Below, piece by piece: positions 1 to 64,000 of a stretch of 64,000 bases of DNA (positions within the stretch are counted from its first letter, which is position 1; each line of letters opens with the position of its first letter). The DNA is from Closterium sp. NIES-65 (lineage: Eukaryota; Streptophyta; Zygnematophyceae; Desmidiales; Closteriaceae). Made by a program: the position numbers and the translations under genes. The stretch lies in contig CANXME010002497.1 of assembly GCA_948144175.1 (NCBI GenBank), positions 434,001-498,000 on the forward strand. The letters run 5' to 3'. The notes under the pieces are model-generated. The model was not told the origin of the DNA. It did not search any database and saw nothing but the letters and a program-made list of their open reading frames with translations.

Positions 1-432
1 GTGCCTTAGCACATGGCACCCCATCACACGGCGCTTCTCAAGCTCTCCTCACCTGCTGCGCCACGCGCTGCCTGCACGCCCTCCGACAGTGAAGTGGAGA
101 TGTGGAGTGGAGAAGGCTTCATGGAGAATGCAGGTCTGGTTGACTTGGGGCGAGATGAAAGGGTGTTTCAGACTGCCACATGTGGAGGTGGAGTGGTGGA
201 GAAGCAGGGAGGGGAGGGGGGGGGGAAGTGAAAGCAAGGTGGGAAGGGAGTGGATCCAGGGGCAGAGTGGGGAGGGGGAGGCGAGGGAAGAGAGAGGGGG
301 GGTAACAAGAAGAGGTGGAAAGGGAGAAGGGGAGTGTGAGGAGGGGGCAGAAGTGGAGGAGATGGAAGGGACAGATTTCGAGGAAGGAACCGAGAAGCTT
401 TCGAGGAAGGAACCGAGAAGCTTCTGAGGGAG
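1..432. other. Purine-rich leader, no gene resolved
   Basis: This stretch is strongly G/A-rich on the plus strand. It runs without a break into copy A of the unrecognised family that follows, and the gene probably begins outside the window. Long open frames on both strands here come from the base bias. I see no recognisable protein motif. Confidence 0.4.
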
Positions 433-1305
433 ATGGAGAGGGGGCTTAGCACAATGGAGCAAGTGGTTTGGGCGAGTAGCAGCACGGGGCAGGGAGGAGG
501 AGTTGTGAAGGGAGGGGTTGTGGTTGCGCGGAAAAAAACGGCTGATCACGGGTCGGAAAACAAGGGGGATGGTAAAAAGAGAAGGAAGGGAGGCGTGGGA
601 GAGAGGATAGACGCTGTGAACGGGAAGTGGAAAGGAGAGACAGCGAAAGGAGAGGGGGGGAAGAGGCGAGAGGGAGGTGGAATGGGAGGGGCAGGTGGGA
701 AAAGGAGGAATGTTGCTGAGGAGAACCTTCCAGGAAAGAGGTGGAGGGTTGCGGCTAACTGGGTGCCTTGTGCTGTGGGCACCATGCCGTCCCTAGCTGC
801 CAGCTCCGGCGTTCTCCCGAACCTGGAGCCGCTGCTCGAGGCTGCGAGGAGGTTTAGCGCAGGCCCTGGCTGGGCGTTTGGTCCGGATGGAGGTTCGGGT
901 GGGTTAGGTTTGGACAAGAGAGCATGGGAGGGGGAGCAGAGTGGTGAAAGGGGAGGGAGAGAAGGGAAGGGTGGGGTGGTTGGGGAAGACAGGGCGAGGT
1001 GCAAGGAGGTTGATGGAGTTAGAGGGGTTAGAGGGGAAGGGGGCGGTGCAGAAATAGAGGTGGGAGTAGGTGCTGCTTTTGGTAGTGGTGCTGGTGATGG
1101 TGCTGATGGTGGTGGTGAGGTGGGTGCGATAGCACAGTTGAAAACGGCTGCAAGCAATGGTCTGTTGGGAGAAGCAGCAACGCTGACAGGTGCACACGTG
1201 GAGGCAGAGGCAGATGAGGTGGGAGCTGCTGGGGCAAGTGGTGACCCTGTTGCTGCTTCAGGATACGATTGGGCAGCTTTGAAACATTCGATTGCTCTAA
1301 TCTGA
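433..1305 (+). CDS. Unrecognised conserved protein, copy A (3' part)
   Basis: I do not recognise this protein. From about residue 95 it holds a block reading NWVPCAVGTMPS, then SSGVLPNLEPLLEAARRF and GWAFGPDG. It ends YDWAALKHSIALI before a TGA stop. The same block occurs at 22010-21840 on the minus strand (copy C), and the same end occurs at 17319 (copy B). Between A and C most differences in the block fall at third codon positions of this frame, including AAC/AAT, CCT/CCC, TTT/TTC and GAT/GAC. That argues that this strand and frame were translated. The first ~90 and the middle ~100 residues are low-complexity Gly/Arg/Lys or Gly/Ala. The start codon is uncertain; an upstream exon is likely, because copy B begins with a separate targeting-peptide exon. 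Confidence 0.45.
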   Translation: MERGLSTMEQVVWASSSTGQGGGVVKGGVVVARKKTADHGSENKGDGKKRRKGGVGERIDAVNGKWKGETAKGEGGKRREGGGMGGAGGKRRNVAEENLPGKRWRVAANWVPCAVGTMPSLAASSGVLPNLEPLLEAARRFSAGPGWAFGPDGGSGGLGLDKRAWEGEQSGERGGREGKGGVVGEDRARCKEVDGVRGVRGEGGGAEIEVGVGAAFGSGAGDGADGGGEVGAIAQLKTAASNGLLGEAATLTGAHVEAEADEVGAAGASGDPVAASGYDWAALKHSIALI

Positions 1306-1732
1306 CCACAAGAACACCGGATAGTAATTGTTTTGTTTATCTTCTTATTTCTTCTTACAACACCATTTGATTGTTTTGTACTCTCTGACACCTGTACCGT
1401 TAACTTGGTGCAGCTCACCTGCTCTCTGCTTTCTTGTAATTCCTTACTGTTTTGAGACATCAGTACGGTACACCGTACTTCCATATGCCTACATTTCCTC
1501 CAGGCAACTACCAGTAGCATGTAAGAGTTGTGCTCGATGAAGCTCGCTTGTGGCCCAAGAAAAAAGGTCGAGGGAGGTGGTTAGGTTAGGAAGGGATGCT
1601 TCGAAGCACATGCATGCAGTGGGGTGGGGGCGGGACCCGCACATCTAACTAGTCCCTGGTTTACCTAGCTTGCTCACACGTGCCAGAACAGCCTGACATT
1701 CGGCTCTTGATTAGTGTCCCATCAAAATTGTT
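1306..1732. other. No gene seen
   Basis: This is the 3' flank of copy A. It contains short open frames only and shows no resemblance to other parts of the window. Confidence 0.4.
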
Positions 1733-1866
1733 CTATGCACAAGCAGGCAGCGCGGTCCCACACAGGTTGGGGTTCCCTGGTTTGAGATCGCTTCTCTTCA
1801 GCTTGCTCAGAGCGAAACAACAGCCCCTGACAACCAGTTCCCTGGTAGTGCCCCATTGCATAGGTT
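1733..1866 (-). repeat. Tandem duplication of the LRR terminal exon
   Basis: About 125 bp repeats the coding end of the LRR gene just upstream on the minus strand (1867-1990). Both copies encode a variant of GNPNLCGT followed by PLPACA or ALPACA. The duplicate lies beyond the stop codon of the main gene and carries several substitutions, so it is probably not translated from that gene. Confidence 0.75.
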
Positions 1867-2099
1867 CTAAGCACAGGCAGGCAGGGGGGTTCCACACAGG
1901 TTGGGGTTCCCTGGTTTGAACGAGCCTCGATTCAGCTTGCTCAGAGCAGCCGGAACAGCCCCTGACAGCTGATTCCCTGCCAGGCGCACTTGTTGTATCA
2001 TTCCCGGCCAAACCGCGGGTATTTTTCCCGAAAGGTTGTTGTATGCCAACCCGAGTACTTGCAACTGTTTCATGCTGCTCACACCTGCGGGGATGGGGC
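1867..2099 (-). CDS. LRR receptor-like protein, exon 2 (C-terminal)
   Basis: This is the second exon of the gene whose first exon is at 12307-10985. It encodes the last leucine-rich repeats (GPIPAGVSSMKQLQVLGLAY, NNLSGKIP, NQLSGAVP) and the typical end cap GNPNLCGTPLPACA, then a TAG stop. The acceptor CAG ends at 2100. Joining it to the donor after 10985 gives a phase-1 junction that reads LTG|PIPAG in perfect LRR register. No transmembrane segment or kinase follows, so the product would be a secreted LRR protein, unlike the usual receptor kinase with this cap. The intron contains the 8.5 kb copia element. Confidence 0.75.
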
Positions 2100-2199
2100 C
2101 TGAGGGGTTGAGGAGCGGAGGGGACAGATTGAGGGAGTGAGAAACAGGTTTAGGGTTGGGGAAGGTGAGGGGGCCTGCCCCATCTTGCAGCGGAGGGGG

Positions 2200-2330
2200 T
2201 GTCAGAACATATAGCTTGTGCTTATTGTGTAGGCTATAGTGGGGTAGCCCATAAGGGGTACAACTCAATTAGGGTTAGTACTTGTACTCAGTTCATTCAT
2301 AGTTCAATCATTCTCGTTTCGGTTTTCTCA
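2200..2330 (+). repeat. 5' LTR of copia A
   Basis: Begins TGTCAGAACATATAG and ends TTTTCTCA. It matches 10557-10688 with about eight differences, and resembles the LTR of copia C and, in reverse orientation, of the non-autonomous element at 44609-46112. Confidence 0.92.
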
Positions 2331-2346
2331 TGGTATCGAGTAGGTT
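2331..2346 (+). promoter_or_regulatory. Primer-binding site, initiator-Met type
   Basis: TGGTATCGAGTAGG directly follows the LTR. It resembles the plant initiator-Met site TGGTATCAGAGC. Copia C has TGGTATCGAGCAGG at the same place (48916). Confidence 0.7.
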
Positions 2347-2459
2347 TCCTAGTGGGAACTGTGCCTAGGGCCAACCAAGTCGAAACTTTTTTTTTCCTGC
2401 CCGGAGCGCGCTCAGCCCGAGTCGCGCTCCTCTCTCTCATCTCGTCGAGCCGCCTTAGC

Positions 2460-3060
2460 GACTGTGTCGCACCGCCCTAGCGGCCCCGTCGCCCTAGCGG
2501 CCCCGTCGCCCTGGCGGCCCCATCGCCCTAGCGGCCCCGTCGCCTAGCCCTACGGCCCCGTCGCCTAGCCCTACGGCCCAGGCGACGTCCTGTCCCGACC
2601 CCGCCGCCCTTCACTGCGGCCCCGCCGCCCTTCACTTCGGCCCCGCCACCCTTCGCTGCGGCCCCGCCGCCCTTCGCTGCGGCCCCGCTGCCCTTCGCTG
2701 CGGCCCCGCCGCCCTTCGCTGCGGCCCCGCCGCCCTTCGCTGCGGCCCCGCCGCCCTTCGCTGCGGCCCCGCCGCCCTTCTCTGCGGCCCCGCCGCCCTT
2801 CTCTGCGGCCCCGCCGCCTCTCTCGCTGCGACCCCGCCGCCCTTCGCTGCGGCCCCGCCGCCCCTCTCACTTCGGCCCCGCCGCCCCTCCTGCTGCGGCC
2901 CCGCCACCTACCTCGCAGCCCCGCCGCCCTCCCAGCGGCCCTGCCGCCCTACCAGCGGCCCTGCCGCCCTACGTCACCGAGCCGCCCGTTCCGCCCGAGC
3001 CGCCCGAGCCGCCCGAGCCGCCTGAGCCGCTGAGGAGCCGAGCCGCTGGTGCAGCAGAGC
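2460..3060 (+). repeat. GC-rich minisatellite leader of copia A
   Basis: Arrays of GCGGCCCCGTCGCCCTA-like units pass into roughly 21 bp units of the form CGCTGCGGCCCCGCCGCCCTT, then into CCGCCCGAG units. They lie between the primer site and the gag start. Long antisense frames here are artefacts of the repeat. Comparable arrays occupy the leaders of copia B and C and most of the non-autonomous element at 44609-46112. Confidence 0.85.
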
Positions 3061-3215
3061 CGCAGTTGCTACTGAGCCGTCCGAGTCGCTCGAGCCGCCG
3101 TGTTGCCGAGCTGCTGTGCTGCAGAGCTGCCCGAACCGCCCTGTCTGGTGAGAGCAGCGCTTCTGTCACTGCACTGCCCCTGTCCTACAGTTAGTGCTGC
3201 TAGTCTACTGCTGTC

Positions 3216-6200
3216 ATGGCTACCCCAAGTGTTCTCGCTTTTGACGCTGAGGGTCGGGCCATTGACTTTGAGGTCTGGGTAGATGACCTGCAGCTTTTCC
3301 TACACTGCGATAGGGCAGACGGTCTCTCCCTCTTTGACCTCACCTCTGGCGCCTCCCCTGCCCCTGCTGCTGACGCTGACGCCACTGTTCGCTCCCAGTG
3401 GGCCACGCGCGATGCTGCTGCACGTCTTGCTATGCGTCGCCACCTCCCTACCTCCGAGCGCGCGCACTTTAGTCAGAACAAGAGTGCTCAGACCTTGTAC
3501 GACGCTGTAGTTGCGCGCTACTCCTCCCCTGCCACTGCTGCACTGAGCCGTCTCATGCTACCGTACCTCTTCCCTGACCTTAGTGCCTTTCCCACAGTCG
3601 ATGACCTCATTACGCACCTCCGCACTAGTGACACTCGCTACCGGCTGCGCTTCCTGCTGACTTCTGCGCCAAGAACCCCCCCCCCCCATGTACATCACTC
3701 TCTACTACTTAGTCACTCGCCTCCCTGACTCCCTTCGCGTAGTCAGAGACCACTTCCTCTCAGTCTGTCCCACCACCCTCACTGTTGACCTCCTCGAGAA
3801 GTCCCTCCTAGCGGCCGAGAAGAGCATAGTCGCTATAGGGGCCTCTCGTGGTGACCCGCGCACCCCCATCTTTGAGGGGTGTTCCCCCTCCCCCCTGCTG
3901 CCCTCTGTTGCCTTTGCTGCTGCGGCCGACCTTCTTGGTCTTGAGTCGGTCGGTGCGGCGTCTGCCCCTAGCGGGAGACGCCGCTCTGGCAAGGGCAAGG
4001 GGGGCAGGAGCACTGGAGGGGCGAGCGGGGGCGGTGGAGGTGGAGGTGGAGGCGGCGGGGGGAGTGGGGGTGGCGGTGGGAGTGGTGGTGGGGGTGGAGG
4101 TGTCGGTGGCGGCAGTGGAGGCGGAGGCGGCGGCGGCGGTGGTGGTGGGAGCGGAGGTGGCGGCGGTGGAGGAGGCGGCGGAGGCGGCGGTAGTAGCGGA
4201 GGCGGCGGAGGTGGCGGAGGCGGCGGAGGCGGCGGGGGTGGCGGTGGAGCTGGTCGCGGGTCTACGCAGAGGAGTGGCTCCGGTGGTGGTCCGCGCTAGC
4301 AGCAGCAGCGCGGTCGTGAGACCCTGTCCCCGCAGCAGCTCCGTGAGTGGTACACTGCACGCCAGCGGGGTGGGGGTTTTGGTCCGTGCACCTACGTCCT
4401 GCGCACCGGCGACCGTGCGGGTGAGCAGTGTGAGGGTGCACACCCCACCCAGCGCTGCTTTGGCCGCCTGACGGATGCGTGGCGTCAACAGTTCTCGGAG
4501 GCCTCCGAGATCCCTTGCTGGGGCGAGCTGTCTAGGGCGGGTGTTGCCATCTATGATCTTGATTTTGATACTATTCTTTCTGCCATGTATGCTGTGTCTA
4601 TTAGTGATGAGGGTGACTGTTACCGCTGTTTCCCGCCCAATCCGGGCATTGAGACTGCTGCTCTAGGTAGTGGTGAGGCGGCTGCCCTAGGTGCTTGCGA
4701 CGCTGCTGCTCTAGGTGCTAGTGCGTCTGCGTCCTCAGGTACTCGTGAGTCTGCGCTCTCAGGTACTACGTCGGCTTCGGCCTCCCTCACCTTCACCCTT
4801 GACTCTGGGGCTTCTCGCTCCTTCTTTCGGGACCGCACCACACTCACGCCGCTTAGTCGGCCGGTTGCGGTGTCTCTGGCTGACCCCTCTGGGGGTCGTG
4901 TCCTGTCTCACTTCTCCACGGTCCTCCCGTGTTCGGCGGCTCCCTCTGGCACCCTGTCTGGTCTCCACCTCCCCTCGTTCTCTACGAACCTGGTGAGTGG
5001 TGCTGACCTACAGGATGGGGGAGTACACCAGTTCACTCCTGCGCGTCAGCGGGTGACGCACTGCACAGAGGCTAGCACAGGCCGACACCTGGCTACGTTT
5101 ACCCATCAGCCGGGGTCGAGCCTGTACACACTGACCACTGCGTCTCCTCCAGTTGTTGAGTCTGGTAGGGTCACTGCGTCGGGTCAGGTGTTTGCTGCAG
5201 CGTCCAGGTCTGGTCATGAGTCTGCCCCGTGTTCGTGTCGTCTCCTGTCTCACGAGACTCTTCTCTGGCATCACCGCCTTGGTCACCCCTCTCTGCTTCG
5301 GCTCAGAGGCATGGCCTCCCGTCTTCTTGTTTCTGGTCTCCCTCGGTCCCTCCCTCCCCTTCCTCAGGGCCCTGGCCCTACCTGTGTCCCCTGTGTAGAG
5401 GGGCGCCAGCGGGCTGCCCCTCACTCCTCCCAGTTTCCTCCGACAGAGGCCCCGTTGCAGACGCTTCACATGGACGTGTGGGGCCCAGCCTGCGTCCGTG
5501 GACAGGGTCACGAGTGCTACTTCCTGCTCGTTGTTGACGACTACTCGCGTTACACCGCAGTCTTCCCCTTGCGCAGCAAGGATGATGTCACTGAGGTGCT
5601 GATCGAATGGATCCGCGCAGCTCGTCTCCAGCTCAGGCAGAGCTTTGGCTCGGACTTTCCTGTTCTACGTCTGCACTCGGACAGAGGCGGAGAGTTTTCA
5701 TCTGGCCTTCTGAGAGCCTACTGTCGCGCACGAGGCATCCGTCAGACCTTCACGCTTCCGGACTCCCCGCAGCAAAATGGGATTGCTGAGCGCCGCATTG
5801 GCATGGTCATGGACGTCACTCGTTCGTCTATGATGCATACGGCTGCTCCCCATTTTCTGTGGCCGTTTTCGGTGAGGTACGCGGCGCATCAAATCAACCT
5901 ACACCCCAGGGTCTCCAGGCCGGAGACCTCCCCAGCCTTGCTGTGGACGGAGAAGGTTGGCGATGCGTCGGCGTTCCGGGTCTGGGGATCTCGGGCGTTT
6001 GTCCGCGACTTGTCTGTGGACAAGCTGTCCCCTCGTGCAGCTCCTTGCGTCTTCCTAAGGTTCCCCCCTAACGCGCCTGGGTGGCAGTTCTACCACCCCA
6101 CCTCTCGCCGTGTTCTGTCCTCCTAGGACGTCACGTTTGACGAGTCGGTCCCCTACTACCGCCTCTTCCCCTACCGCACTCCGTCCCTCCCCCCGCCGCC

Positions 6201-9200
6201 GCTCTTCCTTGTACCAGGTCCCCCTCCGGTAGACCCCCTCCCCCCTCAGGGTCCGTCCCCTTCAGGTGTGTCCCAGGTAGACGCAATCGAGCCTGTCGAG
6301 GTCACTGGTGACTCTGGTGCTGCTGAGGGTGCTGAGCTTGGGGGTGCTGCGACTGGGGGTGCTGAGCCTGGGGGTGGTGAGCCTGGGGGTGCTGAGTCTG
6401 AGGGAACTGCGCCTGGGGTTGCTGAGCTTGGGGGTGCTGAGCCTGGGGGTGCTGCGACTGGGGGTGCTGAGCCTTACAATGCTGAGCTTGGGGGTGCTGA
6501 GTTTCAGGGTACTGCGCCTGGGGTTGCTGAGCCTGGGGGTATTGAGCCTGGGGGTGCTGAGCCTGGGGGTGCTGAGCTTGGAGGTGCTCCGCCTGGGGGT
6601 TCTCCGGGTGCTTCGTCTCTGCGGGAGCCACTCTCTCCACGGGAGCTGTGCGAGTGGTTTGCCCGGCGCTGGAGGTGTGCTGCTGGTGCAGGAGGTTCTT
6701 CGGCTACTGAGGGTGCTGCTGTCGCGGGTCCCGGAGGTACTCGTACTGGGAGTACTGGAGCTGCTGGGCCTGCGGGTTCGACTGGAGCTGGTGCTGCTGA
6801 GGGTGTTGGAGCTGAGACTACTGCTGGCGGTCCTGCTGCGGGTACTCCTGAAACTGCTGGAGGTTCTGGCTCTACTGAAGGTGCAGTTGGAGCGGGTGCT
6901 CCTGCTGGGGGTGCTGGTGCTGTACCTGCTGTGTGTGGCGTTGCCGCGCGGCCTCGACCGTACTTCGTTCCACTCCTGTAGCAGGTTCTTGGTCTTCCGC
7001 CTTCTAATGGTCCTCCTCCTTCTTTAGAGTGTCCACAGCCAGTCCCGTCATAGTTACAGTTGCAGCCTTCCTCCCCTTTGCCTGCTCCTTCTCCCTACAC
7101 TGGTCCTACTGGAGGTCTTGCTGAGCGTCGTGAGCCTGCGTCTCGCCCTGCGTCGCCTGTCCGTGCTGCTCGCGCTAGTGGTCGTGGTTCGCGACAGCGT
7201 CCTCCTCCTGTCCCTGGCACGCACAGGATGTCTCTGCGTCCGTCCACTGCTCCTCTGCATGCCCCTTTTCCTTGTCCTCCTGCGTCCTCTCTTCCTGCTT
7301 TTGCCGACCCGGAGTCGGACTCTCTTCGTGCTGCGAGTCCTACTGTCACGCGTCTCCTGGCTACTGTCGTCACTGACCCTTCCTTCGAGTCCACTGCTGC
7401 GTCTACCTTAGTTGCTGAGCTTGTTGACTTTGCTGCTCGCTGTTGCCTAGACTACGTTGCTAGTCTTGTAGCTGAGTCTGAGTCTGTCTGTCCTCCGTCC
7501 GTCGGGGGTGAGTGTGCCCTTGGCACGGACGTCCTTGAGGACAGGCAGGAGGATTTCCAGTGCTTGGCTGCTGCTTCACCTCATCTTGTGTCCGTATCGC
7601 TTATCCCTGAGGGAGACCCGGATGCACTTGACATCCCGACTCCGCGCTCTTACGCGGAGGCGATAGAGGGTCCCTACTCCTCTCAGTGGCAGGCAACTAT
7701 GGATGCAGAGATGGCTTCCTGGAAGTCCACAGGCACCTACGTTGACGCTGTCCCCCCTCCTGGGGCGAACATCGTCAGTGGCATGTGGATCTTCAGGGTG
7801 AAGCGGCCGCCGGGTTCTCCGCCTGTCTTCAAGGCGCGTTACGTGGCTCGTGGCTTCAGTCAGCGGCAGGGAGTTGACTACTTTCAGACCTTCTCTCCCA
7901 ACCCAAAGATGACCACTCTTCGGGTACTGCTGCACGTTGCTGCTCACCGTGACTACGAGCTGTGTCAACGGGAGTTGGGTATTGGCCCCGTCCTCGCTTG
8001 GGCGGAGCCGACTTCGTGGTCGGGTGTGAGGGGAGCAGCCGACCTGTAGCAGTGGGTGAGCTGGTCGACGAGGAGGTCGACCTGCACGGGGAACCACTGC
8101 ACGGGCGCCGACTTCAGGGTGGCGCCGACTTCAGGGAGGTCGTCTTGGGAGTCGACCTGTGGAGGACGTCAACTTGGTGAAGCGGACTTCTGCGGTTGGC
8201 TAACGGACTGCTAGTCGACCTGTTAGTGGTCGACTGGACCTGGTGGTCGACGAAGGAGGGGCCGACGTCGACCTTGACTCAGGGCGCCAAGCAGGAAGAC
8301 GCCGAGCAGGAGGACGCCGCCCTGGAGGCCTGGTTGGCGTCCCGTGCGTCTGCACGGCGTCCGGACCCCGGACGCCGATCTGGGCGTCGGGTCCCGACAC
8401 CGACCTGGGTGTCTAGTCGGCGTCCAAGGAGGAGGGACGCCGCTCTGGAGGTGTGGTCGGCGTCCCGGGCGTCTGGACGCCGACCAGGGGGTTCGGAAGG
8501 CGTCCTGGGCGCCTGGACGCCAGACTGGGGACGCCGGGCATGCGTGACCGGCTACGGACTACGTGAGCCGACCAGGCGTGGTTGCCCAGTTGATCGGGAT
8601 ACCCGGGCGACGTGCGCGAGTGTCGCCAGGGTGGAGACTGCGAGGCAGACCCCGGGGGTGGTATCCCGAGGTCGACGTGGCCGGTGGGCACAGTCGCTGG
8701 CGTGGAGTCTGCCAGGCGTCTGCGTTGCGCACATGACAGGGAAGTGCGCACCAACCAGCTGCGCGCACCTGCGAAGCAGGTGCACCGTTGTCCTGCGGGT
8801 GCAACGCTGGGCAGCCGACTTGGTGCAGCGCTGGCACACCGTGGACTTGCAACGTTGGCGAACCGCTACCCTGCTACGCTGGAGGTCGACCAGCAGCCTA
8901 GCTAGCTCTGATGTAGTCAATGTTGCCAATGTTGTTGCCACCATTGTTCTGAACTTTTCCTAGTGAAACTCTTGCCAATTTTCCCCGTGAACTAGCAAGT
9001 AGTGTGTGCACAAGGAAAACGACTAAGGACTAACGAACGCAGAGATCACACGAGCACATGTGCCTAGCCCGTAGCCTAGCTCCCGTTGCTGCAGTTATCT
9101 CCGCAAGCTGCACTCTCTTGACTTCAGCACTGCTTTCTTGCAGGGCAGCCTGCACGAGGAGATCTGGCTGCGCCGCCCACCTGGCTTCACTGGGTCTTTC

Positions 9201-10453
9201 CCTCGTGGTACTCAGTGGAGTCTCCGTCATCCAGTCTACGGTCTCCGCCAAGTGCCACGTGATTGGCACGACACACTGAGGACTACGCTTGCGGCTCTTG
9301 GGTTTGCTCCTTCTACTGCCGACCCGTCGTTGTTTCTGCGCACCGACACCTCTCTGCCGTCCTTCTACATCCTCGTGTACGTCGACAATTTGGTCTTTGC
9401 CACAGCTGACACTGCTGGAGTCGCCTACGTGAAGTCCGAGCTGCAGAAGAGACACACGTGCACAGACCTGGGTGAACTGCGCAGCTACCTTGGCTTGCAG
9501 ATCACCCGGGACAGAGCACAGCGCACCATTACTCTGACTCAGTCACACATGGTGCAGCAGGTCCTTCAGCGCTTCGGCTTCATTACTCCTCGCCTCAGGC
9601 CACTCCTCTGCCTACTCGCCACTCGCTCTCAGCTCTGCCTTTGGATGAGTCCGTAGAGTCGAGTGGCCCGTATCCAGAGCTTGTTGGCTGCCTCATGTAC
9701 CCGATGACCTGCACACGACCTGACCTTGCATACCCTCTTAGCATTCTCGCACGCTATGTTGCTCCTGGTAGACACCGACGAGAGCACATGGCTGCAGCGA
9801 AGAGGGTGTTGCGCTACTTGTGCAGTACGTCGGGCATGGGGCTAGTGCTTGGAGGGCGGAGTCCAGTGGTCCTTACTGGGCACGCGGACGCTTCTTGGGC
9901 TGACGACCAGGCTACGCAGCGGTCGTCACAGGGCTACACCTTCAGCCTTGGTTCCGGCTCTGTTTCATGGCGGGCTACTCGCTTGTCTTCTGTTCTTGGC
10001 TCCAGTTGTGAGGCCGAGATCTACGCCGGGGCCATGGCTGCACAGGAGCTTCCCTGGCTCACCTACCTGCTGACCGACCTTGAAGAGTCGCCTCGTTCTC
10101 CTCCACTCCTGTACGTAGACAACAAGGCCATGCTGGCCTTGTGTCGAGAGCAGAGACTGGAGCACAGAACAAAGCACATTGCTCTTCGCTACTTTCTTGC
10201 TCGTGAGCTACAGCAGCGTGGTCAGTTGCGGCTTGCGTACGTGGCCTCTGAGGCTAACACTGCTGATGTCTTCACCAAGGCACTTGCGCCTTGTGATCAT
10301 CAGCGCTTCTGCACGCAGCTGGGTCTTGTGCCTGTCTTGCCTCACTTACCTCTTGACCTTGCTTGTACTGTTGGATATATATTCACTTGCTCTTGCTTGT
10401 CTAGTCCTTTATATATATATACTCCTGCATGTGAACTGGCCTTGTGGCCTTGA
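3216..10453 (+). pseudogene. Gag-Pol polyprotein of copia A, decayed
   Basis: The order is Gag (starts MATPSVLAFDAEGRA), a long Gly-rich linker (about 4010-4255), protease (LDSGASRSFF near 4800), GAG-pre-integrase (HHRLGHPSLL near 5270), integrase (DVWGPA, SDRGGEFSS, NGIAERRIGMV), a Gly-Ala-Glu-Pro repeat linker (6300-6620), reverse transcriptase (from 7060) and RNase H (GHADASWADD near 9880). Breaks: a frameshift in a C-run near 3680, CAG-to-TAG changes at 4297, 6124, 6979 and 7051, the solo LTR at 7963-9105, and a frameshift near 9587. The RT active-site box reads YVDN where YVDD is expected. Copia C keeps CAG at all four TAG positions, so the direction of change is clear. Confidence 0.9.
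7963..9105. mobile_element. Solo LTR (1143 bp) nested in copia A
   Basis: The copia A sequence stops at GACTACGAGCTG and resumes at AGCTGCACTCTC, matching uninterrupted copia C at 54607-54640. The insert begins TGTCAACGGG, ends TCTCCGCA, and is flanked by an exact 5 bp duplication AGCTG (7958-7962 and 9106-9110). TG...CA ends, a 5 bp duplication and no internal coding region fit a solo LTR left by recombination. It is rich in GTCGAC and GGCGTCC motifs. No other copy is in the window, so its family is unknown. Confidence 0.82.
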
Positions 10454-10556
10454 ACTTGTGCTCGGAATGTGTGGTGACTTTGTGGTCCACCCTGAGCTTG
10501 CTTTGCTTGACTGGTCTTGTGACCCCTTGTTCTCCCCCACTTTGCCTATGGGGGTG

Positions 10557-10688
10557 TGTTAGAACATATAGCTTGTGATTATTGTGTAGGACATTGGGGG
10601 GGTAGCCCATAAGGGGTACAACTCAATTAGGGTTAGTACTTTTACTCAGTTCATTCATAGTTCAATCATTCTCGTTTCAGTTTTCTCA
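10557..10688 (+). repeat. 3' LTR of copia A
   Basis: Begins TGTTAGAACATATAG and ends TTTTCTCA. It is preceded by the purine-rich tract ATGGGGGTG and followed by target duplication GGGGG. Confidence 0.92.
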
Positions 10689-10693
10689 GGGGG

Positions 10694-10984
10694 ATGAGGC
10701 CTAATGATGAGGGATGAGGAGAGTGGAGGTTGTAGAATGATTAATGATGGAGAATGGAGGATGGGGTAGGGGAAGCAGAAGAAAAGAGCGGGTAAGATCG
10801 GTGCTTGGAAAGCTCACAAGAAGAAAACAGATGATGAATGGTTCTGAGTGGTTCATATCAGAAGAAAGAAGTCACGTACATGAAAGGAGTGGGTGAGACT
10901 GTGGGTTCTGTGTCTAAACTAGCAGTTAATTGCATTGACATTAAACTGATTTGGTCGAATCTGCGGTTTTCCAATGCAGCTCAC
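10694..10984 (-). other. LRR intron remnant flanking copia A
   Basis: This is non-coding sequence between the copia insertion and exon 1 of the LRR gene. The donor GTGAGC lies at 10984-10979 on the minus strand. Nothing else is seen. Confidence 0.6.
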
Positions 10985-12307
10985 CTGTGAGAGTGTTTTC
11001 CCCGAGGGCCAAGAATGCAAGCTGGGGTAAACTGGCGAGGCGTGGGGGAATGCTCCCTGTGAACTTGTTGAATCCGAGGTCCAGAGCTCTGAGATACGTG
11101 GGCAGATTCGAAAACGGCTTCAAGCAGCCCGAGAAATTGTTGTGGCTCAAAAAGAGGCCATTCCAAAAAGAAATTGAATTAACCTCAAACTTGCAGTTTG
11201 CTGGAACGGCTCCTGTGAGGCGATTGCGCGAGAAGTAAGTTTGTGCCGCGATGCCCTGGCACACAATCTGCGGGAATGAGCCCGAAAACAAACTGTTTGA
11301 AACGTCGATGACCATCACGTCTTTGCCGAAGCGGATCGTGTTGAAGTCGCCAGTCAACCTGTTCCCGCTTACGCTAAAAGTTTTGGACATTATTTGATAC
11401 CCGCTCAGGTCGCCAGAAAGGCTGTTCTGACTTAAATCAATAGAGCCCGGTCTCTTGAGCAGAGCACGAGGAATATTCCCGGTTAGCCGATTCTGGGACA
11501 AAAGTATCGCCGACCTGGGGTCCATCAGCGTAGTTGCGAGGGCAGGAGGAATCGGGCCGGACAGACTATTATTCATGAGATCCAGAGACCATGAGTTAGC
11601 CGCATACGCAGCAGGACGTTTTGGCGAAGAAATTATTGGCGTCGAACACATCACTAAGCATCGGCGTGCGAAAAATGGAGAGGAAGAGGACCAGAGAAAC
11701 AGTTATCGCTAAGCTCGAGGACAACGAGATTTGTAAGCCGGGAGAACGATTGCGGGACTGAGCCAGAAAGCCAGAGACCATTCAGATTGAGAAATTCGAG
11801 ATCCGTCAACTGGCCGATAGATTCGGAGAGGGTTGCGGGGAACTTTCCGCCAGGTTTGCGCGCAGTACGGTTGCAAAGGCGAGGCGTGGGTGGGTGGGGG
11901 GCGCTGTTCTTAGAGATGGATAGAAACTTAACACCCTTCCCACCGCAGCAAGCCACGCCGGGCCACGTGCACCCGTTCGGCTTGTTCGCCGGGATAGGTA
12001 TCAGCGCGGCCGTGAAAACCGCCCTGAGAGCCGTGTTTCTAGCCGCGGAAGCCGCCAGGGATGAGTCACTGCTGGTTCCGCCCACCCCTGCTGCGTCGGA
12101 CGCAAAATCTATCGCATAGTAGCAGGGATCAGGAGGCATCTTCGGTACAAGCTGCCTCGATATGGGCTGCCAGCGGAAAGCCGTCGTCGGTGAGCAGTAG
12201 AGGAGTAGCAGGAGGAGGCACGCTGTAGTAGTAACGTGAGCGCGCAACGCGTCGTGAAGAACAGTGACGGAACGAGCGACTCGAGGGTGATATACTACAT
12301 TCGCCAT
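10985..12307 (-). CDS. LRR receptor-like protein, exon 1
   Basis: The ATG at 12307-12305 opens a 217-residue frame. A hydrophobic signal segment lies near residues 28-38 (ACLLLLLLYC). An LRR N-terminal cap follows (CTWPGVACCGGKG, about residues 110-124), then leucine-rich repeats such as LVVLELSDNCFSGPLP and later LSQNRLTGNIP and FNKFTGSIPPRL. The protein should be secreted or displayed at the cell surface; its ligand is unknown. A reading-frame break lies near 11655, where the first frame meets TAG-TGA and the repeats continue in another frame to 10985. This may be a frameshift or a small unrecognised intron. The last base before donor GTGAGC is 10985. Its 5' flank is duplicated elsewhere (24345-24640 with 33150-34115, and 57392-58310). 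Confidence 0.72.
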
Positions 12308-13180
12308 GAGGAGTGACTCCGAGCCAAGCGACTACGGTAGTACTGTAACTGACGAAACTCGTACCGTGAGAAACCAAAACCTACCTCAGGGAGTGTCAAA
12401 GTTAACCCGAAAATGAACTTCCATTTCAAGCAAGGGATTGAGACGAGGGTCGATACTACGGGCTGATTTTCAGGATAAGATGGCGGTGAGTTCCCGGAAG
12501 AGCTGAGCGCACGGCATCCGCCCAATACGTGTCCCACGTGGCAGTTTCCACGGCGGAAGACACACCAAGCACGTGCCACGCGATATTCTCGCCGACGGCC
12601 GTCCACATAACACACCGAGCTAGTCATTGCCCTTGCCCCTATCGTGATGCGCGTTCCCTAAGCGAGGCAAATACAGTACAGCAATGAAATGAATGGGTGT
12701 TGCTTTAGCGGCAGCAGCAGTATGGACGAATAGAATGCACGCGACGGCATCGCGAGCAACGTGTGGGCTTGGCTTGGCTTGGCTTGGCAGGCATTCGTTC
12801 GCCCTAGCAGAGAGGCAGCACTAGCGGGACGAGAGAAGGACCACTATCAAGAGGAACCACAATTGGGAGACGGCTGGTGGGTGGAAGGGGGAGGAGCTGA
12901 TTGAGATATGCAGATATGGGTTGGGTTACGTTGGGTTAGGCCTGGTTGGATTGGGTATGGTTGCTGGGCTGGGCTGAAATTGGCTGATTTGGTTGAGCTG
13001 GGTTGGGTTGGGTTGGTTTGGGCTGATTGAGGTTAGGAGGATACCCAGAGTGGTTGGTTGGAGCGAATGGGGATTGGACGAGGAAAGAGATTTGATGTGT
13101 TTCATCAGAGTGAAGAGAGATTTGAGAGTGAAGATAGTTGTGATAAGGTCAAGTGCGGTGCATCGCACGCTGCCTTGTTA
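12308..13180 (-). promoter_or_regulatory. 5' flank of the LRR gene, a repeated region
   Basis: About 850 bp upstream of the LRR start is shared, with 20-30% differences by eye, with 57483-58310 (same orientation) and with 33400-33880 plus 24345-24640 (inverted). Conserved pieces include a CCACGTGGCAGTTTCCACG-like palindromic G-box area near 12535-12555 and an AACCCAACCC-type low-complexity tract near 12910-13030. No coding content is seen. It presumably includes promoter and 5' UTR; that is inference from position. Confidence 0.5.
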
Positions 13181-13405
13181 CCATTCTCGAATCTGTCTTG
13201 ACAATATTCCAAGTCGCCTAGGTCCCTACATGCTCGCACGTCAGGAAGCTGCTAGTAGCCCTAGTCGGCCTTACCAACTTAGTGCCTTCTTGGAAGATTG
13301 ACTTGATTTCTTGCAGCCATCCACCAGGCCAGTTCTAGTCTGTTCAAGCATCGAAATTTCTACAACTGCTCGACACAATATACAATTCCCTACAATATCA
13401 CAACA
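13181..13405. other. Intergenic, nothing recognised
   Basis: This short stretch lies between the LRR 5' flank and the first exon of copy B. It has no similarity elsewhere in the window that I could see. Confidence 0.4.
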
Positions 13406-13550
13406 ATGCAGCGGGGTTCGTTACAAGTTAGCACAGCATTTCAAAGGCTGCGCACGATTAGGCGTTCTGGGAGGAGGGAGGCGGTGAGGTCGAGCCTGCT
13501 GAGACCCGCCGCGATCCGCGAATCCTACTCCTTCCGGGATCGACCGGCGG
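13406..13550 (+). CDS. Copy B exon 1, predicted organelle targeting peptide
   Basis: The ATG at 13406 opens MQRGSLQVSTAFQRLR, followed by an Arg/Ser/Leu-rich, acid-poor stretch (SGRREAVRSSLLRP). This is typical of a mitochondrial or plastid transit peptide. The exon ends before donor GTAGGTAA at 13551. The corresponding segment of inverted copy C (about 23345-23270) encodes a similar EAVRPNLLGPAATR block but is broken further upstream. Function of the mature protein is unknown. Confidence 0.5.
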
Positions 13551-13675
13551 GTAGGTAATAAGTGTAGTCTAGCGTATTCCTGCTGTAGTTCAAATCGTGA
13601 TTCGCTACTGTGCCTGGTGAGTGTCCTGCTATCCCAGAGAAATGAATCTCGGTCATCATGGGAGGGGTGAAGTTC

Positions 13676-14052
13676 TGTAACGCCTGTGGGGCTTAGACGT
13701 AAGGGTATGAGAGCATCCGCTGCGCCTCAAATACAACCCTCGTTTTGACCCAGTGGGTAGCGAGGTGTTACATTTGGTCTCAGAGCCTGGGGTTCGATTC
13801 CTGGCTGGGTCACATTTGAATGTGCCAATCGCGAACCCAGTGAACGATCCGCCGCTGGCCTGGTCCACCAGCGAAGTCGCTGTAGAGCGAGATTCAGGTC
13901 CTTGCGAGGGCCGACTCCCTGCCCAACGAGGACGTTGGCTCCAGGGGGGGACGAGTGTAACGCCTGTGGGGCTTACACGTAAGGGTATGAGAGCATCCGC
14001 TGCGCCTCAAATACAACCCTCGTTTTGACCCAGTGGGTAGCGAGGTGTTACA
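13676..14052 (+). mobile_element. TRIM element in copy B
   Basis: A 377 bp miniature LTR element: two 97 bp LTRs (13676-13772 and 13956-14052, TGTAACGCC...GTGTTACA) differing at one base, a primer site TGGTCTCAGAGCC at 13775, a G-tract before the second LTR, and no coding region. The flanks AGTTC (13671-13675) and AGTAC (14053-14057) form a target duplication with one mismatch. Copy C lacks the element at the matching place (near 23054 on the minus strand), giving an empty site. It inserted a few bases before the splice donor GTGAGT. Confidence 0.88.
13747..13811 (+). other. tRNA-like fold across the LTR/primer-site boundary
   Basis: GACCCAG (13747-13753) pairs perfectly with CTGGGTC (13805-13811). 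Between them are an A-box-like TGGGTAGCGAGG and a B-box-like GGTTCGATTCC. The structure straddles the LTR end at 13772. At 65 nt and with an imperfect T stem it is not a functional tRNA gene, but it could act as an internal Pol III promoter. Confidence 0.5.
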
Positions 14053-14980
14053 AGTACGGTGAGTGAATCTCGAACCGTCATATCCTCATTTCCTCATGCT
14101 CACAAATTCATATTTCTGTACGATGTGAAACCGCAAACCCTAATCCGTTCCCCACCATTCCACCCTTGGTTTTTGAACCGACAGGTGCCAGCATGGCAGG
14201 TCAGGGGACGGGTTTCGGCCTCTGTGGACGTGACAGCTGGCATGCTTGCCGTGCAGCTGCAGGATTTGGACCTCTGGTAGGTTCGGGGTGCAGGTTTGGC
14301 GATGCTGGGGAAGGGTTAAATGTGGATGATTTAGGCGTGTCCCAAAGACTCGTTTCATTGGGTAATTTATGGTAATGTTTCTTGCGCAAAAACGAAAATT
14401 TGGGGCACGTCCTTGGGATAATTTCACTTTATGTGCTGGCTGTGCTGCTGCAGGATCCGAGGCTCTTGCATGCAGGCTCGTAACTCAGGCTTGGCAATGT
14501 AGGTTCGGTTCGGAATGCGTCAGGCAGGATCTGAGTTCTCCTTTCCCGTTTCCCCTCCCTCAATTCCACCCTTCTTCTACCCAACCCCCCACCTCCAGGC
14601 AGCCCCACGCCGTTGCTCAGCTCCCCCCATTTGTGCCCTGCCAGTCACTCTCCTCCATACAGCAATCCATGCGTACAACCCTTTCCCCTTCCCCACCTTA
14701 CCACCCCTCCCCACCCCCCGCCTCCCCTTCCCCTTACTCCCCCAGTCTTTCCATCCCTCTCACCCTCCCCCAGGCCGCCCCACACGGTGTCTCCTCTCCC
14801 CCATGCGTGCTCCGCCAGTCATATGCGGCCGTCATCATGAGCTCGGTTAGTTCTACTCACATGGTTGAGAAAGGTTCTGTGCGGTGAATGATCATGAGGT
14901 AAGTCATTCCTCTCTTCACTTTGTTTTAAATAAACTTCTTATCAAACCACAACCCAAATCCCGATCCCAGCCTAACACCA

Positions 14981-15172
14981 TGCCTCAATCATCCTGAGCG
15001 CACAATGTTTCGTGCCTCAATCAGTCTGAGCGCACAATGTTTCGTGCCTCAATCAGCCTGAGCGTCCAATGTTTCGTGCCTCAATCAGCCTGAGCACCCA
15101 ATGTTTCATGCCTCAATCAGCCTGAGCGCACAATGTTTCGTGCCTCAATCAGCCTGAACGCACACAACATTC
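14981..15172 (+). repeat. 32 bp minisatellite, six units
   Basis: Units start TGCCTCAATCAGCCTGAGCG and recur every 32 bp with few differences. Copy C has roughly one unit at the matching place, so the array expanded in copy B. Confidence 0.88.
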
Positions 15173-16968
15173 CATCGATGTTCGCCAAGGTTTGTTGGCT
15201 GCGTGTCATGTGATTTCTGAGCGGTTCTGTGCGGTTCAGTGCGGATTGTGCTCCGCCAGTTATGCTCTGCCGTCTCTTGTTCCTTTCTCGGTTTCGGATT
15301 TATCCTGATCCCTGCGCTGCCATGTGTAGGTTCGTATCCTGGAGTGGTAATGAGGGGTGATGAAGGGTCATGATATGTATGCTCCTTCGTCGATTGAGTT
15401 AGTAGGCCTGTTTTGTTTCCTTCTCGCCCTTCGTCCATGCCCTGCCACGTGTAGGTTCGTGAGTGGTCTGTGTGACAACCGCAATCCGGCACTGGTTCGG
15501 TCGGTGGCGAGAATGGAAGCATGGGCATTCCGCGAGTGCTGGTGCATGTCTGGAACTGCAAGTAAAGCTCGAGGGAAGTGCAGCGAAACACTCTGTCACA
15601 GTGTAACACACACAGCAACGCGCTCTTGGTCGGATCTGTGGGGAGGGTGGCGGCACGGCACGCGTGGGCATCCCACGAATGCTGGTGGACGTGCGGCATT
15701 GTAAGCGAGGCTCGAATGCGTTTTTGAGTGGCATGGTGGGGTGCTAGTGTAACCGCTTTTAGATGCGGTGGTGGTTGATGGCTCGGGGGTAATGGGCTGG
15801 GGGTATTGGGAGCACATCCTTCCGTCCCCTCCCCGTCCTCACTCCATCCTGTCTCCAGCCCTGCCCCACGATCGCCTGCTGCAGCAGCCAGTGTTGAAAC
15901 TCCCCATTCCATTCATACTTCCCCCCTCCCCTTACTCCCTCTTCTCCCGCCCCCTCCCCCATCCCCTTCCCCATGACCCTTCCCTGTTACCCGTCCCCCT
16001 TTTCATCTCCGGCCGCCAGTGCTCTGGCTGGCTGTCTGTGACTCAGGTGAGCGCAATGGATGCGAATGGTGTTTGGGAAGAGAGAGAGGGTCAGAGCACG
16101 AGGGAGAAATGGAAAGAAAGGGAAAGGAGGAGGGAGGTCAGGAGTGAGGAGAGAAAGGGAAGGGAAAGTTGCTGCAGCGGCTGGTGTTGTAACTGGGTGT
16201 GGTTCCGGTGAGCGCGATGGATGCGGATGGTGGTTGGAGAGAAGGAGAGGAGTTAGAAATTGAGGGAGGGAGAGTAGGGAGGGAAGAGAGTGGGGGAGGA
16301 GAGAGAGTGAGGAAGGTGAGTAAGGAAGGGCAGTGAGAGTGGAAAAGGGTGGGAGGGCAGTGAGAGAGGAGAAGGGGGGAAAGGAGGATCAGTTGCTTGC
16401 AGCTACCCTGCTGCAGTTGGCAACGTGAACGCGAGGGAGGGTTCGGGAGGGCGAGTAACAAGGCGAGAGGAGGGGTTGCGGTTGTGGGAAGAGACTGGAC
16501 TAACTGGGTCGAGTAATACAGGGGATGGTAAGAATAGAAAGAAGGGAGATTTGGGAGAAAGGACAAAAGAAGAAACAGGGAACGAGAAGACCAGAAACAG
16601 GAAGCTGAGAAAAGGGGAGGAGAGGGAGAGGCAGCGAGGAGGTGGAGGGAATGGGGCAATTGGGATGAGGAGGGAATCTTGCTGAGAAGAACCTTCCTAG
16701 AAAGAAGTGGAGGGTTGCTGCTAACTGGGTGCCCCATGTCGTCCCTAGCTGCCAGCTCTGGCGTTCTTCCGAACCTGGAGCCGCCCGTTCGAGGCTGGAG
16801 GAACGGTGAAAGGGAGAGGGGATGGGGAGAAGAAATGGGTGGGGCGGTTGCGGAAGGTAGGGGGCGAGGGACAGGGATAGTGTTGGGGGGATTGGCGGGG
16901 CTAGAGGGGAAGGGGACGATGGAGAAATAGAGGAGAAGAGAGTAAAGATGGAATCGGGTGCTTCTTTT

Positions 16969-17082
16969 GGTAGTGGTAGTGGTGGTGCTGGTGCTGGTGC
17001 TGGTGCTGGTGCTGATTGTGGTGCTGGTGCTGGTGGCGAGGTGGGTGCTGGTGATGGTGCTGCTGGTGGTGGTGAAATGGGT
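16969..17082 (+). repeat. GGTGCT microsatellite
   Basis: A run of GGTGCT and related triplets encodes Gly-Ala repeats in the C-terminal part of copy B. A similar tract lies at 1076-1120 in copy A. Confidence 0.75.
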
Positions 17083-17319
17083 GCGAAAGCACAGATGGAG
17101 GAGGTTGCAAGTGGTGCATTGTTGGGAGAAGCAGGAGCATCAATGGCAGGGGAAAGGGGATTAGTCGCAGCAATGCCGACAGCTGCACAAGTGGCTGGCA
17201 GCAGAAGCAGCGGGGAGAGAGCGGGTATGGGAGGAGGAGGTGCTGGGGCAAGTGGTGGCCCTGCTGCTGCTTCAGAGTACCATTGGGCAGCCTTTAAGCA
17301 CTCAATTGCCTTAATCTGA

Positions 17320-17758
17320 CCACTCGTTGCTCATTTTTTCCTCTCTGCTTTAGATATTTGTTTTTTTACTCGACACCAGGGAGGTCAGTTTGGAGGTCAC
17401 CTTTCAAACATTTTCTTGTGGTCTCTGTAATTTTTGACAAATTGATGTGGTACCGTACGGTACCTTCCATACTTCCACCTTGCAACCAGCATTCAGAGGT
17501 TTTGCTTGATGAAGGGCAGAGAAAGCAGCTAAGGTACTAGGCGGCCAGGGCCCTCGCTAGTCTCTGAACCCCCCTGAGGCGTCAGACGGGCCCTTCGAGC
17601 CCGTCTGACTGGTCAGAATTTTTTCACGCCCCTGTCTTTTGCATCAGAATTTCTAACATTACTTGGCTTAAAAATCAGATTTTGTAAACCGTCCCTATTG
17701 TAACTACAACTACTACTACAGCTATTCTCTACAAAGAAAACATATCAAGAATAACTAT
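17320..17758. other. Intergenic, with an 11 bp perfect hairpin
   Basis: This non-coding stretch lies between copy B and the hAT gene, which converge here. GTCAGACGGGC (17581-17591) and GCCCGTCTGAC (17599-17609) form a perfect stem with a 7-base loop, about 150 bp beyond the hAT stop. A terminator or transposon end is possible but unproven. Confidence 0.5.
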
Positions 17759-20700
17759 CTAGCTATCTGGGTCAGATGCCTCATTGTCACTCAGTGTAAC
17801 AGTTGCACGCACATCCACTCCTTCATCCTCACTGTCGCTATCTACTACGTGAGTTTTGGGTTTCTTCCTCCTGGCTTCTCCGTCGTCATTGGACGGCGCC
17901 TTCTGAGCTGTCGTGTTAGGTGCTAGATCCTCCCTGTCTCCCTGCCTCCCTGCCGCTTCCGTCTCTGCCTCCCTGCGTTTTGCAGTTGCCACTCCACTGA
18001 CTTCTTTGGCAGTGCGCCTCTTCTTTGCCCCGCGCCACAGCTTCACCATGTCGTCCCAGTCTGGTTCGTAGTCAAGCAGGGAGATGCACATGAGGTCGGA
18101 GAGTCGCGCATTGCAGAGGTTGTTCCTGAGCCACGACTTGATTACGTTTTGGCGACTGAACCCTCGCTCGCACTCCACAGTGCTAAGCAGAAGAATACCC
18201 ATTGCCACCCAAAGTCGAACCAGATTGGGGAAAGAAGACTCCCAATCCCCGCTCCTGAGCATGTTCTTAAGTGCCACGTGGAAGGATTGGTCCTTGTACT
18301 GTGACACCATCACGCGGGTGAAACGTGGAAGCTCCCGCTCGGCCTTCTTCTAGTTGACTCCTGCAAGCACACACAACACATCTAGTTAGCATCCCACTAT
18401 GTAGATGGATCGTTACACAAACAAGGGATTAGGGACAACGCGGAATTTGAAAACACGTACATGGCAGAGCGCACTGCTCGGCGTTGAACATCTTGCGAAG
18501 GGAGCTGAACCATTCTGTGCACAGACGGTCGCACTTGTTCACGCCATCCGGATAGGCGTCTGGCAGAAATAGCTTGGACCCAACGAGGGACTTCAAGCTT
18601 CGCATGCGGTACTGTAGCCTGCCGATCACCTCCTTCGCAAACAGGGTGGCGAGGGACACGCAGGACTCGACGTCACCCGTGGGATCCTCTTTCTTCTTCG
18701 CATCCAGCCCGTGCAGCTTGAAGGTGTGATTGACGGCGTTGCCGTCTCCATCCATCCCCTCCACCTGGACCACCCGCTTGGACGGATGGGAGTGCGCTTC
18801 GAGGAAGGCAGTGAGGTGCTCGCTGTCCTCCACGAAGTTCACCCCGTACTCCACATAGCGCGCGTTCAACTTCGCGCAGGTGTTTTGCACCTGCCCCATG
18901 ACACGGGTGATGTCCACCTGCGACATCACGCACAAACACAATGTTAATCACTGACATTCGGGACTAGAGCGACTTTCAAAATCTGCGACCGTTAATTACA
19001 CGCTCACCGTGTCAGAGGTCCACTAGTGATCCCCGATTGATCCTAGGGAAGGGTTACAGGCACATTGGCCTGGGGGGTTATGGGCGCACTGACCCGCTAC
19101 TTAACAAGCCTTTTTATCCCAATGGTCTAGTGGTTGGGATTCTGACATGGTATCAGAGCAAAGGTCTCGGGTTCGAATCCCGGTGTATGCACTTCGGGCA
19201 TCCCAGTGCGGGGGGGTGTCAGAGGTCCACTGGTGATCCCCGATTGATCCTAGGGAAGGGTTACAGGCACGTTGGCCTGGGGGGTTATGGGCGCACTGAC
19301 CCGCTACTTAACAAGCTCTTTTATCCCAATGGTCTAGTGGTTGGGATTCTGACACACCGATCGTCGCTGAATCCGCTTGTTGAGCTCGTTCAATTCCTTC
19401 AGGACATCAGCGAGAAAAAAAAGAAATGAAATTTGAGGCTCGTAACCAGGTGATACGTCGTGCTGTCTTTCTCGTGGAGCAGCACTATGGCAGCCGGCAG
19501 AACAGCGTCAAGTCTCGAAACAGCATCGCCCCGCGACAGCCAGCGAACATCGAAAATCCCCTGCATCTCCAAGTTCGTGGCGTGAATCACGGTTTGCAGC
19601 TCGTGGAACCTCTGGTGGACGACGCAGCTTCCGCCAATGAGGGTCGCGACGGCGTGGATCCCTCAATCGACGATGTTGAAGGCGGGGATGTTCGTCGCGG
19701 CATCCTTGGCTGCGAGAGCCTCTCTGTTAGATGATAGAAGAAAAAACCAAGTGAGTAGTGTGAGATGTATCTGACAACAATACTGCAAAATTTGAAGTGC
19801 AAAATACCTCACTGGTGAGCAAGGCAATGACACGCGACAAGATGCGGAACTCGCATCTTCAGCTGAACCACCAGCCCATTCTGACTGCCCAGCATGACGT
19901 TCACGCCATCCGTGCTGATGTCGGAGATCTTGTGCATGTCAACCCCGTTGCAGTCCAGATGCGCCAGCAAGACGGCGAGCAGAGATGAAGCGTCGCCCTT
20001 CTCCACGGTTAGGTGCCCGAAAAGCTCGGTCACCGCCTTCTCCTTCATGAAGGTTAGGTAGACGATGAGATGCTTGCCATTCCTCCGATCAGTCGACTCG
20101 TCGAGCTGAATCGTCGAGAAAGGGCGACTCTTGGATGTATCGCATTTGACGGGCCTTCAGGTGCTGCACCATGGCTTCGGTCATCTCCCGAAACCCATAT
20201 CTGCCATAACAAAAAGCACGACAATAAGTCAATGATGATGAGTACCTAAACATCACATCACGTTGCATTACTCACTTTGTCTGGTAGGTGCTGATGGCCT
20301 TGTCGGGAATGTTGGGGGTCTTCAGAACGTGTAGCAGGTGCACAAGGCAAACAAAGAGCACAATAGGTGCATCCGACTTGCATATGAAAAGCACCACTAA
20401 TAGAAGTTGTTTCAAACACTCAATCTCCCCCACCCCGTCCTCATACTCATCAATCCCTCGTTGAGAAACTTTACCTCCTTCGGCTCGGGCTTTACGATCG
20501 AGGGCGTCCTAATGCTTGCGACTCAGACCATGCTTGCGCATGGTCTGCTTCTGGATGTCCACGCCACCCTCGCCCGCCTTGCCGTACTGCCAGTGTGGCG
20601 GTCCGTATCTGATGCAGACACTGCACTTCATGCACGGGCGACCATCCTTCCTTTGTGATATCAGCAGCCAGGGGAAACGATGTTGCCAGATGTCGGTGCA

Positions 20701-21210
20701 CTTCTTCTTCAGTTCTTCGAGAAGCGCGGCAGGATCCGGAACCAAAATAGACGGCCTGGACGGCCCTGGATCCGAAGGCACCCTGCTCGTGCCAGTCGCT
20801 GGAGTCAGCGGAGTAGCAGCAGCTGCGGGAGAGGGCGACCTTCCTTGCATGAGGCGCACATGAGGTACGCGAGTTCGAGCAAACCGAATAGTCGATTGAG
20901 TGAACTTCCCGAACTTTGGGAACCGGGAGACACCTGCGCTTCGGACAGCACTGACCGTGGGAGTTGCGACGCGCCCGGTCGCTCTAGTGGGTGACTCTTC
21001 CACGGGCGGATCACTCAGCTGTTGCCGCTGATTAAAATCCGGCCAGGGCTCTGTGCTTGCCGTTGGTTCGTTGTTGGTAACTGGGGGCTGCGCAGACGGA
21101 TCTCTTTCAGGCGTGACGGTAGGTGGACCGCCTCTCAGAAAGTCGAGACCAGTAAGTGGAAGACGCGACCTAGCAGGGTCATCATTGTCCCTACAATCTA
21201 TGGCTACAGG
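17759..21210 (-). pseudogene. hAT-family transposase (ZNF862-like), decayed
   Basis: Multi-exon gene. The N-terminal exon (about 21210-20276) holds a disordered region and a Cys-rich BED/TTF-like finger (CMKCSVCIRYGPPHWQYGK). The next exon (20200 to about 19818) carries the hAT catalytic segment IQLDESTD and STDGVNVMLG. A third (to 19358) has FDVRWLSRGDAVSRLDAVLP. The last has the hAT dimerisation segment LLLSTVECERGFSRQNVIKS, then a basic and acidic tail. Splice junctions 20276/20200 and 19358/18917 keep frame. Damage: TAG at 20509 and near 18349, a 1-base shift just before the catalytic Asp (about 20120), a T-run shift near 19412, and the TRIM in the 19358 splice donor. Terminal inverted repeats were not found, so it may be an old transposon or a once-domesticated gene. 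Confidence 0.75.
19010..19354 (+). mobile_element. TRIM element in the hAT gene splice donor
   Basis: A 345 bp miniature LTR element with 138 bp LTRs (19010-19147 and 19217-19354, TGTCAGAGG...TTCTGACA, about four differences). The internal part is 69 bp: primer site TGGTATCAGAGC at 19148, B-box-like GGTTCGAATCC, and a G7 tract. There is an exact target duplication CACCG at 19005-19009 and 19355-19359. On the hAT strand the duplication covers the donor CG|GTGAGC. The proximal donor is now GTGTGTCA, and the original donor survives on the far side of the element. Confidence 0.92.
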
Positions 21211-21779
21211 GCCCTAGGAGGATGTTGTCAAGACGGTAGAGAGAGCAGGGGAAAGAATTCCCCTGTGCTAGCGAGTGAAAGGAGCGTTGGAGAGGGAGGG
21301 GGAGCCAGCCGAGCATTATCAGCTGAACGAGGTGCATGCATGATCTTACAACGCACCGCGGTGCCCCACTTCATCCTTCGTCCAGCGAGACGTTAGGCAA
21401 CAGTCAGTGCGAGTCGCGCGAGGCTCTGCAATCCACACAACTCATGGGCTGGCGTGAAAGTGGACCAGTAACAGAAAGACTTGCTCCACTTTCGTCTCAA
21501 TGTGGCCCAAGTTGGCTAGACGTGCGCCAGATTGCCAGCACTTGACTTCTGTCAGTGCGCTCCGCTGCGCTTTGCTTGCATCAATTCAGGAGGACCCCAT
21601 TCACCCCCCACCCCGCCTTTCCATCCCCCCATACGGTAGTCCCCTTCCCCTCCGATCCCACTAATCCCCCCATCACTGTCTCAGTCCCTCGCCCTGACTT
21701 CCCCAGCCGCCCCACCCATTTCTTCTCCCCACTGCCTTCCCCTTTCACCAGTCTGCTACTCCTGCCAAACTCTCTCATT
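21211..21779. other. No gene seen
   Basis: Non-coding sequence between the hAT gene and copy C. The right part (21560-21779) is pyrimidine-rich and looks like the degraded 3' end of copy C. Confidence 0.35.
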
Positions 21780-23440
21780 TCAAATCGAGCCGCCCGCACT
21801 CACTCCAGTCTGCTCCTCCTCCCACGGTCTCTTGCTCAAATCTGGCCCGCCTGAATCTCCGTCCGGACCGAACGCCCAGCCTGAGCCAGCACCGAACCTC
21901 CTTGCAGCCTCGAACGGTGCCTCCAGGTTCAAGAGAACTCCGGAGCTGGCAGCTCGGGACGGCATGGTCCCCACAGCACAGGGCACCCAATTAGCTGCAA
22001 ACCCTCCACCCATCTCTTGGAAGGCTATTATCAGCAAGAGGTGGAAGGCTCCACCTCTTTCTAGGAAAGAGTTTTTCAGCAAGCCTCCTGCTGCTGCCAG
22101 CATTGCTGATTCCTCAGCACAGCCCTCGGAACAAGGATCAGACATATCAAGACCCCTCATGACCCCTCATCGCCCCTCACTACCACGCCAGAATACGAAC
22201 CTACACACGGGTGACATGTCAGGGCAGGGATCAGGATGGAAACCGAGAAAGGGACAAGTGACAGCAGCGTATGACTGACGAAGCACAAACCGCACAGAGC
22301 TGCGCGGAACCGCTCAGAAATCACATGACACGCAGCCAACTAACCGTGGCAAACGTGAGTGAATTGTTGTGTGCGTTCAGCCTAACGCGGGTGTTAGCCT
22401 GGGAACGGGTTGTGGTTTGATAAGAAGTTTTTTGAGAGAGGGAGGGTGAGTGGGAGGGTTAGAGGGAGGGAGAGATTGGGGGAGTTGGGGGAAGAGGGGG
22501 CGGGGGGTGGGCAGGGGTGGTGAGGTGGGGAGACGGGAAAGGAGAGCTCCGATCCTGTCGCATTCCGATCCGAACCTGAGTTACGAGCATAAATGCAAGA
22601 GCTTCGGATCTTGCAGCAGCACAACCAGCACGAAAAATGAAACAAAATGTTCGTTATTGCGCTATATACATATAGATAAATGAATAAATGAAAAAAACAT
22701 ACATATAGAAATAATAGAAACAAACTCATTTGTTCTAAAGTGTAAAGAATCCCACTCAGCAGTGAAATGAGCCTTTGCGACACGCCTAACCCATTCACAC
22801 CGAGCCCTTCCCCAGCCCCCAAACCTGCATCTCCGAGCCTGCATCCCCAAACCTACCAGAGGTTCAGGTCCTGCAGCTGCACGACAAGCATGCCAGCTGA
22901 CACGTCCATGGACACGGGGTGTCACCTGGCAGTTCAAAACCCAATGGCGGAATGGAGGGGAACAAATTCGGGTTTGTAGTTTCACAGGTCATAGAAGCAT
23001 GATCACGCAAATTAGAGGAAATGAGGTCAGGACAGTTAGGAATTTACTCACCGTAATTCGCTCCTCTCAGTACGAGCAGAATTCACTTCGGAGATAACCT
23101 ATGGCTTCATATCAGGGGATAGAACTATGGCTTGGCTGCTACGGTGTACCTACCGAAGCTGCTCGACCCATGGACTCTCCCTCACCGCATAACTCCTAGC
23201 AGTACACTCACAAGACACGGAAGCGAATCCAGAATCGCACTACAACGGGGACACAGCTACACCTATTACCTACTGCCTGGTCGATCTAAAAGGGAGATGG
23301 ATTCGCTGCGGGTCGCGGCGGGGCCCAGCAGATTCGGCCTCACCGCCTCCCACTCATTCCACGATGTCCATGGCACGTGGCGCAGAGCTACATCATTCTA
23401 CCCTGTAACGAATGCGCTTGTAAAACATGACTTTTGAGCA
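21780..23440 (-). pseudogene. Unrecognised gene family, inverted copy C
   Basis: In reverse orientation this matches copy B from its first exon (about 23345-23270, EAVRPNLLGPAATR) through the block near 22870-22830 to the motif block near 22010-21840 (NWVPCAVGTMPS, FEAARRFG, GWAFGPDGDSGG). It is shorter than copy B: it lacks the TRIM, the 32 bp array and most sequence equivalent to 15400-16600. The first exon is broken by stops. The motif block keeps the same frame as copy A. Probably a pseudogene. Confidence 0.55.
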
Positions 23441-24344
23441 AGCTGTTGTTGCGTGACGATCTGTTGGAGGAATCGTGAACCGCGATACTAATATCGGCTA
23501 GTGCTGGTCTGACCGCAGGTAATAAAATCGAATATGCTAGGATCTTCTGAGTCAACTAACAAGTAGCTTCGACTAAAATGCAGGGATCTGGTAACATATG
23601 TTGGAACGTGCTCCTCGTCGAATCAGCTGTACCGCTCTATCGCTATATGGTTCCTAAGGGCGCGCTGCACTTCTATTTTTTAATTCGAAAATGCTGAAGA
23701 AGATCGATCCAAATCCGAAATTTTGGTGAAGTTCGGGTTACTGTGCGTTTAGCGTTTACTCAACTGAATTTTGTCTTGACTGAACAGTGATACTGTTGCA
23801 GAAGTGCACCACGCTCGTGTTTTGCATGCGAACTTGAACGCCATAGCGCCCGAAACGCGGGCAAACGATACTGCAGAATTCCCCGTCAAATGCTCGAACT
23901 TGACAGAGAAGTGCACCACCCCAAAAGGTGAACTTCAGTTGCGAAATAAACGAAACACTAGCGACAGTAACATAATAGTTACGATGCTAAACGAAATGAT
24001 GTGATTGGCTAGGCGACGTCTACAGTTTACCTACGACCTCATTTCGGTCGCACGGTTGCTAGGAGTTCGGGTTCCCCAAAAAACCAAGTCTTGGTGCACC
24101 TGACAAAGGGTGCCAATATTCTGTGTTTTTGCATGTTCAAGTTCGAAAACACTGAAACGCGTGCAAGTTCGCCCAAAATCCGCTCCAAAGAATTTTCGAA
24201 TTAATAAATAGAAGTGCAGCGCGCCCTAAAGAGCTATCGTAACTGCTTCCTAATGCGCAAGCAAATGAGAGGTAGGGGCATAGTCGACTTACGGGAGTTA
24301 GCGCAAGGGATTCGAGGGAAGCAACAACCCAGATAATCACCGCG
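23441..24344. other. No gene seen
   Basis: About 900 bp, richer in A/T than its neighbours, with short open frames only. No similarity to other parts of the window was noticed. Confidence 0.35.
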
Positions 24345-24640
24345 TTGCACAAATCTTTATTGTTTAGTACCGCACTAGACCTTTTGCAGTCCTGTTTTAT
24401 CTCGAATCTCCCTTCATTCGTCATTTCTTCTGTGCCCCGACCAAAATGGCCAAACCCCATTCGCTCCAACCTTACCCAGCTCACCCAGCCCAACAGAACC
24501 AAACCCAACCCAACCCAAACCAACCTAACCCATTCTAGCCCTAAGTCAGCCTAGCCCAACCACACCAAACCAACCCAAGGACTGAAACCAGCCAACAACA
24601 CCCAACGAACTCAACCGAACCCAAACCAGCCCAATAAAGC
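24345..24640 (+). repeat. Distal part of a second LRR 5' flank (inverted copy)
   Basis: CCCCATTCGCTCCAACC and the following AACCCAACCC tract match the reverse complement of about 13160-12930. The rest of this LRR copy resumes near 33150. The two parts are separated by the gypsy element and its flanks. Confidence 0.5.
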
Positions 24641-24655
24641 AAGACCGTCCTGAAG

Positions 24656-24711
24656 TGGCCCAGTCAGTAGAATGGGCACTTCCGAAGGATGAGGTTCCGG
24701 GCTCAAACCCC
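24656..24711 (+). other. tRNA-like SINE head, possible
   Basis: TGGCCCAGTCAGTAGAATGGG resembles a Pol III A box, and GGTTCCGGGCTCAAACCCC resembles a B box 37 bases downstream. The expected acceptor stem does not pair, so it is not a tRNA gene. It may be the head of a tRNA-derived SINE interrupted by the gypsy element. Confidence 0.4.
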
Positions 24712-24757
24712 AGTGCCGGCGCCTTCTGCCAGCCCCCTAGAAGGGGGTTTTGCACTG

Positions 24758-25566
24758 TGTCGGAAACCTCCTTGCCCTCACCCGGCTAGCTCATTGCCCA
24801 CCCTGCTACCCTTGTTCCTGCCCACACATCCCTCCCCTCATCCTCGTTCCACCTGTCCCATCTCTGCTCATATTGTCCCTTGGCGCTCTCCCATCACCCT
24901 TGCCTTGTCTTCAACGACTCCCCCCCCCTTTTTCTCCTTTCTCTGTATCGTTCTGCTACCCCACTTTCTGCTTACCCTTATCTTTGTTCATTTCGTTCTC
25001 AGCCCCTTCCACTAAATGCCCTTCCCCTAATCCATCAGACTGCGGATATGGCTTCGCTAAGAGACTGCTTATCTTGAGAAGAATTCACAGTAAATTGCGA
25101 AAACAATCACGCAGTAGCAGTCCCATGGCCCAGGAACCTCTAATATTGCACCCACCCTAGCCTAGCTAAGCATGGCTACCAACAGATGAGTGCTAGCAGC
25201 CGAGCTTCGCCACCCTTGCAGTTATCCTGCCTTCCTCCAGCTGGCGGGTGTGACTTCCAGCTCCCCCTGGACTCGGTGTCTGCACACAATCAAAAAAACA
25301 AACACATGCATCCCCTCAAACCCCATTCACCCCCTTCCGCCACGTAAGCTCGCCATCCCTTCTCCCAGCCAGCCACAGGTTCGTCCCAACCTTTACCCAC
25401 TGCCTGCCAATGCCGAGCTGCCCTCCACCTCCTGCTATTGCTTCTACACCCCGTTATCCACTTTCTCGACTATATACAAATGTACACATTGTTCCTCCTT
25501 GCCTCAATTACAGCCCCTCCCCTTTCTGTCAGCGTTCTTTTAGGATTTCCCTCAAGAACTCTGACA
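24758..25566 (-). repeat. 3' LTR of the gypsy element
   Basis: On the minus strand it begins TGTCAGAGTTCTTGAGG and ends GGTTTCCGACA, 809 bp. Positions 25011-25566 match 32218-32772 almost exactly. The remaining 253 bp (24758-25010) is repeated at 25569-25821. Confidence 0.8.
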
Positions 25567-25568
25567 GC

Positions 25569-25821
25569 TGTCGGAAACCTCCTTGCCCTCACCCGGCTAG
25601 CTCATTGCCCACCCTGCTACCCTTGTTCATGCCCACACATCCCTCCCCTCATCCTCGTTCCACCTGTCCCATCTCTGCTCATATTGTCCCTTGGCGCTCT
25701 CCCATCACCCTTGCCTTGTCTTCAACGACTCCCCCCCCCTTTTTCTCCTTTCTCTGTATCGTTCTGCTACCCCACTTTCTGCTTACCCTTATCTTTGTTC
25801 ATTTCCTTCTCAGCCCCTTCC
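25569..25821 (-). repeat. Extra 253 bp LTR fragment beside the 3' LTR
   Basis: A near-identical copy of 24758-25010, separated from the full LTR by the two bases GC. The arrangement (end of one LTR, two bases, start of the next) looks like a two-LTR junction. It is followed directly by the end of the integrase frame. Confidence 0.8.
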
Positions 25822-27005
25822 TGCCCCCTCCCGTGACGCATCGCCGCCGCCCTCGCACGCGTCATGGGACCAGAGGGGCTTCCCTTGCCTTTCTCCGAGC
25901 GAATCCTCGCCACATTGGTCACGTGATCGGACACTTGCTTGCCCTTGCCATCCTCCAGTATGATCACCCCCGACGGCTTGACTTCCTTGACTGCCCACCG
26001 TTGCTGTGATAGCCCCACATCCAGGGCGTGCTGCCGCTGCCGCCTCAGGTACACCTTCTCCCCTTCTTGCATCCCTGCTTCCTTCTTCCTGCCCTTTATC
26101 TCTTGCCGCTGCTTGTACCTCTCAATGTCCCGCAGCTGAGCGACGTGCAGATTCTCCATGGCTGCGGGCAGCAGCCGCCGTAGGTACGCTGCTCGCGCGT
26201 CGGCTACTGCGACCCATTTTTCTGCCGATCCTGTGGTCACCACGTCCAGGAGGAGCTTTGGTGCCCCCACGGGCATCACTGGCTCCTTGCCAAACAGCAG
26301 GTAATACGGCGACACGTCCTTGAGTGCTGCTTGCTTGCTAAACCGGTATCCAGCCATAACCCAGCAGAGCCTTCTGTCCCAATCCCGCTTATGCTCCTCA
26401 CCGTAAGCCCTTAACCCTCTTTTCACCGTCTGCACCAGCCGCTCGGTCAACCCATCGCTCTGCGGATGATAACGGGACGTGCAGCGATGCCTGATCCCCG
26501 TTGCCCTGAGCAGCTCATCGAACGCTCCTTTGAATTCTGTGCCTTGGTCCGTCAGCACCTCTCCGCATGCCCCCAGACGCGTAACCACCATCTCCTCAAA
26601 CGCTTCTGCCACCGCCTCTGCCGTTTTGTGCACTAAGGGTTTGGCTTCCGCCCATTTGCTTACGTGTTCCACCATCAGCAGTATGTAACGTCTTCCCTTC
26701 GTGCTGAGTGGAAGCTCCCCCGCGATGTCCAGCGACCACCTATAGCCCAAGCTCACCACCGGCAACGGTTGTAGCTCTGCCTTCTCCCGTTCCAGCACCG
26801 CCCTGTTCCGTCCGCATGCCTCGCATTTCCACACCCAGTCCTTAACCTGCTTGCGCAGGCCTGCCCACCACCATCCGGTTTGTACCAGCTGCTGCGTTCT
26901 TAGTGGCCCGTAATGCCCCAGCTTCTCGTGTACTTCTTTGATGATACCTTCCCTCTCCTCTGGTGCGGGCACGTGCTTCCATCCTTCTCCTGTCCTCAGC
27001 TGCAC
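25767..27005 (-). CDS. Integrase of the gypsy element
   Basis: The H2C2 zinc-binding domain reads HEKLGHYGPLRTQQLV then CEACGR. The DDE core is intact by eye: first Asp in SLDIAGELP, second in VLTDQGTEFKG, Glu in SDGLTERLVQ. A basic C-terminal part (VYLRRQRQHALDV) and a tail ending KGKQKVG follow. The frame is shifted relative to RNase H: natural reading RWFKGQVQLRTGEG overlaps the wrong-frame end of the upstream ORF, pointing to a 1-base change near 27010-27040. The last 55 bases overlap the extra LTR fragment. Confidence 0.88.
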   Translation of the reverse strand: MQLRTGEGWKHVPAPEEREGIIKEVHEKLGHYGPLRTQQLVQTGWWWAGLRKQVKDWVWKCEACGRNRAVLEREKAELQPLPVVSLGYRWSLDIAGELPLSTKGRRYILLMVEHVSKWAEAKPLVHKTAEAVAEAFEEMVVTRLGACGEVLTDQGTEFKGAFDELLRATGIRHRCTSRYHPQSDGLTERLVQTVKRGLRAYGEEHKRDWDRRLCWVMAGYRFSKQAALKDVSPYYLLFGKEPVMPVGAPKLLLDVVTTGSAEKWVAVADARAAYLRRLLPAAMENLHVAQLRDIERYKQRQEIKGRKKEAGMQEGEKVYLRRQRQHALDVGLSQQRWAVKEVKPSGVIILEDGKGKQVSDHVTNVARIRSEKGKGSPSGPMTRARAAAMRHGRGQEGAEKEMNKDKGKQKVG

Positions 27006-28414
27006 TTGCCCCTTGAACCAGCGGTAAAACTCCCCTCCGCTCTTACTCTAGCTGTCACCGCTCCTGCCTCTGTTGTTGCCCCCTGAATCCATGCTAGGGC
27101 TGCCTTATCTTCCCATATGTCTGCAGGTCCGCCTCGCCCTTCTCCCCACTGCCCCCCTTGGTCTGCTTCCTTCGCCAGCGCCATTAGGCACGCTGAGGGC
27201 TGCATCACCGGCGGGTTCCTCGAGAGCCCGTCAACGTGCTGCATGGTTTTCCCCGGCCTATGCCTAATCTCAAAGTCGTACTCTTGGAGCTTCATTGCCC
27301 ACCGCGCGTTCCTGCCCGTCAAATCCGGCGTCTGCATGAGCCACAGCAGGGGTTGGTGATCCGTCACCAGGGTAAACTTCCTCCCGTGTAAGTACACCCG
27401 AAAGTGCTTAACTGCCCACACTACCGCTAACCCCTCTCCCTCGTACGATGAGTAGTTGCTCTCCGCTGCATTGCAGCTGCGGCTTGCGAAGGCCACTACC
27501 TTCTCCACCTCCCCCTTCATCTGAGCCAGGACTGCACCCATGCCCACGCTGCTCCAGTCAGTGTAGAGCACGTAAGGCAGATCGGCTCTAGGTAGCTCCA
27601 GCACTGCTCCATTCTTTACGGCGCCCATGAGGTCCTGCACGGCCCTCTCCTGGTCTGGTCCCCACTCCCACTTGCAATCCTCCCTCAATAGTTGATTCAG
27701 TGCTTGCGCTCGGCTGCTGAAGTTTGGCACAAACTTCCTGTAATAGTTGAGGAAGCCTAGCAATGCGCGCAGGGCACTCCTGTCCTTCGGTGTTGACACA
27801 CGATCCAGCACTTCTACTTTCGCCTTCTGTATGCCGATCCTCCCCCCTACCACTTCGAATCCTAGGTACGCCACCGTGCTCTGGCCAAACTTGCACTTCC
27901 CTGGGTGACAGGTCATCCCGGCGTTCTGTATCGCACTCAGGACCGTCTCGACATCCTTCACATGCGCACTGCTGTCCCTGCTGAACACGATCACGTCGTC
28001 GATATAGCAGGCGGCGTTCGGCACGTCGCGCAGAACCTGATCCATAATGCGCTGGAATTCCGGCGAGGCCGACTTCAAGCCAAATGGCAGCGTCTTCCAC
28101 TCGTATTGCCCATCCGGCCCGTGGAAGGCTGTCTTCTTCCGGTCAGCTTCTATGATGGGTATCTGGTTGAACCCCTGCCGCAGATCCAGGATGGAGAAGA
28201 CCACCGCTGCCGCTAACTTGTCGAACAGCTCGTCCGGCGTGGGCGTTTGGTACCGTTTCATCACCGTCACCTTATTGAGCCCGCGGTAATCCCCACACAT
28301 TCGCTTTGACAGCACTTGCCCTGTGAGGTCTGTTCTAGCAGCTACTACCGTGGCTGCTGCGTATTCCGAGTTGGATTTCCGTATGAACCCGGCTTCCCTC
28401 AGCTCTTGGCATTT
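26996..28414 (-). CDS. Reverse transcriptase and RNase H of the gypsy element
   Basis: In the same frame as the upstream ORF, separated from it only by TAG at 28415-28417. RT motifs: CGDYRGLNKVT, SILDLRQGFNQIPI, LPFGLKSASPEFQR and the catalytic YIDDVIVFS, all intact. RNase H: YTDWSSVGMGAVLAQ, EGEGLAVVWAVKHFR, TDHQPLLWLM and DGLSRNPPV. If the TAG is read through or is recent, RT would form part of a single Gag-Pol protein, as is usual for many plant gypsy elements. Confidence 0.9.
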   Translation of the reverse strand, partial: KCQELREAGFIRKSNSEYAAATVVAARTDLTGQVLSKRMCGDYRGLNKVTVMKRYQTPTPDELFDKLAAAVVFSILDLRQGFNQIPIIEADRKKTAFHGPDGQYEWKTLPFGLKSASPEFQRIMDQVLRDVPNAACYIDDVIVFSRDSSAHVKDVETVLSAIQNAGMTCHPGKCKFGQSTVAYLGFEVVGGRIGIQKAKVEVLDRVSTPKDRSALRALLGFLNYYRKFVPNFSSRAQALNQLLREDCKWEWGPDQERAVQDLMGAVKNGAVLELPRADLPYVLYTDWSSVGMGAVLAQMKGEVEKVVAFASRSCNAAESNYSSYEGEGLAVVWAVKHFRVYLHGRKFTLVTDHQPLLWLMQTPDLTGRNARWAMKLQEYDFEIRHRPGKTMQHVDGLSRNPPVMQPSACLMALAKEADQGGQWGEGRGGPADIWEDKAALAWIQGATTEAGAVTARVRAEGSFTAGSRGKCS

Positions 28415-31400
28415 CTATGTGCAGATCTGTAGTTCTTCTGCTGTCATCCTCCGCCGCCGCTGGTACACTGGAATCTCAGTGGTTAACTCGATGCTGACTT
28501 CCGCCATGTTGCACCTGCCCACCTCCTTCAGTGTGTACGCGAACGCCTGGCGATATTTCGCAAGCACCTTCCTTAGTTCTGTCGCGTCCTCTTCGGTGAC
28601 GCCATCTCCGATCTCCCACTGATGCTCTGCTGCTGCTGGCGCCGCTGGCTCCTTCTCCCTCATCCCCCGCGCTGACCCTTCCGCCTTCGCTGGCTCCGTC
28701 GGTTGGCCCTGTGCCTTCTCTTGCGATCGCTCTCCCTGTGTCTTCGTCTCTGCTCCTACCTCCTTCGTTGCCGCCATCAGGGCGAATTCTCCTGATCCGA
28801 ACTCACGCTCATAGCTCTCCCTTCTCCGCTGCCTCTTGATGGCCCCCTCCACCCAGTCCAAGTCCTCTCGCTTCTTGTTCACGGCTGCCTCTTCCCGAGC
28901 GGCTGGCAGCTCGATCTGGGTCGGTTCTGCATACACCGCTGGTACTTCGTCCTCCTCTTCCCACGGATACACCCACCTCTTCTCCAGCGGATGCCCCAAC
29001 TGGTGCTGGGCCAGATCATTCGCGTGCATCTCTCCCAGCATGGCCCTAGCGAGGGCCTTTTTAGCAACCGAGCGCTCCGTGGGTGGCTGCACTGCTGCCG
29101 CCTTGTCTCGTTTTCGCTCCCACCGAAGCCGTGAGTGATACATCTGGATAGTCGCCACCAGCCAGTGCATGACGTTCAAATCCATGGCTCTCCCCAGAGC
29201 ACGCCTCCTCGCCGCTTCCGTCACCTCTGGATGTGCGGTCGCATCTTCCATGAAACCCATGGCCAATTCCCGCTCTAGCGCTGTCGGTTCCTGCCATTCT
29301 CCCGCTGTACAGTCGTACACCATTCCTGGCCCCGGGTCTTCCCCGTGCATCTTAAAGGCCGCTGCGCCCTCGTATGACACAAACGTGGGCCAAGCCCGCC
29401 GCGGCTTCCCTATCTCGTTACACGCGAACTGCGCCGGATGATCCGGCTGTGTCACCGGTGCGGGCATCCTCCCTACTTCAAGGATGTCTTCCACCAACAA
29501 GGGCACGGGGCGTTCCATCAGCGACAAGCGGTACTGCAGGGCTGCGTTCGTTACTCCATTCGTCCAGTAGCGGCGCACCCTATGCGCCCGGCTGCCCGTC
29601 TGCGCCCCATCCACTACAATCCCCGGGCCCAGTACCCCCGTTACTTCCTCATGTGCCACTTGGATCTGCTCCCGCACATCCCCCTCCATGTCGACGTTCT
29701 CCACGATGTAGAGCACTTCCCCCTGCACCCGTTTGAGGATTCGCAGCACTCGCACTAACTCCCTGAAAAGGCTGCTCCTTTCGTCCCTCATGCCTCTACC
29801 TGCCCCTGCCCGCGAATATCCTTGACACTCCCAGCCCGCAATGACCACATCAATCTTCCCCCATCCCCTTATGGTCTGCTCCGTCACCATCCGTATGTCG
29901 CAGGCCTGAATGTGCGTGCTTTGTTCCAACGCCAAGGCCGTCAGCTGGTGCGGGTATCTCTTTTGCAGCTGCTCCGCGTGATTCCATGCCATCTTCACCG
30001 ACTCCATGTCTGATTCCACCAGTATCCACTTCTCCACGTAGGCCCCAGCCTTCAGGACTGCTTCTAAGCCCGTGCCGATGCCGCCAAAGAGCTCCAATAC
30101 TACTGTGGGACCCAGTAGCCTCTTGGTGTCCGTGCATATCTGCATTAGGTCTCCGTCGTCCCCGTCAGTCCCCTCCGCTGGCGTATGCATCCTCGCGGTT
30201 TGCTGCCAGGAGGGTACTCCTAGCTCTTCCCGCAATTCTGCTTCGGTGCACTGGTAAGCTTCCCTCGGCTCTCTCCTTACGAAGCGCACTGGTAACGTGC
30301 CAATGGGGCCGTCATCCTTCCAATAGTGCACGCGATACTGCATCTTCTCCTCCCACCTGCAGATTGTCGAGCCGATGCCAAAGAGGTACTCCACCCCTAT
30401 GAGCAGGTCGAAGTCCAACGAGTCCGACACTCCGCAGTGCACCCTCAGCGTGCACTCCTCTGGTGTACCCGGATTCAGCACCAAGGCCATGGACTGCCGA
30501 GTTTTTGGCATCCACTTCGCCTCTCCTCCATCCGCCGTCATAAGCAGGTAGCGCTCCGGTATCAGTCGCTCAGCCTTGTCCAGCTGCAGCTTCTCCGCCA
30601 ATTGCTTGCCGATTAATACATGTGCTGCTCCCGTGTCCACTATGGCTCTCTGGGCTCGTAGCCCCCCAACCGTGATTGCCCCTGGTTCGATCGTCAGCAC
30701 CGTGGCCTGACAGATCATGCGATCGCGCGGATGCCGAAACGCCGCTCCTTCTCTGTCCTCGGTCGCGCTTGCCCGCCTCCTCGGGCCATCTTCCCGCCTT
30801 TCGTCCTCCCTGAAGAGTTGTCTGCGCGCGCCGTTCCTCAGGCCTAGCTCCTCTCGCTCCCGTGCGGGTTGTGCCATTAGCATGAACTCTGGCTCTTCCG
30901 AGTCTTCCTCTTCCTGTGCCACCATCGCCGGCTGCTTCTCCTCCACTGCTTCTAGTTCTGCTAATTGCGCCCGCACCCGCGCCATGATGGCTTGCCGATC
31001 TTCACCTCCCTCCGCTCCTCGCCTGTCCCTGCGGTTTGCGTAGCAATCTGCTTCCCGATGCCCCTTTCTTCCACAGCGTGCGCACACTGGGGCCCCCGGA
31101 CAGTCCCGTCGCAAATGCTCGCGACTCCCGCAGAGCGAACAGGCTGCTGGGTTCCGGCAATCCCTGCGCAGATGTCCCGGCTGCCCACAGTTATGGCAAC
31201 GTCGGGTCTCTTCCCTTCCCCTTTCCTCCACCTCCTGATACGCGGACGCGGCTGCCCATGCCGGCCGTCTCCTCTCGCAACCCCGATCCACTGTTCTCTC
31301 GACCTCGTAGAGCCTGCGTCCCGTCTCCACTCGTTTAACAATTTCGTACGCCTCTTTCAGCGTCGCTTCCGCGCCCAGCTCGAACACCCGCACTTCCACG

Positions 31401-32200
31401 TCCTGCCGCAGTGGTTGACTCAGGCCATGGACGAACTTCCCGATCAGTCGTCCCTGGTCTCCACAGTTCATGTCCTCCCCCAATTCCACCAGCCTCCCGT
31501 AGTATGCCAGCAGCGATTCTCCCTCTCGCCTTCTGAACGACCGGAATTCGACCACTCGCTCCGCCGTTTGCGCAGGAAATTGCTCTCGCAACATTGCTAG
31601 GAACCTCGCCGTAGGATCCCTTTCGCCCGGGGCCCGCCCTGCCGCCCACTCCAACAGCTCCTTGCGAGATATGCGGTAATAGGTCTCTGCCTCCCCGGTC
31701 AGCGTATTGGCCAGCCCTCGGAAGAACTCCTCTGGGTCCAGCTGATCCTTCGCCCATCGCACTTGCAGATTTTCCAACTGCATGATGTAGTTCTTCAGGC
31801 TCGGACCTCGTCGAGCATCGCCGGAGAATCTTTCCGGCACTTCTATCTTCGGCATCTGAATGTATTTCCAGCGCTGCATCATCGTCTCGTCCTCCGTGCC
31901 TTGCCACGAGGCGCTACGCTGATATCCCACCGGTCCACCCATTTGCGACCGCGGTCGCGCCTGCGGCCCCTGCGCTCCCTCCGATCCAGTCGGCGCGTTG
32001 CCTCCGCCGCCTGCGCTTCCGGTCTGAGCACCTCCCCTGGGGCCGGTTGCTCCCTCACAGGGCCCAGTCTGGCCTTCTACATCTCCGCCTCCCGGCGGCA
32101 GGTTATTCTCCCGCTGATTCCCGTCTCCTCCCATCATCCTCTCGTCCTGTCCTTGCGTAGCTCTGACTGCTTCTATCCACCTTCCTGACCGCAATCGCAT
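28415..32200 (-). CDS. Gag-protease-methyltransferase polyprotein (1261 aa)
   Basis: ATG at 32200. Residues 1-105 are low-complexity. Residues 110-295 form the Gag core (PERFSGDARRG, FHGLSQPLR-like). Three CCHC knuckles follow at about 335-386 (CHNCGQPGHLRRDC, CSLCGSREHLRRDC, CARCGRKGHREADC). The aspartic protease at about 500-620 has IVDTGAAHVLIG. A cytosine C5-methyltransferase spans about 699-1016. A charged linker comes next, then the start of RT (TTEIPVYQRRRRM) before TAG at 28415. Gag packages the RNA and protease matures the polyprotein. The methyltransferase would probably modify DNA, perhaps the element's own copies. The gag ATG lies only 17 bp from the 5' LTR, so leader and primer site seem to be deleted. 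Confidence 0.92.
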   Translation of the reverse strand: MRLRSGRWIEAVRATQGQDERMMGGDGNQRENNLPPGGGDVEGQTGPCEGATGPRGGAQTGSAGGGGNAPTGSEGAQGPQARPRSQMGGPVGYQRSASWQGTEDETMMQRWKYIQMPKIEVPERFSGDARRGPSLKNYIMQLENLQVRWAKDQLDPEEFFRGLANTLTGEAETYYRISRKELLEWAAGRAPGERDPTARFLAMLREQFPAQTAERVVEFRSFRRREGESLLAYYGRLVELGEDMNCGDQGRLIGKFVHGLSQPLRQDVEVRVFELGAEATLKEAYEIVKRVETGRRLYEVERTVDRGCERRRPAWAAASAYQEVEERGREETRRCHNCGQPGHLRRDCRNPAACSLCGSREHLRRDCPGAPVCARCGRKGHREADCYANRRDRRGAEGGEDRQAIMARVRAQLAELEAVEEKQPAMVAQEEEDSEEPEFMLMAQPAREREELGLRNGARRQLFREDERREDGPRRRASATEDREGAAFRHPRDRMICQATVLTIEPGAITVGGLRAQRAIVDTGAAHVLIGKQLAEKLQLDKAERLIPERYLLMTADGGEAKWMPKTRQSMALVLNPGTPEECTLRVHCGVSDSLDFDLLIGVEYLFGIGSTICRWEEKMQYRVHYWKDDGPIGTLPVRFVRREPREAYQCTEAELREELGVPSWQQTARMHTPAEGTDGDDGDLMQICTDTKRLLGPTVVLELFGGIGTGLEAVLKAGAYVEKWILVESDMESVKMAWNHAEQLQKRYPHQLTALALEQSTHIQACDIRMVTEQTIRGWGKIDVVIAGWECQGYSRAGAGRGMRDERSSLFRELVRVLRILKRVQGEVLYIVENVDMEGDVREQIQVAHEEVTGVLGPGIVVDGAQTGSRAHRVRRYWTNGVTNAALQYRLSLMERPVPLLVEDILEVGRMPAPVTQPDHPAQFACNEIGKPRRAWPTFVSYEGAAAFKMHGEDPGPGMVYDCTAGEWQEPTALERELAMGFMEDATAHPEVTEAARRRALGRAMDLNVMHWLVATIQMYHSRLRWERKRDKAAAVQPPTERSVAKKALARAMLGEMHANDLAQHQLGHPLEKRWVYPWEEEDEVPAVYAEPTQIELPAAREEAAVNKKREDLDWVEGAIKRQRRRESYEREFGSGEFALMAATKEVGAETKTQGERSQEKAQGQPTEPAKAEGSARGMREKEPAAPAAAEHQWEIGDGVTEEDATELRKVLAKYRQAFAYTLKEVGRCNMAEVSIELTTEIPVYQRRRRMTAEELQICT
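29153..30106 (-). other. C5 cytosine DNA-methyltransferase domain
   Basis: Residues about 699-1016 of the polyprotein. Motif I is VVLELFGGIGTGLEAVL (SAM binding). Motif IV is AGWECQGYSRAG with the catalytic Cys at residue 792; the usual Pro before Cys is Glu here. Motif VI is YIVENVD. A motif VIII-like segment, GSRAHRVRRYWTNG, recalls the AHRARYFWGN of DNMT3. Motif IX-like TALERELAMGF and motif X-like RALGRAMDLNVMHWL close the domain in canonical order. No stop or shift interrupts it. Retrotransposons with captured DNA methyltransferases have been reported in Klebsormidium and dinoflagellates, as I recall. Whether this is the same capture is not known to me. Confidence 0.9.
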
Positions 32201-32217
32201 TCGGACTGCGTGATTGT

Positions 32218-32772
32218 ACTAAATGCCCTTCCCCTAATCCATCAGACTGCGGATATGGCTTCGCTAAGAGACTGCTTATCTTGAGAAGAATTCACAGTAA
32301 ATTGCGAAAACAATCACGCAGTAGCAGTCCCATGGCCCAGGAACCTCTAATATTGCACCCACCCTAGCCTAGCTAAGCATGGCTACCAACAGATGAGTGC
32401 TAGCAGCCGAGCTTCGCCACCCTTGCAGTTATCCTGCCTTCCTCCAGCTGGCGGGTGTGACTTCCAGCTCCCCCTGGACTCGGTGTCTGCACACAAGCAA
32501 AAAAACAAACACATGCATCCCCTCAAACCCCATTCACCCCCTTCCGCCACGTAAGCTCGCCATCCCTTCTCCCAGCCAGCCACAGGTTCGTCCCAACCTT
32601 TACCCACTGCCTGCCAATGCCGAGCTGCCCTCCACCTCCTGCTATTGCTTCTACACCCCGTTATCCACTTTCTCGACTATATACAAATGTACACATTGTT
32701 CCTCCTTGCCTCAATTACAGCCCCTCCCCTTTCTGTCAGCGTTCTTTTAGGATTTCCCTCAAGAACTCTGAC
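32218..32772 (-). repeat. 5' LTR of the gypsy element, 3'-truncated
   Basis: Matches 25011-25566 with one or two differences. The 253 bp that should follow on the minus strand is missing, and coding sequence starts almost at once. Confidence 0.8.
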
Positions 32773-33150
32773 AGCTGCTCATCTGGGAGTGGATAGTCCT
32801 ACCTTGATACTCAGCGAGGCGTGTAAACAAGTGGGTAGGCAGATTACGATCGACAGCCGGGGTAATACCAAAGGGGATTTCCCCTAAAACCTTTACCTTT
32901 ACCTTTACCAATAAACCCAGACCAATTAGGGTTGAGGCTCCCGAATGGCATGCCATCCCCCTCCGTCTTGTTGAGATATACAACACAGAATGTATCACCG
33001 ATTCACCGTGCCCTTCGTTCCGTTGAGATATACAACACAGAAAGTATCACCGATTCACTGTGCTACGTCAAGTTATAGCGATAATGGACCACACTTAACC
33101 TTTCACGAATCTCTTCGCTTTCTATATTCCTGATTCCGCCTCTAGCCGTC
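32773..33150. repeat. Flank with a 52 bp direct repeat
   Basis: TTGAGATATACAACACAGAA begins two units at 32971 and 33023, each continuing TGTATCACCGATTCAC or close to it. ACCTTTACCTTTACC near 32891 resembles the tail of a SINE whose head may be at 24656. No gene is seen. Confidence 0.5.
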
Positions 33151-34115
33151 AGTTGCACCAATTCCCCAGCCTCGGCCTAAATGCCCTCACCCCAAACCAA
33201 GCCAAACCAACCCATCCCAATCCAACCCAGCCCTTGACAGCTCAAACACCTTCCACTTCCACTTCCGCTTCCGCTTCCACTTCCACTTCCACACCAATCC
33301 AATCCACAGCTGCTATGCGATTCAACTCCTCACACTTACTTCCCACCCGCTAGCCTTTGCAAGTGGTGCCTCTCAGTAGTGCAGCTTCTCGCTAATGGTG
33401 ATGCTTCTTTGGAAGGACGAATGCCTGCCAAACCAAGCCAAGCCCACGTAGTGCTTGCGCTACCGTCGCGTGCATTTCATTCGTCCATGCTGCTGCTGTA
33501 GCAGCAGCCGTTCGTTTCAGTGCCCTAGCCTACGCGCATCGCTCTCTTACACGAACCGGCAATGACTAGCTCAGTATGTTATGTGGACGGCCGTTGGCGA
33601 GAATATTGCATGGCACGTGCTGGGTGTGTCTTTTGTCGTGGAAACTGCCACGTAGGACACTTATTGGGCGGATGTCGTGCGCTCAGCTCTTCCAGGAAAG
33701 CTCACCGCCATCTTATCTTAAAAACTCAGCTTCGTATCGCTCCTATTCGTTCCCTTATCTTACTTCCTCGCTCGAAATGGAAACTCATTTCGGGTTTCAC
33801 CCTGAAACTGTAAAGTAGGTTTGGTTTCTCCCAGGACATTTTCTGGAAGCTAGCAATCGCTTGACTCGGAGTCAAACATGGCGGACGTAGAATATCCTTG
33901 AGCCGCGCGTTCCGTCTCCGTTCTTCACGACGCGTTCCGCGCTCACGTTAGTACCACCACAGCAGCGTGCCTCCTCCTGCTCCTCCTCTACTGCTCACCG
34001 ACGACGGCATTCCGGCCCAAATCGAGGCAGATTGTACCGAAGATATTTATTGATCCGTGTGGGATAGATAATTAACCAGCGGTGGGCGGAACCAGCAGTG
34101 ACTCGTTGCAGACTT
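33151..34115 (+). pseudogene. LRR gene 5' fragment (second copy)
   Basis: The proximal 5' flank and start of the LRR gene, in plus orientation. The ATG at 33878 gives MADVEYP and then a TGA where the main gene has CGA. The signal-peptide region (CTCCTCCTGCTCCTCC) and TTCCGGCCCAAATCGAGGCAG follow, with small deletions. It breaks off near 34115 before any repeats. Non-functional remnant. Confidence 0.7.
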
Positions 34116-34354
34116 CGGCTCTCAGTGTAACGTATTACCCTAACTACCGAGCTAACAACCATCGATCTCTCTCTAAGTCTATTGTTGAGAACTTCTCTCG
34201 ACAAAGGAAGAGTTGGAGAAGATGGTTGAGTTGGTTGGGTTGAAACTTGGTTTGGGTTTGCCAAGCCTCAACTTTGGAGGTTAGGAACATTTCCAACTCA
34301 ACCAAGAGAATGTTGAAGGTTGGAATCCCAACCAATCAGAAACTGCCAAACAAG
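34116..34354. other. AT-rich flank, no gene seen
   Basis: Composition shifts abruptly to A/T-rich with AACCCAAC-like and inverted GTTGGGTT tracts. It probably belongs to the AT-rich LTR element that follows or to a relative. Nothing coding is recognised. Confidence 0.3.
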
Positions 34355-34807
34355 TGTTACAATCTACTCTATCCTAAACACAACCATTGAATGGTTCTAA
34401 GTTGGGTTTTCCAACCCAACACAATTGCCACATAGGCTCCAAGCCTAGGAACCATCCCACCATGGAAACCATGGTTGGGATAGTTCCCCAAGGGGTGTAT
34501 TGAGGGGGTTTGAGCTAAGCAAGCTAATTTCTCAACCTCCCACTCCAACTAAACAATTGGAAATGGGATTGTTTTGCCTAAGTCCTTGAGAGCTCTCTCA
34601 CAAGCCTTCCTACACAATTCTCTCAAGCCTTTTCAACAACTCCTTCAAGAAGATTGACACCTCCAAGGCTATTGGGAGCTAGTTAGAGCTTCAACTTGTA
34701 TTGAGATTTATTATAAAAGCATTGTAACTCCATTATAATAGCCTTGGGTGTTACATTGGTATCTAGAGCAAGGTTCTTCCTTGGCCTTGTGTGGCCATTT
34801 GCTACTT

Positions 34808-34810
<3 letters not shown>

Positions 34811-34853
<43 letters not shown>
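34811..34853 (+). repeat. T43 homopolymer
   Basis: Forty-three consecutive T between primer site and leader of the AT-rich element. Exact length is prone to assembly error. Confidence 0.9.
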
Positions 34854-34855
<2 letters not shown>

Positions 34856-35301
34856 GATCCTAGCTTGTGGATCTAGGATTTCATCCAAGGAGCTATCAAG
34901 ATCTTGAAGATATTGAAGAAATTTCAAGATCTACGAAACCATCTTCAAGATCTACATCTTCAACTTCAATTTCTTCAAACCACCATTGGAGCTACAAGAT
35001 CTACAAAAAGCTCCCCTTCTTCATCAACATTGTGAAGAAATTTGAAGAGATTCATTTTTCTTACCCACCTTTGGTGGAAGACTCAAATCTACCTGTAGTA
35101 GAAGAGTGTATCTTCAGATCTACAAGGACTTGTTGAGGATTACTCTTTTGAGTATATCTTGCTCTATCATTGAGGTGATAGAGAGATTTAGCAAACAAGT
35201 CAATCTTAAGAGATTCTGTATTGGATTATTCTATAAGGATACTCAGATTTCTTAAAGATTATTATAAGATTTGTTGAGATCTCCTCTCCTTAACCTGTTT
35301 C

Positions 35302-35915
35302 ATGGCTTCTGGTCAAGAGATGGATGCTACTAAGGAGGTGCCCGTTGCTGGCAATGAGGGAGATAATGCTGCTGCTGCTGCTGCTGACATAGATCTCAAC
35401 CTTAAGGACTTTGTGGTTGACATGGAGATTAATGTGAAGCTGACCTTGAGGCTGATGCTGAAAATGAGGATGAGGCTGGCTCTGATGAGGGTGTTTCCAA
35501 TAAGACTGAGAACATTGCTGTCAAGCTCCAGACTCAACCCACGGGGCAGAATATTCTCGTTGGAATGCAACAGTGCCGCATCCAGAACTCGGAGGCTGAT
35601 TCTTTTAAGCTTCAGGCCTTGATTGAGCAGCTGACAAGGGAGGTGCAGTCGATCACTAAGGAGAACGACACCTCCAGCTTCATTCAGGACCTGCAGACTA
35701 CTCTCCAGTTCGTGCAGGATCAGCTCAAGAAGCAAGAGAAACACATCTCTGTGCTTTAGGCCTAGTACAGGGAGATCCGGCGTAGAAACCTCTACCAGCC
35801 TGCTCCTGCAGCAGAGCGAGTTGCCAACGCCGCTAACAGCCGGGCTGCACCTGCTGTTGCTCCTTCTGCTGTTCCCCCTCCTACTGGAGCACAGCCGATA
35901 ACTAGGAAAGTGATA
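35302..35915 (+). pseudogene. Gag fragment of the AT-rich element
   Basis: ATG at 35302: MASGQEMDATKEVPV, an Asn/Ala stretch and DIDLNLKDF. A shift near 35430 leads into an acidic segment and then a coiled-coil-like part (ALIEQLTREVQSITKEN, LQFVQDQLKKQEKH). In-frame TAGs at 35757 and 35763 sit where the coiled coil would continue, followed by YREIRRRNLYQPAPAA. The protein is cut at the copia B junction. Gag identity is inferred from position after an LTR. Confidence 0.55.
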
Positions 35916-35919
35916 ACTA

Positions 35920-37986
35920 GGACCGGGGGAGACTAGAGACAAGGACACGGGAGGCCATGCCTCGGAGACGAGGCAGGGAGGGGTGACCAAGGCGGTGGTG
36001 CCAAAGGAGAGTCTGGTGGGATAGGAGACGACACGAGCAGGGAGCAGACTCAGGACCAGACCTGGACGTTGCAGCAAACACCTGACTCGACGCAGCTATC
36101 TGACCAGACTCAGCAACCGGAGGAGATTCAGTAGTCAGTGTGTACAGGCTCGACCCCGGCCGACGGGTAAACGTGGCCAAGTGTCGGCCCGTCCGAGCAC
36201 ACGTACAGTGGGTCACCCGCTGACTCGCAGGAGTGAACTGGTCAACCCCCCTATCCTGTAGATCAGCACCACTCACCAAGTTCGTAGAGAACGAGGGGAG
36301 GTAGAGACCTGACAGGGTGCCAGAGGGGGCTGCCGGACACGGTAAGACAGTGGAGAAGCTAGCAAGGACAGGACCCCCAGAGGGGTCCGCCAGGGAGACC
36401 GCAACCGGCCGACTAAGCGGCGTAAGCGTGGTGCGGTCTCGAAAGAAGGAGCGGGAAGCACCCGAGTCAAGGGTGAAGGTGTGTAAGGCCTGAGCCGACA
36501 TGGTACCTGAGAGAGCACACTCACCAGCACCAGGGGCAGCAGACGCACTAGCACCTAGATAAGCAGCATCACCTGCACCTAGAGCAGCAGCCTCAATGCC
36601 CGGGTCAGGCGGAACACACAGGTAACAGTCACCCTCATCACTAGTAGACACAGCATACATGGCAGCAAGAATAGCATCATAGTCAAGATCAAAGATAGCA
36701 ACCCCCGCCCTAGACAGCTCTCCCCGGCGAGGGATCTCAGTGGCGTCAGGGAACTGGAGACGCCAAGCGTCTGTCAGGCGGCCGAAGCAGCGCTGGATGG
36801 AGTGCGAGCCCCCGCACTGCTCACCAGCGCGGTCGCCGGTACGGAGGATGTAGGTACAAGGACCAGTACCCCCACCTTGCTGACGCCCAGCGTACCACTC
36901 ACGAAGCTGCTGAGGGACGGGGTCTCACGAGTGCGCTGCTGCTGCTGGCGCTGACCACCACCTAAGCTGCCCCGCTGCGCAGAGCCACCCCGACTAGCTC
37001 CACCTCCTCCGCCGCCACCTCCGCCACCTCCGCCACCGCCTCCTCCTCCGCTCCCACTGCCACCGCCGCCGCCGCCTCCGCCGCCACTGCCGCCACCGAA
37101 GCCCCCACCCCCGCCACCACTCCCACCACCACCCCCACTCCCTCTGCCTCCTCTACCTCCACCTCCACCGCCCCCGCCAGCCCCTCCTGCGCCCTTGCCC
37201 CCCTTGCCCTTGCCGGTGCGGCGTTGCCCGCTAGGGGCAGACGCAGCGCTGACCGACTCGGTGCCAACGAAGTTGACGGCAGCAGCAGAGGCAACAGAGG
37301 GCAAAAGGGGGGAGGGGGAGCACCCCTCAAAGACAGGGGCACGCGGGTCACCTCTAGAGGCTCCTACAGCGACTATACTCTTCTCAGCTGCCAGGAGGCG
37401 CTCCTTGAGGAGGTCAACGGTGAGTGTGGTGGGGCAAACAGAGAGGAAGTGGTCCCTGACCGAGCGAAGGGAGTCAGGGAGCCGGGTGACTATGTAGTAG
37501 AGGGTGATGTACATGGGAGGGGGGGTTCTTGGCGCAGAACTCAGCAGGAAGCGCAGCGTGGTAGCGGGTGTCACTAGTGCGAAGGTGCGTAACGAGGTCA
37601 GCGACTGTGGGAAAGGCGGCGAGGTCAGGAAACAAGTACGGCAGTATGAGGCGGCTAAGAGTAGCAGTGGCAGGGGAAGAGTAGCGTGCAACTACAGCGT
37701 CGTACAAGGTCTTAGCACTCTTGTACTGACTAAAGTGCGCACGCTCAGTGGTCGGTAAGTGGCGACGCACAGCAAGACGAGCAGCAGCATCGCGTGTGGC
37801 CCATTGTGAGCGGACAGTGCTGTCAGCATCAGCAGGCGAGGCAGGAGAGGCACCAGAGGTGAGATCGAACAGGGAGAGTCCGTCCGCCCTATGGCACTGT
37901 AGGAAAAGCTGTAGGTCATCTACCCAGACCTCGAAGTCAACAGCACGACCCTCAGCATCAAAGGTAAGGACACTGGGGGTAGCCAT
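35920..37986 (-). pseudogene. Gag-protease fragment of copia B
   Basis: Starts MATPSVLTFDAEGRA at 37986. It follows the same order as copia C: Gag, Gly-rich linker (about 37000-37170), Cys/His segment, protease LDSGASRSFF near 36450, HHRLGHPSLPRL near 35970. Frameshifts occur near 37540 and 36925. No in-frame TAG was noticed. Confidence 0.82.
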
Positions 37987-38099
37987 GACAGCAGTGGTCT
38001 AGTAGGGAGTGCTCTCACCTGTACGGGTGGGCAGGGCTGGGGCGCGCTGGAAGGAACAGGACGGCAACCGCGGTAGCAGCGGCGCGGCAGTGGCTCGGT

Positions 38100-38690
38100 A
38101 GTGGCGGCTTGACGGCGGCCTCGGCGGCTCGGCTGCTCGGCGGCTCGGCGGCTCGGCGGTTTGGCGGCTCGGCTGCTGGGTGGCTCGGCGGCTGGCGTGC
38201 TAGGCAGCTCGGCTGCTCGGTAGGGGCGGCGACGGGGCCAGTAGGGGCGGCGACGAGGCCACGTAGGGGCGGCGACGGGGCCGCTAGGGGCGGCGACGGG
38301 GCCGCGTAGGGGTGGCGACGGGGCCGCTAGGGGCGGCGACGGGGCCGGTAGGGGCGGCGACGGGGCCGCGTAGGGGCGGCGACGGGGCCGCTAGGGGCGG
38401 CGACGGGGCCGCGTAGGGGCGGCGACAGGGCCGCGTAGGGGGGGCGGCGACGGGGCCGCAAGAGGCGGCAACGAGGCCGCGTAGAGGCGGCGACGGGGCC
38501 GCGTAGGGGCGGCGACGGGGCCGCTAGGGGAGGCGACAGGGCCGCGTAGGGGCGGGGACGGGGCCAGTAGGGGCGGCGGCGGGGCCGCTTGGGGTGGCGA
38601 CAAGGCCGCGAGGGGCGGCGACGGGGCCGCGAGGGGTGCTGACAGGGCCGCGTAGGGGCCGCGAGGGGCCTAGAAGGGCGGCACACAAGG
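38100..38690 (-). repeat. GC-rich minisatellite leader of copia B
   Basis: Tandem units of about 21 bp containing GGGGCGGCGACGGGGCC and GCGTA or GCTA spacers, as in the copia A and C leaders. Confidence 0.85.
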
Positions 38691-38904
38691 CGCCCCTCGG
38701 GCAGGAGCGACTGGCGCTCCGGTCAGAAAACAATTTTCAGTGGTGGGCCCAAGGAAGCGTTCCCACTAGGGAACCTGCTCTATACCATGTGAAGAAATGA
38801 GGAATGAATGAGCTAGGAAGCAGGTGGGTACAAGTAGGAAAACCTAAAAGTGTTGTACCCCATATTGTCTACCCCACTACAGCCTACACAGACTATAGCA
38901 TATG

Positions 38905-39265
38905 AGTTTGACTCCTTTCGCGGCGCAACTCACGCCGGGCCACGTGCACGCGTTCGGATGCTTCACCGGGATAGGTAGCAGCGCGGCCGTGAAGATTGCC
39001 CTGAGAGCCACTGTGTGAGCCGTCAAAGCCTGCGGCGTGGCTGCGGAGGATGCGCGCAACCCTGAACTCGCTGTCCGGCTGTACCCGCCTCTACGCCCCC
39101 CCGCGGATGCTCTCTCCGCCCGCCGCGCAGCGAGAAATTGCCTCACGCGAGGTAAAACTATCCGCGCGAATGATCTGCGGCAAGCAGGAGGCTGCTTCGA
39201 TACGATCTGCCTCGATATGGGCCGGAAAGCTATCGTCAGTGAGCAGTAGAGGAGCAGCAGGAGGA
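38905..39265 (-). pseudogene. LRR gene third copy, part 2 (after the Plavaka insertion)
   Basis: Continues the frame of 57482-57392 once the transposon is removed: CLLLLLLYCSLTIAFR, an insert-rich spacer, then ALRAIFTAALLPIPVKHP and CTWPGVSCAAKGVKL. It covers the signal peptide end and LRR N-cap, and breaks at 38905 against the copia B LTR. The reading frame across the repaired site is intact. Confidence 0.82.
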
Positions 39266-39286
39266 CTTCACAAAAATATTGCGGAC
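39266..39286 (-). repeat. Left terminal inverted repeat of P1
   Basis: CTTCACAAAAATATTGCGG. It pairs with the right end GTCACAAAAAAATTAGGCCGG read on the other strand, with a few mismatches and a one-base offset at the tip. Confidence 0.65.
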
Positions 39287-39731
39287 GCTCGAACGGCAAA
39301 ACCAAAGGACTGCCAGGGTATGCTAGGGGGTGGCATGTCAGAAGTAACCTAAATGACTCTCTGGACATTGCGCTGGTTTGTGCAGCCCTCTCAGTTGCAT
39401 ACCAGGAATCACATCCGGTGCCGGTTACGCTATGTCCGTCCAATAATGGTAGCAAGTGCAATCACCCACTTTGTAGCCAACTCAAAACAGCGCTGTTGCG
39501 AAAATAGGAAACATTTATGGTACGTATAGAAGTACAAGGGCATTATGGATGCGCATAAGGATGTGCAGGCGCACACTCGCTTTTCCACCAAGCAAGCAAT
39601 GGTTTATAGGTTCCGCGAGGCTTGCTGAAGGGTTTGCCATGAACGCAGCACGGTAACCATCAGAAGGGCAGGCACACACGCTGCCGCCACATGTGAAGCT
39701 GCGTTACCACTGTGAGCCCCTGCTCACCATC

Positions 39732-42700
39732 CTAGTCCCGTTCCTCGTTGATAAGGTATGCCCACTTGTTGAGGTACCAGAGGTCACGCTCATTGAACGA
39801 CGGCACGCAGTGGACTGTGCGGCGGAGCTAGGAAATGGGGACGACAGCGAGCCCGCGATAGTACCCGGGTGGGCCGAGCATCTGGCAGCCTGTGCACTCA
39901 TCGAGGCCCTGGGGGGTCAGCCTCTGCAGCACGGCCACCTCTACAGGCTCATGCCTGCTGTCGTCGAGCGGACGCTCTGCATCCAGCAGCATGAGCAGCC
40001 GCTCGTACTGGGTCTGCCCATGGGCCGAGCCGTACTCCACGCAGGAGAAAGCCGTGCGCCCGTGCAGCGATGCTGCAGCCCGGACATAATGGGGCTTGAT
40101 GTGCCCGTGGTCGGTTGGCTGCGCCGGCAGCGCCACTGCCGTGTGCGCCTGTAGCGCACAGGGTGGTATAGGGTCAGACTGGAGGCTTGAAAATCACGTG
40201 GTCTATGTGCGGCAGGGATAGCACAGAGAGGGTGAGACTTGCACACGTGGGTGTAGGGATTCGCCCCGCCGTCATAATGCGGATCCAGCCATGTACATAC
40301 ACGACAAGCTTAGACTATACCAGCTGTCGACTACATGTGACACACTTACCCAGGCGGGGAAGGGGCGCAGGCCAGCGTGGCGCATCACAGTGTCGTAGTA
40401 CATCAGGAGCCCCCCCACGGCCTTGTTGATCTCCTCAAAGGTCGGGCCGCGCAGTCAGGGACTTGCGCGATGCCGTCAGCTGGGGGGTGCCCGCCGCAAT
40501 GGCCTGGAGGAGGATGCATCGGTGCAATGGTGTAAAGGTGCAAATTAGCCGAATGTCATAAGACACAAGCGTCGCATATGAAATTCACCTATCAGCAAAC
40601 AGCCCTACCCGAGTCAATGCCGTCTGGTTGCGCCTGCGGGCTAGAAGGGCCGTTGTCAGCTGCGCCAGTGCTGCGGCGCGCACGTTGTGCACCGCGATCG
40701 CCTGCAGAGGCTGGCGTCGGTTGGAGGTCCTGTAGGGCAGCTTGCACGTGCGGATGTGTGCGTTCTCGTACACAGCCGCCGAGTACTGGCTCGGTAACCC
40801 GGCGCGCCTTACAAACTCGGGCACGTGGGTGAGGAGATGGACCTTGATTAGGTTCCACCCATCTCCCTCACGTGGGAAGACGGACTCCACAGTCTGTATC
40901 ATCCTGCGTACACCGACCAATATGCCATTAGCTAGCTTCGGTAGGAAGAGACAACTGCCTCACTCCTCCCCACATGGCGGTATACCTCTTTGTGGCCTGC
41001 TCGAAGTCTCCAAGGGATACGTCAAAGTGACTTGGAGCGCGCACGCCAGACTCGTGCCACTCGAGCACAGTCACGAGCGCCAACCTATTGACGACCTCAC
41101 CCTCCCCATTGAGCGCGAACGGTGCGAGGTGCGACACGGCAGGGCGGGTGGTCAGCCTTGCTCACGGTATTAGAGTACACTGCGTCGGCATTCGCCGGGA
41201 AAGCCGTCCGTACAAAACAGCGTAACGCACCATCATGGCAGAGGCATGCTCGCTGGCGGTGAAGTTTGCGCCACTGGCCCAGTAGCTGCCAGACCCGGGA
41301 GGGCGAAGTCCTGCCAGGCGTGCGTCGGGATACATGGTCTGCATGCGCCTGCAACGGAGTGACGGAGAAAAAAAGAGGTACGTTCAGATATAAGACCACA
41401 CTATTGAGGTGCGACTAGGTTGCTCAAATGCCATCTTTACCTACTCGTCCTTCCATCTTGCCATAATGCCGGACCCTCGCAGGACTCTCCGTATGTAGAG
41501 CCAGAAGCCGATGTAGATGGCGTGCCGAATGTCTGGCATTTGCGCCAGGTACGTGTTGCCCCACAGGGTACGGCTGAAGTTGAAATCCCACAAAAAACAC
41601 TGCCATTGGGGAGTACGGTCAGGGATGGGCCATATAGGGGAATCTGCAACGAACCGCGGGGACCAAAGCCCTCACACATACGAGCCAACAAATAATGCAG
41701 CGACCGTGTGGTATAGTTACCGGGATTGGAATGGTCGAGTACGCCTTCGCCTCTGTCGGGTCGCCCACCAGCTGCTCCTGCTGCTGATCCGTGCGGTGGT
41801 CGGCTGGCTCCCGCTCCATGTCCCGGAGCTGACCTCGCCCCACGTAGCAGATAGAGCAAGGCATCGCCGAGGCCAGCTGCTGCGTGCACGAGACCTTGCA
41901 AGTCTCGGGGTAGTCAGCAACGTATGAGAACAGCAGAGGCACAAAGAAGTGGTCCACCTCGTTCGGATCCTTGGCTGCTATTCCCCTGCCAATCCAAGGA
42001 CACGACGGACGGAGGCGCGCACAGGTTAGCCACCGTGCCATTATGTAACACCTGACGAGTTGGCAGCCAAGGCCATGGGCATACAGACTGGCCGATGTCA
42101 GTAAAGAAGACGCGCCTATACTTACGTGTGACTGGCGACGATAAGATCGGCCAGCACGATCTTCATCGCCGCCTGAAATAGCTCCACTTTCTCGGCCGGG
42201 GAGGTGTTGTCCGGTGCGAAAGGGAGCATCGGCAGCAGAATCTTCCCGCAGTCAAGCCATCGGCGCCGCAGCGGGATATTAGCGATGGAGATATACACCG
42301 CCCACACTCGGGTGCGCTCATTTCCGCTTAGAATAGTCGCGTCGCTTGAGAGAATGAGCGGAAGCACCACCGCCCTAGGTCCATACTCCGCCTGTGCTGC
42401 CGTATGCGCATATTCCCAGAACGTGCCGGTTTCTGGCGTCGTGTACACATGACCAGCAGCCGTGTTTACTTGGCGTGGCTCAAGCAAGAACCCTTCGGCG
42501 TTCTCTGGATTCCCAATAAGCTCGATAACGGCGTGCATGCAATGACGAGCCACGAGTCGTATGGTATTGTGTTACCGCTGATTTTGGGTGAGCCTCATTA
42601 CGGACATATGGACGCAGAGTGAACGTGCGACTTGCTCACCTCCGTCCCGCTAGTGCGCACCACCTTGAACGTGCCATCCCATCCAGGAATGGTGAACGAG

Positions 42701-43876
42701 GTCGTCTCGTAATTGCGGCTAGACATCAGCAGGTTCATGCCGAACCGAATCACGGCGTACAACGTTCGCCAACGTTGGATACGCGCCAGCTCAAGACGCT
42801 CGTCGCGCAGAAGGTTCAGGAGCCACACCGTACTCTCGTTCAAGAGACCCGCACCGTTGTTGCAGCCGACAATGAAGCGGAACACCTCTGTGAGAGGACG
42901 TCCCCGTTATAATATTTTCTCACTATTATATTTTTCCGTTATCCTATTCTCCCTTTTCTCCTCTTTATTTTGGTCTTTATCTCATCTTAATCGGCCTACT
43001 ATTCTATTTTCTAGAGCCTTCTATTTATTTCTCTTATTTCCTACTTTTCCCACCGACATACCTATTATACGGCACCGACATCGCCGACAGTGGTGTATAC
43101 GGTGTAATCTGGGCGTAATCCCAAGTGCCAATAGCCTTGCGTGCTTGTGCGCACTTGTGATTGTAGTATCGGGAAGGGCGTGTTCTCGAAGGTTCGTTTT
43201 ATCTCGTTTATCCTTGTATTTTCCGAGTATAAAAATGCCTTGTATTCGGTTTTAGTGACAAGTTTCGATTGAGAATTCGATCCTGTGACAGCCTCCATGA
43301 GCGTGTCGAAGTTGTCCTCTGGCTGAAACGTGCCCTCTGGCGCACTCTCTTTGCCATCCAGTAGCGCAGCAGCATGTGCTTCCTCGTCTGACGAAGCACC
43401 GTCAGCTTCGTCCGACTCGTCTTCATCGTCGCTTGACACCTGCGCATGCCCAAAACAACATAACGACAGAGTAGGGTTTGTGCACTGGTGTAACACCACC
43501 GTCTATGGCTCGCGGGGCCTGGACAACTTACCGCATCCTCCTGCTCTGTGGCCGTTGCAGGTTCGACGGCGCCATGGTCGTCGCCGTCGTTAAGCTCGAG
43601 CATGTCATCATCAGACTGAGACGATTGATACTGGTCATCGTCTCCCTCGCTATCACTCTCGCCACGAGCAGGAGTCTCGCTGATAAAGCGGGAAGCAGCT
43701 ATGATGCATGCCCCAGCTCTGCGCTTGTGAGAAAATAACCCCGTCAGCGATCGGAACCGGTTAGAACACCACTCACAGGCGTACAACGACCCCTGCGTAG
43801 GCATTGGAAACCCTAGGAAGGGCGCACCATACACGGTAAAGGGGTTGGCGTTACTGCACTCGCGATACATCGCCAT
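39732..43876 (-). CDS. Plavaka/KDZ-type transposase of P1
   Basis: A gene of about eleven exons. Exon 1 (43876 to about 43535) holds a zinc finger CEWCSNRFRSLTGLFSHKRRAGAC and an acidic stretch. Later exons encode FIVGCNNGAGLLNES (near 42870), AVVLPLILSSDATILSGNER with IANIPLRRRW (near 42360-42270), FSYVADYPETCKVSC (near 41920), LRGSGIMARWKDE (near 41450), FVRRAGLPSQYSAAVYENAH with TCKLPYRTSNRRQP (near 40790), and the C-terminus ending WAYLINEERD at 39732. The pattern 'SSD...IGNIP...YVADYPE...E..H...K..YR.SN' is typical of Plavaka/KDZ transposases. One TAG lies at 39828 in the last exon. An AT-rich block at 42905-43060 lies in an intron. Exon edges are approximate. Whether it is active is unclear. 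Confidence 0.72.
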
Positions 43877-43949
43877 ATTCGCAAAATGTCAAGGCACCCA
43901 AATCGCCCTCTCCAAATGTCATTCGGGCACATTTGGAGCCAGCTCTGCC
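43877..43949. promoter_or_regulatory. Short divergent promoter of P1
   Basis: Only about 73 bp separates the ATG of the transposase (43876, minus) from the first ATG of the second gene (43950, plus). Both may share one promoter. No clear TATA box is seen. Confidence 0.35.
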
Positions 43950-45416
43950 ATGTTGGTTGCTCCATTGCCAACAAGCAATGTGATGCAAGCCATGGCTTCC
44001 GCGCTTCGTGATAGCACTGAAACCAAGCCACAGGTGTGGCGCTGCGCCAGAGATGGTAGCCAGCGATACGAGTCAACACGTTACAAAGGTCCTAAAAGGC
44101 CACGGGTCCACACGTGTATCACACGCCCCCCCTCTGTTCCTGTCCTCGTTCGCGACTATCCTGAGATTGTCGCGGCAATGATGCAAGCCGAATTCAACCG
44201 CATCGTCGACAATGGTTGTAGCCCCACGCCCCGGAAGTTAACCGAGAGCATACAGCATCTTGTTCCAGCCCGACACGTCAGCGCATCATCCCAAAGAACG
44301 GAAGCAACCCAGGCATTGCGGGATGCGTGGGGAGGTGGCCCGGGCTTGTCGTTATCTTTCATCGACAAAGCGTGTATTCTCGCGGTGCTGCGCGACCACC
44401 GCGACCCCCCCGACGTTCACGTTGTTGCTGATGCTTTTGTGGGCACGGTGAAGAACGGGCACCGGAATGTGAACTACGATGCAAGCGGCTTGCACGATCT
44501 TGTGGCTAGCAAGCCGCCCATACACGACTATCAAACGTACCTGATGCACTTCGCAATGAGCGAGGGGTGGGTGGTAAGTTGAAGCGGCCGGCAAAATCGA
44601 TTGTTCCCTGACAAAATTAGAAGGAAGAAAGAGGAATGAACTAGCAGAAATGGGGATACAAATAGCAAACCCTAGAAGGGTTGTACTCGCTATAGAGCAC
44701 CCCACTACAGGCTAGAACATAAGAATAATTTTCTGACACACCCCCATAGCCAAAGTGGGGTGTAATCAGCAGAGCAGGCAAAGCAAAACAAGCTCAGGGT
44801 GGATCACAATGTCACCACACATTCTGAGCACAAGTTCAAGAAGAAATAGTTTAGAGTTCACAATTATAAGCAAAGCTAGTGGTAGTCACAACGGGCAAGT
44901 GAGGAGGAGGAGGGAGAGTGAGGGGAGAGGAGACAGGAGGCGACGGCTGAAGCTGCAGACACACGGGCAACAGGAGGCAGACTGGCACAGCGGCTACCGG
45001 ACAGCGCCCGGACTACAGGAGTAACAGGCCCCGCGGCTCAAATAGCGGCGGACGGGCAACGGACCCACGGGCGGCTGGCACAGCTGGCTACGACTGGGCT
45101 ACCGGGATAGCGCCCCGGACTATAGGTGCTGCGGACGACAAGCCGGCAGCCTCCGCTCAACCTCCCGCAAACAGTCCCACCCCCCTGATACACACCCACT
45201 GCTACACCGCTAGCTCTACTCCCACGCACCCCCCCTTAAACCCTAAACCCCAGTCTCCCACACAACCACCCCCCTCAGCGACAGCTGCAGCAGTGGGAGA
45301 CGAAGGAGGAGGAGGAGCAAGGGAGGAAGGCACACCGGCCACCCCCATACCCGCCACCCCACAGCAAGCGGCCCCCTCAGGTCGCCTCGACGGACGACGG
45401 GAAATGGCAGGGGGAA

Positions 45417-45448
<32 letters not shown>
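45417..45448 (+). repeat. G32 homopolymer
   Basis: Thirty-two consecutive G inside the non-autonomous element, next to GC-rich repeats. G-quadruplex formation is likely. Length may be misassembled. Confidence 0.85.
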
Positions 45449-45479
45449 CGGTGTGGTGAAAGGGGCCCACCACGGGCCT

Positions 45480-45800
45480 GGTTGGAGGGCGGGGCCGCGA
45501 CAAGGGGCGGGACCGCGACGGTCGGGGCGGGGCCGCGACGAGGGGCGGGGCCGCGACGTAGGGCGGGGCCCCTTCGAGGGGCGGGGCCGCGACGCAGGGC
45601 GGGGCCGCGACGTAGGGCGGGGCCGCGTCGAGGGGCGGGGCCGCGACGGTCGGGGCGGGGCCGCTTCGAGGGGCGGGGCCGCGACGCAGGGCGGGGCCGC
45701 GACGTAGGGCGGGGCCGCGTCGAGGGGCGGGGCCGCGCCGGTCGGGGCCGCTTCGAGGGGCTGGGCCGCGACGCAGGGCGGGGCCGCGACGTAGGGCAGA
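45480..45800 (-). repeat. 18 bp GC-rich repeats in the non-autonomous element
   Basis: Units such as GTAGGGCGGGGCCGCGAC and GAGGGGCGGGGCCGCGTC recur about 17 times. They resemble the leader arrays of the copia elements. Long antisense Pro/Arg frames here are artefacts. Confidence 0.85.
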
Positions 45801-48782
45801 AGCCCGCCGCGCGCCTCGGGGCGCACAGCGGGCAAAGAACCGCCGCGCGCCTCGGGGCGCACGGCGGGCAGAAAACCGCCGCGCGCCTCGGGGCGCACGG
45901 CGGGAGGAAAAAGTAGCAGCGGAAGCGAGGTGGTAACCCACCCACAGGATCGATCCAAGGGGATCGACCTGCTCTGATAGCATGACAAAATTAGAAGGAA
46001 GAAAGAGGAATGAACTAGCAGAAATGGGGATACAAATAGCAAACCCTAAAAGGGTTGTACTCGCTATAGAGCACCCCACTACAGGCTAGAACATAAGAAT
46101 AATATTCTGACATTCCCATCCGTGCGTCGCTCACTTCCGGTAACTTTACATGTGCGCAGTTGGAGAATGGCCTTTTCAACTATTACCGCGTACGGGATGC
46201 TCGCTAGGTATATCGCCAGTTCAAGATCGAGCAGCCAAAGCTCTTCGCGTACAAACAATTCTCGCACGTCGGCGGGGTTGACGGCATGGGAGCCGGCGTG
46301 CTGGCGCACGCAATGGGTATGCTTGCCTGGTGGGAGATCCCTGCGGATGGGTGTCGCTTTTGGTGGGGGAACATGGGTAAGAACATGTGCACTTACCCGT
46401 GGGACATCTCCGGTGGTGCAAACGAAGTGCCTTTATATAGGCTCGTATGTCAGGATTACGACCTTAACAGGCTGGACGATGACCTGCCTGAGTTCAGGCT
46501 ATGAGAGGACACGTTGCAATTGATTAGAAATTATATGTCACCGTGCTTTGGTTTTGTTTACGTTACGCCATGTTATAGCTCCATGCTGGCATAGTGAATT
46601 ACAAGCCATTCACCAAAGAAAGTAGGCTCGTACACGAGACACAGGGATTTCCGTGGCAGAGCCTTAGACGTAAACCGTAAGTCATCAGGTGGTTCATACC
46701 CGGCGTGGCCTGTAGGCTGGTCCACCGTATGCCGTCGAACCATGAAGGGAGCAGACAAGGGCGGTGTGCCACGTCACCAGCGGGCATATCTCCCGCGCAT
46801 TCTCCTATCCGTCGTGGACAGGGCATCTGGACCGCCATCGAAATATCTGGCACAACGCCAGCCGCGCTGTCATGGTTGTGCTACGCAACGATGGGGAAGA
46901 TTGGTTTCTCAAAAACTGGGCGCACTATCACTGGTGCACGCGCAAATCTTTCGAGATGAACTCGCCAGCACGACTAAAGCTGCAGCAACTGGGGTACCTT
47001 ATCCGTTATTGACACCGCGTGCCACAGCTCGGCTATTTTACGACCAGCATTGCGTGGCATTATCAGAACATCTCTAAACACATTAAGCAACCTCCGTGCA
47101 CCTGACCATGGAGCCCGCAACCTCCCCGTACTCACCTGTAAGGTGCCCTGCTCGTAGCACCGCCGGCGTGCCTGCGCCCAGCGACGACATGGTGTACTAC
47201 GGGCCTGGAACCTCCTCCCCACGCCCCAACGCTCGCCATGCTCGTGGACCGTCGCCCTCTGCTGCGGGCGCGCGCAGAGACGACCCGGACACCGATACAG
47301 AATATTTGCCGTGGGCGGACCGCCAGGATGAGCGCCTGGACGTCGAAGACGACGATGAGGAAGAAGACAACTGGATGCCGGAAGAGGAATCTGTGGACGA
47401 GGATGCGGAGGGTAACCCTGCTTTACCTCGCGACGTTGCCGCTATGTGCACTCAAGCGCAACCAATCATATCCGGCCGCTCCGTCGACCAACCCATGCCC
47501 CTTCATGCTTTCCATCCGCCCGTCCGCCTCCCCCCCTCCCCCCCTCCCCCGTGTTTCGCAGCGGAGCAGCGCGAGGTCCGCCCACTCTCCGAGGTGATCG
47601 TGTCCTCCACGCAGGCAACGTCCAAGGAACAACGCCCCGGTGGACGTGGTCCGACATTGAACCGTCGTGGAACCGCTTCAGCAAATGCACCAGGCAACCC
47701 CGGCGCTGCCCTTGACAACGCGATTGCCGGGCGGGTCGCGAAACAGGAACAGCGCATTCACGAGCTGAACCAGACCATTGAGAGGCTTGAGGGGAATCGA
47801 GCCACTGCCGCGCGCCCCGCTTCTCCGCGTGCAACAAACCGGCCCAGCCGCGCGCGTGACACGGCTGTGGACGAGCCCGCACCGTGTCGCCAGCACACGG
47901 CGGCGGGCCGGGTCAGCTCCCGCCAGGCAGATGCGACGGGGGAGCCAAGGTCGCCAATGGTGGAACGTGCGCTTGCGCGCGAGATCCCGACGGGCGAATA
48001 CGGGGGGTCGCGCCACACCCGGGATGGTGTACTGGGCCGACCGCTTACAGGAAGCGCACGTTATGTTTCCGTCGAAGGATGACGGATTCAAGGTAGATGC
48101 CGAGATTGCTCTGCAGATGCTTTTATTCGATGCTTAAGAAGGGCTGTGATTCTGATTTATAGATGTTATGTTACACATTCGTGTTTTTATTCGTGGCCTC
48201 CCTTCGCATTCAGGCCGTTGTCGAGGACATGATAAAGATATTGACGTACGACACGTCCGTCGCACAGCTCACCTTTTGGATGCCGCCATCCCTGCTCGAA
48301 CGCCTCTTGGCGCGCGCTCTGCGTATCACCAGCCCTGCGCACCGTACAATGCTCCACATGTTGCTGGCGCACGACGAGAAGCGGGCGGGGTGGATTACCC
48401 GCCAGATGCAGGTCTGGCGCAACACCAAATGGGAGCACGGCCGGGCTTACGTGTACATCCTGCATGGACTGCCATACAAGACTGGCTCCAGCCCGCGCAT
48501 CTCTCTTCCGGCAACTCCGAGCGCGCTGGAGGTGCCACGCATCTCTGGCAAGCAATTCATAGAACATTTCCCTGCCGGTGAGCGTGCTTTTCTCTGTAAA
48601 AACCTCGCACCCTATGCGGTTCATTCGGCGCCATTCTCTCTGGACTTTGTGTGGTCTGCGTGTATGTTGATGGCGGTTGTTGAATTGCGTATGTCAGGGC
48701 CTGCAAGTTTCGAGCTGCACCCGTGGCATCGCAACGCGGCGGGAATTCCTTTTGCAACCGAGGAGTTTGAGCGCGCCATATT

Positions 48783-48915
48783 TGTCAGAACATTATAGCT
48801 TATGCTATTGTGTAGGCTATAGTGGGGTATCCCATAGGGGGTACAACCCAACTAGGGTTTCATATTTGTACTCTCTTCATTCATAGTTCACATCATTCTC
48901 GTTCTAATTTTCTCA
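48783..48915 (+). repeat. 5' LTR of copia C
   Basis: TGTCAGAACATTATAGC...TTTTCTCA, differing from the 3' LTR by one base (CTCT versus CTCG). Confidence 0.93.
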
Positions 48916-49029
48916 TGGTATCGAGCAGGTTCCCCCTTGGGAACTGTGCTTAGGGCCCACCACATCAAGTTTTTTTTTCCTGCCCGAAGCGCGCTCAGCC
49001 CGAGTCGCGCTCCGGGCCCTCACTTCGTC

Positions 49030-49840
49030 GAGCCGCCCTAGCGGCCCTTCACTGCGGCCCCGCCGCCTCTCTCGTTGCGGCCCCGCCGACCTTCACGGCG
49101 GCCCCGCCACCCGTCTCAGCGGCCCAGCCGCCCGTCTTCGCGGCCCCGCCGCCTCTCTCGCTGCGGCCCCGCCGCCTCTCACTGCGGCCCCGCCGCCCGT
49201 CTCAGCGGCCCCGCCGCCCGTCTTCGCGGCCCCGCCGCCTCTCTCGCTGCGGCCCCGCCGCCTCTCACTTCGGCCCCGCCGCCCGTCTCTGCGGCCCCGC
49301 CACGCCCGTCTCCGCGGCCCCGCCGCCTCTCTAGCTGCGGCCCCGCCGCCTCTCCCTGCGGCCCCGCCGCCCGTCTCAGCGGCCCCGCCGCCCGTCTTCG
49401 CGGCCCCGCCGCCTCTCTCGCTGCGGCCCCGCCGCCTCTCACTGCGGCCTCCCCGCCCGTCTCAGCGGCCCCGCCGCCCGTCTTCGCGGCCCCGCCGCCT
49501 CTCACTTCGGCCCCGCCGCCCGTCTCTGCGGCCCCGCCGCCCCTCTCGCTGCGGCCCCGAGCCCTACCAGCGGCCCTACGGCCCTACACCACCCGCGCCA
49601 CCCGAGCTGCCCGACCCGTCCGAGCCGCCCGAGCCGCCCGACCTGCCCGACCTGCCCGAGCCGCCCGAGCCGCCAAAGGTGCTGAGGAGCCGAGCCGCCC
49701 GACCCGCCCGAGCCCCCCGAGCCGCCCGAGTCGCCCGAGCCCCCTGAGCCACTGAGGAGCCGAGCCGCCCGAGCCGCCTGAGCCGCTGTAGAGCCGAGCC
49801 GCCCGAGCCGCCCAAACCGCAGTTGCTGCTGAGCCGTCCG
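49030..49840 (+). repeat. GC-rich minisatellite leader of copia C
   Basis: Arrays of CTGCGGCCCCGCCGCCTCTC-like units, then CCGCCCGAG units, between primer site and gag start. Confidence 0.85.
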
Positions 49841-49955
49841 AGCAGCCGCGTTGCTGTGCTGCTGAGCTGTCCGACCCGCCCTGTCTAGTGAGAGCAGCGC
49901 TCCTGTCACTGCATTGCCCCTGTCCTACAGGTAGTACTGCTAGGCTACTGTCGTC

Positions 49956-52900
49956 ATGGCTACCCCTAGTGTCATCGCTTTTGACGCTGAGGGTCGGGCC
50001 ATTGACTTTGAGGTCTGGGTAGACGACCTGCAGCTGTTCTTACAGTGCGATAGGGCAGACGGCCTCTCTCTCTTTGACCTTACCTCTGGCGCTTCCCCTG
50101 CCCCTGCTGCTGATGCTGACGCCACTGTTCGCTCCCAGTGGGCCACGCGCGACGCTGCTGCACGTCTTGCTATGCGTCGCCACCTCCCTACCTCCGAGCG
50201 TGCGCACTTTAGTCAGTACAAGAGTGCTCAGACCTTGTACGACGCTGTAGTCGCGCGCTACTCCTCCCCTGCCACTGCTGCACTGAGCCGTCTCATGCTA
50301 CCGTACCTCTTCCCTGACCTTGCTGCCTTTCCCACCGTGGCTGACCTCATTACGCACCTCCGCACTAGTGACACTCGCTACCGCGCTGCACTCCCTGCTG
50401 ACTTCTGCGCCAAGAACCCCCCCCCCATGTACATCACTCTGTACTTCCTAGTCACTCGCCTTCCTGACTCCCTTCGTGTAGTCTGGGACCACTTTCTCTC
50501 AGTCTGTCCCACCACACTCACTGTCGATCTCCTCGAGAAGGCCCTCTTAGCAGCGGAGAAGAGTATAGTCGCTGTAGGAGCCTTTCGTGGTGACCCGCGC
50601 ACCCCCATATTTGAGGGGTGTTCCCCCTCCCCCCTGCTGCCCTCTGTTGCCTCTGCTGCTACGGCCGACCTCCTTGGTCTTGAGTCGGTCGGTGCGGCGT
50701 CTGCCCCTAGCGGGAGACGCCGCCCTGGCAAGGGCAAGGGGGGCAAGGGAGCTGGAGGAGCGGGCGGTGGAGGTGGAGGTGGAGGCGGTGGGGGTAGTGG
50801 GGGTGGCGGTGGGAGTGGAGGTGCGGGTGGGGGGGTCGGTGGCGGCGGTGGAGGCGGAGGCGGCGGCGGCGGTGGCGGTGGGAGCGGAGGTGGCGGAGGA
50901 GGCGGCGGTGGAGGCGGCGGTGGAGGCGGCGGTGGAGGCGGCGGTGGAGGCGGCGGCAGTAGCGAAGGCGGCGGAGGCGGTGGGGGTGGCGGTGGAGCTG
51001 GTCGCGGGCCTTCGCAGAGGAGTGGCTCCGGTAGTGGCGCGCGCCAGCAGCAGCAGCGCGGTCGTGAGACCCTGTCCCCTCAGCAGCTCCGTGAGTGGTA
51101 CACTGCACGCCAGCGGGGTGGGGGTTTTGGTCCGTGCACCTACGTCCTGCGCACCGGCGACCGTGCGGGTGAGCAGTGTGGGGGTCCGCACCACACCCAG
51201 CGCTGCTTTGGCCGCCTGACGGACGCATGGCGCCACCAGTTTCCGGAGGCCTCAGAGATTCCTCGCTCAGGCGAGCTGTCTAGGGCGGGTGTTGCCATCT
51301 TTGATCTTGACTTTGATGCTATTCTCTCTGCCATGTATGCTGTGTCTCATAGTGATGAGGGTGACTGCTACCGCTGTTTCCCGCCCAATCCGGGCATTGA
51401 GGCTGCTGCCCTAGGTGCTTCCGACGCTGCTGCTCTAGGTGCTAGTGTGTCTGCGTCCTCAGGTACTGGTGAGTCTGCGCTCTCAGGTACTACGTCGGCT
51501 TCGGCCTCCCTCACCTTCACTCTTGACTCTGGGGCGTCTCGCTCCTTCTTTCGGGACCGCACCACTCTCACGCCGCTTAGTCGGCCGGTTGCGGTGTCTC
51601 TGGCTGACCCCTCCGGGGGTCCTGTACTGTCTCGCTTCTCCACAGTCCTCCCGTGTCTGGCGGCTCCCTCTGGCACCCTCTCTGGTCTCTACCTCCTCTC
51701 GTTCTCGACGAACCTGGTGAGTGGTGCTGACCTACAGAATGGGGGAGTACACCAGTTCACTCCTGCGCGTCAGCGGGTGACGCACTGTACAGAGGCTAGC
51801 ACAGGCCGGCACCTGGCTACGTTTACTCGTCAGCCGGGGTCGAGTCTGTACACACTGACCACTGCGTCTCCTCCCGTTACTGAGTCTGGTAGAGTCGCTT
51901 CGTCCCGTCAGGTGTTTGCTGCAGCGTCTAGGTCCGGTCTTGAGTCTGCCCCCTGTTCGTGTCGTCTCTTGTCTCATGAGACTCTCCTCTGGCACCACCG
52001 TCTTGGTCACCCCTCTCTGCTTCGGCTCAGAGGCATGGCCTCCCGTCTTCTTGTGTCTGGTCTAACCCGGTCCCTCCCTCCCCTTCCTCAATGCCCTGGC
52101 CCTGCCTGTGTCCCCTGTGTCGAGGGGCGCCAGCGGGCTGCCCCTCACTCCTCCCAGTTTCCTCCGACAGAGGCCCCGTTGCAGACGCTTCACATGGACG
52201 TGTGGGGCCCGGCCCGCGTCCGTGGACAGGGTCACGAGCGCTACTTCCTGCTCGTTGTTGACGACTACTCGCGTTACACCACGGTCTTCCCCTTGCGCAG
52301 CAAGGGTGATGTCACTGAGGTGCTGATCGACTGGATCCGCACAGCTCGTCTCCAGCTCAGGCGGAGCTTTGGCTCGGACTTCCCGGTTCTGCGTCTGCAC
52401 TCGGACAGAGGCGGAGAGTTTTCCTCTAGCCTACTGCAAGCCTACTATCGCGCACGAGGCATCTGTCAGACCTTCACGCTTTTGGACTCACCGCAGCAAA
52501 ATGGGATTGCTGAGCGCCGCATTGGCATGGTCATGGACGTCGCTCGTACGTCTATGATGCATGCGGCTGCCCCCCATTTTCTGTGGCCGTTTGCGGTCAG
52601 GTACGCGGCGCATCAGATCAACCTCCACCCCAGGGTCTCCAGGCCGGAGACCTCCCCAGCCTTATTGTGGACGGGGAAGGTTGGCGATGCGTCGGCGTTC
52701 CGGGTCTGGGGATCTCGGGCGTTTGTCCGCGACTTGTCTGCGGACAAGCTGTCCCCTTGTGCTGCTCCTTGCGTCTTCCTGGGGTTCCCCCCTGACGCGC
52801 CTGGGTGGCAGTTCTACCACCCCACCTCTCGCCGTGTTCTGTCCTCCCAGGACGTCACGTTTGACGAGTCGGTCCCCTACTACCGCCTCCTCCCCTACCG

Positions 52901-53684
52901 CACTCCGTCCCTCCCCCCACCTCCGCTCTTCCTTGTACCAGGTCCCCCCCAGGAAGACTCCCTCCCCCCTCAGGGTCCTGCCCCTTCAGGTGTGTTCCAG
53001 GTAGACGCAGTCGAGCTTGTCGAGGTCACTGGTGACTCTGGTGCTGCTGGGGGTGCTGAGCCTGGGGGTGCTGGACCTGGGGGTGCGGAGTCTGGGGGTG
53101 CTGAGCCTGGGGGTACTGCGTCTTGGGGTGCTGAGCCTGGGGGTGCTGAGCCTGGGGGTGCTGAGCTTGAGGGTGCTACGCCTGGGGGTGCTGAGCCTGG
53201 AGGTGCTGCGCTTGGGGGTGCTGAGCCTGGAGGTGCTACGCCTGGGGGTGCTGGGAGTGGAGGTGCTCCGCCTAGAGGTTCTCCGGGTGCTTCTTCTCGC
53301 TGGGAGCCACTCTCTCCACAGGAGCTGCGCAAGTGGTTTGCCCGGCGCTGGCGCCGTGCTGCTGGTGCTGGAGGTTCTTCGGCTGCTGAGGGTGCTGCGG
53401 TCGCGGGTCCCAGAGGTGCTCGTACTGGGAGTACTGGAGCTGCTGGGCCTACGGGTTCGACTGGAGCTGGTGCTGCTGAGGGTGTTGGCGCTGAGACTAC
53501 CGCTGGCGGTCCTACTGGGGGTGCTCCTGGTGCTGCTGGAGGTGCTGCTGGAGCGGGTGCTCCTGCTGAGGGTACTGGTGCTGTCCCTGCTGCTTCTGGC
53601 GTCGTCACGCGGCCTCGTACTTTGTTCCACTCCTGCAGCATGTTCTTGGTCTTCCTCCTTCTACTGGTCCTCCTCCTCCCTTAG
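49956..53684 (+). CDS. Gag-protease-integrase of copia C (1242 aa)
   Basis: ATG at 49956 after TCGTC. Gag core at residues 1-250 (WVDDLQLFLQCDRADG, LSRLMLPYLFPDL). Gly-rich linker at about 265-355. A Cys/His segment (EQCGGPHHTQRCF) near 410 is not a standard CCHC knuckle. Protease TLDSGASRSFF near 523. HHRLGHPSLLRLRGM near 680. Integrase with HMDVWGP (Asp near 747), LHSDRGGEFSS (near 816) and NGIAERRIGMV (Glu near 852). A Gly-Ala-Glu-Pro repeat linker follows. The last ~25 residues are out of frame because of a 4-base deletion near 53611 relative to copia A. Confidence 0.93.
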   Translation: MATPSVIAFDAEGRAIDFEVWVDDLQLFLQCDRADGLSLFDLTSGASPAPAADADATVRSQWATRDAAARLAMRRHLPTSERAHFSQYKSAQTLYDAVVARYSSPATAALSRLMLPYLFPDLAAFPTVADLITHLRTSDTRYRAALPADFCAKNPPPMYITLYFLVTRLPDSLRVVWDHFLSVCPTTLTVDLLEKALLAAEKSIVAVGAFRGDPRTPIFEGCSPSPLLPSVASAATADLLGLESVGAASAPSGRRRPGKGKGGKGAGGAGGGGGGGGGGGSGGGGGSGGAGGGVGGGGGGGGGGGGGGGSGGGGGGGGGGGGGGGGGGGGGGGGSSEGGGGGGGGGGAGRGPSQRSGSGSGARQQQQRGRETLSPQQLREWYTARQRGGGFGPCTYVLRTGDRAGEQCGGPHHTQRCFGRLTDAWRHQFPEASEIPRSGELSRAGVAIFDLDFDAILSAMYAVSHSDEGDCYRCFPPNPGIEAAALGASDAAALGASVSASSGTGESALSGTTSASASLTFTLDSGASRSFFRDRTTLTPLSRPVAVSLADPSGGPVLSRFSTVLPCLAAPSGTLSGLYLLSFSTNLVSGADLQNGGVHQFTPARQRVTHCTEASTGRHLATFTRQPGSSLYTLTTASPPVTESGRVASSRQVFAAASRSGLESAPCSCRLLSHETLLWHHRLGHPSLLRLRGMASRLLVSGLTRSLPPLPQCPGPACVPCVEGRQRAAPHSSQFPPTEAPLQTLHMDVWGPARVRGQGHERYFLLVVDDYSRYTTVFPLRSKGDVTEVLIDWIRTARLQLRRSFGSDFPVLRLHSDRGGEFSSSLLQAYYRARGICQTFTLLDSPQQNGIAERRIGMVMDVARTSMMHAAAPHFLWPFAVRYAAHQINLHPRVSRPETSPALLWTGKVGDASAFRVWGSRAFVRDLSADKLSPCAAPCVFLGFPPDAPGWQFYHPTSRRVLSSQDVTFDESVPYYRLLPYRTPSLPPPPLFLVPGPPQEDSLPPQGPAPSGVFQVDAVELVEVTGDSGAAGGAEPGGAGPGGAESGGAEPGGTASWGAEPGGAEPGGAELEGATPGGAEPGGAALGGAEPGGATPGGAGSGGAPPRGSPGASSRWEPLSPQELRKWFARRWRRAAGAGGSSAAEGAAVAGPRGARTGSTGAAGPTGSTGAGAAEGVGAETTAGGPTGGAPGAAGGAAGAGAPAEGTGAVPAASGVVTRPRTLFHSCSMFLVFLLLLVLLLP

Positions 53685-53884
53685 AGTGTCCACAGCCTGT
53701 CCCGTCACAGTCACAGCTACAGCCTGCCTCCCCTCTGCCTGCTCCTTCTCCCTACGCTGGTCCTACTAGAGGTCTTACTGAGCGTCGTGAGCCTACGTCT
53801 CGTCCTGCGTCGCCTGTTAGAGCTGCTCGCGCTAGTGGTTGCAGTTCGCGCCAGCGCCCTCCTCCTATCCCTGGCACGCACCGG

Positions 53885-55868
53885 ATGTCTCTGCATCCGT
53901 CTACTGCTCCTCTGCGTGCCCCTTTGCCTTCCCCTCCTGAGTCCTCTCTTCCTGCACTTGCCGACCCTGAGTCGGACTCTCTTCGTGCTGCCAGTCCTAC
54001 TATCACACGTCTCCTTGCTACTGTTGTCACTGACCCTTCTTTCGAGTCTACTGCTGCGTCTGCTCTCGTTACTGAGCTCGTCGACTTTGCTGCTCGCTGT
54101 AGCTTAGACTACGCTGCTAGTCTTGTAACTGAGTCTGAGTCTGTCTGTCCTCCGTCCGTCGGGGGTGAGTGTGCCCTTGGCACGGACGTCCTTGAGGACA
54201 GGCAGGAGGAGTTCCAGTGTCTAGCAGCTGCTTCACCTCATCTCGTGTCCGTACTGCTTACCCCTGAGGGAGACCCGGATTCACTTGACATCCCGACTCC
54301 GCGCTCTTACGCGGAGGCGATAGAGGGTCCCTACTCCTCTCAGTGGCAGGCAGCTATGGATGCAGAGATGGCTTCCTGGAAGTCCACAGGTACCTACGTT
54401 GACGCTGTCCTCCCTCCTGGGGCGAACATTGTCAGTGGCATGTGGATCTTCAGGGTGAAGCGGCCGCCGGGTTCTCCGCCTGTCTTCAAGGCGCGTTACG
54501 TGGCTCGTGGCTTTAGTCAGCGGCAGGGAGTTGACTACTTTCAGACCTTCTCCCCCACCCCGAAGATGACCACTCTTCGGGTACTGCTGCACATTACTGC
54601 TCACCGTGACTACGAGCTCCACACTCTTGACTTCAGCACAGCTTTCTTGCAGGGCAGTCTGCACGAGGAGATCTGGCTGCGCCGCCCACCTGGCTTCACT
54701 GGGTCTTTCCCTCCTGGTACCCAGTGGAGTCTCCGGCGTCCAGTCTACGGTCTCCGCCAGGCGCCACGTGAGTGGCACGACACACTGAGGACTACGCTTG
54801 CGGCTCTTGGGTTTGCTCCTTCTACAGCCGACCCGTCGCTGTTTCTGCGCACCGACACTTCTCTGCCGCCGTTCTACATCCTCGTGTACGTCGAAGATTT
54901 GGTCTTTGCCACAGCTGACACTGCTGGACTCGCCTACGTGAAGTCCGAGCTGCAGAAGCGACACACGTGCACAGACCTGGGTGAATTGCGCAGCTACCTT
55001 GGCTTGTAGATCACCCGGGACAGAGCACGCCACACCATTACCCTGACTCAGTCACACATGGTGCAGCAGGTCCTTCAGCGCTTCGGCTTCACGTACTCCT
55101 CGCCTCAGGCCACTCCTCTGCCTACTCGCCACTCACTCTCAGCTCTGCCTTTGGATGAGTCTGTAGAGTCGAGTGGCCCGTATCTAGAGCTTGTTGGCTG
55201 CCTCACGTACCTGATGACCTGCACACGACCTGACCTTGCATACCCTCTTAGCATCTTGGCACGCTGTGTTGCTCCTGGGAGACACCGACCAGAGCAGATG
55301 GGTGCAGCGAAGAGGATGTTGCGCTACTTGTGCAGTACGCCGGGCATGGGGCTTGTGCTTGGAGGGCGGAGTCCAGTGGTCCTCACTGGGCACGCGGACG
55401 CTTCTTGGGCTGACGACCAGGCTACGCAGCGGTCGTCACAGGGTTACACCTTCAGCCTTGGTTCCGGCTCTGTTTTGTGGCGGGCTACCCGCTCGTCTTC
55501 TGTTCTCGGCTCCAGTTGTGAGGCTGAGATCTACGCCGGGGCTATGGCTGCCCAGGAGCTTCGCTGGCTCACCTACCTGCTGACCGACCTTGGAGAGCCG
55601 CCTCGTTCTCCTCCAGTCCTGTACGTAGACAACAAGGCCATGCTGGCCTTGTGTCGAGAGCAGCGACTGGAGCACAGGACAAAGCACATTGCTCTCCGTT
55701 ACTTTCTTGCTCGTGAGCTACAGTAGCGTGGACGGTTGCGGCTTGCGTACGTGGCCTCTGAGGCCAACACTGCTGATGTTTTCACCAAGGCACTTGCGCC
55801 TTGTGATCATCAGCGCATCTGCACTCAGCTGGGTCTTGTGCCTGTCTTGCCTCACTTGCTCACTTCTT
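53885..55868 (+). pseudogene. Reverse transcriptase and RNase H of copia C
   Basis: RT reads GMWIFRVKRPPGSPPVFKA, ARGFSQRQGVDYFQTFSP, LDFSTAFLQGSLHEEI and YGLRQAPREWH. The catalytic box is YVEDLVFA where YVDD is expected. TAG replaces CAG at 55007 and again at 55724; copia A keeps CAG at both places. RNase H keeps ADASWADD, CEAEIYAGAMAAQEL, VDNKAMLAL and RTKHIALRYF. The frame ends with TGA near 55868. Without readthrough, RT and RNase H are split into three pieces. Confidence 0.9.
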
Positions 55869-56085
55869 GACCTTGTTTGTACTGTCACATATATATACTC
55901 CTGCTCTTGCTTGCTTAGCCTCGTATATATGTATATATATGTGCTCTTGCATGTGAACTGGCCTTTTGGCCTTTAAACTTGTGCTCGGAATGTGTGGTCA
56001 CGTTGTGATCCACCCTGAGCTTTGCTTTGCTTTGCTTGACTGGTCTTGTGACCCCTTGTTCTCCCCCACTTTGCCTATGGGGGTG

Positions 56086-56218
56086 TGTCAGAACATTATA
56101 GCTTATGCTATTGTGTAGGCTATAGTGGGGTATCCCATAGGGGGTACAACCCAACTAGGGTTTCATATTTGTACTCGCTTCATTCATAGTTCACATCATT
56201 CTCGTTCTAATTTTCTCA
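56086..56218 (+). repeat. 3' LTR of copia C
   Basis: Preceded by CTATGGGGGTG and followed by target duplication ATATT. Confidence 0.93.
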
Positions 56219-56667
56219 ATATTTGCCTCGTTTCGGCGCCCAATCCCACCACCGCTGCTCATCCGCACCTATCACGTGGCCTTCTGGCTGTTTGGAGTAA
56301 GTGGATTGTGTTAACACGCCCAACCGACAATCTCCTGTGCAATTTGTCTTGCTTACTCTGACCGATCCGCCCTGTGCAGGTTGAGTTTCCCATTGTCAGC
56401 GGTGGCTCTCTGAAGCGCAGCGCTCCACAGAACGAGGAAGGGGTGCGCTGGTATCATGAGCGCGTCAAACGCTGGATACATAGCGTGATAATCAGCCGCT
56501 CAACTGAGCACGGCCCTTTCTGGGATTCCGAGAGGCGCGGCTGGAGTTTCCGCCACGACAGCACTATCCGCATCCTGGAAGACGGGATGGAACACCTGTC
56601 ACCTACCATGCCCGGGGTGGCCCCGGCTCCCATTCCGCCAGTTACCCCGCGTGCTGGGGGCGCGTAG

Positions 56668-57370
56668 GCGGAGTTGGCGCGCTGCAAATGTTGTCGTCGC
56701 GTCGTCCAGCATCCAGTGACGACGTCGCAACCCTGTGCCTGTCTGCTGACACGCTAGTGTGTGACGATCCGTGCGACAAAATGCACGAGCGTATGTGTCG
56801 CTTACTTTGCTGACGGCTTGCTTCGCTTGTTTCCTTTTCGTTATCATGCTATCTATGGTGTGCAGATTTCCATGAACGCAATAAAAACATTTGTGCACAT
56901 GCTCTATTAAACCGTAACCGTAATGCCCCACGCCACGTGGCATATTCGTCGCACCACAGTGAACCGCCACGTGTGCTGCCCTGATCTGCACTCTGATTGG
57001 CGTGCAAGGCGTGGAGTATGTTACCACGTGTACCCGTTACGGTTACACTTAAGTTGTGCCTATAGACAGAACCATCTCGGTATTGTCACACTGCATACAG
57101 CAGATTATTGGTGAGTTGTTTTGTTTCCGGAAGTTTTTCTTAGCAACAGAGAAAGTGTAGGTCCCTAATATCGTAAACCTGCAAAACCTTTAGGGCGGAC
57201 GAGGAATGTCTGAACATTCCTCCAACAAACCCTAGAGATTGCTCGGTAGGCACGCCAGAGGAGTGTCTGAGCATTCCCGCCCCTTGCCTAGGCAATCCGC
57301 ATAATAATGGTCAAGGTATGTTCCCTCGAAGTACTCTACGCAATCTTTGAACAATCCTTTAGCAATGTTT
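56668..57370. other. P1 right subterminal region
   Basis: Non-coding. It contains a possible small inverted-repeat element flanked by TTAA (56907-57052, arms with TAACCGTAAC). It also has two related imperfect palindromes, AGGAATGTCTGAACATTCCT near 57201 and GAGTGTCTGAGCATTC near 57261. The latter could be subterminal transposase-binding repeats. Confidence 0.4.
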
Positions 57371-57391
57371 CCGGCCTAATTTTTTTGTGAC
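57371..57391 (+). repeat. Right terminal inverted repeat of P1
   Basis: CCGGCCTAATTTTTTTGTGAC, the inverted partner of 39266-39284, followed by duplication GGA. Confidence 0.65.
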
Positions 57392-57482
57392 GGAGGCACG
57401 CTGTGGTACTAACGTGAGTGCGCAGCGCGTAGAGAGGAACGATGAGGGAACGCGCGACTCGAGGGTAATCTACGTCCGCCAT
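57392..57482 (-). pseudogene. LRR gene third copy, part 1 (start to insertion point)
   Basis: The ATG at 57482-57480 encodes MADVDYPRVARS and continues to TTAC in the signal peptide, where P1 inserted. Removing P1 and one GGA joins it in frame to 39265-38905. Confidence 0.8.
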
Positions 57483-58310
57483 GTGTGAATAGGCGCGTGA
57501 CTGCGACTATGAGTCTATGTTCCGAAAATTGTTACCGCGAGAACCGAAGCCTACTACTAGTTCAAATTGAAACTTGAAATGGGTTTCCAGCGAGGTAAGG
57601 GAATGAACAGAGGCGATACCACTGAGCTTTCAAGATAAGATGGCTGTGACTTGTCTTGGAGGTGAGTGCTCGGTATGCATTCGCCGAATGAGTGCTTGAC
57701 GTGGCAGCTGCCACGTCGGAAGTCACCCACAGCACGTGCTATGAGATATCGCGCCGACTGCCGTCCACACAACATACTGACTCGCTCACTGCTTGTTCGT
57801 AAATGAGAGCGATGCGCGTGCGCTAAATGGAATTGAGGTGAGAGTGATAGGACAAAACAAGGCTATGAACGGCTGCTGCTACAGCAGCAGTATGGACGAA
57901 TGGAATGCATGCGACGGCACCGCGAGCAACATGCGGTCGTGGCTTGGCTGACAGCCATTCGCCCTTACCGAGAGGCACCGCTACCTAGAGGCACGGGCCA
58001 ACCTAGAGGCGCCACTACCAAGAGGCGCCACTACCGAGAGGCACCAATACTGAGGGACGGCTGGTGTTGGAGTAGGGTTTGCAGCTATGGGTTGTGCTGA
58101 GTTAGTTTGGTTCGGTTGGGCTGGGTTGATTTGGATGAGTCGAGGTGAGGACACCCAGAGTGGTTGGTTGGAGCGAATGGGGGCTCGACAGGCGATGGGA
58201 GAATTGACGAATTCAGCAGCAGGGGGAGAGAATTGAGTGTGAAGAGATTTGTGAAAGGTCGAGTGCGGTTGACTAGCGCAACAGATTGATGCAGCGTGGT
58301 GAGTGAGCAA
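57483..58310 (-). promoter_or_regulatory. 5' flank of the third LRR copy
   Basis: Similar to 12308-13170. Shared pieces include the CCACGTC/GACGTGG G-box-like palindrome near 57700, the CTGCTGCTACAGCAGCAG palindrome near 57870, and ACACCCAGAGTGGTTGGTTG near 58150. No coding content. Confidence 0.5.
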
Positions 58311-59785
58311 TATATGAAACGCGGGTTGTTTATCGGGGTCCCCCCCGACATTCCCCCGAGGTCGCCTTGCCTAGACTCCCCCCTGTAAGGGCGCGTCACA
58401 ACGAAATTCGAACAAGGGTTACCTACCTCGTGACCTCTCGCTATGTCCTCGAAAGTATTCGTCAGCTCGCAAACAAAACGTCGCAAACTCACATTTGCGA
58501 GGAAACAGCTTTTTAGGAGCTGAAATGCCATGAGGACAATTTCCCTACATAATGTTACCAGACCAGATCCCTGCTTCTACACATGATGCCCGCTTGAGCC
58601 ACTCCCGGTTGCCTTGTAAAGGGGCCTTATAAGCTATAACGGGCGTTTCGCATAAGTTTCGTTAAAGCCCAAGACCTGAATTACTCAACGGAAGTCAACT
58701 GAGTATTTCTAGGTTCGGCGGGCTGCCAGTTGGAGGTTCGAATAGGTTGAGTGACACGCGAAAAAGCAAAACCACCTTGCGACTGAAAACAGTTCGCCAC
58801 AAACTGTGCACTTGCTGATTGGTTGGAACAAACATGGCACACAAGGCCCATCTTCCCAAGTTCGACAAACCTGAGAAGCACGCGAAGGGAAAGTGTGCAC
58901 AGTTTGAATAGGGAATGACATGCACTCGAACAAACATAACTAGTCCTAAGTCCCCTTCAGCCAGGCGCGGCCTTAGCTTATAGAAAAACGAGAAGGAGCC
59001 ATGAGGAGCGAATGTCCGTGTTGATGGACCTGGAAAGGCGCGATTTTTAGGGTGTTGAGGACAACGCCGTCAACAAATAGGGAACAGGGCGGACGTATGA
59101 GACGGGGCGCCCCACATAGCCTTGTTACGCCACCACTCGGTGCAGCTTAGATTCCCACGTGCTCGAGGCGCCCCCAGCATCAAGCCTTCCGCCCTGCCCC
59201 TCACGGTCCCCCGTTTGTGAGCGCGTGCCTTTCACATAGCGCATGGTGAGAAGCCTCCCGTCGGGCTCATCTCAGCCCCCCGTCGCCCTCATTTTCAGCT
59301 TCCCGTCGCCCACATTTCAGCTTCCCGTCGCACGCATTTCGCGGCCCGTCGCCCTCGCATCCAATATTTCGAGACGCCCACGCTTCCCGAGTCCGGTCGC
59401 CCTCCATTCCCTTCCCGAGAACCCACATTACCGAACCCGTCGGCCACAAATCCCTTCCCGTCGCCCCATTTCCCTTCCCGTCGCACTCACTTCATCGCGA
59501 AATTCCGAGTTTGCACAAAATGTACACGGTAGCTTTTCCTGCGGGAAATCTTCGGAAAAACATCGGCGCACACAATTGCACCTGAGTGGCCAAAGTGACA
59601 TTGCAGCAACGACACTGAAGTGTCGCCAATGCTACTTTGCAGTTACAATTGTGACTTCAATGTATCAAGTTCACTAGTGATCCCGGCCATATCCCACTTC
59701 CGTAATCAAAACAACGTTATGACCCCATGTTTGGGGCGACACTTAGGGACATATTGTTATTCATGTCGCAATGCGTTAAAATCCA
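58311..59785. other. No gene seen; CCCGTCGCC repeats
   Basis: Between the LRR flank and the P2 transposase. A loose minisatellite of CTTCCCGTCGCC units lies at 59250-59485. CGACACTGAAGTGTCG near 59611 is a perfect hairpin, and CGACACT recurs near 59737. These could be subterminal repeats of a P2 element, but its ends were not found. Confidence 0.35.
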
Positions 59786-62700
59786 TCAGTCGATGAGTGC
59801 AAACCTATTGAGTAGCCTGACTCTAGGATTAGTAAAGAACTTGCACACATGGACAATGCGCTCGATCGATGCATCTTCAATGATCCCGTGCGTGGCCTCC
59901 TTCCGCCCCGGCACCAGTTGGGGGCAAAGTGTCTGGGGACACACCCCCTCTTCCTCGTAATACTTCACGAGTACATATGCACCTTCCTCCCCGCTGTAGT
60001 TCACCGCCCTGAAAATACAGAGACACCGCGCATACCACCACTCCTCCTCCTCCTCCTCCTCCTCCTCCCTCTCTCCCGGTATTGCAATGTCGGTGAACCA
60101 GTTCTCCTTCGGGCTTGCTTTCACGAACATCGCCTTCGGAACCAAGTAGCCCCCTTTCGTGCTAGGGATGGCCACTGCGGTGTGCACCTGCCGGGTATGG
60201 GTGGGTTAGCATGAAGACTAACACATTGTACGATGACGCCTCTTCACGTACGTGTCCAACACACAACAGCCCAACCTCTTTACAACCGAAGCCATCAGCT
60301 TGATTACCGGGTTACTAACATGACACAACATCTCACCAACACACGTGAAGTCTGAAGGCCTTCCGCGGCCATGAGTGTCGCCATGTTGTCAAACTCGCTG
60401 CCCACCGTCTCCCTGTACAGCATCCGCAGTGGATCGTCAGCCGTCATGAGACACATGGCCTTGCTTGTGCGAGTCAGCGCGGGCTTCATGCTTCTCACAG
60501 CCTGAGAGGTGGGTTGTGAGCACGCATGGGATGAACCGGTGGAGTCATTACACCCTTATCACCTCGCACACCTGCGTGCCTTGAACAAATGCCACCAACA
60601 CTACACGGCCACGCGTTGTGTACCTCTCGCAGGGCGGTGTAGTAAGTTTTCCCTCCTCCTGACAGTGCCGCAATCTCCCTTGTGATCTCGCGTTGCGTCT
60701 CCTCCTCGACAATCCTCCTTGGTATGTCTTTCCAGTTGCTTCCGCGCACGGGGCTCTTCACGGTGCCCTTGTGGGTATGCTCCCACAGCTCCGTGGAATA
60801 CTCGTGCGGCAAACCCCTCATGGATATGCCGTTGATGAGGTGTACAACTTCGTGTAGCTTCACGAAGTTCCACTTCGACTTCTGCCTCGGGAAAGCCGCC
60901 TGCAGTGCAGCCACCAGTCTACACAAAGTTGTATGCACATTGTAGTGCGACCATTGGAAGAATCACCACACTGTACAACATAGCCTATGGTAGCAACGAA
61001 ACAAGTGGCCATCGTGTTCACTCACGAGATGCCATGCTGCCTCGCGATGGCGATTGTGAGCCGCGTGTGCTTTGTCACAGCCAGCAGGGACTTGTAGAAC
61101 ACCGCATAGTAGCGGAAGGCACGAACCTCCTTATCCCTCTGGTCCCTTTCCTCCGCAGAGCGCCCCACACACAGGTCGGAAATGACAATAGGGAAAACCT
61201 GCATCATGCCACGATACTCGAACGCCGCGTAATTCGCCCCGCTGCGGAAAAAGGTGGAGCCACCCGGGATGCGCACCAAGACACTCCTTGTCTCGCCCTT
61301 CACGCCAAACTTGCGGCTGTTCCACGCACCAATCACACACAAGCAACGAGATTGGATTGTTCCCGTGGTGAGCTCCGCCACGTACGCACTACCGCATACA
61401 AAACAGTTCACAGAATCTCTGTGTACTCACTGATCAAACCCCCGAATCTCGGCCTTCGACTTCCCCTCCATGAAAAAGGTGGCCATATGCACCAGCACCC
61501 CAGAATCCAGCACATGCAATATGTCGCCAACAACCGCCAGGAAGACGTTACCCCACTTCGTCTCAGAGAAGTTCCAGCGCTCCAGGACGCTCTGCACGTT
61601 GGATGGAGCTGTCAGACTCATCATAAAAAGCAACATCAAGCCGCTACAATCATGGCCGCGGCCATGTGACTTGCCACACACAAACATCGAGCGCGCACCG
61701 TGATCGGATGCGTAGACCACCTGGCCTGGATCGCTACAGCGCCTTCCACCGTCGTAGCGCTCAGTATCTTCGCCGCCGCGTGCCGCTCTCCCTTCACACT
61801 GCGCACTATTGACTTGTTTGACAGGTCATGAAGGTGCCCTTTCTTGATGTAGTAGCTCGAGCACAATCTGTGCGATGCCTGCTGCATCGTTGCTATGGCA
61901 CGGCACCCTTCCGGATAGTCGCCAACAAATGCATAGAGGCATGGATATGCCTTGACGACACCTCCCCGGCCGTCTGACACATCGAAGCTTCGAAGAGAAC
62001 CACTGCATGCACCACGTACACGTTTGATGGGTCTCAGAAACCGACAATGACCCCGTTCGCCTCGAACAGGCCTAGAGCATGCATTCGGACCACTTACTCG
62101 CGGTTCTCACGCATGAGCGGACCCATCAGGATGCGATACGCCTCCTGATACACCCGCGTCTTCTCCGTCGCCGATGCCCACTCCGGCGGAAAAGGGAGCA
62201 CACCCACTAGCGCATGCCCAGGCTCACGCCACCGTAACTCCTCCGGGACATTGACCAAACCCATCAACATTGGCCATGCCTGTAGGCGTCCGTTCCCCGA
62301 CGCGTAAGTGCTGTCGCTGTACGAGATGACACCCAGCACCATAGAATCCTCCTCCGGCAGTTCCGCCTGACAGCGACACAAGGCGACCAACAGAGTCAGA
62401 CTAACTCACATCAGAGTCCAATGTGACGCTTGGGAACATTTGCCTCTACTTGCCTGCGCCTCTTCCAGCCAAGTCCCTGTGTCGGGGGTACTGAAATGTC
62501 TTGTTTCAACCGTATCTTCTGGATCTCGCCGCGGCCGTTTGACAAATCCCCTAACATTCACGAATGTCTTCACCATCTTCTGCGCAATCTGTCCACAAGG
62601 AGGCGCGTGAAGCCTGTGTATAGCCAGTGCATAAACAGACATACACTCGCCGACTCCGTGCAGCACCAACCATCAATCGCTCACCAGCTTGGTGTCCTTG

Positions 62701-63266
62701 TACAGCAGTTCCAGCATCTGACACCTTCCTCCGGGGCCCCGCACCTCAATCTCTGCCTTGAGCCACGGCACCATGTCGTCCGGCGCGTGTTCCTCCCCAA
62801 ACCGCCTGACGTCGGCGACGTTCTGCCAGCGCCGAACCGCTGCAGGATCGTATCCCGGGTGGTTGAATATGTGCAACACTCTATTTATTTCTCTGTCCGA
62901 CAAATCAGCGTCCTTGAAGAACAGGTACAGCTCGTTCAAGGTGTTGAACAGGTCGCCAACTGTGGATACAGATCCATCGTCCGACGTCGACACGTACCCG
63001 CGCACAAAATCCGCGTGCTCGGGAAACTCTCTCAAATATCTGAACAGCGAGTCGGCGGAGTGGGGGCTGCCCGGGACTGACTCACTGTCCGAATCATGCG
63101 GGCTATTTCTCACCTCGGCCAAAGCCTCCGCCAACGCCTCCACCGCCCTACTCTCAAGCCTCTCGAGCAGCGTGTCCCTGCACGTGTCATTGCGATACAG
63201 ATGGATTCTCAGTAGGTTGTCTGACTCCAGCTCCTGCCCGCACGCCCCGCACCTGTTCCCTGCCAT
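59786..63266 (-). CDS. Plavaka/KDZ-type transposase P2
   Basis: A second, diverged transposase. First exon (ATG at 63266): zinc finger CGACGQELESDNLLRIH with a downstream Cys, then FRYLREFPEHADFVRGYV. Later exons: SMVLGVISYSDSTYASGNGR with GLVNVPEELRW (62390-62200; the usual 'SSD' reads 'YSDS'), YAFVGDYPEGCRAIATM (61920), NVFLAVVGDILHVLDSG (61540), RSGANYAAFEYRGMMQVFP (61230), HEVVHLINGISMRGLPHEYS with KGTVKSPVRGSNWKD (60850-60720), and a C-terminal exon (60187-59786) with an E9 run near 60045. The order matches P1 exon by exon, but sequence similarity is low. No in-frame stop was noticed within exons. Exon edges are approximate, and element ends were not found. Confidence 0.65.
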
Positions 63267-63765
63267 GTGTCTTAATCTGCGCACACACCCAATGGCCGTT
63301 CCCTGACTTCCCCTCTAATTCCCATTAGCTAACCATTACCGTCATGCATGTTCTCCACTACACGCATGTAGGAGCTATGCTGTTTTCGAGCCGCGCACGC
63401 CCTGCATCCTACCACCGAAACTCCGTACACCACGTCTCGCGCACCGCAGACCGTTCTATTACTCCAGTTACTACTACTGCCTGTTCGGAACATGGGTCTT
63501 CCGCCTACGTCACCCCATTATCACAGCTGCTATAATGGCTCGTCAAATACACCGTGTACGCACAAAAGGGCGGAGAGTCCTGGCGGGCGGCCTTATCCAT
63601 AGCAAGAAACCCTAACCGTCTGAAATGCATGCGGTAAGACATCCCTTCGTGAAGTATGCAATTGCTTTGTTCAGGCGCGGTGGTTACACCACGACGTGGG
63701 AATATTCTCGATACAGCAAAACATATATCATCAATGTTCGGACCCCGTTTGTCAATTCCGATGGA
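63267..63765. other. No gene seen
   Basis: 5' flank of the P2 transposase. Short open frames only. Confidence 0.35.
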
Positions 63766-63999
63766 CTATCTCCCATCCTTGCCAGACATAAACGGTGAAA
63801 TTTTAGAACAATTGTTCACACCCCTAGGAAACCTATGCCAATGCATTTTTCCACATGTGTCACACAAAAACTCAATGGCATACTTAAAATCGAATACATA
63901 AGCGGGGTCAGGGCAACTAAAAGCACTACAAGTACGGCATGCTTTACATTCCTGCCATATTGGGGTAAACTTATCAGTAATAGCTGCCACGGTGGTCAC
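63766..63999 (-). CDS. Cys-rich open frame, running off the window
   Basis: Contains CKACRTCSAFSC and, 20 residues on, CDTCGKMHWHRF, a spacing that could bind zinc. I do not recognise it. It may be an upstream exon of a gene extending beyond the window. Confidence 0.25.
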   Translation of the reverse strand: MTTVAAITDKFTPIWQECKACRTCSAFSCPDPAYVFDFKYAIEFLCDTCGKMHWHRFPRGVNNCSKISPFMSGKDGR

Positions 64000-64000
64000 G

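Follow-up and report, generated by a model that had tools for sequence, protein, structure and literature searches.

The window, a stretch of 64,000 nucleotides from a contig of the green alga Closterium sp. NIES-65, carries on its reverse strand an inserted element with Ty3/gypsy protein domains and, between the protease and the reverse transcriptase (RT), a DNMT3-like C5-cytosine methyltransferase (MTase). The parts of this copy are listed below, where A and B denote two repeated segments, LTR the long terminal repeat and PBS the primer binding site.

24758..32773, (-) strand: whole inserted element, with TGTC at 32773-32770 and GACA at 24761-24758
32774..32777, (-) strand: flank adjoining the 5' end, CAGC, against CAGT at 24754-24757, an imperfect target duplication (3/4 bases)
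32218..32773, (-) strand: repeat A1 (probably the 3' part of U3, R and U5), 99.8% identical to A2
32310..32322, (-) strand: self-primer sequence within A1, supported by exact complementarity to the PBS and by covariation, and expected to lie at or near the 5' end of the RNA
25103-25115, (-) strand: second copy of the self-primer sequence, in A2
32205..32217, (-) strand: PBS, directly 3' of A1
28415..32200, (-) strand: open frame encoding gag (CCHC), protease and MTase, ending at a stop ahead of the RT
29153..30106, (-) strand: DNMT3-like C5-cytosine MTase domain
26996..28315, (-) strand: RT and RNase H
25767..27005, (-) strand: integrase with H2C2 zinc and rve core (Asp93, Asp153 and Glu188 in frame numbering), in a different frame in the window copy
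25822..25832, (-) strand: putative polypurine tract GGGAGGGGGCA, directly 5' of B1, its role suggested by position
25569..25821, (-) strand: repeat B1 (probably the 5' part of U3), 99.2% identical to B2
25563..25572, (-) strand: palindrome GACAGCTGTC at the B1^A2 border, a predicted internal integrase site
25011..25566, (-) strand: repeat A2
25010..25011, (-) strand: joint of A2 and B2, LTR end to LTR end
24758..25010, (-) strand: repeat B2, the 3' end of the element

An earlier note, made from the letters of this DNA, had placed a C5-MTase domain between the protease and the RT of a Ty3/gypsy polyprotein, and our analysis confirmed this arrangement, the domain being complete in the window copy. 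The Ty3/gypsy order of protease, RT, RNase H and DDE integrase was recovered with Pfam in the intact 2150-aa frame of another copy, L012. The single uninterrupted frame that had also been claimed is found in sister copies but not in the window copy, where a stop precedes the RT and the integrase occupies another frame. The MTase motifs of the window copy do follow the canonical order, not a rearranged one, and the match to C5-MTases was significant; among the matches listed, the closest sequence and fold were those of the DNMT3A/B catalytic domain (22-27% identity), in line with the DNMT3-like look that the note had ascribed to the motif VIII segment. The fold is predicted to be complete, and Pfam detected no DNMT3 N-terminal domains in the L012 frame.

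Counting copies, as the earlier note had suggested, revealed that the domain is no one-off. At least 122 MTase copies (a lower bound) were scored out of 1414 candidates in the alga's own genome (874 Mb), and the domain was present in 8/8 further loci that were chosen by their RT outside the scored MTase list, a count on which the idea of sister elements lacking it was rejected. The best protein matches of the element came from Closterium sp. strains NIES-53, -54, -65, -68 and Naga37s-1, which are zygnematophytes (the class was checked for Naga37s-1). Two scans of viral contigs found no relative.

The repeat layout, on which the earlier note is silent, was more surprising than the MTase. BLAST of the window against itself gave the repeat order A-coding-B-A-B, with an A pair of 560 bp (32777-32218 and 25570-25011, 99.8% identity) and a B pair (25821-25569 and 25010-24758, 99.2% identity). 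The two equal terminal LTRs of a conventional Ty3/gypsy element are not seen, the 5' end carrying A only and the 3' end A-B. Among 20 fetched copies, 12 share the A-coding-B-A-B layout, one (L019) has an additional A-B, one (L021) reads A-B-A-coding-B and six have no such A/B pair. A rearrangement specific to one copy was ruled out as the source of the layout, since copies with 97, 77 and 56% identity in the MTase show it as well.

Border alignment of the copies placed the start of the element at TGTC and its end at GACA. We examined the ends of 29 copies (20 loci, 8 end-piece pairs and the window) and had both ends in 26 rows; L014, C1050 and C334, for which one end was not found, were left out of the count of target duplications (TSDs). 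A perfect 4-bp TSD lay directly outside the ends in 23/26 rows, compared with 1/650 control pairings between flanks of different copies, and the three misses (the window, L018 and L023) were each one base off. Joining the flanks around a single copy of the repeat allowed pre-insertion sites to be recognized: the alignments were gap-free for L013, L016, L021 and C1191 and contained one gap for C1977. Given the TSDs outside the ends and these matched sites, TGTC and GACA are integration ends, with duplications as from a DDE integrase.

The window copy and L018 (C1801) are one insertion, with common flanks and joint on two contigs and 99.14% identity inside, and represent haplotypes or a segmental duplication. 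The window also holds two Ty1/copia-like elements (4585-8049 and 49956-55009, (+) strand; gag_pre-integrs, rve, SH3 and RVT_2) and a leucine-rich-repeat open frame (10944-11654, (-) strand). Several pre-insertion matches fell in or next to these Ty1/copia-like frames, and the sites of L013, L016, L021 and C1191 were matched by Ty1/copia-like sequence or its vicinity. Three further copies, L010, L023 and C1642 (L039, L040), are inserted within minisatellite arrays.

The limits of the reverse-transcribed LTR can be read from its two priming sites. The 13 nt directly after A1 are the complement of a stretch of A whose start lies 105-170 nt further upstream. In 19/21 rows this pairing is perfect; L016 shows a single mismatch and L022 two. 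When eight sequence types are compared, 97.1% of cells are paired, against 20-50% in slid controls, and 7/13 pairs have changed on both sides. Reverse transcription is hence predicted to be self-primed through this covarying 13-nt pairing. Of the other candidates, tRNA priming was rejected, no TGG start of a PBS being seen after A, and a hairpin after A was dropped in favour of the covarying pairing. With the PBS at the end of A and the polypurine tract directly before B1, the reverse-transcribed LTR is B-A, and the ends of the element therefore lie inside the LTR, at CCGACA-GC-TGTCA. This B^A border is exact in 13/15 listed rows, and a genome-wide count gave 188 occurrences of its 15-nt pattern (reversed control, 9). 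At 12 B^A sites for which the upstream stretch was fetched, the MTase was found at seven, no part of the element was matched at four, and one (C21) had gag in the fetched stretch, a decayed MTase further on and no RT match. C21 (L053, L067, L068) is a shortened copy with gag-protease, the decayed MTase, the integrase end and a B^A site, perhaps a non-autonomous derivative. In C1133 (L065, L066), B^A sites flank the coding part on both sides, which is likely a head-to-tail tandem.

In the downstream A-B unit, the right LTR end (at the PBS) is fused to the left LTR end (at the polypurine tract), a joint written A/B hereafter. The A/B joint is clean in three copies of subfamily a (the window, L013 and L017) and has an extra base in two others of that subfamily (T in L009, A in L010). 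Still within subfamily a, 8 nt of A are lost at a GGAAGGG microhomology in L015, and the joint of L011 runs on for about 275 nt, reaching the leader and gag. In L016, A plus 12 nt of the PBS is linked via a CGCAG microhomology to about position 131 of A. These joints differ between near-identical sisters, namely L015/L017 (99.51% identity inside), L013/L010 (99.55%) and L011/L009 (99.01%). Other joints are held in common: that of L013 equals that of L017, that of L023 equals that of L024, and L019 has two matching joints.

The copies represent 25 distinct insertions, comprising 16 of the form A-coding-B-A/B, one with a further A/B unit (L019), two opened in the other LTR (L021, A-B-A-coding-B with the TSD TCCC, and L016, with its deleted joint) and six of the form A-coding-B (L012, L020, L025, L027, C1977 and C2007). 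The less usual forms (A-B-A-coding-B, A-coding-B and the triple) have the same ends and duplications as the others.

We interpret these observations as a Ty3/gypsy family with a DNMT3-like MTase under selection, whose copies begin and end, flanked by 4-bp TSDs, at a site inside the LTR. Its integrase would probably act on two-LTR cDNA joined at the ends, predicted to be circles or concatemers, and cut it at the internal palindrome; to this reading we assign a probability of roughly 0.6. The RNA would start in A, and its 5' part would pair with the PBS and prime minus-strand DNA. Synthesis bounded by the PBS and the polypurine tract would then yield a linear B-A-coding-B-A molecule, and end joining would fuse the A end to the B start. 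Judging from the end sequences, the integrase would cut at CCGACA-GC-TGTCA; opening of the LTR adjoining the PBS would produce the usual A-coding-B-A/B, opening of the other LTR A/B-A-coding-B, and opening of one-LTR DNA A-coding-B. All forms among the 25 insertions can be explained if joined DNA with one, two or three LTRs is cut at B^A sites, and the genomic products themselves show the TGTC/GACA ends and target duplications. The A-coding-B copies could also stem from recombination after insertion. A-coding-B copies would lack the downstream A needed for terminal redundancy of the RNA, so the copies derived from two-LTR DNA should be those that replicate again. The MTase is predicted to methylate CpG sites of the element's own cDNA, at the integration step or ahead of it.

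One feature sits poorly with this route: a symmetric two-LTR circle predicts equal opening of both LTRs, and 16 copies were opened in the LTR adjoining the PBS compared with two in the other, leaving the bias (16/18 clear cases) unaccounted for. We put at about even odds the wider view of a lineage living by circle-junction integration, in which the site is the mid-LTR palindrome, every replicating copy passes through end-joined two-LTR DNA and the DNMT3-like enzyme may, by marking the cDNA, favour one of the palindrome's two occurrences (16:2).

The shared joints of L013/L017, L023/L024 and L019 also count against end joining, since an inherited joint or a tandem duplication would give them too. 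The split layout might indeed be inherited, with transcripts running through A2 into B2, the A/B joint templated, and an unusual reverse transcription producing a linear A-coding-B-A-B molecule that is inserted by its ends. The joints common to L013/L017 and to L023/L024, the dominance of one form (16/25 distinct insertions) and the same arrangement in the Klebsormidium element as described (PMC5890265) would fit such a route. However, joints differ in sisters more than 99% identical, they lie exactly at the PBS and the polypurine tract and display extra bases, microhomology and overrun, and A-B-A-coding-B with its own TSD is left unexplained; we consider inheritance of the layout unlikely, if the strongest of the competing explanations. 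Conventional insertion followed by unequal recombination among the repeats could have generated the odd forms, and L019 with its two alike joints and the tandem-like C1133 are what it would leave behind. It is nevertheless improbable, given that no B-A-coding-B-A provirus with its own duplication occurs among the 26 rows with both ends, that the TSDs flank A1 on one side and the last B on the other, and that L021 would require several exchanges. Finally, PAT elements have split direct repeats of this very layout (PMC4157794, PMC8969392), and a DIRS/PAT-type element served by a tyrosine recombinase in trans would share it; the encoded DDE integrase, the 4-bp TSDs and the TG...CA-type ends make this explanation very hard to sustain.

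The MTase in the main subfamily (a) is under purifying selection comparable to that on the RT and integrase. Values of pN/pS in subfamily a were 0.153 for gag-protease, 0.103 for the MTase, 0.132 for the RT and 0.099 for the integrase (10 copies, nine for RT and integrase; L018 left out), and those in subfamily c1 (3 copies) were 0.116, 0.110, 0.087 and 0.068, respectively. The MTase value of subfamily b was higher, at 0.340 (3 copies with few changes, 14 synonymous and 16 other). Between subfamilies a and b, the median dN/dS was 0.096 for the MTase and 0.047 for the integrase, marking the MTase as the less constrained of the two. Purifying selection on the MTase implies that the domain does something for the element.

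The catalytic loop is unusual. The catalytic Cys and the ENV motif that the earlier note had recognized are kept in 21/21 aligned rows, and so is the Glu-Cys of the loop (ECQG) in place of the Pro-Cys of DNMT3. The note had also flagged Glu for Pro as unusual; Pro precedes the catalytic Cys in most relatives outside the named Closterium proteins. That residue is Ser in 4/8 of the other, RT-chosen loci, and in L025 the Gln next to the catalytic Cys is changed too. Given that synonymous sites are near or at saturation between subfamilies, the Glu/Ser change is old and tolerated. The MTase might be kept for a non-enzymatic role (DNA or RNA binding, or Pol folding) without methylating; the substituted Pro, the further change in L025 and the absence of activity of the Klebsormidium enzyme in yeast, which its authors described as inconclusive (PMC5890265), point that way. 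With the catalytic Cys and ENV retained in all aligned rows and the fold predicted complete, we regard this as doubtful. Between repeat pairs, transitions were found at 18/738 CpG sites and 30/5399 other C/G sites, alongside 35 transversions (14 copies, L018 left out). The CpG excess fits methylated copies, of which the host's own methylation may be the cause. No clear contrast in CpG depletion was seen, the observed/expected ratio being 0.73-0.85 in 15 elements and 0.39-1.57 in flanks.

The closest described system is KnitGypsy-Dnmt3 of Klebsormidium nitens (de Mendoza et al. 2018, PMC5890265), which combines Gypsy domains with a Dnmt3 in Pol and repeats of a DIRS-like type and bears out the earlier note's mention of retrotransposon-captured MTases in Klebsormidium. 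By its published description, it shares with the Closterium element the Gypsy domains, the Dnmt3 in Pol and the A-coding-B-A-B repeats (PMC5890265), and the Closterium element is of the KnitGypsy-Dnmt3 kind. The two differ in that Closterium belongs to another algal class; for the Closterium element our analysis covers TSDs, ends within the LTR, variation of the joint, self-priming and the Glu/Ser variant, and the term "target site" has 0 occurrences in the main text of PMC5890265. The named protein matches of our element included no Klebsormidium sequence. The SymbioDIRS-Dnmt3 elements of Symbiodinium likewise have a Dnmt3 domain in Pol and A-coding-B-A-B repeats, but encode a tyrosine recombinase, whereas the Closterium element has a DDE integrase and TSDs (PMC5890265). 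The Symbiodinium enzymes methylated CpG in yeast, whereas the KnitGypsy domain did not, and the 2018 authors likewise inferred methylation of the element's own cDNA for the Symbiodinium DIRS elements (PMC5890265).

The A1-internal-B1-A2-B2 split direct repeats are also those of PAT/Ngaro-type elements, which have a tyrosine recombinase and no TSDs, the opposite of the Closterium element on both counts (PMC4157794, PMC8969392); Pfam matches at E<=0.001 in the intact L012 frame included no tyrosine recombinase. The predicted self-priming resembles that of the Tf1/Sushi group of Ty3/gypsy elements, in which the PBS is complementary to sequence of the element itself, not to a tRNA (PMC6317226); unlike these, the Closterium element has no Pfam-detected chromodomain (L012 frame) and its ends lie inside the LTR. 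For retroviruses, circle-junction integration was proposed in 1984 and later replaced by linear DNA (PMC11054761), and HIV-1 integrase cuts the 2-LTR circle palindrome in vitro (PMC1905944). The predicted integrase substrate in Closterium is palindromic as well (PMC11054761, PMC1905944). However, the retroviral palindrome arises where LTR ends are joined, and it is linear DNA that integrates, while the Closterium palindrome lies within the LTR and its use is shown by the copies (PMC11054761).

Split direct repeats have been used as a mark of tyrosine-recombinase elements, and their presence here with a DDE integrase and TSDs means that layout alone does not reveal integration chemistry. In our searches of open-licence PMC papers, we found no account of this combination except a figure legend on the Klebsormidium element (PMC5890265). 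If end-joined cDNA is indeed cut at an internal site, the family would provide a natural example of a route that was entertained for retroviruses for a long time and then abandoned; if the lineage lives by circle-junction integration, it would show how split direct repeats can originate without a tyrosine recombinase. With this MTase, the streptophyte case already described gains a further algal class, many copies and a changed catalytic loop under selection, making the family a good system for asking why a retrotransposon keeps a DNA methyltransferase.

Related MTases also occur in four Gypsy polyproteins from metagenome or NCBI proteins (P0063, P0064, P0072 and P0078), each with a C-terminal PHD finger and P0078 additionally with a G-patch. 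In P0064 the MTase precedes the RT, and in the other three it is placed between RNase H and integrase; these are perhaps separate captures. A further metagenomic protein of 1417 aa (P0066) combines Dam-type and C5-type methyltransferase domains.
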